From contig CALCJK010000033.1 in NCBI GenBank assembly GCA_937967455.1, forward strand, positions 1-45,045: DNA of 45,045 nucleotides. Reading direction: 5' to 3'. The notes under the pieces were generated by a model. The model did no database searches. It was not told the DNA's origin and saw nothing but the letters and a program-made list of their open reading frames with translations. Each line of letters opens with the position of its first letter. The first letter of the stretch is position 1. The DNA is from an uncultured bacterium (GTDB lineage: Bacteria > Bacteroidota > Ignavibacteria > UBA10030 > BY39). A program made the translations under genes and the position numbers. Shown here piece by piece: positions 1 to 45,045 of this stretch.

Positions 1-8
1 TTTTTCAC
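1..8 (-). CDS. Start of a gene running off the left edge (product unknown)
   Basis: On the minus strand a strong Shine-Dalgarno sequence AAGGAG (bases 15-20) lies six bases before a GTG codon (complement of 6-8) followed by AAA codons. That is the arrangement expected for the first codons (Met-Lys-Lys) of a gene, probably exported, whose body lies outside the window. Only three codons are visible, so neither product nor reality can be confirmed. Confidence 0.35.
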
Positions 9-199
9 GATAAGCTCCTTTTTAATTGTTAAATTAATTTACTTAAACTGAATTCGTTTAACCTAATTAACCATTATTAAGATTAGGGCTCGGGAGGGGT
101 TAACAAATACAGTTAATTGCATTTTTAATATAAACTATAAATTATTAAATTGCAAATAAAAATTTTAAATGCTTAATTAATTCAATTATAACTTTATAT

Positions 200-1360
200 A
201 TGTCGAAAATAAACAAAAAATACAGAATTTTAATTATTTCCTGCACAGGTGGAGCTGGACATATTCGTGCTGCTGAGGCACTTCATAAAACTGCTCAAGC
301 TCTAAAACTTCCAATACACACAGAACACTACAACATTCTCGATTTTACACCAAGATTTTTTAGCAACCTATATGCACAGACTTATATAAACCTGGTAAAA
401 TTCACTCCAAATTTCTGGAGCTATTTTTACAACAAACTGGAGTTAAAAAACTATTCTAAAAATCATCTGATAAAAATATTTGATAAAATCACTTACAAAA
501 AATATATCCATGCTCTTTTTGAGTATAAGCCTGATGCGATAATTTGCACACACTTCTTACCATACATTTCTATATCTGATGAGTTAAGAAAAATGAAATT
601 CAATATACCAATTTTTGCAGCCACAACTGATTTTGATATTCATAATATGTGGATCGATCCAATTGTAAACAAATATTTTGTTTTCCATAAAGAATCTATG
701 AATAGATTGATATTTAAAGGAGTACTCAAAAATAAAATTGTAATTACTGGCATACCAGTAATGCCAGAATTTAAAGATAAGTTAACAAAAAGTTTTGCAA
801 GAAAATTATTAAATCTTGAAGTGGATTCTTTTACAATATTAATTCTTTCCGGTGGATTTGGTGTAGGTAAAATAATGAGTGCTGTTAAATATTTAAACAA
901 TCACTTAAAGAAATTCACAAATAAAAAATTTAATTTACTAATTGTATGTGGTAAAAATCAGAAGCTTCTTCAGAAAATGTCTGATATTCATTATCCATCT
1001 AATATAAAACCTTGTATTTACGGATTTGTAGATAACATACACGATTTAATGGATGCAAGTGATATATTAATTTCAAAATCTGGTGGGTTAACATCTTCTG
1101 AAGCAATGGCAAAGAATTTACCAATGTTAATTTTCGATCCAATACCTGGTCAGGAAGTGCAAAATGCAAATTTAATTACTGAAGTGGGAGCTGGATGGAA
1201 AGCAACAAATTTAAAAGATTTATGTTATAGATTGAATCAGATAATTGAAAATCCAGATTTATTAAAGAAAGCCGTAAAGGCAAGTAAGCAATTAGCAAAG
1301 CCCGAAGCAGCTAAGAAAATTTTGAAAGAAGTTTTATCTTATTTAAATAAAAAGGGTTGA
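200..1360 (+). CDS. MGDG-synthase/GT28-type glycosyltransferase, probable diacylglycerol glucosyl- or galactosyltransferase
   Basis: A 386-residue GT-B glycosyltransferase resembling the MGDG synthase/UgtP family, which transfers a sugar from a UDP-sugar to diacylglycerol at the inner face of the membrane. The N-terminal half carries the family's glycine-rich acceptor-side motif GGAGHIRAAEA (residues 17-27). The C-terminal half has a second glycine-rich turn (GGFGVG, about 217) and the nucleotide-sugar-binding motif SGGLTSSEA (294-302), followed by PIPGQE. Length fits the family. There is no signal peptide, as expected for a peripheral cytoplasmic enzyme. It is one of only two protein genes on the plus strand and converges on the OmpA gene; its stop codon lies inside the hairpin at 1353-1380. 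The sugar and lipid acceptor cannot be read from sequence; MurG-like activity is unlikely because the N-terminal domain is of the MGDG type. Confidence 0.8.
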   Translation: MSKINKKYRILIISCTGGAGHIRAAEALHKTAQALKLPIHTEHYNILDFTPRFFSNLYAQTYINLVKFTPNFWSYFYNKLELKNYSKNHLIKIFDKITYKKYIHALFEYKPDAIICTHFLPYISISDELRKMKFNIPIFAATTDFDIHNMWIDPIVNKYFVFHKESMNRLIFKGVLKNKIVITGIPVMPEFKDKLTKSFARKLLNLEVDSFTILILSGGFGVGKIMSAVKYLNNHLKKFTNKKFNLLIVCGKNQKLLQKMSDIHYPSNIKPCIYGFVDNIHDLMDASDILISKSGGLTSSEAMAKNLPMLIFDPIPGQEVQNANLITEVGAGWKATNLKDLCYRLNQIIENPDLLKKAVKASKQLAKPEAAKKILKEVLSYLNKKG

Positions 1361-1380
1361 TTCAGGTTAGAATCAACCCT
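1353..1380 (-). terminator. Rho-independent terminator of the Tol-Pal-like operon
   Basis: A perfect 11-bp inverted repeat (AGGGTTGATTC / GAATCAACCCT) with a six-base loop. Read on the minus strand it is followed by TTTTTATTT, a typical U-tract, 20 bases after the stop of the OmpA gene. On the plus strand no T-run follows, so it mainly serves the minus-strand operon, although it overlaps the last codons of the convergent glycosyltransferase. Confidence 0.85.
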
Positions 1381-1399
1381 CGACTGATTCAATTTAGTT

Positions 1400-3280
1400 T
1401 TATGGAATAATATCGATTACAACTGTTCTATTATAAAATCTTTCTTCTGGTAAGCGGTTTTCGAATGGTGCTCTACGTGGATCTTCACCAAAACCATAAG
1501 TATCAAACTTAACCCGTTTCTTACCAGCTCTATTTAATTCTCTTTGAATAACATTCATAGTTTCTTGAGCTCTGTTATTGGATAAAGTCAGGTTATGGCT
1601 TTCTTCACCTACAATATCTGTATGTCCATGAATTACCACACTTGCACCCTCTGGAATTGTTGGAACTACAACTTCGCTTAAAAATTTTTCGTAGGTTGCA
1701 ACTGTTTTAGATTGATCGAATTCAAAAAGTATACTATAACGTAGACCTGGTTGTTCTTCAGGTCCTTCGGCTTTGGCAAGTCGCAGCTTCTGTTCTTTTG
1801 TAATTGTTGAGCCGTCTTTTGTTTTTCCAATCATAGTCACCTGGAAATCACCCATTTCTGTATTACCAAGAATCTGATTTCCACTTATTCTTTCCTGTTT
1901 GTTTGTGAAAGGACCGTATGTTTTTGTATTTCCTTTTGCATCAGTTATTTGAATATTCCAGGAAGATAAAATATTTTTTGAATCATCAACTCTGAAAATC
2001 ACATCTGCATCGATAGGATCTTCCTGTATAGCGATAATTTTTACTGGCATAAGTAGCTCAAGGTTTCCACTTTTGATATCTACGCGATTATCTTCTTCCA
2101 TTACCAAACTTAATTCGCGTGTTCCGCCAGGCTGGTGAGAAGGTATTTCTGGTTTTTCAACTCCAAATGTAAGTATTCTACCGGAATTAATTCCAAACAC
2201 ATTTACCAAATAATTTTTGATAGAAACAGCCATTTCTTTTCCAACATCTTTACCCTGTTTTGATGCACCAATGAGACTAATCGTTGCTTCAGGAATTTTG
2301 CGCATTCTATCACCAATAACATTTAGAATGTTATAATAAACTTCCATTTGCCTTGCTGAACGACCTGCAAGTTGTTGCAGTTTAGGTTCAAACAAATTTT
2401 CTTCTTTAAATTTTTCTGCTTGCTCTGGAGTTAACTGAATATAACGAGATGGTATACTGGTTGAATTTTGTTCGAAAAATATATAATTTCTAAGCGGAAA
2501 AGTTTCAGATACTCTTCTTGTACTAGGGATTATTTGAGGTGATTGAATCGAGAATCCTATCTCCTGTTTTATTGTTTCTTTTTGTATCGTTGTACTGCCA
2601 AACTTTAACTGTATACCAAATCTCAAAGTTGTAAGGCTCCATTTTTCAATATCTCTCACACCTTGTCCAAAATGTAATCCGAGTGAAGGAGTTAAAACAA
2701 ATTGTAATTCCTTTTCCCGTGAAGTTAATGGCAAATCATATCCAAGACCAATTTGACCGCCAAAATTAGTTGAACGAACATTACTGAAATCTCCTGATAC
2801 TTTCTCCGTTGGTGTTTCGTAATCAAAAGATTTGCTAATATTAAAGTTTAATTTTGGACCTGCGAATAAAAACAAGCCTTCACCTGCTGGATTAAATCTC
2901 AGGTTTGGTTCAATTGAAATATAATTTATAGTTGGTGAGATTTTGTATTTTCCTGAAACATCAACATCTGAAAATTTTCCGCTTCTTCCATCAAAACCCA
3001 GATTCAAAAAACCACCCCACATAATTGTTGGTCTGTATTCAATTAAAGCTGCACCAAAAATACCAAAGCCAGATCCTTTGGTGAATGCCTCAGGTGAAGA
3101 ATACGAGTCGTTAAGCTTTTTTAGATCCAATCCATAAATATTATAATTTGCTCCAAGTCCTGCACCAAACCACCAATGTGGTCTCGCATACTCATCCTGT
3201 GCGTAAAGATTTATTCTTAGAAATGATAATAAAATTAAAATAAATATTGGTGTAGCAATGAATCTGATTTTTAGCTTCAT
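1400..3280 (-). CDS. Outer-membrane protein: beta-barrel plus two OmpA-like domains
   Basis: A 626-residue exported protein. Residues 1-27 are a signal peptide. Residues about 30-235 look like a small outer-membrane beta-barrel with alternating Gly/aromatic strands and a PAGEGLFLFAGP segment. About 265-405 form a divergent OmpA-like domain (FFEQNSTSIP start, YYNILNVIGDRM helix) that keeps the fold pattern but lacks a clean LSxxRA motif. About 405-510 look Ig-like. Residues 517-626 are a canonical OmpA C-terminal domain with HGHTD and LSNNRAQ; D555 and R570 are the expected diaminopimelate/peptidoglycan-binding pair. It is the last gene of the operon, 34 bases after the TonB-like gene, and occupies the place Pal has in Tol-Pal operons. 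It differs from Pal in having its own barrel and no lipobox. Anchoring the outer membrane to peptidoglycan is an inference from family and position. Confidence 0.82.
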   Translation of the reverse strand: MKLKIRFIATPIFILILLSFLRINLYAQDEYARPHWWFGAGLGANYNIYGLDLKKLNDSYSSPEAFTKGSGFGIFGAALIEYRPTIMWGGFLNLGFDGRSGKFSDVDVSGKYKISPTINYISIEPNLRFNPAGEGLFLFAGPKLNFNISKSFDYETPTEKVSGDFSNVRSTNFGGQIGLGYDLPLTSREKELQFVLTPSLGLHFGQGVRDIEKWSLTTLRFGIQLKFGSTTIQKETIKQEIGFSIQSPQIIPSTRRVSETFPLRNYIFFEQNSTSIPSRYIQLTPEQAEKFKEENLFEPKLQQLAGRSARQMEVYYNILNVIGDRMRKIPEATISLIGASKQGKDVGKEMAVSIKNYLVNVFGINSGRILTFGVEKPEIPSHQPGGTRELSLVMEEDNRVDIKSGNLELLMPVKIIAIQEDPIDADVIFRVDDSKNILSSWNIQITDAKGNTKTYGPFTNKQERISGNQILGNTEMGDFQVTMIGKTKDGSTITKEQKLRLAKAEGPEEQPGLRYSILFEFDQSKTVATYEKFLSEVVVPTIPEGASVVIHGHTDIVGEESHNLTLSNNRAQETMNVIQRELNRAGKKRVKFDTYGFGEDPRRAPFENRLPEERFYNRTVVIDIIP

Positions 3281-3314
3281 AGATTATCTCCTTTTTTAAG
3301 TTATCTTTTATAAG

Positions 3315-4034
3315 TTATTCAAGTTTAAAATTAAAAGTTACTTTACCTATTTGAGGAACTTGTTCATATTGTGCAGGTAAAGGGTCGAAGCGCCAGGTTC
3401 TAAGTGCAGAAATTGCTTCGCGTTCAAGAATTTCATCACTTCTACGAACAGGAACAATTCCGGTTACACTTCCATCAGGCATAACTGTAAATTGTAAGAC
3501 AACTGGCATTTCTTTATCAGTGCCTTCAGGATAAACTGGCATTCTACCACTCAACAACTTTCTAAACCCGACACCAGACCATTCGATTGAATATCCAGTT
3601 GTTTTACCTGCTCCTGCAGCTGCAGCTCGATTTACTCGTGGCACTTTTGAATGCTCCGGCTTCACAATTTCAGAACTCTTCCTCTCGATCCTATCAGCAT
3701 TCTTTTTATTCTTCAATGCAATTGCTTCATTAGACTCACTTTTTGTTACAGGCAAATCTACCTTTGCTTTTTCTGCTTTAGCGCCTGTTTCGACAACCTT
3801 TTCTGTTTTTGCTTGGGGCATTTCTGTTTGTTCCTGAACTGTACTTTGATTTGGGGCACCACTGCTACTTCCCCATTCAAGTTCTATCATTTCAAGAGGT
3901 TTGGGCGACTTTAAATTAATTAATGCTAGAATCAGAAAAAGAATAAGATGAAAAATTATCGTTCCAATAGTTGAAATTAAACGGATTTGCTTTTCATCAA
4001 AAATAGTTATTTCAGATCTTCTATCCATATTCAC
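3315..4034 (-). CDS. TonB/TolA-like energy transducer
   Basis: A 239-residue protein with a single N-terminal membrane anchor (about residues 20-41), a charged Lys/Glu-rich periplasmic spacer (about 60-135) and a C-terminal TonB domain (about 155-239). The TonB domain is recognised by MPVYPEG, VVLQFTVMPDGSV and EREAISALRTWRFDP. In this family the C-terminal domain contacts outer-membrane partners while the membrane helix interacts with ExbB/ExbD. The spacer is not the usual proline-rich type, which is closer to TolA in character. Its start overlaps the ExbD stop by four bases (ATGA), so the two are translationally coupled. Sitting between ExbD and an OmpA protein it could act as TolA or as a dedicated TonB for the operon's own barrel; the sequence cannot separate these. 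Confidence 0.85.
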   Translation of the reverse strand: MNMDRRSEITIFDEKQIRLISTIGTIIFHLILFLILALINLKSPKPLEMIELEWGSSSGAPNQSTVQEQTEMPQAKTEKVVETGAKAEKAKVDLPVTKSESNEAIALKNKKNADRIERKSSEIVKPEHSKVPRVNRAAAAGAGKTTGYSIEWSGVGFRKLLSGRMPVYPEGTDKEMPVVLQFTVMPDGSVTGIVPVRRSDEILEREAISALRTWRFDPLPAQYEQVPQIGKVTFNFKLE

Positions 4035-4432
4035 TTTGCTTGCTCAGTAGCAATAAACAATTTTGTTGCACCTACTCCTTTAGCAATGTCGAGTATCTCA
4101 ATTACTTCTTCAAGTATCAAACTCTTATCTGCCTGAATTACAATTTGATGCTCAGGTGTAAATATTTTTTTTAAACTTTCAGCAAGCTGATCTTTCTGAA
4201 TAAGTTTACCTTCGACAAATAGTTTTTTATCCTTAGAATAAGCAACGGATATAGTTTTCTTTTGAGGAGGTTGAGCTGCTGTAGCTTTGGGTAGGGTTAT
4301 ATCCATGCCACGCATTACAGTAAATGCGGAAGTCAATAGAAAAAATATTAATAATAATAAAACAATATCCGTAAGCGAAGAAAAATTAAATGCACTTAAA
4401 TACTTTTTATGAGCTTGAAAATGAAAGTTCAT
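4031..4432 (-). CDS. exbD: ExbD/TolR family proton-channel subunit
   Basis: A 133-residue ExbD/TolR protein. It has a short cytoplasmic N-terminus, one transmembrane helix (about residues 20-40) and a periplasmic domain (about 60-133). The family's proton-translocating aspartate is at D22 at the start of the helix (SLTDIVLLLLIFFLL). With ExbB/TolQ it forms the inner-membrane motor that uses the proton motive force to drive a TonB or TolA protein. Length is normal. It overlaps the ExbB stop by four bases upstream and the TonB-like start by four bases downstream. Confidence 0.93.
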   Translation of the reverse strand: MNFHFQAHKKYLSAFNFSSLTDIVLLLLIFFLLTSAFTVMRGMDITLPKATAAQPPQKKTISVAYSKDKKLFVEGKLIQKDQLAESLKKIFTPEHQIVIQADKSLILEEVIEILDIAKGVGATKLFIATEQAK

Positions 4433-5094
4433 TTCACACCTTCAAGATTTTTAATTTTGGATTTGGAATTGTTTGATGGATTCAATTCTTCTTCAATAAT
4501 ATCTAAGATTTCTCTTCCGATCCTTTCCATTTGAATTGCAACTTCCTGTGTCCTTGCAATAAGCCAATTATAAGCGGCATACGCAGCAATACCGACAAAT
4601 AGTCCAAAAGCTGTTGTAATCAAAGCTTCCCAGATACCATCTGCTAATTCTACTGGTGAAGCTTGACCTCCTGTAGCTGCAACTGCTTGAAATGCAGCAA
4701 TCATACCAAGAACAGTTCCTAAAAAACCAAGCATAGGTGCAATACCAGCAATAGAAGCCAGTATACCCAGATGTTTTTCGAGTTGAGCTACTTCTTCTCT
4801 GCCCTGATCTTCAATTGCTTCACGAACTCTTCCTGGGTGATGATGTACTTTCTCGAGAGCAGCCAGAACAATTCTCCCTGATGGAGAACGATCCTGAATT
4901 GCTAATTCTTTTGCATGGTCTAAATCATTTTTACCCAACATCATACGTAAGTTCATTTCGAATCTACCCGTGCTGGGTTTTGATTTCTTTAAAATTAAAT
5001 ACCTTTCAATAAAAATATAAACTGCTACTAATGATGTAAACAAGATTGCGTACATCATTATACCGCCTTTAACAAACATTGTAATTAAATCCAT
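4429..5094 (-). CDS. exbB: MotA/TolQ/ExbB family proton-channel protein
   Basis: A 221-residue inner-membrane protein of the MotA/TolQ/ExbB family. There is a first helix at about residues 10-28, a long cytoplasmic segment, and two helices in the conserved region around LGFLGTVLGMIAAFQA and ADGIWEALITTAFGLFVGI, which is the family signature. It partners ExbD to form the proton channel powering the TonB-like protein encoded two genes downstream. It starts 19 bases after the barrel gene. Family membership is certain; TolQ versus ExbB subtype is not decided by sequence alone. Confidence 0.93.
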   Translation of the reverse strand: MDLITMFVKGGIMMYAILFTSLVAVYIFIERYLILKKSKPSTGRFEMNLRMMLGKNDLDHAKELAIQDRSPSGRIVLAALEKVHHHPGRVREAIEDQGREEVAQLEKHLGILASIAGIAPMLGFLGTVLGMIAAFQAVAATGGQASPVELADGIWEALITTAFGLFVGIAAYAAYNWLIARTQEVAIQMERIGREILDIIEEELNPSNNSKSKIKNLEGVK

Positions 5095-5113
5095 ATCTAT
5101 TTACCTTAAAAAG

Positions 5114-6721
5114 TTAAAAATTATACTGAATTTTTGCTAAAAATGTTACACCAGGAGCAGGATAACCATAAAAATAATCGTATCTTGTATCCAGCAGATT
5201 ATTTAATTCAAAGCTAATTAAAGTCTTCTTTATAATATTTGAATTTGCACCAATTCCCAAAAGAAAATAATCTGGTAAACTTTGAAATTGCTCTAACAGC
5301 CTCTTACTATAATAATCGGCTGTAACAAAAACTTTTAATGGAAAATCCAGAATAAATTCAAATTTATTTTGCAATTGAAACTCTGGTTTCATATAAAGCT
5401 GTTTTTTCAAACTTTTCATTTCCGAATTATTGTAAATCCAGTTGGCATAAAACCTGGTCTGTTTACTTATATCAAAAATACTGTTAAGTTCAATCTTAAA
5501 CTCATCTACATCTATATAATTTAAATATATGATCTGGTTCTGTACAAAAGGATATGAAGCATCATCAAGTTTTGCATATGATAATTTTGTATTTAGTGAT
5601 AAAAATTTATAAGAATAATCTAAACCGATGCCAACATTTATAGGCTTAAAAGAATATCTTAAAAGCAATTCTCTATTCAGGAAAGGATTTTCAAGCATAT
5701 TGAATATATATGAATTATTCAGTACATCAGGTTCAAACCAGATTGAAATTTTAAAATTATAATCAAAGTCTGCTTTCATTATGGCTAAAGGATAAAAAAA
5801 CCTCTGATATCCTCCATCTGAATTGGTGCCTTTAACATACTTAAATCCTATTGATGCGTAAACATTTTCATCCAAATAAGATTGTGAGAGAAACGAAAAT
5901 TGTAATAAAGTGGGGGATTCTGCTGGCACTGAGTAATTTATCAATGATGTTTCATATGATAATTTTGATAAGAAACTAATCTTAGAGATATTAAAAAAGG
6001 TAGAAAATTTAAATTCGGGAGAAAATACGGAAGAACTCAGCAAATTGTTATCTTCTATCTTAAAAGAATTAAGACCAAGCAAAAATTTAAAAGATATGGA
6101 TTTAAATTCAGAAGAAGCTAAATTAGTTTTCAAACTGAAAAACTGACGGGAACGTCGAACAGATGAATCTTTGATACCAAAAATACCAAATTTATCTGAT
6201 GTAAAATCAACAATATTTACAATCCGAAAGCTCTTTAAGTATTCGTTATCAGTATAAATCATTGTACCAAAATCAGCGCCAATTAAGAAGCGATTCCCAT
6301 CAGAATTTTTAATATGGCCTGATGTCGAATTATAGCTAGTTCTAACTGATCCTTCTAATTGAGTGTCTGAATAGCGAATAAGCCCTAAAAGTTGAACACT
6401 AGAAAAATTTCCTAAACCTGCTTCAATATAACCGTTTAATTTTTCAGTGAAATCACCTGTAACATACTGCTTTGTTCCGTAGGTTAATAAAAGTTGTTTA
6501 CTTCCAATAATTGATGTATCAGGTTTTGGAGCAGTTATATAATCTATAACATTGTACTCACCTTTTTTAGCAAATGGTAAAGTGATAGCTTTTTTCCCAA
6601 CAATTGTTATTTCAGGAATATCCAATTTTGGGAGTTCCTTTTGTTGTTCTTCTTGTTGTTGTGCAATCAGAAAAAAAGGAAACAATAAAATGAGTTTGGT
6701 AATTATATGAATTTTTTTCAT
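5114..6721 (-). CDS. Plugless TonB-receptor-like outer-membrane barrel
   Basis: A 535-residue exported protein: signal peptide 1-20 (cut after LIA), a Gln/Glu/Lys-rich linker, then LDIPEITIVGKK (33-44), which resembles the TonB-box/plug start of TonB-dependent receptors. The roughly 120-residue plug domain that should follow is not recognisable; instead alternating beta-strand sequence begins within about 40 residues and continues to the end. The C-terminus (LNNLLDTRYDYFYGY, ending in a terminal Phe after YN) is typical of TonB-dependent receptor barrels. The start codon overlaps the TPR gene stop by four bases. Because it lies between a TPR protein and ExbB-ExbD-TonB it is probably a structural or energised partner of that machine rather than a general uptake receptor; that is inference. 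Confidence 0.7.
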   Translation of the reverse strand: MKKIHIITKLILLFPFFLIAQQQEEQQKELPKLDIPEITIVGKKAITLPFAKKGEYNVIDYITAPKPDTSIIGSKQLLLTYGTKQYVTGDFTEKLNGYIEAGLGNFSSVQLLGLIRYSDTQLEGSVRTSYNSTSGHIKNSDGNRFLIGADFGTMIYTDNEYLKSFRIVNIVDFTSDKFGIFGIKDSSVRRSRQFFSLKTNLASSEFKSISFKFLLGLNSFKIEDNNLLSSSVFSPEFKFSTFFNISKISFLSKLSYETSLINYSVPAESPTLLQFSFLSQSYLDENVYASIGFKYVKGTNSDGGYQRFFYPLAIMKADFDYNFKISIWFEPDVLNNSYIFNMLENPFLNRELLLRYSFKPINVGIGLDYSYKFLSLNTKLSYAKLDDASYPFVQNQIIYLNYIDVDEFKIELNSIFDISKQTRFYANWIYNNSEMKSLKKQLYMKPEFQLQNKFEFILDFPLKVFVTADYYSKRLLEQFQSLPDYFLLGIGANSNIIKKTLISFELNNLLDTRYDYFYGYPAPGVTFLAKIQYNF

Positions 6722-9700
6722 TTCAATCTCCTTAATCTATCTTCAGCATCTTTTTTTACTACAGGATCAATTGGATTTTGAATTATCTGCTGATAAACTC
6801 TCCTGGCTTGATTTCGATCTTTCAGTCTCTCATAGCACTCGCCACTTCCTAATAAGGCTCTTTCTACAAGAAGTGGATAATTTGCAAATGCTTCTATAAC
6901 TTGGTTAAAAGCTTCAAGGGCTGATTTTGGATCTTTAAGTAACAGATAATTTTCACCCATTAACAAAAGTGCTTCAGCTGCAATATCATCACTTAAATTA
7001 TTAATAATCACAGTAAGTGTATCGTTAGATATATGATATAGCTTACGATTCTGTAACATTCGAGCAATTTGAAGTCGGCTGCGGTAAGCAAAAACTTCAT
7101 TTGAAGGAGCCAGTGTAATTACCTTATCAAATTGCTTTTTAGCATTTTCGAGGTCTTTCTGATTTAACAAAGCCACACCAAGATTATATCTGGCTTCCCA
7201 GACAAGTGATGAATTCGCATAATTTACATCAAAAAGTTTTAAATAATCAATAGCTTCTTTATATTTTTTCTGTTTTTGTAAAAGATGCGCAATCGACATT
7301 GCTGCCTGAGGTGCATAATCACTGGCTGGATATTTATTTAAAACTAAATTAAAATATTCAACCGCTTTTTGGGGATTATTCTCATATTCAAAACATCTTC
7401 CAAGTTGATATAATGATTTTGCCTGAATCAGTTCACTTGTTTGTAATCCGATAATTTTTAGATATTCGTTTGCTGCTTGTCCAAAATTCCCCTGCTCAAA
7501 TAATATATCAGCTTTTTTGACTAATAAATCCTCGTTTGCGGTATCAAAAGATTGCTTGTTTATCAACTCTTCAATTACTGTAATAGCTTCCGAAGATCTG
7601 CCTTGCGCTTGATAAGCAAATTGCAAACCGTTGATTGCATCACTTCTCAATAAACTCGTCGGGAACTGTTCGATTAAATTTTTATAATAAACTATAGCAC
7701 TATCGAATTCGCTTAGATTATAAAAAGCATCACCCTTATTTAAAAGTACTCTTGGCATTAATTGGCTTTCTGGATATTCAGATATGAAGGCATTGAATTC
7801 ATCAATAGCTTTTTTATACTGTTCATTTGTAAAATATGCCCAAGCAATGTTAAACCGAACAACTTCAGAGTATATAGAACCCGGGAATTTATTAAGGAAG
7901 TTTCTCAGATGTTCGATACCACGATTTATTTCGCCACGTTGAATATAAGTTAATGCTAATTGAAAAGCAGCATATTCAGCAAATTTCTGATTTTTTTTAT
8001 CTTCCGATAAACTTGCGTAAATCTTGGTAGCATTTTCAAAATCTCTTAAATAAAAATAACAATCCGCTTTACGAAGCGATGCTTCTAATTTCTCTGCAGC
8101 ATTTGGACTTTCAAGGATAAAATTATCAAAAGCAGTTATAGCCTGACGAAACTTTTTTTGTTCAAATAGACTCCAAGCTAAACCATACAATGCTGAGATA
8201 CGTTTTGGATTATCGTGCTTTAAATGTTTAATTGCATTGAGATATGCACTTTCCGACTCTCCATATTTAGCATCCTGATACAAAGCTTCAGCTAACCAGA
8301 AATAGCCTTCAGCATATTTACTATGATTTTTAAACTTCTTCAGATATTCCGAAAATTTTTCAGAACTACTTCTAAATCTACCCAGTTGATAAAGTGCAAC
8401 ACCTTCTTGAAAAATGGCTATAGCTGTTAGAGTATCGGAGCGTGAAAATTTTTGAACCTGAGAAAAAGCAAATTGAGCATTCGACAAATCACCTACAATT
8501 AAACTTAATTCACCCAGCATTCTATAAGAATCTGCGCGAATCTCACTATCTGGAAAAAGTCTGGCTGCAATCTGGAAACTACGTCTTGCTTCAGGATACT
8601 GTCCCGCTCTAAATCTAATCATACCAATTTGATAATAAGCTTTATCTGAATAATGCCCATATGGAAATTTTTCAATCAATTCTTCGAAAGTTGTTACAGC
8701 AGCTGCAGAACTATCCATCAAACTTAAAATCAAACCAATCTGAAAAAGTGAACTTTCGGTTAATGAATCATTGCTTTCCAGTACCTGTCGGAAATATTTC
8801 ACTGAGTTATTATAATCATTAAGTTTTAGATAAGACCAGGCTAATCCATATTTTGCTTTTCTGGTTAACTTTCCTGCAGGAAAATTATTTAAAAATAGTT
8901 TATAATCCTTTGATGCGCTTTCATAATCTGAAAGAGCATATTCAGCTTCAGCTTTTGAAAAAAGCCATATGCTTTTATGTGTAGATTTAGATGGTTGCAC
9001 GGAATTCAAATGATTCAAGGCAGAACCATATTTTCCAATTTGCATTAAATTTATTGCAAGTTTTAATTTAGCATCGACAAATAAACTGCTCTTTTCAAAA
9101 TCAACAATGAATTGTTCAAGTTTTGTTATTGCCTGTTTAATATCTCCTTTTTTCTCTAGTATCTCTACCCACAAAAATAGTACATCATCCTTTCCGACAG
9201 GTTCAAAGATGAAATCATAAGAAGTTGAATCGAAGTTTTGATTTGCCAAAGTGATATACTCTTCTGCTTGTGTAATATAATTAGATCTAAAATAAGATGC
9301 TGCAAGCCAGTAATATGCATTAAATTTGAGCACATTATCTTCAGTTTGCTGAAGTAGTTTCTGTAAAGATTCTATAGCTGGGGCATATCTTTCTGTATAA
9401 AACGCGCTAATTGCGTTGAAATAGACCAGACGTATTGCATAAAATTCAGGAAAGCTCAATTTTAGTAATTCTTTGCTTGCAAAATAGGCATCTTCATATT
9501 TTTTTTGAGCAACAAATGACAATACAAGCAAATAATGACCCTCAAATTTATTCTCAGATTCTCCGCTATTATGCAAAAAATCTTCCAATAACCACTGAGC
9601 CTTTTGATACATCCCATTATTAATTAGTTCTCTACTCTCCTGTAAAGGATTTAAATTTTTCTTTTTTTCCTCAAGTAATGGATGCTGAGAGAAAACTTGT

Positions 9701-9747
9701 GAATATAAGACAATAAATAAAAACAAATTTGATATAATCTTATTCAA
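6718..9747 (-). CDS. Exported giant tetratricopeptide-repeat protein
   Basis: A 1009-residue protein made almost entirely of TPR units after a signal peptide (about residues 1-20). Repeats follow the W/Y-x-L-G-x-A pattern, for example YHWLGxA-like units such as KAYYQIGMIRFRAGQYPEA and ARYNLGVALLNQKDLENA; about twenty or more helical pairs fit. TPR arrays act as protein-binding scaffolds, and CpoB/YbgF, a small TPR protein, is the standard last gene of Tol-Pal operons, so this looks like a greatly enlarged periplasmic counterpart placed first. The start is TTG: the nearby upstream ATG (complement of 9758-9760) hits a stop after three codons, and only the TTG gives a signal peptide. A GGTG sequence precedes it. 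A promoter candidate lies at 9788-9816. Confidence 0.82.
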   Translation of the reverse strand: MNKIISNLFLFIVLYSQVFSQHPLLEEKKKNLNPLQESRELINNGMYQKAQWLLEDFLHNSGESENKFEGHYLLVLSFVAQKKYEDAYFASKELLKLSFPEFYAIRLVYFNAISAFYTERYAPAIESLQKLLQQTEDNVLKFNAYYWLAASYFRSNYITQAEEYITLANQNFDSTSYDFIFEPVGKDDVLFLWVEILEKKGDIKQAITKLEQFIVDFEKSSLFVDAKLKLAINLMQIGKYGSALNHLNSVQPSKSTHKSIWLFSKAEAEYALSDYESASKDYKLFLNNFPAGKLTRKAKYGLAWSYLKLNDYNNSVKYFRQVLESNDSLTESSLFQIGLILSLMDSSAAAVTTFEELIEKFPYGHYSDKAYYQIGMIRFRAGQYPEARRSFQIAARLFPDSEIRADSYRMLGELSLIVGDLSNAQFAFSQVQKFSRSDTLTAIAIFQEGVALYQLGRFRSSSEKFSEYLKKFKNHSKYAEGYFWLAEALYQDAKYGESESAYLNAIKHLKHDNPKRISALYGLAWSLFEQKKFRQAITAFDNFILESPNAAEKLEASLRKADCYFYLRDFENATKIYASLSEDKKNQKFAEYAAFQLALTYIQRGEINRGIEHLRNFLNKFPGSIYSEVVRFNIAWAYFTNEQYKKAIDEFNAFISEYPESQLMPRVLLNKGDAFYNLSEFDSAIVYYKNLIEQFPTSLLRSDAINGLQFAYQAQGRSSEAITVIEELINKQSFDTANEDLLVKKADILFEQGNFGQAANEYLKIIGLQTSELIQAKSLYQLGRCFEYENNPQKAVEYFNLVLNKYPASDYAPQAAMSIAHLLQKQKKYKEAIDYLKLFDVNYANSSLVWEARYNLGVALLNQKDLENAKKQFDKVITLAPSNEVFAYRSRLQIARMLQNRKLYHISNDTLTVIINNLSDDIAAEALLLMGENYLLLKDPKSALEAFNQVIEAFANYPLLVERALLGSGECYERLKDRNQARRVYQQIIQNPIDPVVKKDAEDRLRRLK

Positions 9748-9787
9748 TCTATCGCACCATTTATTTATGATTTTTGTAACTTAATGT

Positions 9788-9816
9788 AATATAATATATT
9801 ACAAGCAGAATTTCAA
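9788..9816 (-). promoter_or_regulatory. Candidate promoter of the Tol-Pal-like operon
   Basis: On the minus strand TTGAAA (9811-9816) and TATATT (9788-9793) are separated by exactly 17 bases, about 40 bases before the TTG start of the TPR gene. The surrounding 100 bases between nadA and the TPR gene contain nothing else recognisable. AT-richness makes chance matches possible. Confidence 0.5.
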
Positions 9817-9850
9817 GTAAAACATTAAAATTGGATTTTATAAAGTAGGT

Positions 9851-10804
9851 TTAATTACTTAATTCCAGCATTTTCTGGATAGGAATGAGAGCTTTTAATC
9901 TTATATCTTCAGGAATTAAGATTTCTGGGGATTGATTTTTCATGCAGAGATAAAGTTTTTCAAGTGTATTTAATTTCATATATGGACATTCGTTACAGGA
10001 GCAGGCTTCATCATTTTTGGGTGCAGGTATGAATATTTTATCAGGGCAAGCTTTTTGCATTTGATGAATAATTCCGACTTCTGTTGCAACAATAAATTCT
10101 TTTTCTGGACTGTCTTTTACAAAATTTAAAAGTCCACTGGTTGATGCAATATAATCAGCTTCATTTAATAATGGTTCTTCGCATTCAGGATGGGCAATTA
10201 ATTTTGCATTTGGGTAATTAAGCTTTAATTCAATAATTTTCCTTTGATTAAATGTTTCGTGTACTATACAACTACCCTGCCAGAGTAACATATCTCTACC
10301 AGTTTTTTTAATTAAGTACTTTCCAAGATTTTTATCTGGTGCAAACAGAATTGGTTTATCCTCAGGAATTTTTCTGATTATTTTTTCGGCGCTGCTTGAG
10401 GTACAAATTATATCGCTCAATGCTTTAACTTCTGCTGAAGAATTTATATAAGTGATAGCTATGTGATTGGGATGAGCTTCACGAAATTCCTTAAATGCAT
10501 CTGCTGGACAGCCTTCAGCTAAAGAACAACCTGCTTCAAGATCTGGCAAAAGTACTTGTTTATCAGGGCTCAATATCTTGGCTGTTTCAGCCATAAAATG
10601 TACACCTGCGAAAACAATAACATCCGCATCTGTGGATGCTGCTTTGCGGGATAATTCCAAACTATCACCAACAAAATCGGCAATATCCTGAATCTCAGAA
10701 TATTGATAATAATGAGCCAGAATTACAGCATTAAGTTCCTTTTTCAACTTCAAGATTTCTATTTCTAAATCTACAGGTATTTTTTCTTCAACTGGTATAA
10801 TCAT
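9851..10804 (-). CDS. nadA: Quinolinate synthase
   Basis: A 317-residue NadA, the [4Fe-4S] enzyme that condenses iminoaspartate with dihydroxyacetone phosphate to quinolinate in de novo NAD synthesis. Recognised by [20 protein letters not shown], the [12 protein letters not shown] motif, WQGSCIVHE and the C-terminal CSCNECPYM. Cluster ligands are expected at C93, C179 and a cysteine of the 268-273 group; the clustered cysteines match the type with a CxxC redox pair. Length is typical. nadB and nadC are not in the window. It follows the small membrane protein by 60 bases; a TTGTTA-N16-TATAAA arrangement just upstream (10811-10838) might be its own promoter, but would leave almost no leader. 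Confidence 0.96.
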
Positions 10805-10864
10805 AATGAATTTATATTAATTTCATTGATATTAACAACATGAGAGGGATATCAGTTCAAGTAG

Positions 10865-11032
10865 TTATTCATCTTCTTTTTTATTGGTAATATCTTCAAA
10901 ATCTGCCTCCTCGATATGATCAAATTTGTTTTTATTGATTGGAGATTGTTTTTTTGTTATAATTATTTTTAGATTTTTTAGCACTTTCCAGATAAGATAG
11001 ATGGCAATTAAAATTAATATAAAACGTAACAT
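10865..11032 (-). CDS. Small membrane protein, 55 residues
   Basis: A 55-codon gene starting with ATG two bases after the stop of the deoxynucleoside kinase gene. The first about 18 residues (MLRFILILIAIYLIWKVL) form one hydrophobic helix; a basic stretch (KNLKIIITKK) follows and the tail is acidic (EEADFEDITNKKEDE). This suggests a single-pass protein with a cytoplasmic charged tail by the positive-inside rule. No family is recognised with confidence. Evidence that it is real: the spacing to the upstream gene, the clean helix-then-charge design, and its filling most of an otherwise gene-free gap before nadA. Translation is probably coupled to the kinase, as no good Shine-Dalgarno sequence is seen. 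Confidence 0.7.
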   Translation of the reverse strand: MLRFILILIAIYLIWKVLKNLKIIITKKQSPINKNKFDHIEEADFEDITNKKEDE

Positions 11033-11034
11033 AA

Positions 11035-11712
11035 TTATTGATTCCCATTATCTGGGGGGTTGTAGTACTCGACAGGTGGTTTATCAGGACGCAAGATTTC
11101 TATTAATAGATTTTCGAAATCTTTTTCTTTATTTATAAAATCTATTTTCGTAGCATTAACAATCAATAAAGGAGCGTCTTTATATCGGAAAAAGAAATAA
11201 TTATATGCTTCGTTTAAGTCTCTGATGTATTCTTCTGAAATATTTTTTTCAATTGGTCTATTTCTTTTTTTTATATTAGACATTAATCTTTCTACACTCG
11301 ATTGTAAATAAACCACAAGATCAGGTGCAGGTATTTTATGTTCCATATTTCCAATTAATACTTCATAAAGTTTTAATTCATCATCTGCGAGATTAAGGTA
11401 AGCAAATATTTTATCCTTTTCGAAAATATAGTCAGTTATAAGGAAACGATGAAATAAATCTGCTTGTGTGAGTTCTTGTTGCTGCTTAAATCTGCTAAGC
11501 AGAAAAAATATCTGTGTTTGAAATGCGTAATGAATTGGGTCTTCATAAAATTTTTGAAGGAAAGGATTTTCCTCAAATTTTTCCAGTACAACTTTAGCAT
11601 CTAAAATTGTTCCTAATTTTTGAGCGAGACTTGTTTTACCAGCACCTATTACTCCTTCAATTGCTATATATCGAATGTTTGTATTTTCAATTAAAGATTT
11701 TAAGTCGCGCAA
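11035..11712 (-). CDS. Deoxynucleoside kinase
   Basis: A 225-residue kinase of the dCK/dGK/dAK family that phosphorylates deoxynucleosides in salvage. The P-loop is GVIGAGKTS (residues 19-27). A middle region ITDYIFEKDKIFAYLNL corresponds to the substrate-binding/lid helix, and VVYLQSSVERLMSNIKKRNR matches the family's LID motif with its arginines. The usual ERS/DRY arginine triplet is replaced by the DYIFEKDK form. The start is TTG, chosen because AGAGGTG lies five bases upstream and the protein then begins just before the P-loop strand. It follows folK by 10 bases. Base specificity (deoxyadenosine, deoxyguanosine or pyrimidine) cannot be told from sequence. Confidence 0.88.
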   Translation of the reverse strand: MRDLKSLIENTNIRYIAIEGVIGAGKTSLAQKLGTILDAKVVLEKFEENPFLQKFYEDPIHYAFQTQIFFLLSRFKQQQELTQADLFHRFLITDYIFEKDKIFAYLNLADDELKLYEVLIGNMEHKIPAPDLVVYLQSSVERLMSNIKKRNRPIEKNISEEYIRDLNEAYNYFFFRYKDAPLLIVNATKIDFINKEKDFENLLIEILRPDKPPVEYYNPPDNGNQ

Positions 11713-11722
11713 TTTTTCACCT

Positions 11723-12232
11723 CTACTTTTTTATATTATCGGTTTTAAGTGTGTAAACTGTTCTCATAACGAGACTTTTATCTCTACAATGTCGAAGCAG
11801 GGAAATCATTGTTTTACCAAGTATAGGATGCACAGCCAGAGGCGCAATTTCACTGATTGGTTCAAGCACAAACCTTCTTCTCTCAAGCTCCGGATGTGGG
11901 ACAGCAAGTGTATTTGTTTCGTATGACCAACCATGATATAGCAAAATGTCTATATCAATAGTTCTGGCTTGCATATGTGTATATTTTTTTCTACCTAATT
12001 TTGTTTCTATTTGTTTAAGTTTATTCAATAATTCAAGTGGATAGAGATCAGTTTCGATTTCAACAACTGAGTTATAGAATCGATCCTGATTTTGAACTCC
12101 CCAGGGTTCAGTCTCATATACTGAGGAAACATTCAAAATTTTAACGAACTTTTCCAATTCACTTATAGCTTTTTTTAAGTTGTTTAGCCTATCCCCAACA
12201 TTTGATCCTAAACCCAGATATACACGGAACAT
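11723..12232 (-). CDS. folK: 6-hydroxymethyl-7,8-dihydropterin pyrophosphokinase
   Basis: A 169-residue HPPK, which transfers pyrophosphate from ATP to hydroxymethyldihydropterin in folate synthesis. It starts with YLGLGSNVGDR, has SSVYETEPWG and the family signature ARTIDIDILLY, then PHPELERRRFVLEPISEIAP. Length is normal. It starts two bases after folB, the preceding step of the same pathway, so the two are clearly co-transcribed. Confidence 0.97.
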   Translation of the reverse strand: MFRVYLGLGSNVGDRLNNLKKAISELEKFVKILNVSSVYETEPWGVQNQDRFYNSVVEIETDLYPLELLNKLKQIETKLGRKKYTHMQARTIDIDILLYHGWSYETNTLAVPHPELERRRFVLEPISEIAPLAVHPILGKTMISLLRHCRDKSLVMRTVYTLKTDNIKK

Positions 12233-12234
12233 AT

Positions 12235-12606
12235 TTAAGATCTTCTATTACGTGATACTTCAACTTCTATATAATCCACAACACCTTTTACAGGGGGATG
12301 AGGCTTACGAAGTTTAACTAAAATAAATTTCACTTCTGAAAAGACATTTAGTATTTCATTAGCAATATGATCTGCTAATTTTTCCAGTAAAAAATATTTT
12401 TTTTCACTAACAAGGTTTTTAAGAAGAGAATATACCTTCTCATAATCTATTGTATCTACCAATCTGTCGGTCGTAATTGCTTTTTTGAAGTCGGTATGAA
12501 TTTCCAGATCCACTTCAAATTTTCCACCTAATTTTTGCTCATCTACATCCGCACCATGATAAGCGTAAAATACAGCATTTTTTATTCTAATAATATCCGT
12601 ATCCAC
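12235..12606 (-). CDS. folB: Dihydroneopterin aldolase
   Basis: A 123-residue FolB, which cleaves 7,8-dihydroneopterin to hydroxymethyldihydropterin and glycolaldehyde. Family features visible are IIRIKNAVFYAYHGADVDEQ with the substrate-binding stretch YAYHG, VDTIDYEKVYSLL, and LEKLADHIANEIL, with the typical ending LRKPHPPVKGVVDYIEVEV. The start codon is GTG; no ATG lies in frame upstream near it and no clear Shine-Dalgarno sequence precedes it. It follows glnS by 48 bases and is followed two bases later by folK. Confidence 0.96.
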   Translation of the reverse strand: MDTDIIRIKNAVFYAYHGADVDEQKLGGKFEVDLEIHTDFKKAITTDRLVDTIDYEKVYSLLKNLVSEKKYFLLEKLADHIANEILNVFSEVKFILVKLRKPHPPVKGVVDYIEVEVSRNRRS

Positions 12607-12654
12607 AATTTTTTGAATTTGTTTTCAAAAATATATCATTTTTATATGTAAGAA

Positions 12655-14346
12655 TCAAGGATTTTCCTGAATACTCTTTTCAATCTTTGCCCAGGTATCC
12701 CGAAGAGTTACAGTCCTGTTAAATACTATATGATCCGACTTAGAATCATAATCCACACAAAAATAACCAAGCCTTTCGAATTGATATCGATCCTGTGGCT
12801 TTACGTGCTTCAAAGAAGATTCAAGCTTACAATCTTGAAGTATTTCAAGTGAATTTGGATTAATATACTCTTTCCAGTTTTCACCAGATGGGTCCTCAAC
12901 CATAAACAATCTATCATAAAGGCGCACTTCCGCATCTATTGCATGCTTAGCCGAAACCCAATGGATTGTAGCTTTAACTTTTTTCTGACTTTTTGATTCA
13001 CCACTTCGAGTTTCTGGATCATATGTACAATGCAATTCAGTAACTTCTCCAGTTACAGGATCTTTGACTACATTCACACATTTTATTATGTAGGCATATC
13101 GTAACCGTACTTCATTACCTGGATAAAGTCGATAATATTTCTTTGGTGGAATTTCTCTAAAATCATCTCTCTCGATAAATACTTCTCTTGAAAACGGAAT
13201 TTTTCTTGTTCCCATCGACGGATCTTCTGGATTGTTAATAGCATCCATTTCTTCAACCCGATCCTCAGGATAGTTAATTATTACAACTTTCAATGGTCGG
13301 AGAACAGCCATTGCACGAGGTGCTCTTTTGTTTAAATCATCTCTCAACGAATCTTCAAGTAATGCCACATCTATCATATTTTCTCTTTTAGCCACTCCAA
13401 CTCTATCTGCGAAATATCTTATTGATTCAGGAGTATAACCACGACGCCTTAAACCCGATATTGTAGGCATCCTTGGATCATCCCATCCATTTACATAGCC
13501 TTCTTCAACAAGTTGAAGTAATCGCCTTTTACTCATTACTGTATAACTTAAATTAAGACGAGCAAATTCAATCTGACGAGGATGATATACACCTAACTGA
13601 TCCAGAAACCAATCATAAAGAGGACGATGATCTTCAAACTCAAGTGTACAGATAGAATGAGTTATTCGCTCAATTGAATCACACAGCCCATGTGCCCAAT
13701 CATACATTGGATATATACACCATTTATCTCCAGTTCTATGATGCGTTGCTTTTAGAATCCTATACATCACCGGATCACGCATATTCAGGTTTGGTGACGA
13801 CATATCAATTTTTGCCCTTAATGTTTTTGAGCCATCGGGAAATTCACCCTTTCTCATTCTTTCAAATAAATCTAAATTTTCTTCAATTGTCCGATTACGG
13901 TATGGACTCTCCTTACCGGGTTCGGTTAGCGTGCCTCGATATTCTCTAATTTCATCAGCAGTTAGATCACATACATATGCTTTACCCATTTTTATCAATT
14001 GAACAGCATAATCATAAAGTTGCTCAAAATAATCTGAAGCATAGTATTCACGGTCTTCCCAATCAAAACCCAACCAACGCACATCTTCTTTTATCGATTC
14101 AACATATTCGATGTCCTCTTTACTTGGGTTTGTATCATCAAAACGCAAATTGCATAACCCGTTATAATCTTTCGCGATACCAAAATTCAGACAAATAGAC
14201 TTTGCATGACCAATGTGAAGATACCCATTGGGTTCAGGAGGGAATCGAGTATGAACTCTTCCACCATATTTACCTGTTCGTATATCTTCATCAATAATTT
14301 CACGAATAAAATTTGATTTGGATGTTGTATTATTATTCCCTTGCAT
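12655..14346 (-). CDS. glnS: Glutaminyl-tRNA synthetase
   Basis: A 563-residue class I synthetase charging tRNA-Gln with glutamine. The HIGH motif is at 44-47 within [15 protein letters not shown], and the KMSKS equivalent is VMSKRRL (about 270). GlnRS-type features include [27 protein letters not shown] and a two-barrel anticodon-binding C-terminus ending VTLRDTW. Length is typical. The start codon lies inside the end of gltX, a 14-base overlap in another frame, so translation is probably coupled. Many bacteria lack GlnRS and use GatCAB, so its presence implies direct glutaminylation in this organism. Confidence 0.97.
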
Positions 14347-15805
14347 ATTGTATCTTAATATTTTTTATTGCTTGTTGAATTCTATTAATTACTTCTTCTT
14401 TCCCTAAAATATCCAATATATCATATAAACCAGGACCTTCGCCTACTCCTGAAACTGCAAGTCGTACTGCATGAATAATTTTTCCACGACCTACACCCAG
14501 AGCTTCTGCGGTTTGATTTAATGCGCTTTCAAAATCATTCTTTACCGGATTCTCTAATTTTGAGAATGCTTCCACCAATTTATCTAACCAGATAGGTGTT
14601 TCTGATTTCCAATGTTTAGACAAATAATTGGGATCGTAAGAAGATGGTGGTTCAAAAAAATATGGACTTTTTTCTAAAATTCCAGCAAGGTAGTTTATCC
14701 GCTCACGCATTGCATGGATTACTTTTTCAAGATATTTATCGGAAAATAATTGATCCTTATACTTTGATCTGGAAATTATTTCTTTTAAAATTGGTAGCAT
14801 TTCTTTTTCTGTTTTTTTATGAATATGCTGAAGGTTAATCCAGTTTAACTTATCGATATTAAAAACTGCACCTGATTTCCCAACTCTTTCAATTGAAAAC
14901 TCTTGAATTAATTCCTCAAGTGTGAATATTTCTCTTTCGTCACCTGGATTCCAACCGAGTAATGCTATAAAATTAATTAAACCCTCTTTCAGGTATCCTT
15001 TGGCTCTGTAGTCTTCTACAGCAACATCTCCCTGACGTTTCGAGAGTTTAGTCTTGTCGGTATTTAAGAGTAGTGGGAGGTGTGCTAAGGCTGGGATTTC
15101 CCAACCGAAGTATGAATATAATAAAATATGTTTTGGGACGCTTGGTAACCATTCTTCACCACGAATTACATGTGTTACCTTCATAAGATGATCATCGACC
15201 ACATTAGCGAGGTGGTAAGTAGGATAACCATCAGATTTTATAAGAACCTGATCATCAATAAGCTGGCTGGAAATTTCAACATCTTTCCTGATCAGATCAT
15301 AAAACTTTATAGTTGTGTTATCAGGTACTTTCATTCTAATTACATAAGGAGTATTTGATTTTAATTTTTGTTCAATTTCCGAGCTTGACAGATTAAGGCA
15401 GAAGCGGTCATATTTAGCGAATTCGCCTTTTTGTTCGAGTTCCTGTCGCATTTGTTCTAATCTTTCCGGTGTACAGAAGCAATAATATGCCTTTTTTTCT
15501 TCGACGAGTTGCTTGGCGTATTTACGATATATATCTAGTCGCTGGGATTGTACATAAGGTCCATATTCACCGCCTTTGCCAGGTCCTTCATCATAATCCA
15601 AACCAGCCCATTTTAGTGTTTCGATGAGATTTTCGACAGCACCTTCGACATAACGGCTTCTATCAGTATCTTCAATTCTCAATATAAAAACGCCGTTATT
15701 TTGTCTGGCAAAGAGATAATTATAAAGGGCTGTACGGAGCCCCCCTACATGCAAGTAGCCTGTAGGACTTGGAGCGAAACGGACACGTATTTGTTCAGAA
15801 ATCAT
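14333..15805 (-). CDS. gltX: Glutamyl-tRNA synthetase
   Basis: A 490-residue bacterial GluRS. The HIGH-type motif is HVGG at 19-22 ([19 protein letters not shown]), KLSKRQGD (about 250) is the KMSKS loop, and an all-helical anticodon-binding domain follows. It is the first gene after tRNA-Ser(GCT) and overlaps glnS by 14 bases. Having both enzymes suggests this GluRS is of the discriminating type, charging only tRNA-Glu; that is inference from the partner gene. A promoter candidate lies at 15836-15864. Confidence 0.97.
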
Positions 15806-15835
15806 AAATTATTAAAGCAAATTTAAATTTTAGAA

Positions 15836-15864
15836 AAAATAAGAATAAGTTGTGAGTTATGCAA
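15836..15864 (-). promoter_or_regulatory. Candidate promoter of gltX-glnS
   Basis: On the minus strand TTGCAT (15859-15864) and TATTTT (15836-15841) are 17 bases apart, placing a transcription start near 15828, about 23 bases before the gltX ATG. It lies between the tRNA-Ser gene and gltX; readthrough from the tRNA is an alternative source of transcript. Confidence 0.4.
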
Positions 15865-15897
15865 AAATTAGAGAAAGAGGGGTTTTTGAGTTGTGGG

Positions 15898-15987
15898 CGG
15901 AGAGGGAGAGATTCGAACTCTCGATAGCAGTTTACCCGCTATGACGGTTTAGCAAACCGTTGCCTTCAGCCACTCGGCCACCTCTCC
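15898..15987 (-). tRNA. tRNA-Ser (anticodon GCT)
   Basis: A 90-base cloverleaf on the minus strand. The acceptor stem is GGAGAGG/CCTCTCC, the discriminator G as in serine tRNAs, the anticodon loop TTTGCTAA gives GCT, there is a long variable arm, and the T-arm is GAGAGTTCGAATCTC. The 3' CCA is not encoded. It reads AGC/AGU codons. Confidence 0.97.
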
Positions 15988-16026
15988 TTGAAATAAAAAT
16001 AAAATTTCTATTTTCAAAGTCACTAA

Positions 16027-16054
16027 AATATATGAAAACAAAGCTTAATATCAA
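16027..16054 (-). promoter_or_regulatory. Candidate promoter of tRNA-Ser(GCT)
   Basis: On the minus strand TTGATA (16049-16054) and TATATT (16027-16032) are 16 bases apart, about 40 bases upstream of the tRNA 5' end and just after the purine permease stop. Confidence 0.45.
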
Positions 16055-16061
16055 AATAATT

Positions 16062-17366
16062 TTAATAAGGATAAAATATGAAAAACAAAAGAGATAATAC
16101 AAACAATATCCACATACCAATATGCACCTCTTTAAACCTTCCAGAAAATATCTTCAAGATTGGATATGCTACAAATCCAGCTGTCATTCCAATACCAATA
16201 TTGTAAGTAAACGACATTAAAATAATAATCAAAAATGAAGGTACAAACTCAGTAAAATCATTTAAGTTTAAATTCACAATTGGGGATATCATCAACATAC
16301 CAACAATGATGAGAGCAGGACCATATGCAAATGGAGGAACAATCGCAAATAAAGGACTGAAGAATAAAGCCAACAAAAATAAAAAAGCTGTTACAACCGC
16401 AGTCAAACCAGAACGCCCACCTGATTCGATTCCTGCTGCTGATTCAATATATGTTCCTGTAGTTGTGGTTCCAAGTAATGCACCAACAACAGTTGCAAGC
16501 GCATCACAAAGCATAGGTTTTTCAATTTCGGGTAATTCCCCTCGCTCATCTAATAAACCTGCTTTTAAAGAAACACCTAAAAGTGTTCCCATAGTATCCA
16601 CAAAATCCATTATAAAGACTGTTAATATAACAGAAAAGAAACCCCAGCTTAAAGCTCCAACAATATCAAGTTTCAAAAATGTTTCAGAAATATCAGGTGG
16701 CATACTTATAAAATTATCTGGCAGCCTCACTACGCCAATAATTGCAGCAACAAATGTGATCGACAAAATTCCAATTAATATTGCACCTTTGATTTTTCTA
16801 TACAAAAAAAACGAAATCAGCAGAAAACCCACTATCGCCAGGATAACTTGTAAATCTGTTAAATTCCCAACATGAACTGGTGCACCGGGAACACCCAATT
16901 TCACAATTCCCGATTCGTTTAATCCAATAAATGTCAGAAAAAGTCCAATACCAACAGCGAATGCAATTTTTAAGTTTTCAGGTATTGCACTTGCAAGCCA
17001 GCTACGAATTTTTAAAATTGTGATCAAAGTAAAAAGGACTCCACCAATAAATATTGCACCTAAAGCAGTTTGCCAGCTATAACCTAATACTTTTACAACT
17101 GTGTATGCAATGAACGCATTTTCTCCCATATATGGCGCAATTGCAAAAGGCCTTCTGGCGTATAATCCCATAAGAATTGTCCCAAAGAATGCACTCAGAA
17201 TTGTGGCAGTCATTGATGCGCCAAATGGCATACCTGCAGCTTCAAGAATCTTTGGATTCACAATGATAATGTATGACATTGTGATAAAAGTTGTTGCACC
17301 GGCAATTACCTCCTGTTTAACATTGGTCCCAAGCTCTTGTAATTTAAAAAATCTGTTTAAAAACAT
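16062..17366 (-). CDS. NCS2-family purine permease (AzgA/PbuG type)
   Basis: A 434-residue integral membrane protein of the nucleobase:cation symporter-2 family, in the group transporting adenine, guanine or hypoxanthine. Visible signatures are EVIAGATTFITMSYIIIVNP near the N-terminus, GIGLFLTFIGL, and the diagnostic TYIESAAGIESGGRSGLTAV. About 13-14 hydrophobic segments fit the family. GGAG lies eight bases before the ATG. Its start is only about 20 bases beyond a strong hairpin terminator (17387-17421), leaving little space for a promoter. No purine-riboswitch core was recognised in the 68 bases upstream. The salvage gene upp is elsewhere in the window but not linked. Confidence 0.92.
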   Translation of the reverse strand: MFLNRFFKLQELGTNVKQEVIAGATTFITMSYIIIVNPKILEAAGMPFGASMTATILSAFFGTILMGLYARRPFAIAPYMGENAFIAYTVVKVLGYSWQTALGAIFIGGVLFTLITILKIRSWLASAIPENLKIAFAVGIGLFLTFIGLNESGIVKLGVPGAPVHVGNLTDLQVILAIVGFLLISFFLYRKIKGAILIGILSITFVAAIIGVVRLPDNFISMPPDISETFLKLDIVGALSWGFFSVILTVFIMDFVDTMGTLLGVSLKAGLLDERGELPEIEKPMLCDALATVVGALLGTTTTGTYIESAAGIESGGRSGLTAVVTAFLFLLALFFSPLFAIVPPFAYGPALIIVGMLMISPIVNLNLNDFTEFVPSFLIIILMSFTYNIGIGMTAGFVAYPILKIFSGRFKEVHIGMWILFVLSLLFFIFYPY

Positions 17367-17386
17367 TTGCTCGCTCCATAAATAAA

Positions 17387-17421
17387 AAAACCTCTTTGTA
17401 CTATATATACAAAGAGGTTTT
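17387..17421 (-). terminator. Strong hairpin terminator after the secretion locus, in front of the permease gene
   Basis: A perfect 14-bp inverted repeat (AAAACCTCTTTGTA / TACAAAGAGGTTTT) with a seven-base loop. On the minus strand it runs into TTTTTTTATTT, an ideal U-tract. It begins 14 bases after the propeller lipoprotein stop and ends 21 bases before the permease ATG. The plus-strand reading is also followed by TTTTAATTTT, so it may work both ways. Confidence 0.88.
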
Positions 17422-17434
17422 AATTTTAATCAAT

Positions 17435-18577
17435 TTACCTTTCGGTCGATAATCTAAATCTTCTTATTATGTTGTTACCACTATCTGATATGTATAGAGT
17501 TCTTGTTAAATGGGCAACACCTTTCGGACTCTTCATTGGTGCACTTCCATAGGAGATTAACTTTGAACTTCCAAAAGATTCTGGTTTAAGGAGTCCATTA
17601 CGGTTAAAAATGACTACACTATCTAAAGCACTATCGACTATAAAGATATCCAATCTAGAACGATCGATTGCAACAGCTGCTGGTTCTACAAATCTATTCG
17701 GTCTTAAAAATTCGTTTTGTACAGTAAATTTTGGTAGCCAACCTTCGAAATCATAGCTTTTTTTGTAAATCATCCAAATAGCCCCATAAATCATCGTCCC
17801 ACCTACAGAACTTTGAATGATTATAAAATCGTTACTATTTGGGAATGTTGCAATACCTGTTGGTCGGAGAATATCAGTAACACCAGAACCTGAACGTGTA
17901 GCTAAATCACCAAGAGGTGTCACATATCGATCTCGGACACGGAGATTGAAATCTATAATAGTACCGGAAGTATCTTTTATGGTATCAACTATGGTTTGAG
18001 TCCAAAACCAGAGCACACGGCTATCCGGATCAACAAAGCTGGTATTATCAGGTCCATCTCTTACGACTAAATATTGGTTATTGATAAGCGGTCCAATGCC
18101 TTTGAATCTGCGGTTAGGTTTCCTATCTTCTCTATAAATTGTATCTAACCTCACTCTTGATATATCATGATTTGGATAGTCGTTACTAATGTTATACATT
18201 TTGAGTCTGAAAATTGCCCCGATAGTATCAGCAGTTTCTTCTCTATAGATTAAACCTGACACTAAAAGATCAAGCCGTAGGTCTTGAGCAATTGCCATTG
18301 GATGTAAAATCTCTCGAGTACCCATTATGATACCAGCCTCATTAATCTGAACAATTCTATTATTATCAGTATCAGCGATATAGAGCATCTGATCACCACC
18401 GGCATAGATTGCAGTTGGATTATTGAATCCTGAAAATGGTGGATTGATTTCAATATAAGAAGTATCGCCGACGGTTTGAATTGTAGAGATAGGCAGGTCA
18501 GAAATATTATATGGTTTCTGGCAGCCAAAATAGTTGATTATAAAAGCTGTTAAGAGTAATATTTTTAAAGTTTTCAT
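17435..18577 (-). CDS. NHL-type beta-propeller lipoprotein
   Basis: About 380 residues from an ATG at 18577. The frame is open 23 codons further upstream, but the nearer ATG gives a perfect lipoprotein signal (MKTLKILLLTAFIINYFGC, cysteine at residue 19) and sits four bases after the preceding gene, so it is preferred. The body has NHL-like blades: PTAIYAGGDQMLYIADTDNNRIVQI, TGIATFPNSNDFIIIQ, AAVAIDRSRLDIFIVDSALDSVVIFN and KGVAHLTRTLYISDSGNNIIRRF. Such propellers bind ligands or act as scaffolds at the membrane surface. It is the last gene of the locus that starts at 28708 and is followed by a strong terminator. Its specific partner is unknown. Confidence 0.82.
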   Translation of the reverse strand: MKTLKILLLTAFIINYFGCQKPYNISDLPISTIQTVGDTSYIEINPPFSGFNNPTAIYAGGDQMLYIADTDNNRIVQINEAGIIMGTREILHPMAIAQDLRLDLLVSGLIYREETADTIGAIFRLKMYNISNDYPNHDISRVRLDTIYREDRKPNRRFKGIGPLINNQYLVVRDGPDNTSFVDPDSRVLWFWTQTIVDTIKDTSGTIIDFNLRVRDRYVTPLGDLATRSGSGVTDILRPTGIATFPNSNDFIIIQSSVGGTMIYGAIWMIYKKSYDFEGWLPKFTVQNEFLRPNRFVEPAAVAIDRSRLDIFIVDSALDSVVIFNRNGLLKPESFGSSKLISYGSAPMKSPKGVAHLTRTLYISDSGNNIIRRFRLSTER

Positions 18578-18581
18578 ATTT

Positions 18582-19610
18582 TTAAAATGTAAATAATAAT
18601 GATATTCTATGAACTCCGCCCAAGCGGTTAAAATTTGTAAAAGCATAATCCAGATTTATATTAGTAACACTCAATGGCACCTTAACACCTGCTCCAATTG
18701 AAATATCTTCTTCACTTGTTCCATCCTTTCCAAATAATTTTTCACCCACGGTTCTCTTTATTCCCAATCTAACGAAAAACGATTCTTTAAAAGCATATTC
18801 ACCACCTATACGAATATTTTCAGCGTTATCATTTGGATGATTGAGTTGTAAGGATGTTGTAACTCGATGTAGCTCAGTTTGATAAGGTTCGAATGCTAAA
18901 CCAATCTTAAACAAAGTTGGTGGTGTAAAGGATTGGAAGTTGTTAATTTTAGTGCCGTCGTATAATTCAACTGTTCCGGTTGGAGAAACATTATTGCCAA
19001 AATTAGTGACCACAACACCAAATCTGAATGAGCCCAAACCAGTCCAGTAGTAAGTTCCAAGGTCAACCAGAATGCTACGCATTTTTACAATATCCAGAGT
19101 TTCTTCAATATATTTCACAGTTGCACCAAAACTGAATTGAGCAGTCATCTTTCGTGAATAAGTCAAACCTATAGCAAGGTCACCATATTTAAATGTCTGC
19201 CCTGTTCCAAAAGGATTGGTTTCATTAGTAACTGGCATATTCGGTGTACTTAAAGATATTATACTAATTCCGACGATATCAGAGCTGGAAAATTTATAAG
19301 CAGCACCCAGAAATTCATGATCTAAATCAGCTACATATTTGGTATGGGATAAAATAACCTGGCTTTGTTCCATATTAATTAAAGCTGCGGGATTCCAGAA
19401 TAAAGCAGATGCGTCATTTGCAACTGCTATATATGAATCACCAAATCCAGTAGCTCTTGCTCCAACACCAATTTTTAAAAACTGATAAGCTGAAATCCCA
19501 ACTCTCTGTCCACCAAGATTAGGGATTAATTGAGCTACAACATTTGAATTAAAGATAAAGAACATCAGCAAACCGACTAACAAGCACGAATATTTCAATT
19601 TATTTTTCAT
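18582..19610 (-). CDS. PorV/PorQ-family outer-membrane protein
   Basis: A 342-residue exported protein, signal peptide about 1-26, with the family's characteristic start QFLKIGVGARATGFGDSYIA followed by DASALFWNPAALI, and beta-barrel sequence of the FadL/OmpP1 type to the end (LLFTF). In T9SS organisms PorV shuttles substrates to the outer-membrane attachment complex and PorQ is a related barrel; which this corresponds to is not clear, as Ignavibacteria carry many paralogues. It starts 19 bases after the TonB-dependent receptor gene, linking it to that receptor and to the secreted proteins upstream. Confidence 0.85.
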   Translation of the reverse strand: MKNKLKYSCLLVGLLMFFIFNSNVVAQLIPNLGGQRVGISAYQFLKIGVGARATGFGDSYIAVANDASALFWNPAALINMEQSQVILSHTKYVADLDHEFLGAAYKFSSSDIVGISIISLSTPNMPVTNETNPFGTGQTFKYGDLAIGLTYSRKMTAQFSFGATVKYIEETLDIVKMRSILVDLGTYYWTGLGSFRFGVVVTNFGNNVSPTGTVELYDGTKINNFQSFTPPTLFKIGLAFEPYQTELHRVTTSLQLNHPNDNAENIRIGGEYAFKESFFVRLGIKRTVGEKLFGKDGTSEEDISIGAGVKVPLSVTNINLDYAFTNFNRLGGVHRISLLFTF

Positions 19611-19629
19611 TTATCTACTCACTTTGATT

Positions 19630-22494
19630 TTAAAATCTAAAAGATAAACCAAACTTATATGTTCTTGGATTTAGATATCTGGCAGGGTTATATGGGAATG
19701 GATCAATTGGTGCGGTTATATCAGGATACAATGGATCATTCCAATCCACAGGTGTAGGATCTCCATATTCGTACGCTCTACCTGTCACAGGGTTCAAAAT
19801 TTGTGAATTTTTTCTGTTTAGGAGATTTTGAACCTCAAACGAAAATACTAACTTCCCAATTTTAATATCAAAATATTTTTCAAAATTCAGATCTATATAA
19901 AACCAATCTCGCCCAATTTTACTATAAGGATTATCACGGTCCGAACGATACTCTGGTCTGCCAGTAGTTGGATTGTAGCGATAGAAAATTTGTGGAGTGT
20001 ATCGTTTTCCAGATTGATAAAATATTCTCATATACACATTATAATCGTCCAATATTCCTGGAGCGAAATCGAACAAGGGTTTATTTTTTGGAATATATAA
20101 ATTAATACTTGTTGAAAACTGTAATGGTCTATCCCAGATCACATAATTTTCTTTTAGATTTTCTTCGAGACCCTGTTGTATATTAAAAACATTCTCGTTG
20201 GCAGAAGAACTTTTTCCAGTAGCAATGCTATATGATCCAGAGATATTAACTCTTAAAAGTTTTGTTATTCTGGTTTTATACTCAACTTCAATTCCTCTTA
20301 CTCGTGCATAATCCTGATTTATATAAATTGTATAAAGACCTCTTGTTGTACCAGAAATAATAGCTCTAAATTGTTTTGCGGTAATATAATCAAAAATGTC
20401 TTTATAGAAAGCGGTAATTGTTAATACATCATTTTCAGTAATTTGATTTCTTAAACCCAGTTCGTAAGCGACTGTTGTTTCAGGATTCAAGTTTGGATTA
20501 CCAATTGTTTGGAATGAAGAACGAGATCTTGTTCCTCCCAATTTTGAATAAATAAATTGAGGTCGTGGCAGCTTAGAAAAATGACCATAAGAAAAGAATA
20601 ATGTTTGATTATCTGTAACAGGATGAGAAATACCTAGTCGTGGACTAATGCGAGCTTTCCAATATCTACCAAACCACTTATAAGAATCTTCTTTATATTT
20701 TTCCAATAGACCCTTGGGTACAAGTGTTGCGGTACCGGATTCGACAGCGTCATCGACATACTTACCTGGTAGCCAATAATCCAGGCGCAAGCCGTAATTT
20801 AAAATCATACCACTCACAGTTAAGCTATTTTGTGCGTAAACAGCACCAAAAGCAGGATAGACTTTAAAAATATCGTTATCAAAACCAAGTGGCTTAACCC
20901 AGGGTTGGAAGATATCAATCAGTTGCATTTCCTGAAATCTCATTTCCACACCGGATTTAAATTTGTTCTTTTCAGTTATATTACTTGTTAAATCAAATTT
21001 AAATGTGAACTCGTTGAGCTGATGATCACGCCAGGTGGAAGGACTTCCATAATCATAGAAACCATCACCTGGAATTACATAAATTGTATCGTATGAGTTG
21101 GGATTTGGGAAGAAATACTCCACCGGAAATGTAACAATGTCTTTTGGCTGAAAATACTTATCCCAGCTCTTACCATTTGCATCTCCCCTAACATGAGCAG
21201 TGTAATAGCTTAGTTTTAATTCATAAAATGTTTTTGTGTTTAAAGTATGAGTCCAGCTTAAACTATTTTGTTGATTTACCTGAGTAAATGTATTTGCGCT
21301 ATCAGGTATGTTCTGAAATAAAAATTGATATCCAGGATTAGGTTCAACACGATCCAGAGTTGCTTGTATTGTTTGAGAATTTTGATCAATTTGAACTGAT
21401 TGACTATAAGCGTAAGAGAGTTTTGTTGTTGAAGTTGGACGATATGTCAACTTTCCCAGAACCGAATAGCTGTTGCTTCTTTTGGGTGCAAATTGCCTAC
21501 CATTAAAAATAGAAGAATACAATCCCCTTGGTGCAAATAATTTGTATCCGTTTGGTCTACCACCAACAACATTCTCAACCCATCTTGTATAACCATCTGT
21601 AAGGTTTGCATAAAAGTTTATAAAAAAACTAACTTTTTTTAGCTCATCTAACGGAATTTTTCCAAAGGATAAAGTTGAAAGTAAATACTCACCACCAAAA
21701 AAACCAGGACCACTTAAATTAAACTCATATATATCAGTATTAAAATTTGTGATCGAGTTTTTATTAAACCAGAAATGATCTCTTTTATATCCAATAGAGC
21801 CAGAGTAAGATTTTGTTCCCTCTTTCGTTGTAATATTAACTACACCCGAAGTTGCTTGACCATATTCAGCATTATATCCTCCTGTTATTACTTCCATTTC
21901 AGCAATAGCTTGGGGAGCAATTTGTAATCCAAATCCCTGACCAGCTAAAGGATCCTGGACTGAAATACCATCAATTAAATAAGCATTTTCATAACTCCTA
22001 CCACCACGGATATAAATCTCGTTGTCTGAACTTACAACTCCCGCTTGAAGAGAAACAACATCCCTTACATCTTTCACTACAGCAAGTTGTATATCCTCGC
22101 TTGTTATAGATCTACGACTTGCTGTTTCCTCAATGTTAAAAAGTGGCCTCTCACCGATCACAACAACTTCCTGTCCAACCGAAAGAACAGTTTCTTCCAA
22201 TTTTACATTTAGAGTTGTTGTCTCACCCGGATTAACTTTAACACCAGTATATTGAACTGTTTTATAACCAATCAAAGTGACTTCTACGGTATAAGACCCA
22301 GGTGTTACATTTGGGATAGTAAATCTACCTTCAAAATCTGTAGCAGCACCATAATAAGTACCCTTGACAACAACATTTACACTTGGGAGAGGTTCATTAG
22401 TATTTTTATCTACCACAGTCCCATTAATTGTACCACGCTGTGCATAGACAAACTGTGTTAGAAAAAGAATCAAAAGATAAAAAAACTTTTTCAT
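19630..22494 (-). CDS. TonB-dependent receptor with carboxypeptidase-like N-terminal domain
   Basis: A 954-residue outer-membrane receptor. Signal peptide 1-18; residues about 20-105 are a CarboxypepD_reg-like Ig domain (TINGTVVDKNTNEPLPSVN, AATDFEGRFTIPNV); EVVVIGERP (about 108-116) resembles a TonB box; the plug follows with YIRGGRSYENAYLIDGI and VITGGYNAEYGQATSGVVNI; the rest is barrel ending KFGLSFRF. This is the SusC-like architecture, but no SusD-type gene follows. Such receptors import ligands using TonB energy. It lies 21 bases after the lipoprotein gene and 19 before the PorV-like gene, so it is clearly co-transcribed with them. The substrate is not evident. Confidence 0.93.
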   Translation of the reverse strand: MKKFFYLLILFLTQFVYAQRGTINGTVVDKNTNEPLPSVNVVVKGTYYGAATDFEGRFTIPNVTPGSYTVEVTLIGYKTVQYTGVKVNPGETTTLNVKLEETVLSVGQEVVVIGERPLFNIEETASRRSITSEDIQLAVVKDVRDVVSLQAGVVSSDNEIYIRGGRSYENAYLIDGISVQDPLAGQGFGLQIAPQAIAEMEVITGGYNAEYGQATSGVVNITTKEGTKSYSGSIGYKRDHFWFNKNSITNFNTDIYEFNLSGPGFFGGEYLLSTLSFGKIPLDELKKVSFFINFYANLTDGYTRWVENVVGGRPNGYKLFAPRGLYSSIFNGRQFAPKRSNSYSVLGKLTYRPTSTTKLSYAYSQSVQIDQNSQTIQATLDRVEPNPGYQFLFQNIPDSANTFTQVNQQNSLSWTHTLNTKTFYELKLSYYTAHVRGDANGKSWDKYFQPKDIVTFPVEYFFPNPNSYDTIYVIPGDGFYDYGSPSTWRDHQLNEFTFKFDLTSNITEKNKFKSGVEMRFQEMQLIDIFQPWVKPLGFDNDIFKVYPAFGAVYAQNSLTVSGMILNYGLRLDYWLPGKYVDDAVESGTATLVPKGLLEKYKEDSYKWFGRYWKARISPRLGISHPVTDNQTLFFSYGHFSKLPRPQFIYSKLGGTRSRSSFQTIGNPNLNPETTVAYELGLRNQITENDVLTITAFYKDIFDYITAKQFRAIISGTTRGLYTIYINQDYARVRGIEVEYKTRITKLLRVNISGSYSIATGKSSSANENVFNIQQGLEENLKENYVIWDRPLQFSTSINLYIPKNKPLFDFAPGILDDYNVYMRIFYQSGKRYTPQIFYRYNPTTGRPEYRSDRDNPYSKIGRDWFYIDLNFEKYFDIKIGKLVFSFEVQNLLNRKNSQILNPVTGRAYEYGDPTPVDWNDPLYPDITAPIDPFPYNPARYLNPRTYKFGLSFRF

Positions 22495-22515
22495 GTTATA
22501 CTCCGAAATTCATTT

Positions 22516-24300
22516 TTAACCACCGAATTCATCAATAAATACACGTTTTAAGAAAGCAGGTACACCTTTTCCATCTTCACCTGGACGATCAGGCCAAACT
22601 TTAGTTGTACCGTTCATCAGATTAAGTGGCATACTTAAAAAAACAAAAGTTTTAGCACCATCAATAACTCCTATATTAACAGGACCTGTCCAGTAAGCAT
22701 TAGGAGGTACACGACCTGGAACAGGTGGAATCTTTAATATATATTTTGCATCTGAACGTTTGTAAATATCTCTTACAAACAAAGATAATGCACCACCTGG
22801 TGTTGGAGCAGGATTAAATCTCATTGTAGGAAAAGGATTCGGAAGCAGCACACTCGGATATGTGGAATCTGGATAAACAGGCCAGTCGTTTGGAATGCGT
22901 GTATCTATTAATGTTGTTCCAACCAGATCTACAGGTGCAAAATCTACAAGTGAACCACGAGGATCACCCAGGAAATATCCAAAGCGGGTAGTATAAACAA
23001 CTTTTCCACCAGCTCCATTATATAAGTATAGAGGAAATTGCGCCACAGCATACATATGTGTCCAGGTATCAGGTATATAATCTGTAAACCAGAAAACATA
23101 CTCAAAAAGAAGTAAGGTGCGGGTCATAGCTGGATTTAATATTGGTGGAACAAGATCACCAACCTTTGTAGCAGTTGCACCACGACGAATATCCAACCAA
23201 TCAAAATTACCAAAATTACGAGGATAAGTTACCCCGGGGAAAGTATCAATCGCACTAAACCATTTTCTATAATCTGTAATCACTGTTACTAAATCGCCCT
23301 GACCGTAATTTGAAACAACAAGCAATTTACTTGTAGGTTTCTTTACATACCATAATTTATTCCCACTTGGCAGTGAAACAACAGGACTTAAATCACCAGC
23401 CATATCTTTTGCTTGGAGATAAATACGATTTGTATCATCCAATCTTAGACCTGGAACTTCACCTATCTTATACATAGTAGGGAAAATACCTGTGTAAACA
23501 TCAGCATAAACTTCACCCGTTGCACCATCAGTACGAGATCTTGGCGCTTCGAGTGTAACCATTGTATAATAAGCTGGAAATTCAAACCATTGAGTCGAAT
23601 CATTAGGATTATTAAGATTAATCCTGTAACTTTTCAAGGTTTGGTCTCCATCCAGATCGGTTCCAATCCAACTGAATGTTGCAACAGTAAAAGTTGTATC
23701 TGGTTGTTGGATTGTTTTTAAAGGATCAAGCGGATCTTTGGCAAATTCAACAGCAGGTGGTGTATTTTTAATAGGAAAAATTTGTTTTGCCCCGACAGGA
23801 TCAATTGCTCCATTAAGAGTCTTTAGTTCAACATCACCACTATCTAAGACTGCATTATTATTCTTATCCCAAAAAGGTGTTGGTTTTAATTTTACAATTG
23901 CACCAACATCGATATGTTCTTTAAAAGTATTATCCACTGCACGCACAACAACAGTAAATCTTTCTCGAGCTGTGAATAGTGGGAATGCCATAGCAGTATC
24001 ATTTTTAACAACCCAACTGTAAGAAAGTGTATCTGGTATTGTATTTTGTGCAACACTATCCGTATTAAAATATCCAAACAAATATCCAATAATTAAACCA
24101 TCGGGATCTTCACCCCACCAACGAATTATTTGGCGGCTAATTGTAGGACTTAATTCTTGTGTTGTGTCGGTTTGAACCCACAAAAATGTTTTAGGTGGCT
24201 GATTTGGTCTTGGTTTAGTAATAGTATCATCTTTACGACAACTGTTTATAAGAAACACACCAAAAATAAAGACGCAAAAATATTTGATGAATTTAAACAT
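22516..24300 (-). CDS. Surface lipoprotein with Ig-like repeats
   Basis: A 594-residue protein with a lipoprotein signal (LINSC, cysteine at residue 21). Two segments share a pattern: RWWGEDPDGLIIGYLFGY (about 60-77) and SWIGTDLDGDQTLKSYRI (about 210-227), each preceded by a PP-x-F/V element, consistent with two Ig/fibronectin-like domains that have Asp-rich loops. From about 325 on, LLVVSNYGQGDLVTVITDYRK and the following LLLFEYVFWFTD resemble a Rossmann-like or glutamine-amidotransferase-like fold without a clear catalytic motif. No family is recognised with certainty. It sits immediately before the TonB-dependent receptor gene, the place a SusD-like ligand-binding lipoprotein would have from the other side; a ligand-capturing role is conjecture. 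Confidence 0.72.
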   Translation of the reverse strand: MFKFIKYFCVFIFGVFLINSCRKDDTITKPRPNQPPKTFLWVQTDTTQELSPTISRQIIRWWGEDPDGLIIGYLFGYFNTDSVAQNTIPDTLSYSWVVKNDTAMAFPLFTARERFTVVVRAVDNTFKEHIDVGAIVKLKPTPFWDKNNNAVLDSGDVELKTLNGAIDPVGAKQIFPIKNTPPAVEFAKDPLDPLKTIQQPDTTFTVATFSWIGTDLDGDQTLKSYRINLNNPNDSTQWFEFPAYYTMVTLEAPRSRTDGATGEVYADVYTGIFPTMYKIGEVPGLRLDDTNRIYLQAKDMAGDLSPVVSLPSGNKLWYVKKPTSKLLVVSNYGQGDLVTVITDYRKWFSAIDTFPGVTYPRNFGNFDWLDIRRGATATKVGDLVPPILNPAMTRTLLLFEYVFWFTDYIPDTWTHMYAVAQFPLYLYNGAGGKVVYTTRFGYFLGDPRGSLVDFAPVDLVGTTLIDTRIPNDWPVYPDSTYPSVLLPNPFPTMRFNPAPTPGGALSLFVRDIYKRSDAKYILKIPPVPGRVPPNAYWTGPVNIGVIDGAKTFVFLSMPLNLMNGTTKVWPDRPGEDGKGVPAFLKRVFIDEFGG

Positions 24301-24317
24301 TCATATCTCCAATAAAA

Positions 24318-26552
24318 TTATTTGACGAGGAGCATTTTCTTAACTTGATTAAAATTAGATGTTTGCAATTTATAAAAATATATGCCCGTAGAAAATCTTG
24401 TGCCATCAAATACAACTCTGTATCTTCCTGCTTTATGTAACTCATTCTTAAGAGTTGCTACCTCCTGTCCTAATAAATTATAAACCTTCAACGAAACAAA
24501 ATCTTCTTTTGGTATTGCATATTCAATAATAGTTTTTGGATTAAAAGGATTAGGATAATTGTTTGCAAGTTCATATTTGATCGGTATAGATGCATCAATT
24601 CGATCATCAACTGATGTTGGTAAATATGTACCAAAATCCTCATTTGTGCGAGGACAAATTTTATAGCGGTTAAAACTATAAAATACTATTCCACGTAACT
24701 TTGAAAATTTATCACCAACTTTTATTATGGTCATATTGAACAATGTATCATTTAGAACATTTGAATAAAAGTTTTTACCGTCACGCCTGACAATAATGTT
24801 TCCAGTTCCATCGCTAACTGCAAATTCTGTTGGATCGGCATATGTTGGCCAAACATCTGTTACAGTTACAGTATCAAATTCTACCAGCATTCCCTCATAA
24901 GGTTCGGCAAACAAATCACCATTTCCTGCATTTGGTCCAAAAATACCTGTTGTCAGTTTAACCGGTTCGGGTAATTGATTTCCACTCGAAATAATTTCAA
25001 CTGAAGATACATTACCAATTCTTGTTACATCAAAATTTTCTTGAATAGTACCTGTAATTGCTACACTATCTCCTTTTTTAAGATCGTACAGGTCCTGAAT
25101 TACTCCATACACCCAGATACCGCTTGCAGGTTCGTTACCTGATTGCATATACCAGACACTTGTTCCACCAGATGTTCTAGGAGATAAACCAATATCACTT
25201 GAATCAGCAGTTATGATTCCTCTTAACGTAGTAACCGCTCCAACATATGGACTTCTACCATTTGAGAATGGTGTATATTGGACATCATGGATTTTCAAAT
25301 TACCATCTGTAACAGTATAAAAATAAAAGCCTTTTGATGTATCTGCGCCAAGTCCACCACCAGCACCGCTTGCAGAAATAGTACTGTTATTGTTTACATC
25401 AATAGCTTTCAGAAAGTACTTTACAAAAGTACCTAACGGTTGAGCAGGTATTATTCCATAATACAAAGAGTCAATCACAATGGCTTGCATTGTATCGACA
25501 ATAAAAGGACCATTATTTATGCTATATAATATGAGTCGATCTCTCACATTCAAACCACCGGCACTTTTTCTGATGACTGCTTCTATTCTCGCTGCTGTAT
25601 CTGGCGTTACAATCACTGGATACCTTCTAACCGAGGATATCTGTGGACGGGAAATACCAATTACAACATCTGTTGTATCTATAGGTGCAATTCTATATCC
25701 TCTTGGGTTTTCTGAACCGGAAACTGTAGTTATCCAACCACGAATTGTATCAATGCGAGTGTTTATTGGAAGAATTGCTGTATAAGGTGAATTCGGATCT
25801 CTAAATGCTCTAAGTGTCCACCACTTTGATGCATCATAAGTTGAAATCATATTTCCATAATCATCCATCAAGTTAACAGTTCCGTTTGTTGTGTTCAACC
25901 AGGAATTTACAGTAAGGTTTGTCAATTCAACATATCCACTCTCAAATGGTTCACCTGTGGAAAATTTTATTTTGCCACCTGGAAATATACCCTCATAAAA
26001 ATCCGATGTCTCCATTTTAATTGGTGGTGGAACTTCAGCTGTTCCAAGAAGTGTAAAATTTGGGTCCCTTAATGGTATTATTTGTGTCATACTATTCATT
26101 GTGGGATAACCCGATTCACTTGGACCCGGAAAATCCCATACTCTACCAACAATTTCTACCAAATCGCCTTTTTCTACATTAAGTATACTTTGATAATAGA
26201 TTGTATCACCTGGATTACTTGTACTTGATATTGGTGGTCTTATAAATATGTATCCGAAGGCTCCAGTATAGCCTGTATCAGCTATTACCATATTATAACC
26301 AAAGGTAGTGTATGTGAGAACTTTTGGGGGAATTACACAAACACCAATAATTCTAACTGTATCACCTAAAAAATTGCAAGATTGTAGTGTCCAACGAGAT
26401 GGAATGCTATTTTGTAAATTATCAGCTAAAAGTAAAGAGTCTATTGGTTTATATTGTATTTCCCTGATAGTTCTAAGTGGATATGATGATTGGGTTAAAC
26501 ATAACTGAAATAAGATTAATAATGCGAAACCTATTTTCAAAATACTTTTCAT
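24318..26552 (-). CDS. Secreted OB-fold protein with T9SS type A sorting domain
   Basis: A 744-residue exported protein (signal about 1-22). Several OB-fold-like segments can be picked out: around DTVRIIGVCVIPPK, GDLVEIVGRVWDFPG, VTTLRGIITADSSDIG and GDSVAITGTIQENFDV, resembling the OB-fold (YhcR-type) modules of secreted nucleases; no nuclease domain is visible. The last about 80 residues are a clear T9SS type A sorting domain: ELANNYPNPFNPKTIIEYAI, VYNLLGQEVATL, GIYFYKLQT, KKMLLVK. It is therefore predicted to be exported through T9SS and left at the surface or released. It lies between the 713-residue secreted protein (14 bases) and the lipoprotein gene (17 bases). Confidence 0.82.
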   Translation of the reverse strand: MKSILKIGFALLILFQLCLTQSSYPLRTIREIQYKPIDSLLLADNLQNSIPSRWTLQSCNFLGDTVRIIGVCVIPPKVLTYTTFGYNMVIADTGYTGAFGYIFIRPPISSTSNPGDTIYYQSILNVEKGDLVEIVGRVWDFPGPSESGYPTMNSMTQIIPLRDPNFTLLGTAEVPPPIKMETSDFYEGIFPGGKIKFSTGEPFESGYVELTNLTVNSWLNTTNGTVNLMDDYGNMISTYDASKWWTLRAFRDPNSPYTAILPINTRIDTIRGWITTVSGSENPRGYRIAPIDTTDVVIGISRPQISSVRRYPVIVTPDTAARIEAVIRKSAGGLNVRDRLILYSINNGPFIVDTMQAIVIDSLYYGIIPAQPLGTFVKYFLKAIDVNNNSTISASGAGGGLGADTSKGFYFYTVTDGNLKIHDVQYTPFSNGRSPYVGAVTTLRGIITADSSDIGLSPRTSGGTSVWYMQSGNEPASGIWVYGVIQDLYDLKKGDSVAITGTIQENFDVTRIGNVSSVEIISSGNQLPEPVKLTTGIFGPNAGNGDLFAEPYEGMLVEFDTVTVTDVWPTYADPTEFAVSDGTGNIIVRRDGKNFYSNVLNDTLFNMTIIKVGDKFSKLRGIVFYSFNRYKICPRTNEDFGTYLPTSVDDRIDASIPIKYELANNYPNPFNPKTIIEYAIPKEDFVSLKVYNLLGQEVATLKNELHKAGRYRVVFDGTRFSTGIYFYKLQTSNFNQVKKMLLVK

Positions 26553-26566
26553 TTTTCACATTCCTT

Positions 26567-28708
26567 TTATTTAATAACTAAAAATTTTCCAATTTTAATA
26601 TTACCGGTATCCAGATCTTTAACACTAAAGAGATATAATCCAGTTGCGATGGTTTGATCGTATCGCGTAATCAAGTCCCATGCATGTTCGCCACCAGAGA
26701 ATTGAATTTTTTCACGAATGGTCTCGAATTTTCTAAACCATTCAATATCGGAGCCATCATATGTAGCAGCATCGTGTTGAATAGTTGCAACAATATCTCC
26801 GGCAAGAGTGTAAATTCTTATTTCACAACGGGCTGGTAAATTATAAAATATAAGTTTTCTGTTTCTTTCTCCTCCAGTGCCTTCCCAATAAGCTCTAATA
26901 TAATATGGATTTGGATAAACACCTATCTCAGTTGTAGCATCAGAAGTTGGGACGGTACCTGCCACAACTCTTTTCAGAACTTTTGCACTTTCGAGACTTG
27001 GCAACTTGTTTACAGAATCACCTCTATCATATGCAGTTATACCATACAGATATTGCCATCCATTTAAATGAGTTAATCCCATATCTGGCGGTGGGAATCG
27101 ATACCAGTAAGCAACGGTATCACCAGGAAAATATTTTGCTTCGGGAAGTAAAATTTTTGAAAATCCAACATCATAACCAATATTATTACCGGGAATGTCA
27201 TATTCAGCAATTAACGACATATTTAAGAGAAATTCTTCTGGAGAAGTGATGTCAAGTCCTGGATTACTGCGGTAAATTCTGTAACCTTCAAAATCTTTTT
27301 CTTGAGAAATTGGATCAACTGAACTTTCAGCTGATTTATCCCAATAAAGTGTTATATTTCTATCCCCCACTTCAACTCGAACTTTTGGGCGTCTTGGTGG
27401 TTGTGGCAAACTGTATCTGTCTAAAATTCCGTTACCATTAAAATCTTCACCATCATCAAGAATATTATTTCCATTTTGATCTTCACCATCATAAGTTTTT
27501 TGCGCCCAGTCAAGATTTGTAAAAAGTATTGATCTTTGTTCTGGTGTATCAAACCTTGCATGATCCTGTCCAAACTTCTTTGCTGTTACAATTGCAAATA
27601 CTACAGTCATACTCGAATCCGGATATAGTGTCTGGAATGGACCGGTTGATAATAATAAAGTAACATTTTTAGGAGCGAGGCGAAGTGGATCTATTTTATT
27701 CTGTGGCATTGTAGCTGTCATTCTTGCATATCTATTAGCCCATCGGTTGGGATCTTCATCTTCAAATGTGGGGGAATAATATTCCACTTCACCTGATGAA
27801 GTTCTATATGTCCAAGCATTAAAATATGTTTTTGTTGCAAGATTCGCCAGTGAATCAACTTCCAATGGGAACGGGTTCGATCCTAACAACTTCATTGCGA
27901 CATAACTATTTGCTGGTGGACCTTGATTGTTACCATCAAAATCAAATGCATAAGCCATACGGCGTGCAGAATCATATCCAGCAGCTACATTGAAATATCC
28001 AGTTGTTCCCGGTCTAACAAAATTTGTATTTCGTACAACAAAGTTATTCCAGAGACCAACATAAACAGAATCAAGTGTATCCTTTACAGTAACACCAGTA
28101 TTAGGATCACGATAACCAGTATTAGTAAATGTATAGCTTAAAATAACAAAAAAGTCCGCTGTAGGTAAACTCCATGCGTAACTTTCCTGGTGTACAGTTA
28201 ACCCAAGTGGGATATGATATGGAATTGAATCACCTGTTACAGGGTCACGAGTATATTTGTCAGTATATTCGCAAACAAAGTCAAGTTCGCTAATTGCACC
28301 TTCTGTTTGCAGTCCAGAAAATGGGTCGATAGATCTTTTTAAAATTTCTGCACCAGGTTCTGAGGAGAATTCATAATGTAACCCTGTGGTTCCACTTCCG
28401 CATCTATCCGTTGCACCTGTAGAAACACCAGCTCTTCCACGTTTTCTTGAAATTGCACCAAACCAAACCCCACCTTGATAAAGATGCTCTATTCTGGAAC
28501 CTTTTGGATATTCAGCAGCGAATTGTTGCGGCCAGTAAGCATTCCTAGTGCCTATCGTTCCGTAATTGGTTACTGTTAATTGTAAATTTCCAACATTTAC
28601 TACCTGTCGTTGATCTTTATCGGATGGTTTTGAGAACGGTTGTGGTTGATCTGAATTCTGCGCATATACGCCTATTGCAAAACAAAATAAAAATAGTATT
28701 TTACGCAT
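26567..28708 (-). CDS. Large secreted protein with Ca-binding-like loop and T9SS-like C-terminus
   Basis: A 713-residue exported protein (signal about 1-16, VYAQ). No enzymatic family is recognised. About residues 403-429 contain a repeated Asp/Asn/Gly motif (DGEDQNGNNILDDGEDFNG, then NGNGILDRY) like type-3-thrombospondin or EF-hand calcium loops, followed by a fibronectin-like domain (VRVEVGDRNITLYWDKSA). The C-terminus has VYPNPYYIRAYW, KLIFYNLPARCEIRIYTLAGD, GLYLFSVKD and GKFLVIK, a variant of the Por-secretion sorting domain common in deep-branching relatives of Bacteroidota. It is the first gene of the locus. A TATAAT box lies 12 bases before the start, but its -35 is poor. Confidence 0.75.
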   Translation of the reverse strand: MRKILFLFCFAIGVYAQNSDQPQPFSKPSDKDQRQVVNVGNLQLTVTNYGTIGTRNAYWPQQFAAEYPKGSRIEHLYQGGVWFGAISRKRGRAGVSTGATDRCGSGTTGLHYEFSSEPGAEILKRSIDPFSGLQTEGAISELDFVCEYTDKYTRDPVTGDSIPYHIPLGLTVHQESYAWSLPTADFFVILSYTFTNTGYRDPNTGVTVKDTLDSVYVGLWNNFVVRNTNFVRPGTTGYFNVAAGYDSARRMAYAFDFDGNNQGPPANSYVAMKLLGSNPFPLEVDSLANLATKTYFNAWTYRTSSGEVEYYSPTFEDEDPNRWANRYARMTATMPQNKIDPLRLAPKNVTLLLSTGPFQTLYPDSSMTVVFAIVTAKKFGQDHARFDTPEQRSILFTNLDWAQKTYDGEDQNGNNILDDGEDFNGNGILDRYSLPQPPRRPKVRVEVGDRNITLYWDKSAESSVDPISQEKDFEGYRIYRSNPGLDITSPEEFLLNMSLIAEYDIPGNNIGYDVGFSKILLPEAKYFPGDTVAYWYRFPPPDMGLTHLNGWQYLYGITAYDRGDSVNKLPSLESAKVLKRVVAGTVPTSDATTEIGVYPNPYYIRAYWEGTGGERNRKLIFYNLPARCEIRIYTLAGDIVATIQHDAATYDGSDIEWFRKFETIREKIQFSGGEHAWDLITRYDQTIATGLYLFSVKDLDTGNIKIGKFLVIK

Positions 28709-28720
28709 TTAAATTTTCCG

Positions 28721-28726
28721 ATTATA
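28721..28726 (-). promoter_or_regulatory. TATAAT box upstream of the secretion locus
   Basis: An exact TATAAT on the minus strand, 12 bases before the ATG of the first gene of the locus. At the usual distance only ATATTG stands in for a -35 box, and the transcript leader would be about five bases. It is tentative; the 68-base gap to the transglycosylase stop holds nothing better. Confidence 0.28.
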
Positions 28727-28776
28727 TTAAAATTTTAGTAAACCAATATATGAATTTTTAAACAAGAATACAAAAC

Positions 28777-30933
28777 TCAAGCTTCCCTATCAATATAAAT
28801 TATTACAAGCTGCCCTTCGCGTAATAGATCACCTTTAATATTATTCCATTTTTTTATTTCCGAAACCTTTACCTTGTATAAAGTTGCAATTGAATATAAA
28901 GTTTCTCCCATTTTCACTTTGTGTTGAATAATCTTCTTGCTATTTGTTTGAATTTTTGTGCTTTGTTTACTTGTTTCAGTATTAATTTCATCTTCTGCTA
29001 TCAGATATATCTCAAGTTCCTGTCCAACAAAAATTGTATTATATTTTAAACCGTTCCAGTATTTAATATCCTGTACTGTTACCCCATATTTTTTCGCAAT
29101 CTGTGCTAAAGTTTCATTGGGTTGCACTTTATGTATTTGCCACAACGAATTGTTTAATAATTTTTTAGATTTTTCACTGGTCTTTACATCTTTATTTACT
29201 TGTTGAACCAGATTGTACTCACTTGCGATTCCAGGTGATACATATAAGTCAATTATAGCACCTGCTTTTATTTTTTTACCATAAGGTATATTATTCCAGT
29301 TTCTTATATCACTAATTCTTACTCCAAACTTTTCAGCAATATCGCTAAGTGTATCGCCTCGTTTAATCTTATAAGAGATTTTAACACGATCTTTTATGTT
29401 AATTTTACTCTTGCTTTTCTTATCAACTTTTTCCACAACATCATAATCATTCGCAAGACTGAGACTTGGTTTAACAGGACCTGGGATTATAATAGATTTA
29501 CCTACACGAAGCTTTGTCTTTGTCGTAATATTATTCACCTCCGCGATTAAAGATTTTGGTAAACCGTACTTTTTTGCAATTGAGCTTATCGTTTCACCTT
29601 TCTTTACAATATGAACAGCCCAATCTCGTTTTTTCTCATCAGGAACCTGTGCATAATTAACTTTAAATGTTTCCACTTTACCTGGTGGTATTTTAAGTTG
29701 GTAAGCTTTAACACCAGGAGGTGTACAGGATTGAATTAAATCTGGATTTAATTCTCTCAAAACTTCTACATCAGTTTCAGCGCATTCAGCAAGAATTTTA
29801 AGATCAACACACTCATTGATTTCAACCTTCTCATATTCAAGTGGAGGTTCTGGTTCAATATCAAAACCAAATTTTTGAGGATTCATGGCGATAACTGCTG
29901 CTGCAATATATTGAGGAACATAATTCCTGGTTTCTTTAGGTAGATGATTTCTTAAGAACCAGAATACATTTGTCCCTGAGCGCCTAATTGCGGTTTTTAC
30001 TCTACCTGCACCAGAATTATAAGCTGCAATTGCCAGATGCCAATCTTCAAATTCATTATAAAGGTCTCTCAAATGTTGTGCAGCTGCACGAGTTGCTTTT
30101 TCAACATCTCTACGTTCATCGTACCACCAATTCCCATCCAAACCATATAATTTCCCAGTACCTTTAATAAACTGCCAAATACCCACCGCTTTTGCCCAGG
30201 AACGTGCAAAAGGATTCAATCCACTTTCAATCATAGATAAATAAACTAACTCTTCAGGAATACCTTCTTCTTTGAAAATTTTTTTCATTAACGGAAAATA
30301 TTTACCAGAACGTTTGATCCACCTCTCCATATGATGCCTACCTTTGGTCAAAAAGTAATCAATATTCAGTTGAACAAGTCCATTAATCACAAGTGGAACA
30401 CTCAAACCAGGTATTACTTCTCTTGGTATGTATTGCTCTGGAGATTCTGCGGATTCTAATAATTGATTCAACTTTTCACGAAGAGCAAATACAGATGATT
30501 CCTCTCCTAACGAATCAATATTCGCTATATAAATTTCATAATCCTCAATTATACTACGACTTAGATCATTAAAATCTTGATTTTTTTCTATATTCGGGTA
30601 AAAACTTATTTCATTTAATATTCCAATCGCAAATTCAAACTCCTCAGCACACTTATCTTTATCTCCCATATTTTCTGCTTCTAATGCATTTAAGTAATGT
30701 CTTCTGGCTCTCTCAAGGAGCTCTGATAATAAGGAACCGTTATCATTTTCTTCAATAAGTGTATCTAATTCCGTCTCAGAATATTCACTTGCATCTGTTT
30801 TTGACAGAACCACAGAGTCTTTAGGATTGACATTTATCGGTTGTTCCGATTTATCTTTAACGGTTTCGCTTCCGGTGCAAGCTAAAAGTATAAAAGCCAG
30901 CAATAATATGTAAAGTAAGTTAATTAATTTCAT
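28777..30933 (-). CDS. mltD: Membrane-bound lytic transglycosylase with four LysM domains
   Basis: A 718-residue lipoprotein (lipobox LLAC, cysteine at 19). Residues about 215-345 are an SLT lysozyme-like domain: the catalytic glutamate is E236 in [12 protein letters not shown], followed by [17 protein letters not shown] and the AYNSGAGRV motif. Four LysM peptidoglycan-binding domains follow at about 438-484, 519-565, 598-644 and 669-715; the 370-415 segment may be a degenerate fifth. MltD enzymes cleave peptidoglycan with formation of anhydromuramic acid ends. E. coli MltD has only two LysM domains, so this is a longer version. It has its own promoter candidate at 30956-30984. Confidence 0.93.
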
Positions 30934-30955
30934 CTTAGAAAAATTAATTTATTGT

Positions 30956-30984
30956 AAGATATGATATTATATGGAAAAAATCAA
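30956..30984 (-). promoter_or_regulatory. Candidate promoter of the lytic transglycosylase gene
   Basis: On the minus strand TTGATT (30979-30984) and TATCTT (30956-30961) are 17 bases apart, with a start expected near 30949 and a leader of about 16 bases. Confidence 0.42.
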
Positions 30985-31030
30985 GAGTTGGTTTAAAAAA
31001 AATTCAAAATTACTTGTTTATTATGTATAT

Positions 31031-32578
31031 TCATAGAGGAATATTGCCATGCTTCTTTTTAGGATTTGAATCCACTTTGTTTTCCAATATTTTTAGGGAT
31101 TTATATAGATATTCTCTGGTTTTACAAGGTTCTATTACATCATCCAAATACCCCCTTGCTGCGGCGATATAAGGGTTGGCAAACTTTTCTCTGAACTCTT
31201 TTTCTTTATTTTGAATAGCAATTTCTTTATTTTCAGCTTTTTCTATTTCTTTTTTGAAAATGATTTCAACAGCACCCTTTGGTCCCATAACTGCAATTTC
31301 GGCTGATGGCCAGGCAAAATTATAATCGCCTCTTATGTGTTTTGAATTCATAACATCGTATGCACCACCATAAGCCTTACGTGTGATTACAGTAATCTTG
31401 GGAACCGTTGCCTCACAAAATGCATAAAGTAACTTTGCTCCGTTTTTAATTATCCCGCGCCATTCTTGGTCAGTGCCCGGCAAAAATCCCGGTACATCCT
31501 CGAATACAATCAGAGGTATATTGAAAGCATCGCAGAAACGAACAAATCTGGCTCCTTTAATCGACGAATCGATATCTAAAACTCCTGCTAATACTGATGG
31601 TTGATTTGCAATAATACCAACTGAATATCCTCCAATGCGAGCAAAACCAACTATAAGATTTTGCGCATACAACTCATGGACTTCAAAAAACTCGTTCTCA
31701 TCTACAACAAGTCGTATAATTTCTTTCATATCATATGGTTTATTTGGATTATCTGGAATAATCTCATCTAATTCTTTAATTTCGCGGAAAGGATCATCTT
31801 TTGGTTCTACAAAAGGAGGTTCATCCATATTATTGGAAGGTATATAACTAAACAATTTTCTAATTTTCATCAAGCAGTCGATTTCATTTTCGCAAGCGAA
31901 GTGTGCCACACCACTTTTTGTTGCATGTGTAAGTGCTCCACCGAGTTCTTCATAACTTATATCTTCATGTGTTACAGTTTTAACTACATTAGGACCTGTG
32001 ACAAACATGTAACTAGTATCTTTAACCATAAGGATGAAGTCTGTGATAGCTGGTGAGTAGACAGCACCACCAGCACAGGGTCCCATTATCGCTGAGATTT
32101 GCGGAATTACTCCAGAGGCAAGAGTATTTCGTAGAAATATTTCAGCATAACCTCCTAAACTTACAACCCCTTCCTGAATACGCGCACCACCTGAATCGTT
32201 TAAGCCAATTACTGGTGCTCCTACTTTCATTGCTGTGTCCATTATTTTACAAATTTTTTCTGCATGCGCTTCTGAAAGAGAACCTCCGAATACGGTAAAA
32301 TCCTGACTGAATATAAAGACCAACCTACCATCAATTGTCCCGCTTCCCGTTACTACGCCATCTCCCAGATATTTTTGCTTCTCTAATCCAAAGTCATGGG
32401 AGCGATGTTCAACTAACATATCAGTTTCAATAAAACTATTTTTATCAAGCAATAACTCTATCCTCTCACGTGCCGTTAACTTACCCTTTTTATGTTGTTC
32501 TTCAATTCGGTTAGCTCCACCACCTAACTTAGCCTTTTCCTTTAACTCTTTCAACTGTTGAATTTTACTTTTAGACAT
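31031..32578 (-). CDS. pccB: Acyl-CoA (probably propionyl-CoA) carboxylase, carboxyltransferase subunit
   Basis: About 515 residues from the ATG at 32578. The frame allows eight more codons upstream, but AAAGGA lies just before this ATG and the protein then begins with the family's usual [12 protein letters not shown]. Both halves of the crotonase-like carboxyltransferase are present: [11 protein letters not shown] and [16 protein letters not shown] in the N-domain, [14 protein letters not shown] and [11 protein letters not shown] in the C-domain. The aspartate in AYDVM corresponds to the position reported to favour propionyl-CoA over acetyl-CoA in actinobacterial homologues. Neither the biotin carboxylase nor the biotin carrier subunit is next to it; a decarboxylase subunit is an alternative. 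It follows mnmA, whose stop is 16 bases before this start. Confidence 0.88.
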
Positions 32579-32594
32579 AAATATTCCTTTATTT

Positions 32595-33707
32595 TTATTC
32601 AATGACTTTCTCTATTATCCCACCACCAATAACATCCTCATTTTTATAAAGTACTACTGATTGTCCGGGTGTAATAGCTCTCTTGGGTTCATCAAATATA
32701 ACCTGTAATTTCCCCGAATCAGTCTCTATTGCAAATGCTTTCGAACCTTCATCCTTGTATCTTACCTTTGCAACTACTTCAAGCCCATTCTTTAGATTAT
32801 CTACAGATATCAAATTTACATCCTTAGCTATTAAGCCTTTATGTAAGAGATTCGACTCTCGACCAAGATAAATTGTATTTTCTTTTGCATCTATTTTTGT
32901 AACATAAACAGGTTCTCCTAAAGCAATACCAAGTCCTTTACGCTGTCCAATAGTGTAAAACGGATAACCCTGATGTTTACCTACAACTTTTCCGTCTAAG
33001 ATAAACTTTCCACCATCTAATTTATTTTCAATTCCTGGATTTTGTTCCTTTAAAAATCTTCCATAATCATCATCAGGAATGAAACAAATTTCAAAACTTT
33101 CACTTTTTCTGGCATTATCTAAACCAAACTTGAATGCCAATTCACGAACTTGAGATTTAGTGTAATCAGCAATCGGAAAAATTGTTTTGCTAAGCGATTC
33201 CTGTGTCAGACCCCATAATGCATATGATTGATCTTTCTGTAAATCTTTACCTCGTGATAGTATGTATCGCCCTGTATTGTTATCAAAACGTAATTTTGCA
33301 AAATGTCCGGTTGCAATATAATCTGCACCGAGTGAAAGCGACTTTTTTATTAGTGCTTCCCATTTAATTTTACGATTACAAATTACACACGGATTAGGAG
33401 TATTGCCTGCTAAGTATTCCTTTATAAAATTATCTATAACCATGTGTCTGAAATCCTCGCTGAAATCCAAAACATAGTGTGGAAATCCAAATTTTGAAGC
33501 TACAAGCTTTGCATCATTTATACCATCAAGCGAACAACAACTGGATTCTTTTGTAACATTACCACCAACATCTTCAAAATTATAAGTTTTAATGGTAATT
33601 CCGATCACATCGTACCCTTGTTCAACTAGCAAAGCGGCAGCAACGGATGAATCAACACCACCGCTCATTGCAACAACGACCTTTTTATTTTTTAAATGAT
33701 CAAACAT
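32595..33707 (-). CDS. mnmA: tRNA-specific 2-thiouridylase
   Basis: A 370-residue MnmA, which thiolates U34 of tRNA-Lys, -Glu and -Gln. The PP-loop is [15 protein letters not shown] (residues 13-27); the two catalytic cysteines are in [12 protein letters not shown] and [22 protein letters not shown] is also present. Length is typical. It has a promoter candidate at 33726-33753 and is probably co-transcribed with the carboxyltransferase. Confidence 0.97.
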
Positions 33708-33725
33708 ATTGATTTTATTTAAAAT

Positions 33726-33753
33726 AATATAGAAAATATGATACTTTTTTCAA
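33726..33753 (-). promoter_or_regulatory. Candidate promoter of mnmA
   Basis: On the minus strand TTGAAA (33748-33753) and TATATT (33726-33731) are 16 bases apart; the start would be near 33718, about 11 bases before the ATG. Confidence 0.45.
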
Positions 33754-33805
33754 ATTCTTAAGCTCCCTTTGAAAATTCCAGTATGTATTAAAATATATCA
33801 GCTCC

Positions 33806-36034
33806 CTATTTGATAAGCGACATCTTCTTTACTATTGTATAGTAGTCTTCACCATTAACCATTAATTTATAAAAATATATTCCCGATGGAAAATTACCAC
33901 CATCAAATATTACTGATTTGCTTCCGCTATCCTGAAATCCATCAACAAGTTTCAGAACTTCTTTACCTAGAACATCATAAATTATCAATTGGACATAAGC
34001 ATTTCTTGCTAAATAATAATCAATTTTAGTTATTGGATTAAAAGGATTTGGAAAATTTTGGTACAAATTATAATTTTGTACGAATTCATCACGAGCTCCA
34101 GGTGGAGGTGGCGGATTGGCTGATGTTGGATCAATATTAATAACAGAATGATTGTTTGATTTTGTAGATAAAATTAATTTCCCTTTATTATTAGCTTTTA
34201 CCCAGTAAGCTGAACCACACTTTAATGTTTCAGCAATAAAGTAGTTACCATTGTAACCATAAAAATTACTTAAAACTAAATCAGAAGGTTCCGTACTTAA
34301 ATTACTCAAGTTGATATCATTTGAGATTGAACCAACAATATTCCATCCTGAATTAAGTTGAATTGTGTCGATATATAATGGTTTACCTTTAACTACTTCA
34401 GTATGGGCTTGCCCAAATTTTGCCCAGTATCCAATTCCATTTTTAATTAAGTATTGTTTCTGATATCCAGTTTCACTATATGAATAGAAATAATCAAAAA
34501 GAGAATTTGAAAACAAATTTAAAACTGTACTGTCAAATGTAGCAACAGGGACCGAAATTAAATTCCAATCCGACTTTAGATCCAAAGTAATTGAAAAAAT
34601 TGTAGAATTTCCATTCACATTGAAAAGAACTGGAGTTGTTCCTAAATTATGTTCAATTAAAAATTGTAAATCAAAAGTACCTTCAACTTCTGGGTGAAAG
34701 ATTATATAAAATTTACCTGAAGAATCTGCTGGCAAATCAAAATTTATTGGCATCACACTAAAATTTAAAGTATCGGGATTAATTATATTAATATTCAAAG
34801 TAGTTCCGCTCGTATTATAAATAAATATACTATCGATTTGATTTTCACCAACGAATATATCTGAAAAATTTATCATATTCTGATCAATAGAGAAAGATTT
34901 TTGATAAGAAATCCCATCGACTCTCAAATATATTGGGGGTATGCTTAAATTGTGAGCAAATATTATGTCTTCTGTAAATGTACCAGTAACTGCTGGAACA
35001 AAAGAAATATAAAATTTATATGACTGTCCCTTTGGTATCGTTGCTTGAAAAGGCAAAACTTGAAAATTTTGAGTATCAGGGTTTACAACATTAATGATTA
35101 GTGTTTCAGCTGTAGTGTTTGTAATAGTCACACTATCAATAATAATATTTCCAGTGTAGATTTCACCAAAATTGATTTGGGCAGGCTCAGGAAATATTTG
35201 CAGTTTGCCCGAATTGAGATATGCAGTATACCATAAACTTGCGAGTGTTATAGTTGCTTTCTGGAATGCTGAAATTGTAAAATCCTTGGTTTTATCCCAT
35301 AAAGCATTATAATAAGAACTTGGAGCAGTACCAACTCCATTCCATCCAGAAACTAATTTCGCATAATTATCCGCTTGCAAAATAGAATCTACTAATGAGT
35401 TTGAGTATAAAATATAATCAAAAACATAATCGATAGGGGAACTAATATAAGAAATATCAGAAATCTGTGTAATAATTTGTGATTGATATGTGTTCAACAT
35501 CGTGCTTTCATAACGAGAATGGATACCATCGTTTCCAGTAAGCTGGCCGTTGTAATTTGCTGTACAATGTAATGGTTGGAAACCATCACCTATGTAATGA
35601 CCAAGATCGCTTGCTGTTTGTTTCACCTTCTCATTATCATTTCTTGCCAATTGTGCAGTTAATGAATCAAGAAACCAGATTACTGCCCATGGATTTGTAC
35701 CATTATTTTTAACACGATTTAAACCATAAAGAGATATAAGTGTGTTCAAATTTCTTGGAAGATTTTGAAAATCTGGATATTCGTCAATATCGAGATAATG
35801 TCTCCATTGTTCCGCATACAGACTTGTATCGCTATAATCACGACGATAATCAGCATCTGATGCGTGTGCCTCATAAAATAAGCTGTCAGCTTTAAAAATT
35901 GCCATACTTTCGGGTAAATTCCTTACTGCACGCCGGTTAATAATTTTATGCCCTGTGGAACCCCAGGCAAAAATTGCCTCGGGTGTTATAAACAGAATAA
36001 TTAGAATCAAATATTTAATTAAATTTTTTTGCAT
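33806..36034 (-). CDS. Secreted zinc phospholipase C/S1-P1-nuclease-like protein with ASH-type repeats and T9SS sorting domain
   Basis: A 742-residue secreted protein. The signal peptide ends IFA at residue 23, so the mature protein starts WGSTGH. Zinc phospholipase C and P1 nuclease bind a metal through their N-terminal tryptophan. The other expected ligands are present: H29, D60 or D62, H79 (RHYLDID), H146 and D150 (GHYIGDG), H156 (PLHC), H172 and E176 (IHSRYES). The spacing H-x3-D-x5-H and H-x3-E matches the superfamily, so the site is probably intact. After about 260 come two tandem 'choice-of-anchor D'/ASH-like repeats (INFGEIYTGN..., INFSDIFVGE...), then a region of unknown fold and a T9SS domain (FPNPFNPITKIDYYL, GIYFYKLMV, KKMSLIK). 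Substrate (phospholipid or nucleic acid) is not decided. Confidence 0.88.
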   Translation of the reverse strand: MQKNLIKYLILIILFITPEAIFAWGSTGHKIINRRAVRNLPESMAIFKADSLFYEAHASDADYRRDYSDTSLYAEQWRHYLDIDEYPDFQNLPRNLNTLISLYGLNRVKNNGTNPWAVIWFLDSLTAQLARNDNEKVKQTASDLGHYIGDGFQPLHCTANYNGQLTGNDGIHSRYESTMLNTYQSQIITQISDISYISSPIDYVFDYILYSNSLVDSILQADNYAKLVSGWNGVGTAPSSYYNALWDKTKDFTISAFQKATITLASLWYTAYLNSGKLQIFPEPAQINFGEIYTGNIIIDSVTITNTTAETLIINVVNPDTQNFQVLPFQATIPKGQSYKFYISFVPAVTGTFTEDIIFAHNLSIPPIYLRVDGISYQKSFSIDQNMINFSDIFVGENQIDSIFIYNTSGTTLNINIINPDTLNFSVMPINFDLPADSSGKFYIIFHPEVEGTFDLQFLIEHNLGTTPVLFNVNGNSTIFSITLDLKSDWNLISVPVATFDSTVLNLFSNSLFDYFYSYSETGYQKQYLIKNGIGYWAKFGQAHTEVVKGKPLYIDTIQLNSGWNIVGSISNDINLSNLSTEPSDLVLSNFYGYNGNYFIAETLKCGSAYWVKANNKGKLILSTKSNNHSVINIDPTSANPPPPPGARDEFVQNYNLYQNFPNPFNPITKIDYYLARNAYVQLIIYDVLGKEVLKLVDGFQDSGSKSVIFDGGNFPSGIYFYKLMVNGEDYYTIVKKMSLIK

Positions 36035-36057
36035 ATTTTGTTATTTTAAATTTTAGA

Positions 36058-36086
36058 AATATAAAATTTAAAATTATCAATTACAA
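36058..36086 (-). promoter_or_regulatory. Candidate promoter of the phospholipase/nuclease-like gene
   Basis: On the minus strand TTGTAA (36081-36086) and TATATT (36058-36063) are 17 bases apart, with a start near 36050 and a leader of about 16 bases. Confidence 0.48.
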
Positions 36087-36123
36087 AATCATAGAATGTA
36101 AAAAGCTATTTAATTAGAAATGT

Positions 36124-36152
36124 TTGAATAATCATAATTTTTTGATTATTAT
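36124..36152 (+). promoter_or_regulatory. Candidate promoter of the TrmH-family methyltransferase gene
   Basis: TTGAAT (36124-36129) and TATTAT (36147-36152) are 17 bases apart, about 33 bases before the ATG. The 150-base divergent gap thus appears to hold two back-to-back promoters. Confidence 0.42.
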
Positions 36153-36184
36153 TTATTCAATTAATTGTAAAGCATCGTAAAAAT

Positions 36185-36721
36185 ATGAGAAAACTTACAC
36201 ATTCAGAAATAGCAAAATTTAGATTTACAAAGGAGCAATTAAGAAACGAACCTCGATTTCCAATATACACGCTTCTTGATAATATCAGGAGTTTATACAA
36301 TGTAGGTTCTATTTTCAGGACTTCAGATGGTGCGCGGATTTCAAAGTTAATTCTAACTGGATTTACTCCTCACCCACCTAGAAAAGAGATCGACAAAACA
36401 GCACTTGGTTCAACCGAAACAGTACCCTGGGAATACTTCAAAAACCCAATCGATGCTTTAGCAGAACTCAAAAAACAGAATATTAAAATATGCGTACTTG
36501 AACACACAACAGAAAGTAAACCATACTTTACAATTACAAAAACAGATTTCCCTCTTTGTCTTGTTGTCGGAAATGAGCTAACTGGAGTTTCAAAAGAAAT
36601 TTTAGATTTAGCAGATATTGCTATCGATATTCCTATGTTTGGATTAAAACAATCACTTAATGCAGCAGTAGCTTATGGTATTGCGGTTTTTGAACTGGTA
36701 AAAATCTTGAAAAACAGTTAG
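36185..36721 (+). CDS. TrmH/SpoU-family RNA 2'-O-methyltransferase
   Basis: A 178-residue SPOUT methyltransferase. Motif 1 is NVGSIFRTSDGARISKLIL with the catalytic arginine; motif 2 is LVVGNELTGVSKEIL; motif 3 is IPMFGLKQSLNAAVAYGIAVFEL, which builds the knotted S-adenosylmethionine site. It lacks the extra N-terminal RNA-binding domain of RlmB, so it is a short form like TrmH/TrmL. The target nucleotide in tRNA or rRNA is not evident. It is isolated on the plus strand; its TAG overlaps the convergent AlbA_2 gene's TAA. Confidence 0.9.
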   Translation: MRKLTHSEIAKFRFTKEQLRNEPRFPIYTLLDNIRSLYNVGSIFRTSDGARISKLILTGFTPHPPRKEIDKTALGSTETVPWEYFKNPIDALAELKKQNIKICVLEHTTESKPYFTITKTDFPLCLVVGNELTGVSKEILDLADIAIDIPMFGLKQSLNAAVAYGIAVFELVKILKNS

Positions 36722-37383
36722 TAATCTATATCATAGGATAAGGTAAAATATTCGGTCTTTTCATGAGTATGTATTCTTAGCACACCAGAATGAACAAGTC
36801 GTACCAATATTCTCGATGCTCTCCTATCACTAATATTTACAAGTCTGCCAAATTCCTTAACCGTAATTTTTTCATGTTCTTCCAGATATTTAAACAAACG
36901 TTTTTCATTTTCACCAATTGAAATTTTCATAGGGGGAGCGTCAGGATTTTCACTCTTTAAAATTTTAACAACCTCTTTACTTGCCATCATTGTTTTGTCT
37001 TTAACTCGTATATAAACCCGTGTTACCTCTCCTTCATCAAGATTATTTTCACCAAGAAAATAATGTGGTTTATTTCTACTTTCTTCGATGTAACATACAA
37101 CAACATCTTTTCCATTAAATGGTACAACTTCCACAATAGGATTAATCGGAGGATCTGCATAATCGTGGGCTGCAGTGTAGATTAATTCAATTTCCGATTT
37201 TTCACTCTCAACCCCCACGATTGTTCCATCATCATCTACACCAAAAAGAACATACCCTCCTTTTGTATTAGCAAGTGAAATTAAAGTGCGCGCAATTTTT
37301 TCGGGAGAAGAAATCCTTCTTTTAAATTCAAGTTCATATCCTTCTCCTTCCTGTATTAAATTTTTAACATCATGAAAATTCAT
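36718..37383 (-). CDS. AlbA_2 (Schlafen-like) domain protein with winged-helix C-terminus
   Basis: A 221-residue protein. Residues about 10-125 are an AlbA_2 domain: EGYELEFKRRISSPEKIART, ISLANTKGGYVLFGVDDDG, then VVCYIEESRNKPHYF. About 150-221 resemble a winged helix (VKEFGRLVNISDRRASRILVRL). Such proteins are usually annotated as putative transcriptional regulators or ATP-binding proteins; the biochemical role is not established for most. It begins one base after mtgA and is the last gene of the rel operon, so it may be part of a growth-rate or stress-related unit, but that is inference. Confidence 0.85.
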   Translation of the reverse strand: MNFHDVKNLIQEGEGYELEFKRRISSPEKIARTLISLANTKGGYVLFGVDDDGTIVGVESEKSEIELIYTAAHDYADPPINPIVEVVPFNGKDVVVCYIEESRNKPHYFLGENNLDEGEVTRVYIRVKDKTMMASKEVVKILKSENPDAPPMKISIGENEKRLFKYLEEHEKITVKEFGRLVNISDRRASRILVRLVHSGVLRIHTHEKTEYFTLSYDIDY

Positions 37384-37384
37384 T

Positions 37385-38083
37385 TTACCAACCTCTTGCT
37401 TCCATACGATTTAAAATTATATTTGTCCTATACTTTAACCACCTGGAATTTTCTAATGGGGAGTGTCTCAGTGGACTTGGAATAATAGCTGCTAATCTTG
37501 CGGACTCATATCTATCTAGTTCATTGGAAGATTTACCAAAATATCGTCGTGCAGCGCTTTCGACACCGAAAATTCCATTTCCAAATTCGATTACATTTAG
37601 ATAAATTTCTAATATTCTGTTCTTTGTCAAATATCTTTCCATTCTTAATGTAATTATTAGCTCCTTGATTTTCCTCAGAGGATTTTTTGATGTATACAAG
37701 TATAAATTTTTTGCAAGTTGCTGAGTAATTGTACTTGCCCCCCGAGCCGCTCTCAATTCTTCAATGTTTTTCTCTATCGATTCCTGAACTTCATACCAGT
37801 CGATTCCCCCATGTTCATAGAATGTTCCATCTTCAGCCACTATAATTGCATGTATTAGGTGAGGGGAAATTCTTGAAAGTGGAACCCATTGCTGAATAAT
37901 TTTTAAATTACCGCCTCTTTCTTTGATTCTTTGCAACATCAATGCTGTCTTTTCTGGATTCTTTTTTTTCAAGAGCTGAATACTATAACTTGGAATTGAA
38001 AAATATTCAAAAACAAAAATCAATAGTATAGTAAATAATAATATTTTCTTGATTTTTTTTAATTCAAAAATATTACTTTTCAT
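37385..38083 (-). CDS. mtgA: Monofunctional peptidoglycan glycosyltransferase
   Basis: A 232-residue GT51 enzyme polymerising lipid II into glycan strands. One N-terminal membrane helix (about 12-32) anchors it. The catalytic glutamate lies in VAEDGTFYEHGGID; ARGASTITQQLAKNLYL, RKIKELIITLRMERYLTK and LNVIEFGNGIFGVESAARRYF are the other family motifs. There is no transpeptidase domain. It overlaps ruvX by 11 bases, so translation is likely coupled. Confidence 0.95.
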   Translation of the reverse strand: MKSNIFELKKIKKILLFTILLIFVFEYFSIPSYSIQLLKKKNPEKTALMLQRIKERGGNLKIIQQWVPLSRISPHLIHAIIVAEDGTFYEHGGIDWYEVQESIEKNIEELRAARGASTITQQLAKNLYLYTSKNPLRKIKELIITLRMERYLTKNRILEIYLNVIEFGNGIFGVESAARRYFGKSSNELDRYESARLAAIIPSPLRHSPLENSRWLKYRTNIILNRMEARGW

Positions 38084-38504
38084 TTTTCAATTTATAATTT
38101 GAATCTAAGAAACTTTGTAATAAAATTGTTGCTGCCATAGAATCAATCTTTGATTTATCCTGTCTCTGTTTTTTTTTTAGCCCCATTTGCATTATTGTCT
38201 GGCGGGCAATTTTGGTCGTGAACCTTTCATCCCATTCAACAACTTTTAAATCAGTTTTCTGCTTCAGATTTTGAATAAAATCATATACTTGTATCGACTT
38301 AGCGCCTCTTTCACCTTTTAAATTTAATGGTAATCCAACAACCACCATTTCGACATCATAAATCTTTGTTAATTTCAAAATTTTATCAATAGTATTATCA
38401 TCATTACGAATGTAATCTAACGCTGTGGCTATAATACACATTGGATCGCTAATAGCTATCCCAATTCTTTTGTCGCCGTAATCAATCCCTAAAATTCTTT
38501 TCAC
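38073..38504 (-). CDS. ruvX: RuvX/YqgF-type Holliday-junction resolvase-like protein
   Basis: A 143-residue RNase-H-fold protein of the YqgF family, linked to pre-16S rRNA 5' processing and to Holliday-junction resolution. Motifs: GIDYGDKRIGIAISD at the start, VVGLPLNLKGE, DERFTT, and the C-terminal acidic DSMAATILLQSFLD. The start is GTG overlapping the rel stop as GTGA, with AGGTG seven bases before it inside the last codons of rel. Confidence 0.95.
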   Translation of the reverse strand: MKRILGIDYGDKRIGIAISDPMCIIATALDYIRNDDNTIDKILKLTKIYDVEMVVVGLPLNLKGERGAKSIQVYDFIQNLKQKTDLKVVEWDERFTTKIARQTIMQMGLKKKQRQDKSKIDSMAATILLQSFLDSNYKLKNEK

Positions 38505-40705
38505 CTCTTTTCACCTAATCGTGTGACTTCTTTGATACCTTCAATTTTTTTAATTTTTTCAATAATTCTGTTGAGATGATCAATATTCTTTACATTTATA
38601 ATAATGGAACCATCAAATATTTGATCGTAAACTTCAATATTCACTGCTCTTATATTTGTATTTTGGTATGAGGAGATTACATGTGTCACATCATTTAACA
38701 ATCCAGGTCTATCATCACCCGATATCAATATTCCTGCTGCGAATTCAATTCCATCTGTAGCTGGCCAGCTAACTTCTACCAATTTTTCACCAATCTTTTT
38801 TTTGATGTCTGATATGTTTAGACAATCTTTTCGATGTATTTTTATACCTTCACCAACTGTTACAACTCCAATTATTTTATCGCCGGGGATTGGATTACAA
38901 CATTTTGCAAAGCTGTGCAAATAATTATCCTTTTCTCCAAAGAGCTTAATACCACCTGTTAAGCTTCTAGCTGTATCAATAAACTTTTCTATAATATTCT
39001 CTTTTTTAGACTCTTTATTATCAATAGGAGCTGGATGTTTTAAACGATCTTCTATCTTCTGAGCAAACTCATCTACATTAATTTCAGAATCAGTTATAGC
39101 AACGTAAAAATCTTGTAAATTTTTATAGATAGTTAATTCTTGAACAAACTTAATTAAATCATCTTCATTTATGTGTAATTTTCTTTTCTTAAGAACTTTT
39201 TCCCAGCCCTCTTTTCCATCCTGTAATTTTTTCCTTAATTCCTCACGCAAAAATTTTCTGATATGACTTTTTGCTTTGTTTGTAATAACAAATTGTTCCC
39301 AATCGCGACTTGGCTTTTGAGTCTTTGAGGTTATTATTTCTACTTGATCACCACTTTTAAGTTCGGTGTTAAGTGGAACAATTTTCCCATTAACTTTAGC
39401 TCCAATACAATGAAAACCAACATTTGAGTGAACTTCGAACGCAAAATCGACCGGTGTCGAACCCTTTGGAAGAATCTTCAAATCACCTTTTGGTGTAAAA
39501 ACATAAATTTCATCCTGATAAAGATTAAGTTTAAAATTTTCTATGAATTGTTTCGGAGATGATTCTTCTGTAGCCTGTTCAAAAATATCTCTAATTAATG
39601 AAACCCAACTTTCAATTTCAGCACCAAGATTTGACACTCCTTCTTTATATTTCCAGTGTGCAGCTATTCCTCTTTCAGCTATTTCATGCATCTTACGGGT
39701 ACGGATCTGTACTTCAACCATTTTCCCTTCAGGTCCTATTACTGTAGTATGAATCGATTGATACCCATTTTGTTTCGGGACAGCTATATAATTTTTAAAT
39801 TTTTCTGGAATAGGTCTATAGAGATCAGATATAAGTCCATAGACATAATAACAATCTGCATTTGAATCCGAATCAATGATAACCCTTACAGCGAAAAGGT
39901 CATGGAGATCATCTATTGATTTTTCTCTTGTTTTCATCTTGTTGTAGATACTATATATATGCTTAGGTCTTCCAATTACTTCAAATGGTGCAGCAAAATG
40001 TTCTTCCTTTAATTTTTTTACAAGTGGACCAATAAATTTTTTTATATACATCTCTCTTGCTACTCTTTTTGCCTTGAGTGCCTTCGAGATTTCCTCATAT
40101 TCGACTGGATGGAGATATTTAAAAGCCAGGTCTTCTAATTCCCACTTTAGTTTTGCGAGTCCAAATCTATTAGCAAAAGGGGCATAGATATCAAGTGTTT
40201 CCTGAGCAATTCTACCTCTTTTCTCCTCGGGCAAGAATTCGAGTGTTCTCATATTATGTAACCTATCAGCAAACTTAAGCAGCATCACCCTTACATCTTT
40301 AACCATCGATAAGAGCATTTTACGAAAACTTTCAGCTTTGGTAACTTCATGACTTTGAAAAATATCAGTAATTTTTGTAGCTCCATCTACTATATCAGCA
40401 ATAGTATCACCAAATTCTTTTCTTATATCATCAATTTCATAATCTGTATCTTCTGCTACATCATGTAATAAAGCAGCTGCAACCGAAATATCATCCAGTG
40501 GAATTTCTTTTGCAACTATCATAGCAACCTCATAAGGGTGGTTAAAGTATGGTTCTCCCGATGCACGAAAATCCTTTTTATGAGCATTCAAGCTAAAGTC
40601 GTATGCTCTGCGAATCAAATCTTCATCTACAAATTTAAGATTTTTCTTACAATTTGATAGAAGATCTTCTAGTTTCTTTTTATATAATCCATTACGCATA
40701 TCCAT
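38501..40705 (-). CDS. rel: Bifunctional (p)ppGpp synthetase/hydrolase (RelA/SpoT)
   Basis: A 734-residue long RSH protein controlling the stringent response. The HD hydrolase domain appears intact: H81-D82 and E85-D86 in LLHDVAEDTD and FADRLHNMRTL (145-155). The synthetase domain has GRPKHIYSIYNKM, LFAVRVI, NGYQSIHTTV and EVQIRTRKMHEIAERG. It also has TGS (ILPKGSTPVDFAFEVH), the cysteine-containing RIS-like region (SFAKCCNPIPGDKI) and a C-terminal ACT domain. The usual FKDYIA appears as FKNYIA; this is not one of the core metal ligands. It is the first gene of a four-gene operon. The best promoter match lies only a few bases before the ATG and no Shine-Dalgarno sequence is seen; a second ATG two codons further could be used. 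Confidence 0.96.
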   Translation of the reverse strand: MDMRNGLYKKKLEDLLSNCKKNLKFVDEDLIRRAYDFSLNAHKKDFRASGEPYFNHPYEVAMIVAKEIPLDDISVAAALLHDVAEDTDYEIDDIRKEFGDTIADIVDGATKITDIFQSHEVTKAESFRKMLLSMVKDVRVMLLKFADRLHNMRTLEFLPEEKRGRIAQETLDIYAPFANRFGLAKLKWELEDLAFKYLHPVEYEEISKALKAKRVAREMYIKKFIGPLVKKLKEEHFAAPFEVIGRPKHIYSIYNKMKTREKSIDDLHDLFAVRVIIDSDSNADCYYVYGLISDLYRPIPEKFKNYIAVPKQNGYQSIHTTVIGPEGKMVEVQIRTRKMHEIAERGIAAHWKYKEGVSNLGAEIESWVSLIRDIFEQATEESSPKQFIENFKLNLYQDEIYVFTPKGDLKILPKGSTPVDFAFEVHSNVGFHCIGAKVNGKIVPLNTELKSGDQVEIITSKTQKPSRDWEQFVITNKAKSHIRKFLREELRKKLQDGKEGWEKVLKKRKLHINEDDLIKFVQELTIYKNLQDFYVAITDSEINVDEFAQKIEDRLKHPAPIDNKESKKENIIEKFIDTARSLTGGIKLFGEKDNYLHSFAKCCNPIPGDKIIGVVTVGEGIKIHRKDCLNISDIKKKIGEKLVEVSWPATDGIEFAAGILISGDDRPGLLNDVTHVISSYQNTNIRAVNIEVYDQIFDGSIIINVKNIDHLNRIIEKIKKIEGIKEVTRLGEKR

Positions 40706-40709
40706 CTAA

Positions 40710-40738
40710 AATATAACTGCGCAAATGGATAAAAACAA
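40710..40738 (-). promoter_or_regulatory. Candidate promoter of the rel operon, nearly leaderless
   Basis: On the minus strand TTGTTT (40733-40738) and TATATT (40710-40715) are 17 bases apart. The -10 box ends four bases before the rel ATG, so transcription from it would start at or inside the first codon. Confidence 0.4.
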
Positions 40739-40829
40739 ATAAAATTTATAAAATTTTTGGTTAATTTTGATTTATAAAACAATTTTTTGTAGCATTCACA
40801 AATCTAATGTTAGAATTTAAAGAATTTCT

Positions 40830-41471
40830 TCAATCTCCAGTACCAAAAATTCTATCACCTGCATCGCCAAGACCTGGAAGTATGTATCCTTTCTTATTCA
40901 ATGTTCTATCCAATGCGGTTGTATATATACGTACATCAGGATGAGCCATGTTCAAAGTCCTTACACCTTCTGGGGAAGCTACAATGCTTACGAACCGTAT
41001 ATTTTTTGCTCCTTTGTTTTTTAAAAATGTAATTGCCGCAGATGCACTTCCACCAGTAGCTAACATAGGATCCAAAACTAATATTAAAGAATCTTTTAAT
41101 TTTTTTGGAAACTTAAAATAGTAATCAACAGGTTTTAAAGTCTCCTCATCACGATACAATCCAATATGCCCAACACGAGCATCAGGTAAATATTCCACAA
41201 ATCCACCAACCATACCTAGACCTGCTCTTAAAATTGGGACAAGAATTACTTCTTCTGTTATTTTGTATCCAATTGTTTTTTCGAGTGGTGTATGAACATC
41301 AATTTTTTCAGTTTTCAAATCTTTTGTAACTTCGTAAGCCATTAATCCTGCCAGATGCCTGAGTATTGCCCGAAATTGAAAACTTGGTGTTTTTCGCTCT
41401 CTTAATAAAGTTAAATCTCTTTTGACTAATGGATGATCAATGATAATCAAATTCTTTAAATCTTTTTGCAT
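40830..41471 (-). CDS. upp: Uracil phosphoribosyltransferase
   Basis: A 213-residue UPRTase, making UMP from uracil and PRPP. The PRPP loop is LVLDPMLATGGSASAAI; VPILRAGLGMVGG and the C-terminal uracil-binding PGLGDAGDRIFGT are canonical. Length is normal. It lies 17 bases after the flavoenzyme gene and ends the der operon. Confidence 0.97.
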   Translation of the reverse strand: MQKDLKNLIIIDHPLVKRDLTLLRERKTPSFQFRAILRHLAGLMAYEVTKDLKTEKIDVHTPLEKTIGYKITEEVILVPILRAGLGMVGGFVEYLPDARVGHIGLYRDEETLKPVDYYFKFPKKLKDSLILVLDPMLATGGSASAAITFLKNKGAKNIRFVSIVASPEGVRTLNMAHPDVRIYTTALDRTLNKKGYILPGLGDAGDRIFGTGD

Positions 41472-41488
41472 ATATCTCCTAGTTATTT

Positions 41489-42847
41489 TTATAATTTTCT
41501 TTTTATACTATTTGCCGCTACAAGTAAAGGATCCCATAATGGAGAAAACATTGGAAAATAGGAGAAATCTAATCTAGAAAATTCTTCAATTGTAAGTTTT
41601 GTCTGAATTGCTGTGGCAATTGTATTTGCTCGTAATACAACACCTTCTTCTCCAGCTAATTGTGCACCTAAAATTCTCTTAGTTAACTTATCGACAATCA
41701 ACTTGATGAAGATTTTTTTGTTACCTGGCATGAAATGCACTTTTGAATCTGTAATAACAAAATCTTTTACATAATTGTATTGTAAAGAAGTAGCTTCTTT
41801 TTCTGTTAATCCAGTGCGTGCGATTTCAAGTGAGAACAACTTCATTGCAGCTGAGAAAATCGCTCCATCGAATTTGGCTTTTCCCCCAGCCGCATTTTCT
41901 CCAGCAACCCAACCTGTACGGACTGCATTGGTAGCTAATGGAACATAGGAAGGTCTTCCTGTAACAATATTTTTAACTTCACAACAATCACCAGCTGCGT
42001 ATACTCGATCGATATTTGTTTCTTGCATATTATTAACTTTAACAGCATTATTTAATCCTAATCTTATCCTTGCAGATTTAAATATTTCTGTGTTAGGAAC
42101 CACACCAATCGCAACGACTACCAGATCTGTTTCAAAACTCCCCTTATTAGTCACTACATATTCTACTTTACCAGATTTTGAATTAATAAATGCTTCTGTG
42201 CGAGCATTAGGTACAAACTCCACCTGATTTTTTCTCAACTCTTGCAAAATCATTTGTTGAATTTCAGCGTCAAAATCATCCAGAGGTAATTCTTTGTTGT
42301 GTATTAAAGTAATTTCCATATTATTTTTTCTGAATGCTTCAGCCATCTCAACACCAACAAATCCAGCACCTATGATAATAGCTTTTTTGGCTTTTTCATT
42401 ATTAATGTAATTCAATAACATTGCTGTATCGGAATGCGATCTAATATAGAATACATTCCTGCTCTCTTCACCCTTTATATTCAACTTTCTTGGTGATGCT
42501 CCTGTTGCTAATATTAATCGATCATACTTTTGTTCAATTATAGAACTTGAATTTAAATCACGAATAATAACTTTGTGCTTAGATGGAATTATTTTTTCAA
42601 GTTGATGTAATGTTTTTACAGTAATCTTTTTTTCCTGACTCAATTTCTGAGGTGAAAAAACTATAAGCTTATTTTCATCAGTGATATCACCACCTATCAG
42701 AAAAGGAATTTCACAGACACCATATGAGACCGTATCAGATTTTTCAAATAAGATTATTTCTGCTGCTGGATTTATTCTTGCAGCTTTAGCAGCAGCTGAT
42801 GTACCAGCAGCGGTACCTCCAATTACAATTATTTTCATATTTTTCAT
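41489..42847 (-). CDS. CoA-disulfide reductase/NADH oxidase-like flavoprotein
   Basis: A 452-residue FAD- and NAD(P)H-dependent class of the pyridine nucleotide-disulfide family. FAD-binding IVIGGTAAGTSAAAKAA (about 7-23); the single redox cysteine of CoA-disulfide reductases/NADH oxidases is C45 in YGVCEIPF; the NAD-binding motif is IIGAGFVGVEMAEAF; the second FAD motif is VYAAGDCCEV. A dimerisation domain follows. It may reduce CoA disulfide, persulfide or oxygen; sequence does not decide. The start overlaps the der stop by four bases (ATGA); an alternative ATG lies three codons further. Confidence 0.9.
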   Translation of the reverse strand: MKNMKIIVIGGTAAGTSAAAKAARINPAAEIILFEKSDTVSYGVCEIPFLIGGDITDENKLIVFSPQKLSQEKKITVKTLHQLEKIIPSKHKVIIRDLNSSSIIEQKYDRLILATGASPRKLNIKGEESRNVFYIRSHSDTAMLLNYINNEKAKKAIIIGAGFVGVEMAEAFRKNNMEITLIHNKELPLDDFDAEIQQMILQELRKNQVEFVPNARTEAFINSKSGKVEYVVTNKGSFETDLVVVAIGVVPNTEIFKSARIRLGLNNAVKVNNMQETNIDRVYAAGDCCEVKNIVTGRPSYVPLATNAVRTGWVAGENAAGGKAKFDGAIFSAAMKLFSLEIARTGLTEKEATSLQYNYVKDFVITDSKVHFMPGNKKIFIKLIVDKLTKRILGAQLAGEEGVVLRANTIATAIQTKLTIEEFSRLDFSYFPMFSPLWDPLLVAANSIKRKL

Positions 42848-44151
42848 TTTCTTTTAAACTTTAATGTAAGTGGAACTCCTTCGAACCCAAAATTTTCTCT
42901 GATCTTGTTTTCCAGAAATCTAATGTAAGTTTGTTGAATTAATTCTGGATGGTTAGCAAAAAATGTAAATACAGGCGGATTTGTTTTAACCTGTAATATA
43001 TGTTTAATTTTAATCTCTTTACCTGAGGCTGACGATGGTGGATGTTTATCAATTATTTTCAAAATCGAATCATTTAATTTGCTAGTTGGAATTCGTTTAT
43101 TCAACTCCTCAAAGATTTTCTTTGCAATTTCAATTGTTTTAAAAATCCGCTGTTTAGTTTTTGCAGATATAAAAACTACTGGAGCAAAATCATATGCTCT
43201 TAACATCATCTTGATTTTTTGTTCAAACTCTTTCGCAGTATTTTGATCCTTCTCTATCAGGTCCCATTTATTAACGCAAATTAAAATTCCTCTCTTATGC
43301 TCAACCACATTTTCCACAATATGCAGGTCCTGCTTATCTATTCCCTGTTCTGCATCCAGTAGTAATAATGCAATATCACATCTTTCTATGCTTCTTATAG
43401 TTCTTAGAACGCTATAAAATTCTATATTTTCTTTTATTTTACTTTTTCTTCTGAGACCTGCAGTATCGATTAATAATATTTCCTCACCATAATATTTTAA
43501 TACTGAATCTATAGGATCACGAGTCGTGCCTGGTATTTGTGTTACAATATGTTTATCGGTTCCAAGCAATGAATTTACAAACGAGGATTTGCCTACATTA
43601 GGTTTTCCTATAACAGCAATTTTCAACCTTGCATCTGTTGAAGGTTTCTCTTTCTTAGGAATTTCCTCAGTAAGAATATCTAGCAGATCTCCAATTTTTC
43701 TACCTAAAATTGCTGATATTGTAAAAGGTTCTCCCAGTCCAAGTTGATTAAACTGAGCAGCGTTTAGTTCTTTATTTTGGTTATCGACTTTATTTACTAC
43801 AAGAACAACTTTTTTATTTGCTTTTCTGAGTAAATCAGCGATTTCAAAATCGAAAGGTGTTACACCATCATTAGCATCGCAGAGGAAGAGCACGAGATTT
43901 GCTTCTGAAATTGCAATTTGAACTTGTTCGCGCATAGCTTTTTCTATAATACTTTCAGCCTTAGGAATGTAACCTCCAGTATCAACTAATGTAAATGATC
44001 TGCCAGCCCAATCAGCGACAGAATAGTGTCTATCGCGCGTTACACCAGGAGTTTCGTCTACAATTGCGTCTCTTTTACCTATGATCCGGTTAAAGAGTGT
44101 AGATTTCCCTACATTTGGTCTTCCTACAATTGTAATGATATAATTTGACAT
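42844..44151 (-). CDS. der: Ribosome-assembly GTPase Der (EngA)
   Basis: A 435-residue double GTPase needed for 50S ribosome assembly. The first G domain has [28 protein letters not shown] and NKVD; the second has [34 protein letters not shown] and NKWD; a KH-like C-terminal domain ends [10 protein letters not shown]. Length and order are standard. It lies 40 bases after the response regulator gene and overlaps the flavoprotein gene. Confidence 0.98.
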
Positions 44152-44191
44152 TTTAAATTTTTAAAAAATACGCTGATGGGATTTCTGTATT

Positions 44192-44602
44192 TTATAGTTT
44201 TGCGTATTTTGTAACTTGAGATAATTGTTGATTGAAATTTTCAAATCCAATCGATTTGCTAATATATGCTACAGCGCCATAGCTCTTAGCGTAACTTATA
44301 TCTTCTTCCCGATCGGAAGTACTTACGATTACCACAGGTATATCCTTAAGATTCTGATTTTCTTTTATTATTTTCAGAACTTCCCTGCCATCTCTTTTGG
44401 GAAGATTTAAATCTAAAAGAATCAGATTTGGTTTAGGAACAGAATGATTTTTTGAATCATCTGTAAGCATATTAAGTGCTTCCTGACCATCTTTTGCATG
44501 ATAAACATTAGCATTAATTTGGTTTTTCTGGAACACATATTGAAGAATTCTAAAATGGGCGGGATTGTCTTCCACGATTAATATTTTCAATTGTTCTACC
44601 AT
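44192..44602 (-). CDS. Single-domain response regulator (CheY/Rcp1-like)
   Basis: A 136-residue receiver domain with no output domain. The phospho-acceptor aspartate is in LILLDLNLPKRDG; the acidic pair is in IVEDNPAHF; the conserved Thr/Ser is in VVIVSTSDREED and the Lys in AVAYISKSIGF. The inserted loop after the third strand is typical of the Rcp1-type regulators that partner phytochrome-like or hybrid histidine kinases. No kinase is adjacent. It lies between tRNA-Pro and der; its partner is unknown. Confidence 0.92.
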   Translation of the reverse strand: MVEQLKILIVEDNPAHFRILQYVFQKNQINANVYHAKDGQEALNMLTDDSKNHSVPKPNLILLDLNLPKRDGREVLKIIKENQNLKDIPVVIVSTSDREEDISYAKSYGAVAYISKSIGFENFNQQLSQVTKYAKL

Positions 44603-44667
44603 CCTACACTTTAAATTTTTTATAGATATTCATTATATACGATAAAAACTTTTATTATTACATAAAG

Positions 44668-44742
44668 TCGGGGCGGCGGGATTTGAACCCGCGACCTCTT
44701 GGTCCCGAACCAAGCGCGCTAGCCGGGCTGCGCTACGCCCCG
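44668..44742 (-). tRNA. tRNA-Pro (anticodon CGG)
   Basis: A 75-base cloverleaf on the minus strand: acceptor CGGGGCG/CGCCCCG, anticodon stem CTTGG/CCAAG with loop TTCGGGA giving CGG, T-arm GCGGGTTCAAATCCCGC, discriminator A. CCA is not encoded. It reads CCG. Confidence 0.97.
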
Positions 44743-44747
44743 AATTG

Positions 44748-44776
44748 CTAATAATTCTTAGTAAGATAAGAAACAA
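44748..44776 (-). promoter_or_regulatory. Candidate promoter of tRNA-Pro
   Basis: On the minus strand TTGTTT (44771-44776) and TATTAG (44748-44753) are 17 bases apart, immediately upstream of the tRNA-Pro 5' end. The short distance to the mature 5' end leaves almost no leader. Confidence 0.38.
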
Positions 44777-44793
44777 ATAACAAAAAACAAAAA

Positions 44794-44822
44794 TTGTTTT
44801 TTCAGCATATTTAAGTTATATT
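44794..44822 (+). promoter_or_regulatory. Candidate promoter of tRNA-Ser(GGA)
   Basis: TTGTTT (44794-44799) and TATATT (44817-44822, continuing TG) are 17 bases apart, with a start expected near 44830, eight bases before the tRNA. The -10 plus following bases (TATATTTG) also fit the Bacteroidota TAnnTTTG form. Confidence 0.5.
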
Positions 44823-44837
44823 TGAGTTTGTTAAGAA

Positions 44838-44924
44838 GGAAAGGTGCAGGAGTGGTTTAACTGGCACGCCTGGAGAGCGTGTGACCGTGAAAGCGGTCCG
44901 TGGGTTCGAATCCCACCCTTTCCG
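44838..44924 (+). tRNA. tRNA-Ser (anticodon GGA)
   Basis: An 87-base cloverleaf: acceptor GGAAAGG/CCTTTCC, anticodon loop CTGGAGA giving GGA, a long variable arm (GTGACCGTGAAAGCGGTCC region), T-arm GTGGGTTCGAATCCCAC, discriminator G. CCA is not encoded. It reads UCC/UCU. Confidence 0.97.
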
Positions 44925-44925
44925 C

Positions 44926-45045
44926 TTACGAATTAACAAAATATTCTAATATCCTTTCAACTACTTTATCCAATTCCTTCTCATCCTTAACATCAAACCA
45001 TCTAATCCTATTATCATGCCTGAACCAGGTTAGTTGACGCTTTGC
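44926..45045 (-). CDS. miaA: tRNA dimethylallyltransferase, C-terminal fragment at window edge
   Basis: The last 39 codons plus stop of a minus-strand gene that continues beyond the right edge. The fragment begins AKRQLTWFRHDNRIRWFDV, the highly conserved C-terminal (A)KRQ-TWFR...W segment of MiaA, which adds dimethylallyl to A37 of tRNAs reading U-initial codons, including serine tRNAs. The stop codon is only one base away from the 3' end of the convergent tRNA-Ser(GGA). The truncation is due to the window, not to mutation. Confidence 0.88.
   Translation of the reverse strand, partial: AKRQLTWFRHDNRIRWFDVKDEKELDKVVERILEYFVNS

Follow-up and report, generated by a model that had tools for sequence, protein, structure and literature searches.

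A conserved TolB-less operon of Tol/Ton type with a plugless barrel and a giant TPR protein, a candidate replacement for Tol-Pal in Bacteroidota

A standing question is how Bacteroidota, a major gut and environmental phylum, couple the outer membrane to the wall and constrict it when no Tol-Pal can be detected. A 2025 survey could not identify tol-pal loci in Bacteroidetes and proposed PorE as the tether between outer membrane and peptidoglycan, other such systems remaining to be revealed in these bacteria (PMC12204202). The window analyzed here, a 45,045-nucleotide stretch of DNA from an uncultured member of the class Ignavibacteria, raises this question through six consecutive minus-strand genes, that the initial annotation described as a self-contained Tol-Pal analogue without TolB. 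Does this operon do the work of Tol-Pal, and is it peculiar to its class? All six open reading frames (ORFs) were recovered at the annotated place, together with the following signals:

6718..9747, minus strand: TPR gene (1009 aa, TTG start; ORF call)
5114..6721, minus strand: barrel gene (535 aa; ORF call)
Barrel N-terminus, about residues 36-49: TonB-box-like motif PEITIVGKKAITLP
4429..5094, minus strand: gene for the ExbB/TolQ proton-channel subunit (221 aa; PF01618, 1.2e-32)
4031..4432, minus strand: ExbD/TolR gene (133 aa; PF02472, 6.9e-25)
3315..4034, minus strand: gene for the TonB/TolA-type force transducer (239 aa, GTG start; PF03544, 7.8e-11)
1400..3280, minus strand: gene for the OmpA-type protein (626 aa; PF13568, PF00691)
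1352..1381, minus strand: intrinsic terminator 3' of the operon (12-bp stem, 6-base loop, T tail)
9788..9816, minus strand: promoter-like element upstream of the TPR gene (TTGAAA-17-TATATT)

The tight packing reported before was confirmed, with three 4-bp overlaps and remaining gaps of 19 and 34 bp, as was the terminator after the last gene, whose 12-bp stem and T-tail lie at 1381..1352. The promoter-like element is present and matches the -35 and -10 consensus at 10 of 12 positions (9816..9788). It is nevertheless weak evidence, because such sites are no commoner in the region than in shuffled sequences (51 vs. 44.2 ± 6.4, no enrichment). Upstream of the operon, nadA and small folate/nucleotide-type genes (9851-12606) have equal sizes in relatives of the same family (L056-L058), which suggests conserved local synteny within the family. 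Elsewhere (17435-28708 and 33806-36034), the window encodes a 954-aa TonB-dependent receptor, whose TonB box reads QEVVVIGER, as well as large exported proteins carrying NYPNPFNP-type C-terminal sorting domains, probable cargo of the type IX secretion system (T9SS).

Three of the genes encode proteins with the Pfam domains MotA_ExbB, ExbD, and TonB_C, respectively. The ExbB protein scores 102.7 bits with the TolQ model vs. 64.5 bits with the ExbB model, both values lying below the cut-off. Among 41 orthologs, the pore threonine T127 of ExbB is conserved at 100% and T160/T161 at 87/92%, and the transmembrane Asp22 of ExbD is invariant. In models of the Tol motor, the motor positions are Asp23 (D23) of TolR and Thr145/Thr178 of TolQ (PMC8928145). 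We infer that D22 of ExbD and T127 and T160/161 of ExbB occupy the positions of D23 and of T145/T178. The transducer consists of an N-terminal transmembrane segment, a linker, and a TonB C-terminal domain, and exceeds the cut-off of TIGR01352. The C-domains of TolA and TonB are homologous, and sequence barely tells one from the other. The genome of the window encodes two MotA_ExbB proteins, the operon copy and one in an ExbB-ExbD-ExbD-TonB set on contig 16, which is a second Ton system serving ordinary transporters. In an ExbB tree, copies associated with the operon from Ignavibacteria and other families cluster separately from TolQ of family f33 (discussed below), with subclades following families; the single classical ExbB of the window genome forms a very long branch, the placement of which is unsure.

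We used the barrel as a query against 150 relatives, obtained matches in 78, and then read the flanking DNA. The initial annotation had proposed comparing gene order across relatives, and the order proved to be kept phylum-wide, so that its focus on Ignavibacteria was too narrow. In this class and in most other families of the phylum sampled, the module is organized as TPR (~1000 aa)-barrel (~550 aa)-[SPOR]-ExbB-ExbD-TonB, where SPOR denotes an additional gene described below. Downstream of the 78 barrels we found SPOR in 47 loci, ExbB in 41, and TonB in 49; all five parts occur together in 20. The order ExbB-ExbD-TonB-OmpA-TPR-barrel of family f2 (e.g., locus L060) corresponds to the two blocks of the window, swapped yet adjacent, and in some groups, such as family f37, SPOR and ExbBD lie away from TPR-barrel. 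No published description of this module was found in the open-access literature that was searched, which covered HU-SPOR proteins, Tol in Bacteroidota, and TonB-TPR operons.

The most conserved pair of the module is formed by the barrel and the TPR protein, whose genes adjoin in 70 of the 78 loci; in 35 of these, the two genes overlap by 4 bp, as they do in the window. The 535-aa barrel matched no Pfam family of any kind, plug domain included. An AlphaFold2 model built on 64 orthologs, with a mean pLDDT of 87 and values mostly >90 in the barrel blocks, predicts 22 strands. The first of these begins at residue 95, the stretch of residues 50-90 is disordered, and the model contains no plug domain. 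The closest folds are those of FhuA, BtuB, and other TonB-dependent transporters (TBDTs), with Z scores of up to 23 (22-23 for BtuB/FhuA), and the sequence likeness to solved transporters is confined to the C-terminal strands. A short disordered N-terminus is common to barrel orthologs throughout. Just past the signal peptide, it carries a motif that is a putative TonB box judging from its sequence and reads PEITIVG in the window; most relatives belonging to the class have PEF[VI]ITG instead. Recognizable as a pattern in only two thirds of the barrel loci, the motif was observed in 53 of 78 N-termini vs. 4.25 (maximum 12) in 1000 shuffles. The extra TonB-box barrel of the initial annotation is retained, with the refinement that this TBDT-type fold is plugless and has 22 strands. 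In three loci of a single genus (L043, L152, and L153), the barrel lacks the motif and SPOR is not followed by ExbB-ExbD-TonB, whereas both are retained in further genera of this family. This is possibly a joint loss and represents one evolutionary event only. The barrel-like matches in L048, L050, and L135, where no TPR gene adjoins, were taken for ordinary transporters.

The TPR protein is predicted to be exported, with a type I signal peptide (signal peptidase I type) and no lipobox. It matches many Pfam TPR families as well as the ybgF/BamD-type TPR model, and the ybgF-model matches are spread over its 1009-aa array. Its designation as an occupant of the place of CpoB is best read as an analogy. 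When named organisms were scanned with a narrow TPR alignment, 12 loci were retrieved, mostly from Ignavibacteria or Bacteroidetes MAGs; a distant match in an Armatimonadetes MAG (20% identity, E 2e-24) is weak.

In relatives, the additional gene found between those of the barrel and ExbB encodes an inner-membrane protein that has a single transmembrane helix and ends in a SPOR domain (PF05036), often preceded by an N-terminal HU-type domain. HU-CCDC81 domains (PF18174/PF18175) were identified in two loci outside the class (L124 and L125). The operon of the window has no SPOR gene. However, a 233-aa SPOR protein is encoded on contig 29 of this genome (19780-20481; 3781-4482 in locus L138). As this protein shares the N-terminal MPNLNL and the juxtamembrane INLWG (LWG) motifs with the operon-borne SPOR proteins, it is most likely, by sequence, an ortholog that moved out of the operon. 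The operon is thus not self-contained as initially described: relatives carry SPOR or HU-SPOR within it and the window genome has SPOR on another contig. The gene is likewise relocated in the same family on contig 4 of G003 (L140). In L152, the barrel gene is separated from the HU-SPOR gene by a 93-aa HU-like ORF of its own (6918-8231 and the small ORF preceding it), and other loci of the family, L046, L043, and L047, have gaps of similar size, about 300 bp, at this place. SPOR domains as a family are known to bind the denuded glycan of septal peptidoglycan, and their presence here points to division.

The OmpA-type protein is not core to the module. Its gene was found only in families f1, to which the window belongs and where it lies downstream, and f2, where it precedes the TPR gene. 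Pfam matches are OmpA (PF00691, 6e-10) and OMP_b-brl_2 (PF13568, 5e-9), and there is no lipobox in its 626 residues. Of the two OmpA domains initially reported, one is detected by HMM, at 520-616. The second, a degenerate OmpA-like domain at about 250-405, appears only in the predicted structure, where confidence is moderate (AlphaFold2, mean pLDDT 69); this model comprises an 8-strand barrel, the degenerate domain, an Ig-like domain, and the C-terminal OmpA domain. In the latter, which is of the peptidoglycan-binding type, Asp555 and Arg570 are invariant in an alignment of nine sequences. Given its restriction to two families, the protein is not a general replacement for Pal as had been supposed.

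Is Tol-Pal encoded elsewhere in the genome? We found no match to TolB_N in this assembly, which is 99% complete, and no OmpA domain beyond that of the operon, which is itself near the cut-off, so that divergent domains could escape. On these results, a canonical tolQRAB-pal is absent from the genome, and a PorE-type protein is not detectable in it. The idea of a Tol-like, TolB-less operon coupled to the proton motive force (PMF) is supported. The combination that would have spoken against it, a canonical tolQRAB-pal elsewhere and an unconserved gene order, was found in neither of its parts.

The same relation was observed on the scale of the phylum. Among 392 genomes, either of two profiles matches a barrel at E <1e-25 in about 290. 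The one large family without it is f33, in which none of 67 genomes has a full-length barrel and only weak transporter-like matches were detected. Weak barrel matches (E about 1e-5 to 1e-21) in f33, f46, f50, and f28 were not accepted as orthologs, because the ORFs concerned are larger and the matches fall mainly on C-terminal TBDT strands. A second sample of 335 genomes from this phylum contained full-length TolB in 64, all of family f33 (E ≤3e-148), and the matches outside this family are propeller fragments only (best 6e-35). TolB_N matches outside f33 were likewise not accepted as TolB: they are partial or weak, mostly in ORFs of other sizes, and a query with a real TolB returned propeller fragments. 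Three f33 loci (L181, L182, and L183) have the order tolQ-tolR-tolA-tolB-pal-pal-cpoB; the two consecutive pal-like genes precede cpoB in each, and L181 has a 559-aa ORF between tolA and tolB. As Chlorobi are documented carriers of tol-pal near this group (PMC12204202, PMC7391070), f33 probably corresponds to Chlorobiaceae. The module and TolQRAB-Pal-CpoB are thus mutually exclusive in our samples. The exchange is not one-for-one, since about 30 sampled genomes (f28, f46, f50, f17, and others) have neither full-length TolB nor the barrel. Furthermore, being limited to f33, it counts as one exchange on the tree and not many; as the split follows clades, phylogeny alone could explain the exclusion.

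The module is nearly universal, linked to SPOR/HU, equipped with a plugless barrel, free of substrate genes, and exchanged with Tol-Pal; together, these features make coupling of the outer membrane to peptidoglycan at division the likeliest role. We therefore propose, with a probability of about 0.58, that the operon encodes a PMF-driven trans-envelope machine of Tol/Ton type that replaces Tol-Pal in Bacteroidota. The ExbB/TolQ-ExbD/TolR motor would energize its own TonB/TolA-like transducer, which would span the periplasm and bind the TonB-box-like tail of the plugless 22-strand barrel, with the giant periplasmic TPR protein sitting on the barrel as a scaffold. The bitopic SPOR protein, encoded elsewhere in the window genome and in the operon of most relatives, would recruit the complex to the peptidoglycan of the septum, and the HU domain present at its N-terminus in many relatives could additionally serve to sense or tether the nucleoid. 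In the lineage of the window, the OmpA protein may give the outer membrane a further hold on peptidoglycan. As the cell constricts, each cycle would pull the outer membrane to the wall or anchor it there. Domain content, conservation across the phylum, motor residues, the predicted barrel fold, the motif, the SPOR/HU linkage, and the mutual exclusion come from the data, whereas we infer these physical contacts, the septal location, and the role of the parts in constriction. A wider proposal, in which the plugless TonB-box barrel and the TPR protein generally stand in for TolB-Pal across Bacteroidota in a TonB-driven machine and HU-SPOR connects the nucleoid with the inner membrane and the septal peptidoglycan, making one complex from chromosome to outer membrane at division, is tentative, and we would give it less than even odds. 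In Cytophaga hutchinsonii, deletion of the genes named tolA (chu_0135) and tolB caused no growth defect in the media tested, and deletion of a TPR-PD40-OmpA protein led to more vesicles with no division defect (PMC5891637). If chu_0135 belongs to the module, the tolA result could weigh against an essential role.

A plugless 22-strand barrel is a large hole unless gated, and TPR-plus-barrel pairs serve as exporters elsewhere, as in BcsC, PgaA, and AlgK-AlgE. The module might accordingly be a TonB-energized export or import channel, in which a widely conserved envelope component (a glycan, a lipoprotein, or a lipid) passes through the barrel as a gated pore and the TPR protein is its gate on the periplasmic side or an adaptor for cargo, with no mechanical part in division. 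TonB coupling suits gated transport. However, the barrel is of TBDT type, with 22 predicted strands vs. 16-18 in these exporters; no biosynthetic genes are conserved beside it, and the additional partner that is conserved carries SPOR/HU domains. We regard such a channel as unlikely, although it is the best of the alternatives.

A machine for outer-membrane biogenesis or for surface functions or motility, similar to T9SS, gliding, or Glt/Agl systems and driven by its own TolQR-type motor, is improbable. There is a partial match of the TPR protein to the T9SS PorW/SprE model NF052312, and the window carries probable T9SS cargo, but the score of 118.4 bits is under half of the cut-off of 250 and is obtained on repeats. 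Glt/Agl of Myxococcus unites TPR proteins, barrels, a TonB-like protein, and a TolQR motor; yet Glt machinery is reported to be absent from Bacteroidetes (PMC3169522). The operon has a single ExbD and no FHA domain, hence no FHA-TonB protein, and near-universal presence suggests a housekeeping function and not motility. Finally, an ordinary nutrient-uptake Ton system whose receptor lost its plug by decay, with conservation of the motor genes only, would account for the Ton-like set of ExbB-ExbD-TonB and a TBDT-like barrel but is very improbable and already largely contradicted by the data: the short disordered N-terminus recurs throughout the orthologs, TPR-barrel pairing exceeds motor linkage (70/78 vs. 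41/78), the genome has its second Ton set, and neither binding lipoprotein nor uptake genes adjoin.

Coupling of the outer membrane to peptidoglycan at division thus remains our preferred reading. The module is a concrete, nearly phylum-wide candidate for this role, with six named genes, and may be the missing system that draws the outer membrane inward at division. The absence of a plug suggests that a TonB-dependent barrel could be a mechanical handle and not a transporter.

Compared with known systems, the module has the motor, TonB C-domain, 22-strand barrel, and TonB-box-like N-terminal motif of Ton/TBDT systems (BtuB/FhuA fold), but differs by the lack of a plug, the fixed linkage to a giant TPR protein and SPOR, and the coexistence with a separate classical Ton set. 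It resembles Glt/Agl in the components listed above; the latter has AglRQS with two TolR-like subunits, the FHA-TonB protein GltG, further parts, and a function in motility (PMC3169522). Like the module, PorE combines TPR and OmpA domains and is proposed for the work of Tol-Pal in the same phylum. It is a single lipoprotein of TPR-propeller-carboxypeptidase-like-OmpA organization with no linked motor (PMC12204202), and an architecture of this kind (lipoprotein, TPR, propeller, and OmpA) is absent among the operon proteins. With Tol-Pal itself, the module shares a TolQ/TolR-type motor, a TolA/TonB-like transducer, and a TPR protein in one operon, an OmpA peptidoglycan-binding domain in f1 and f2, and, by way of SPOR, a probable connection with the peptidoglycan of the septum. 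Unlike Tol-Pal, it has neither TolB nor a Pal lipoprotein, its transducer ends in a TonB-type C-domain, its TPR protein is of 1009 aa vs. about 250 aa, and it adds a plugless barrel and a SPOR/HU protein.
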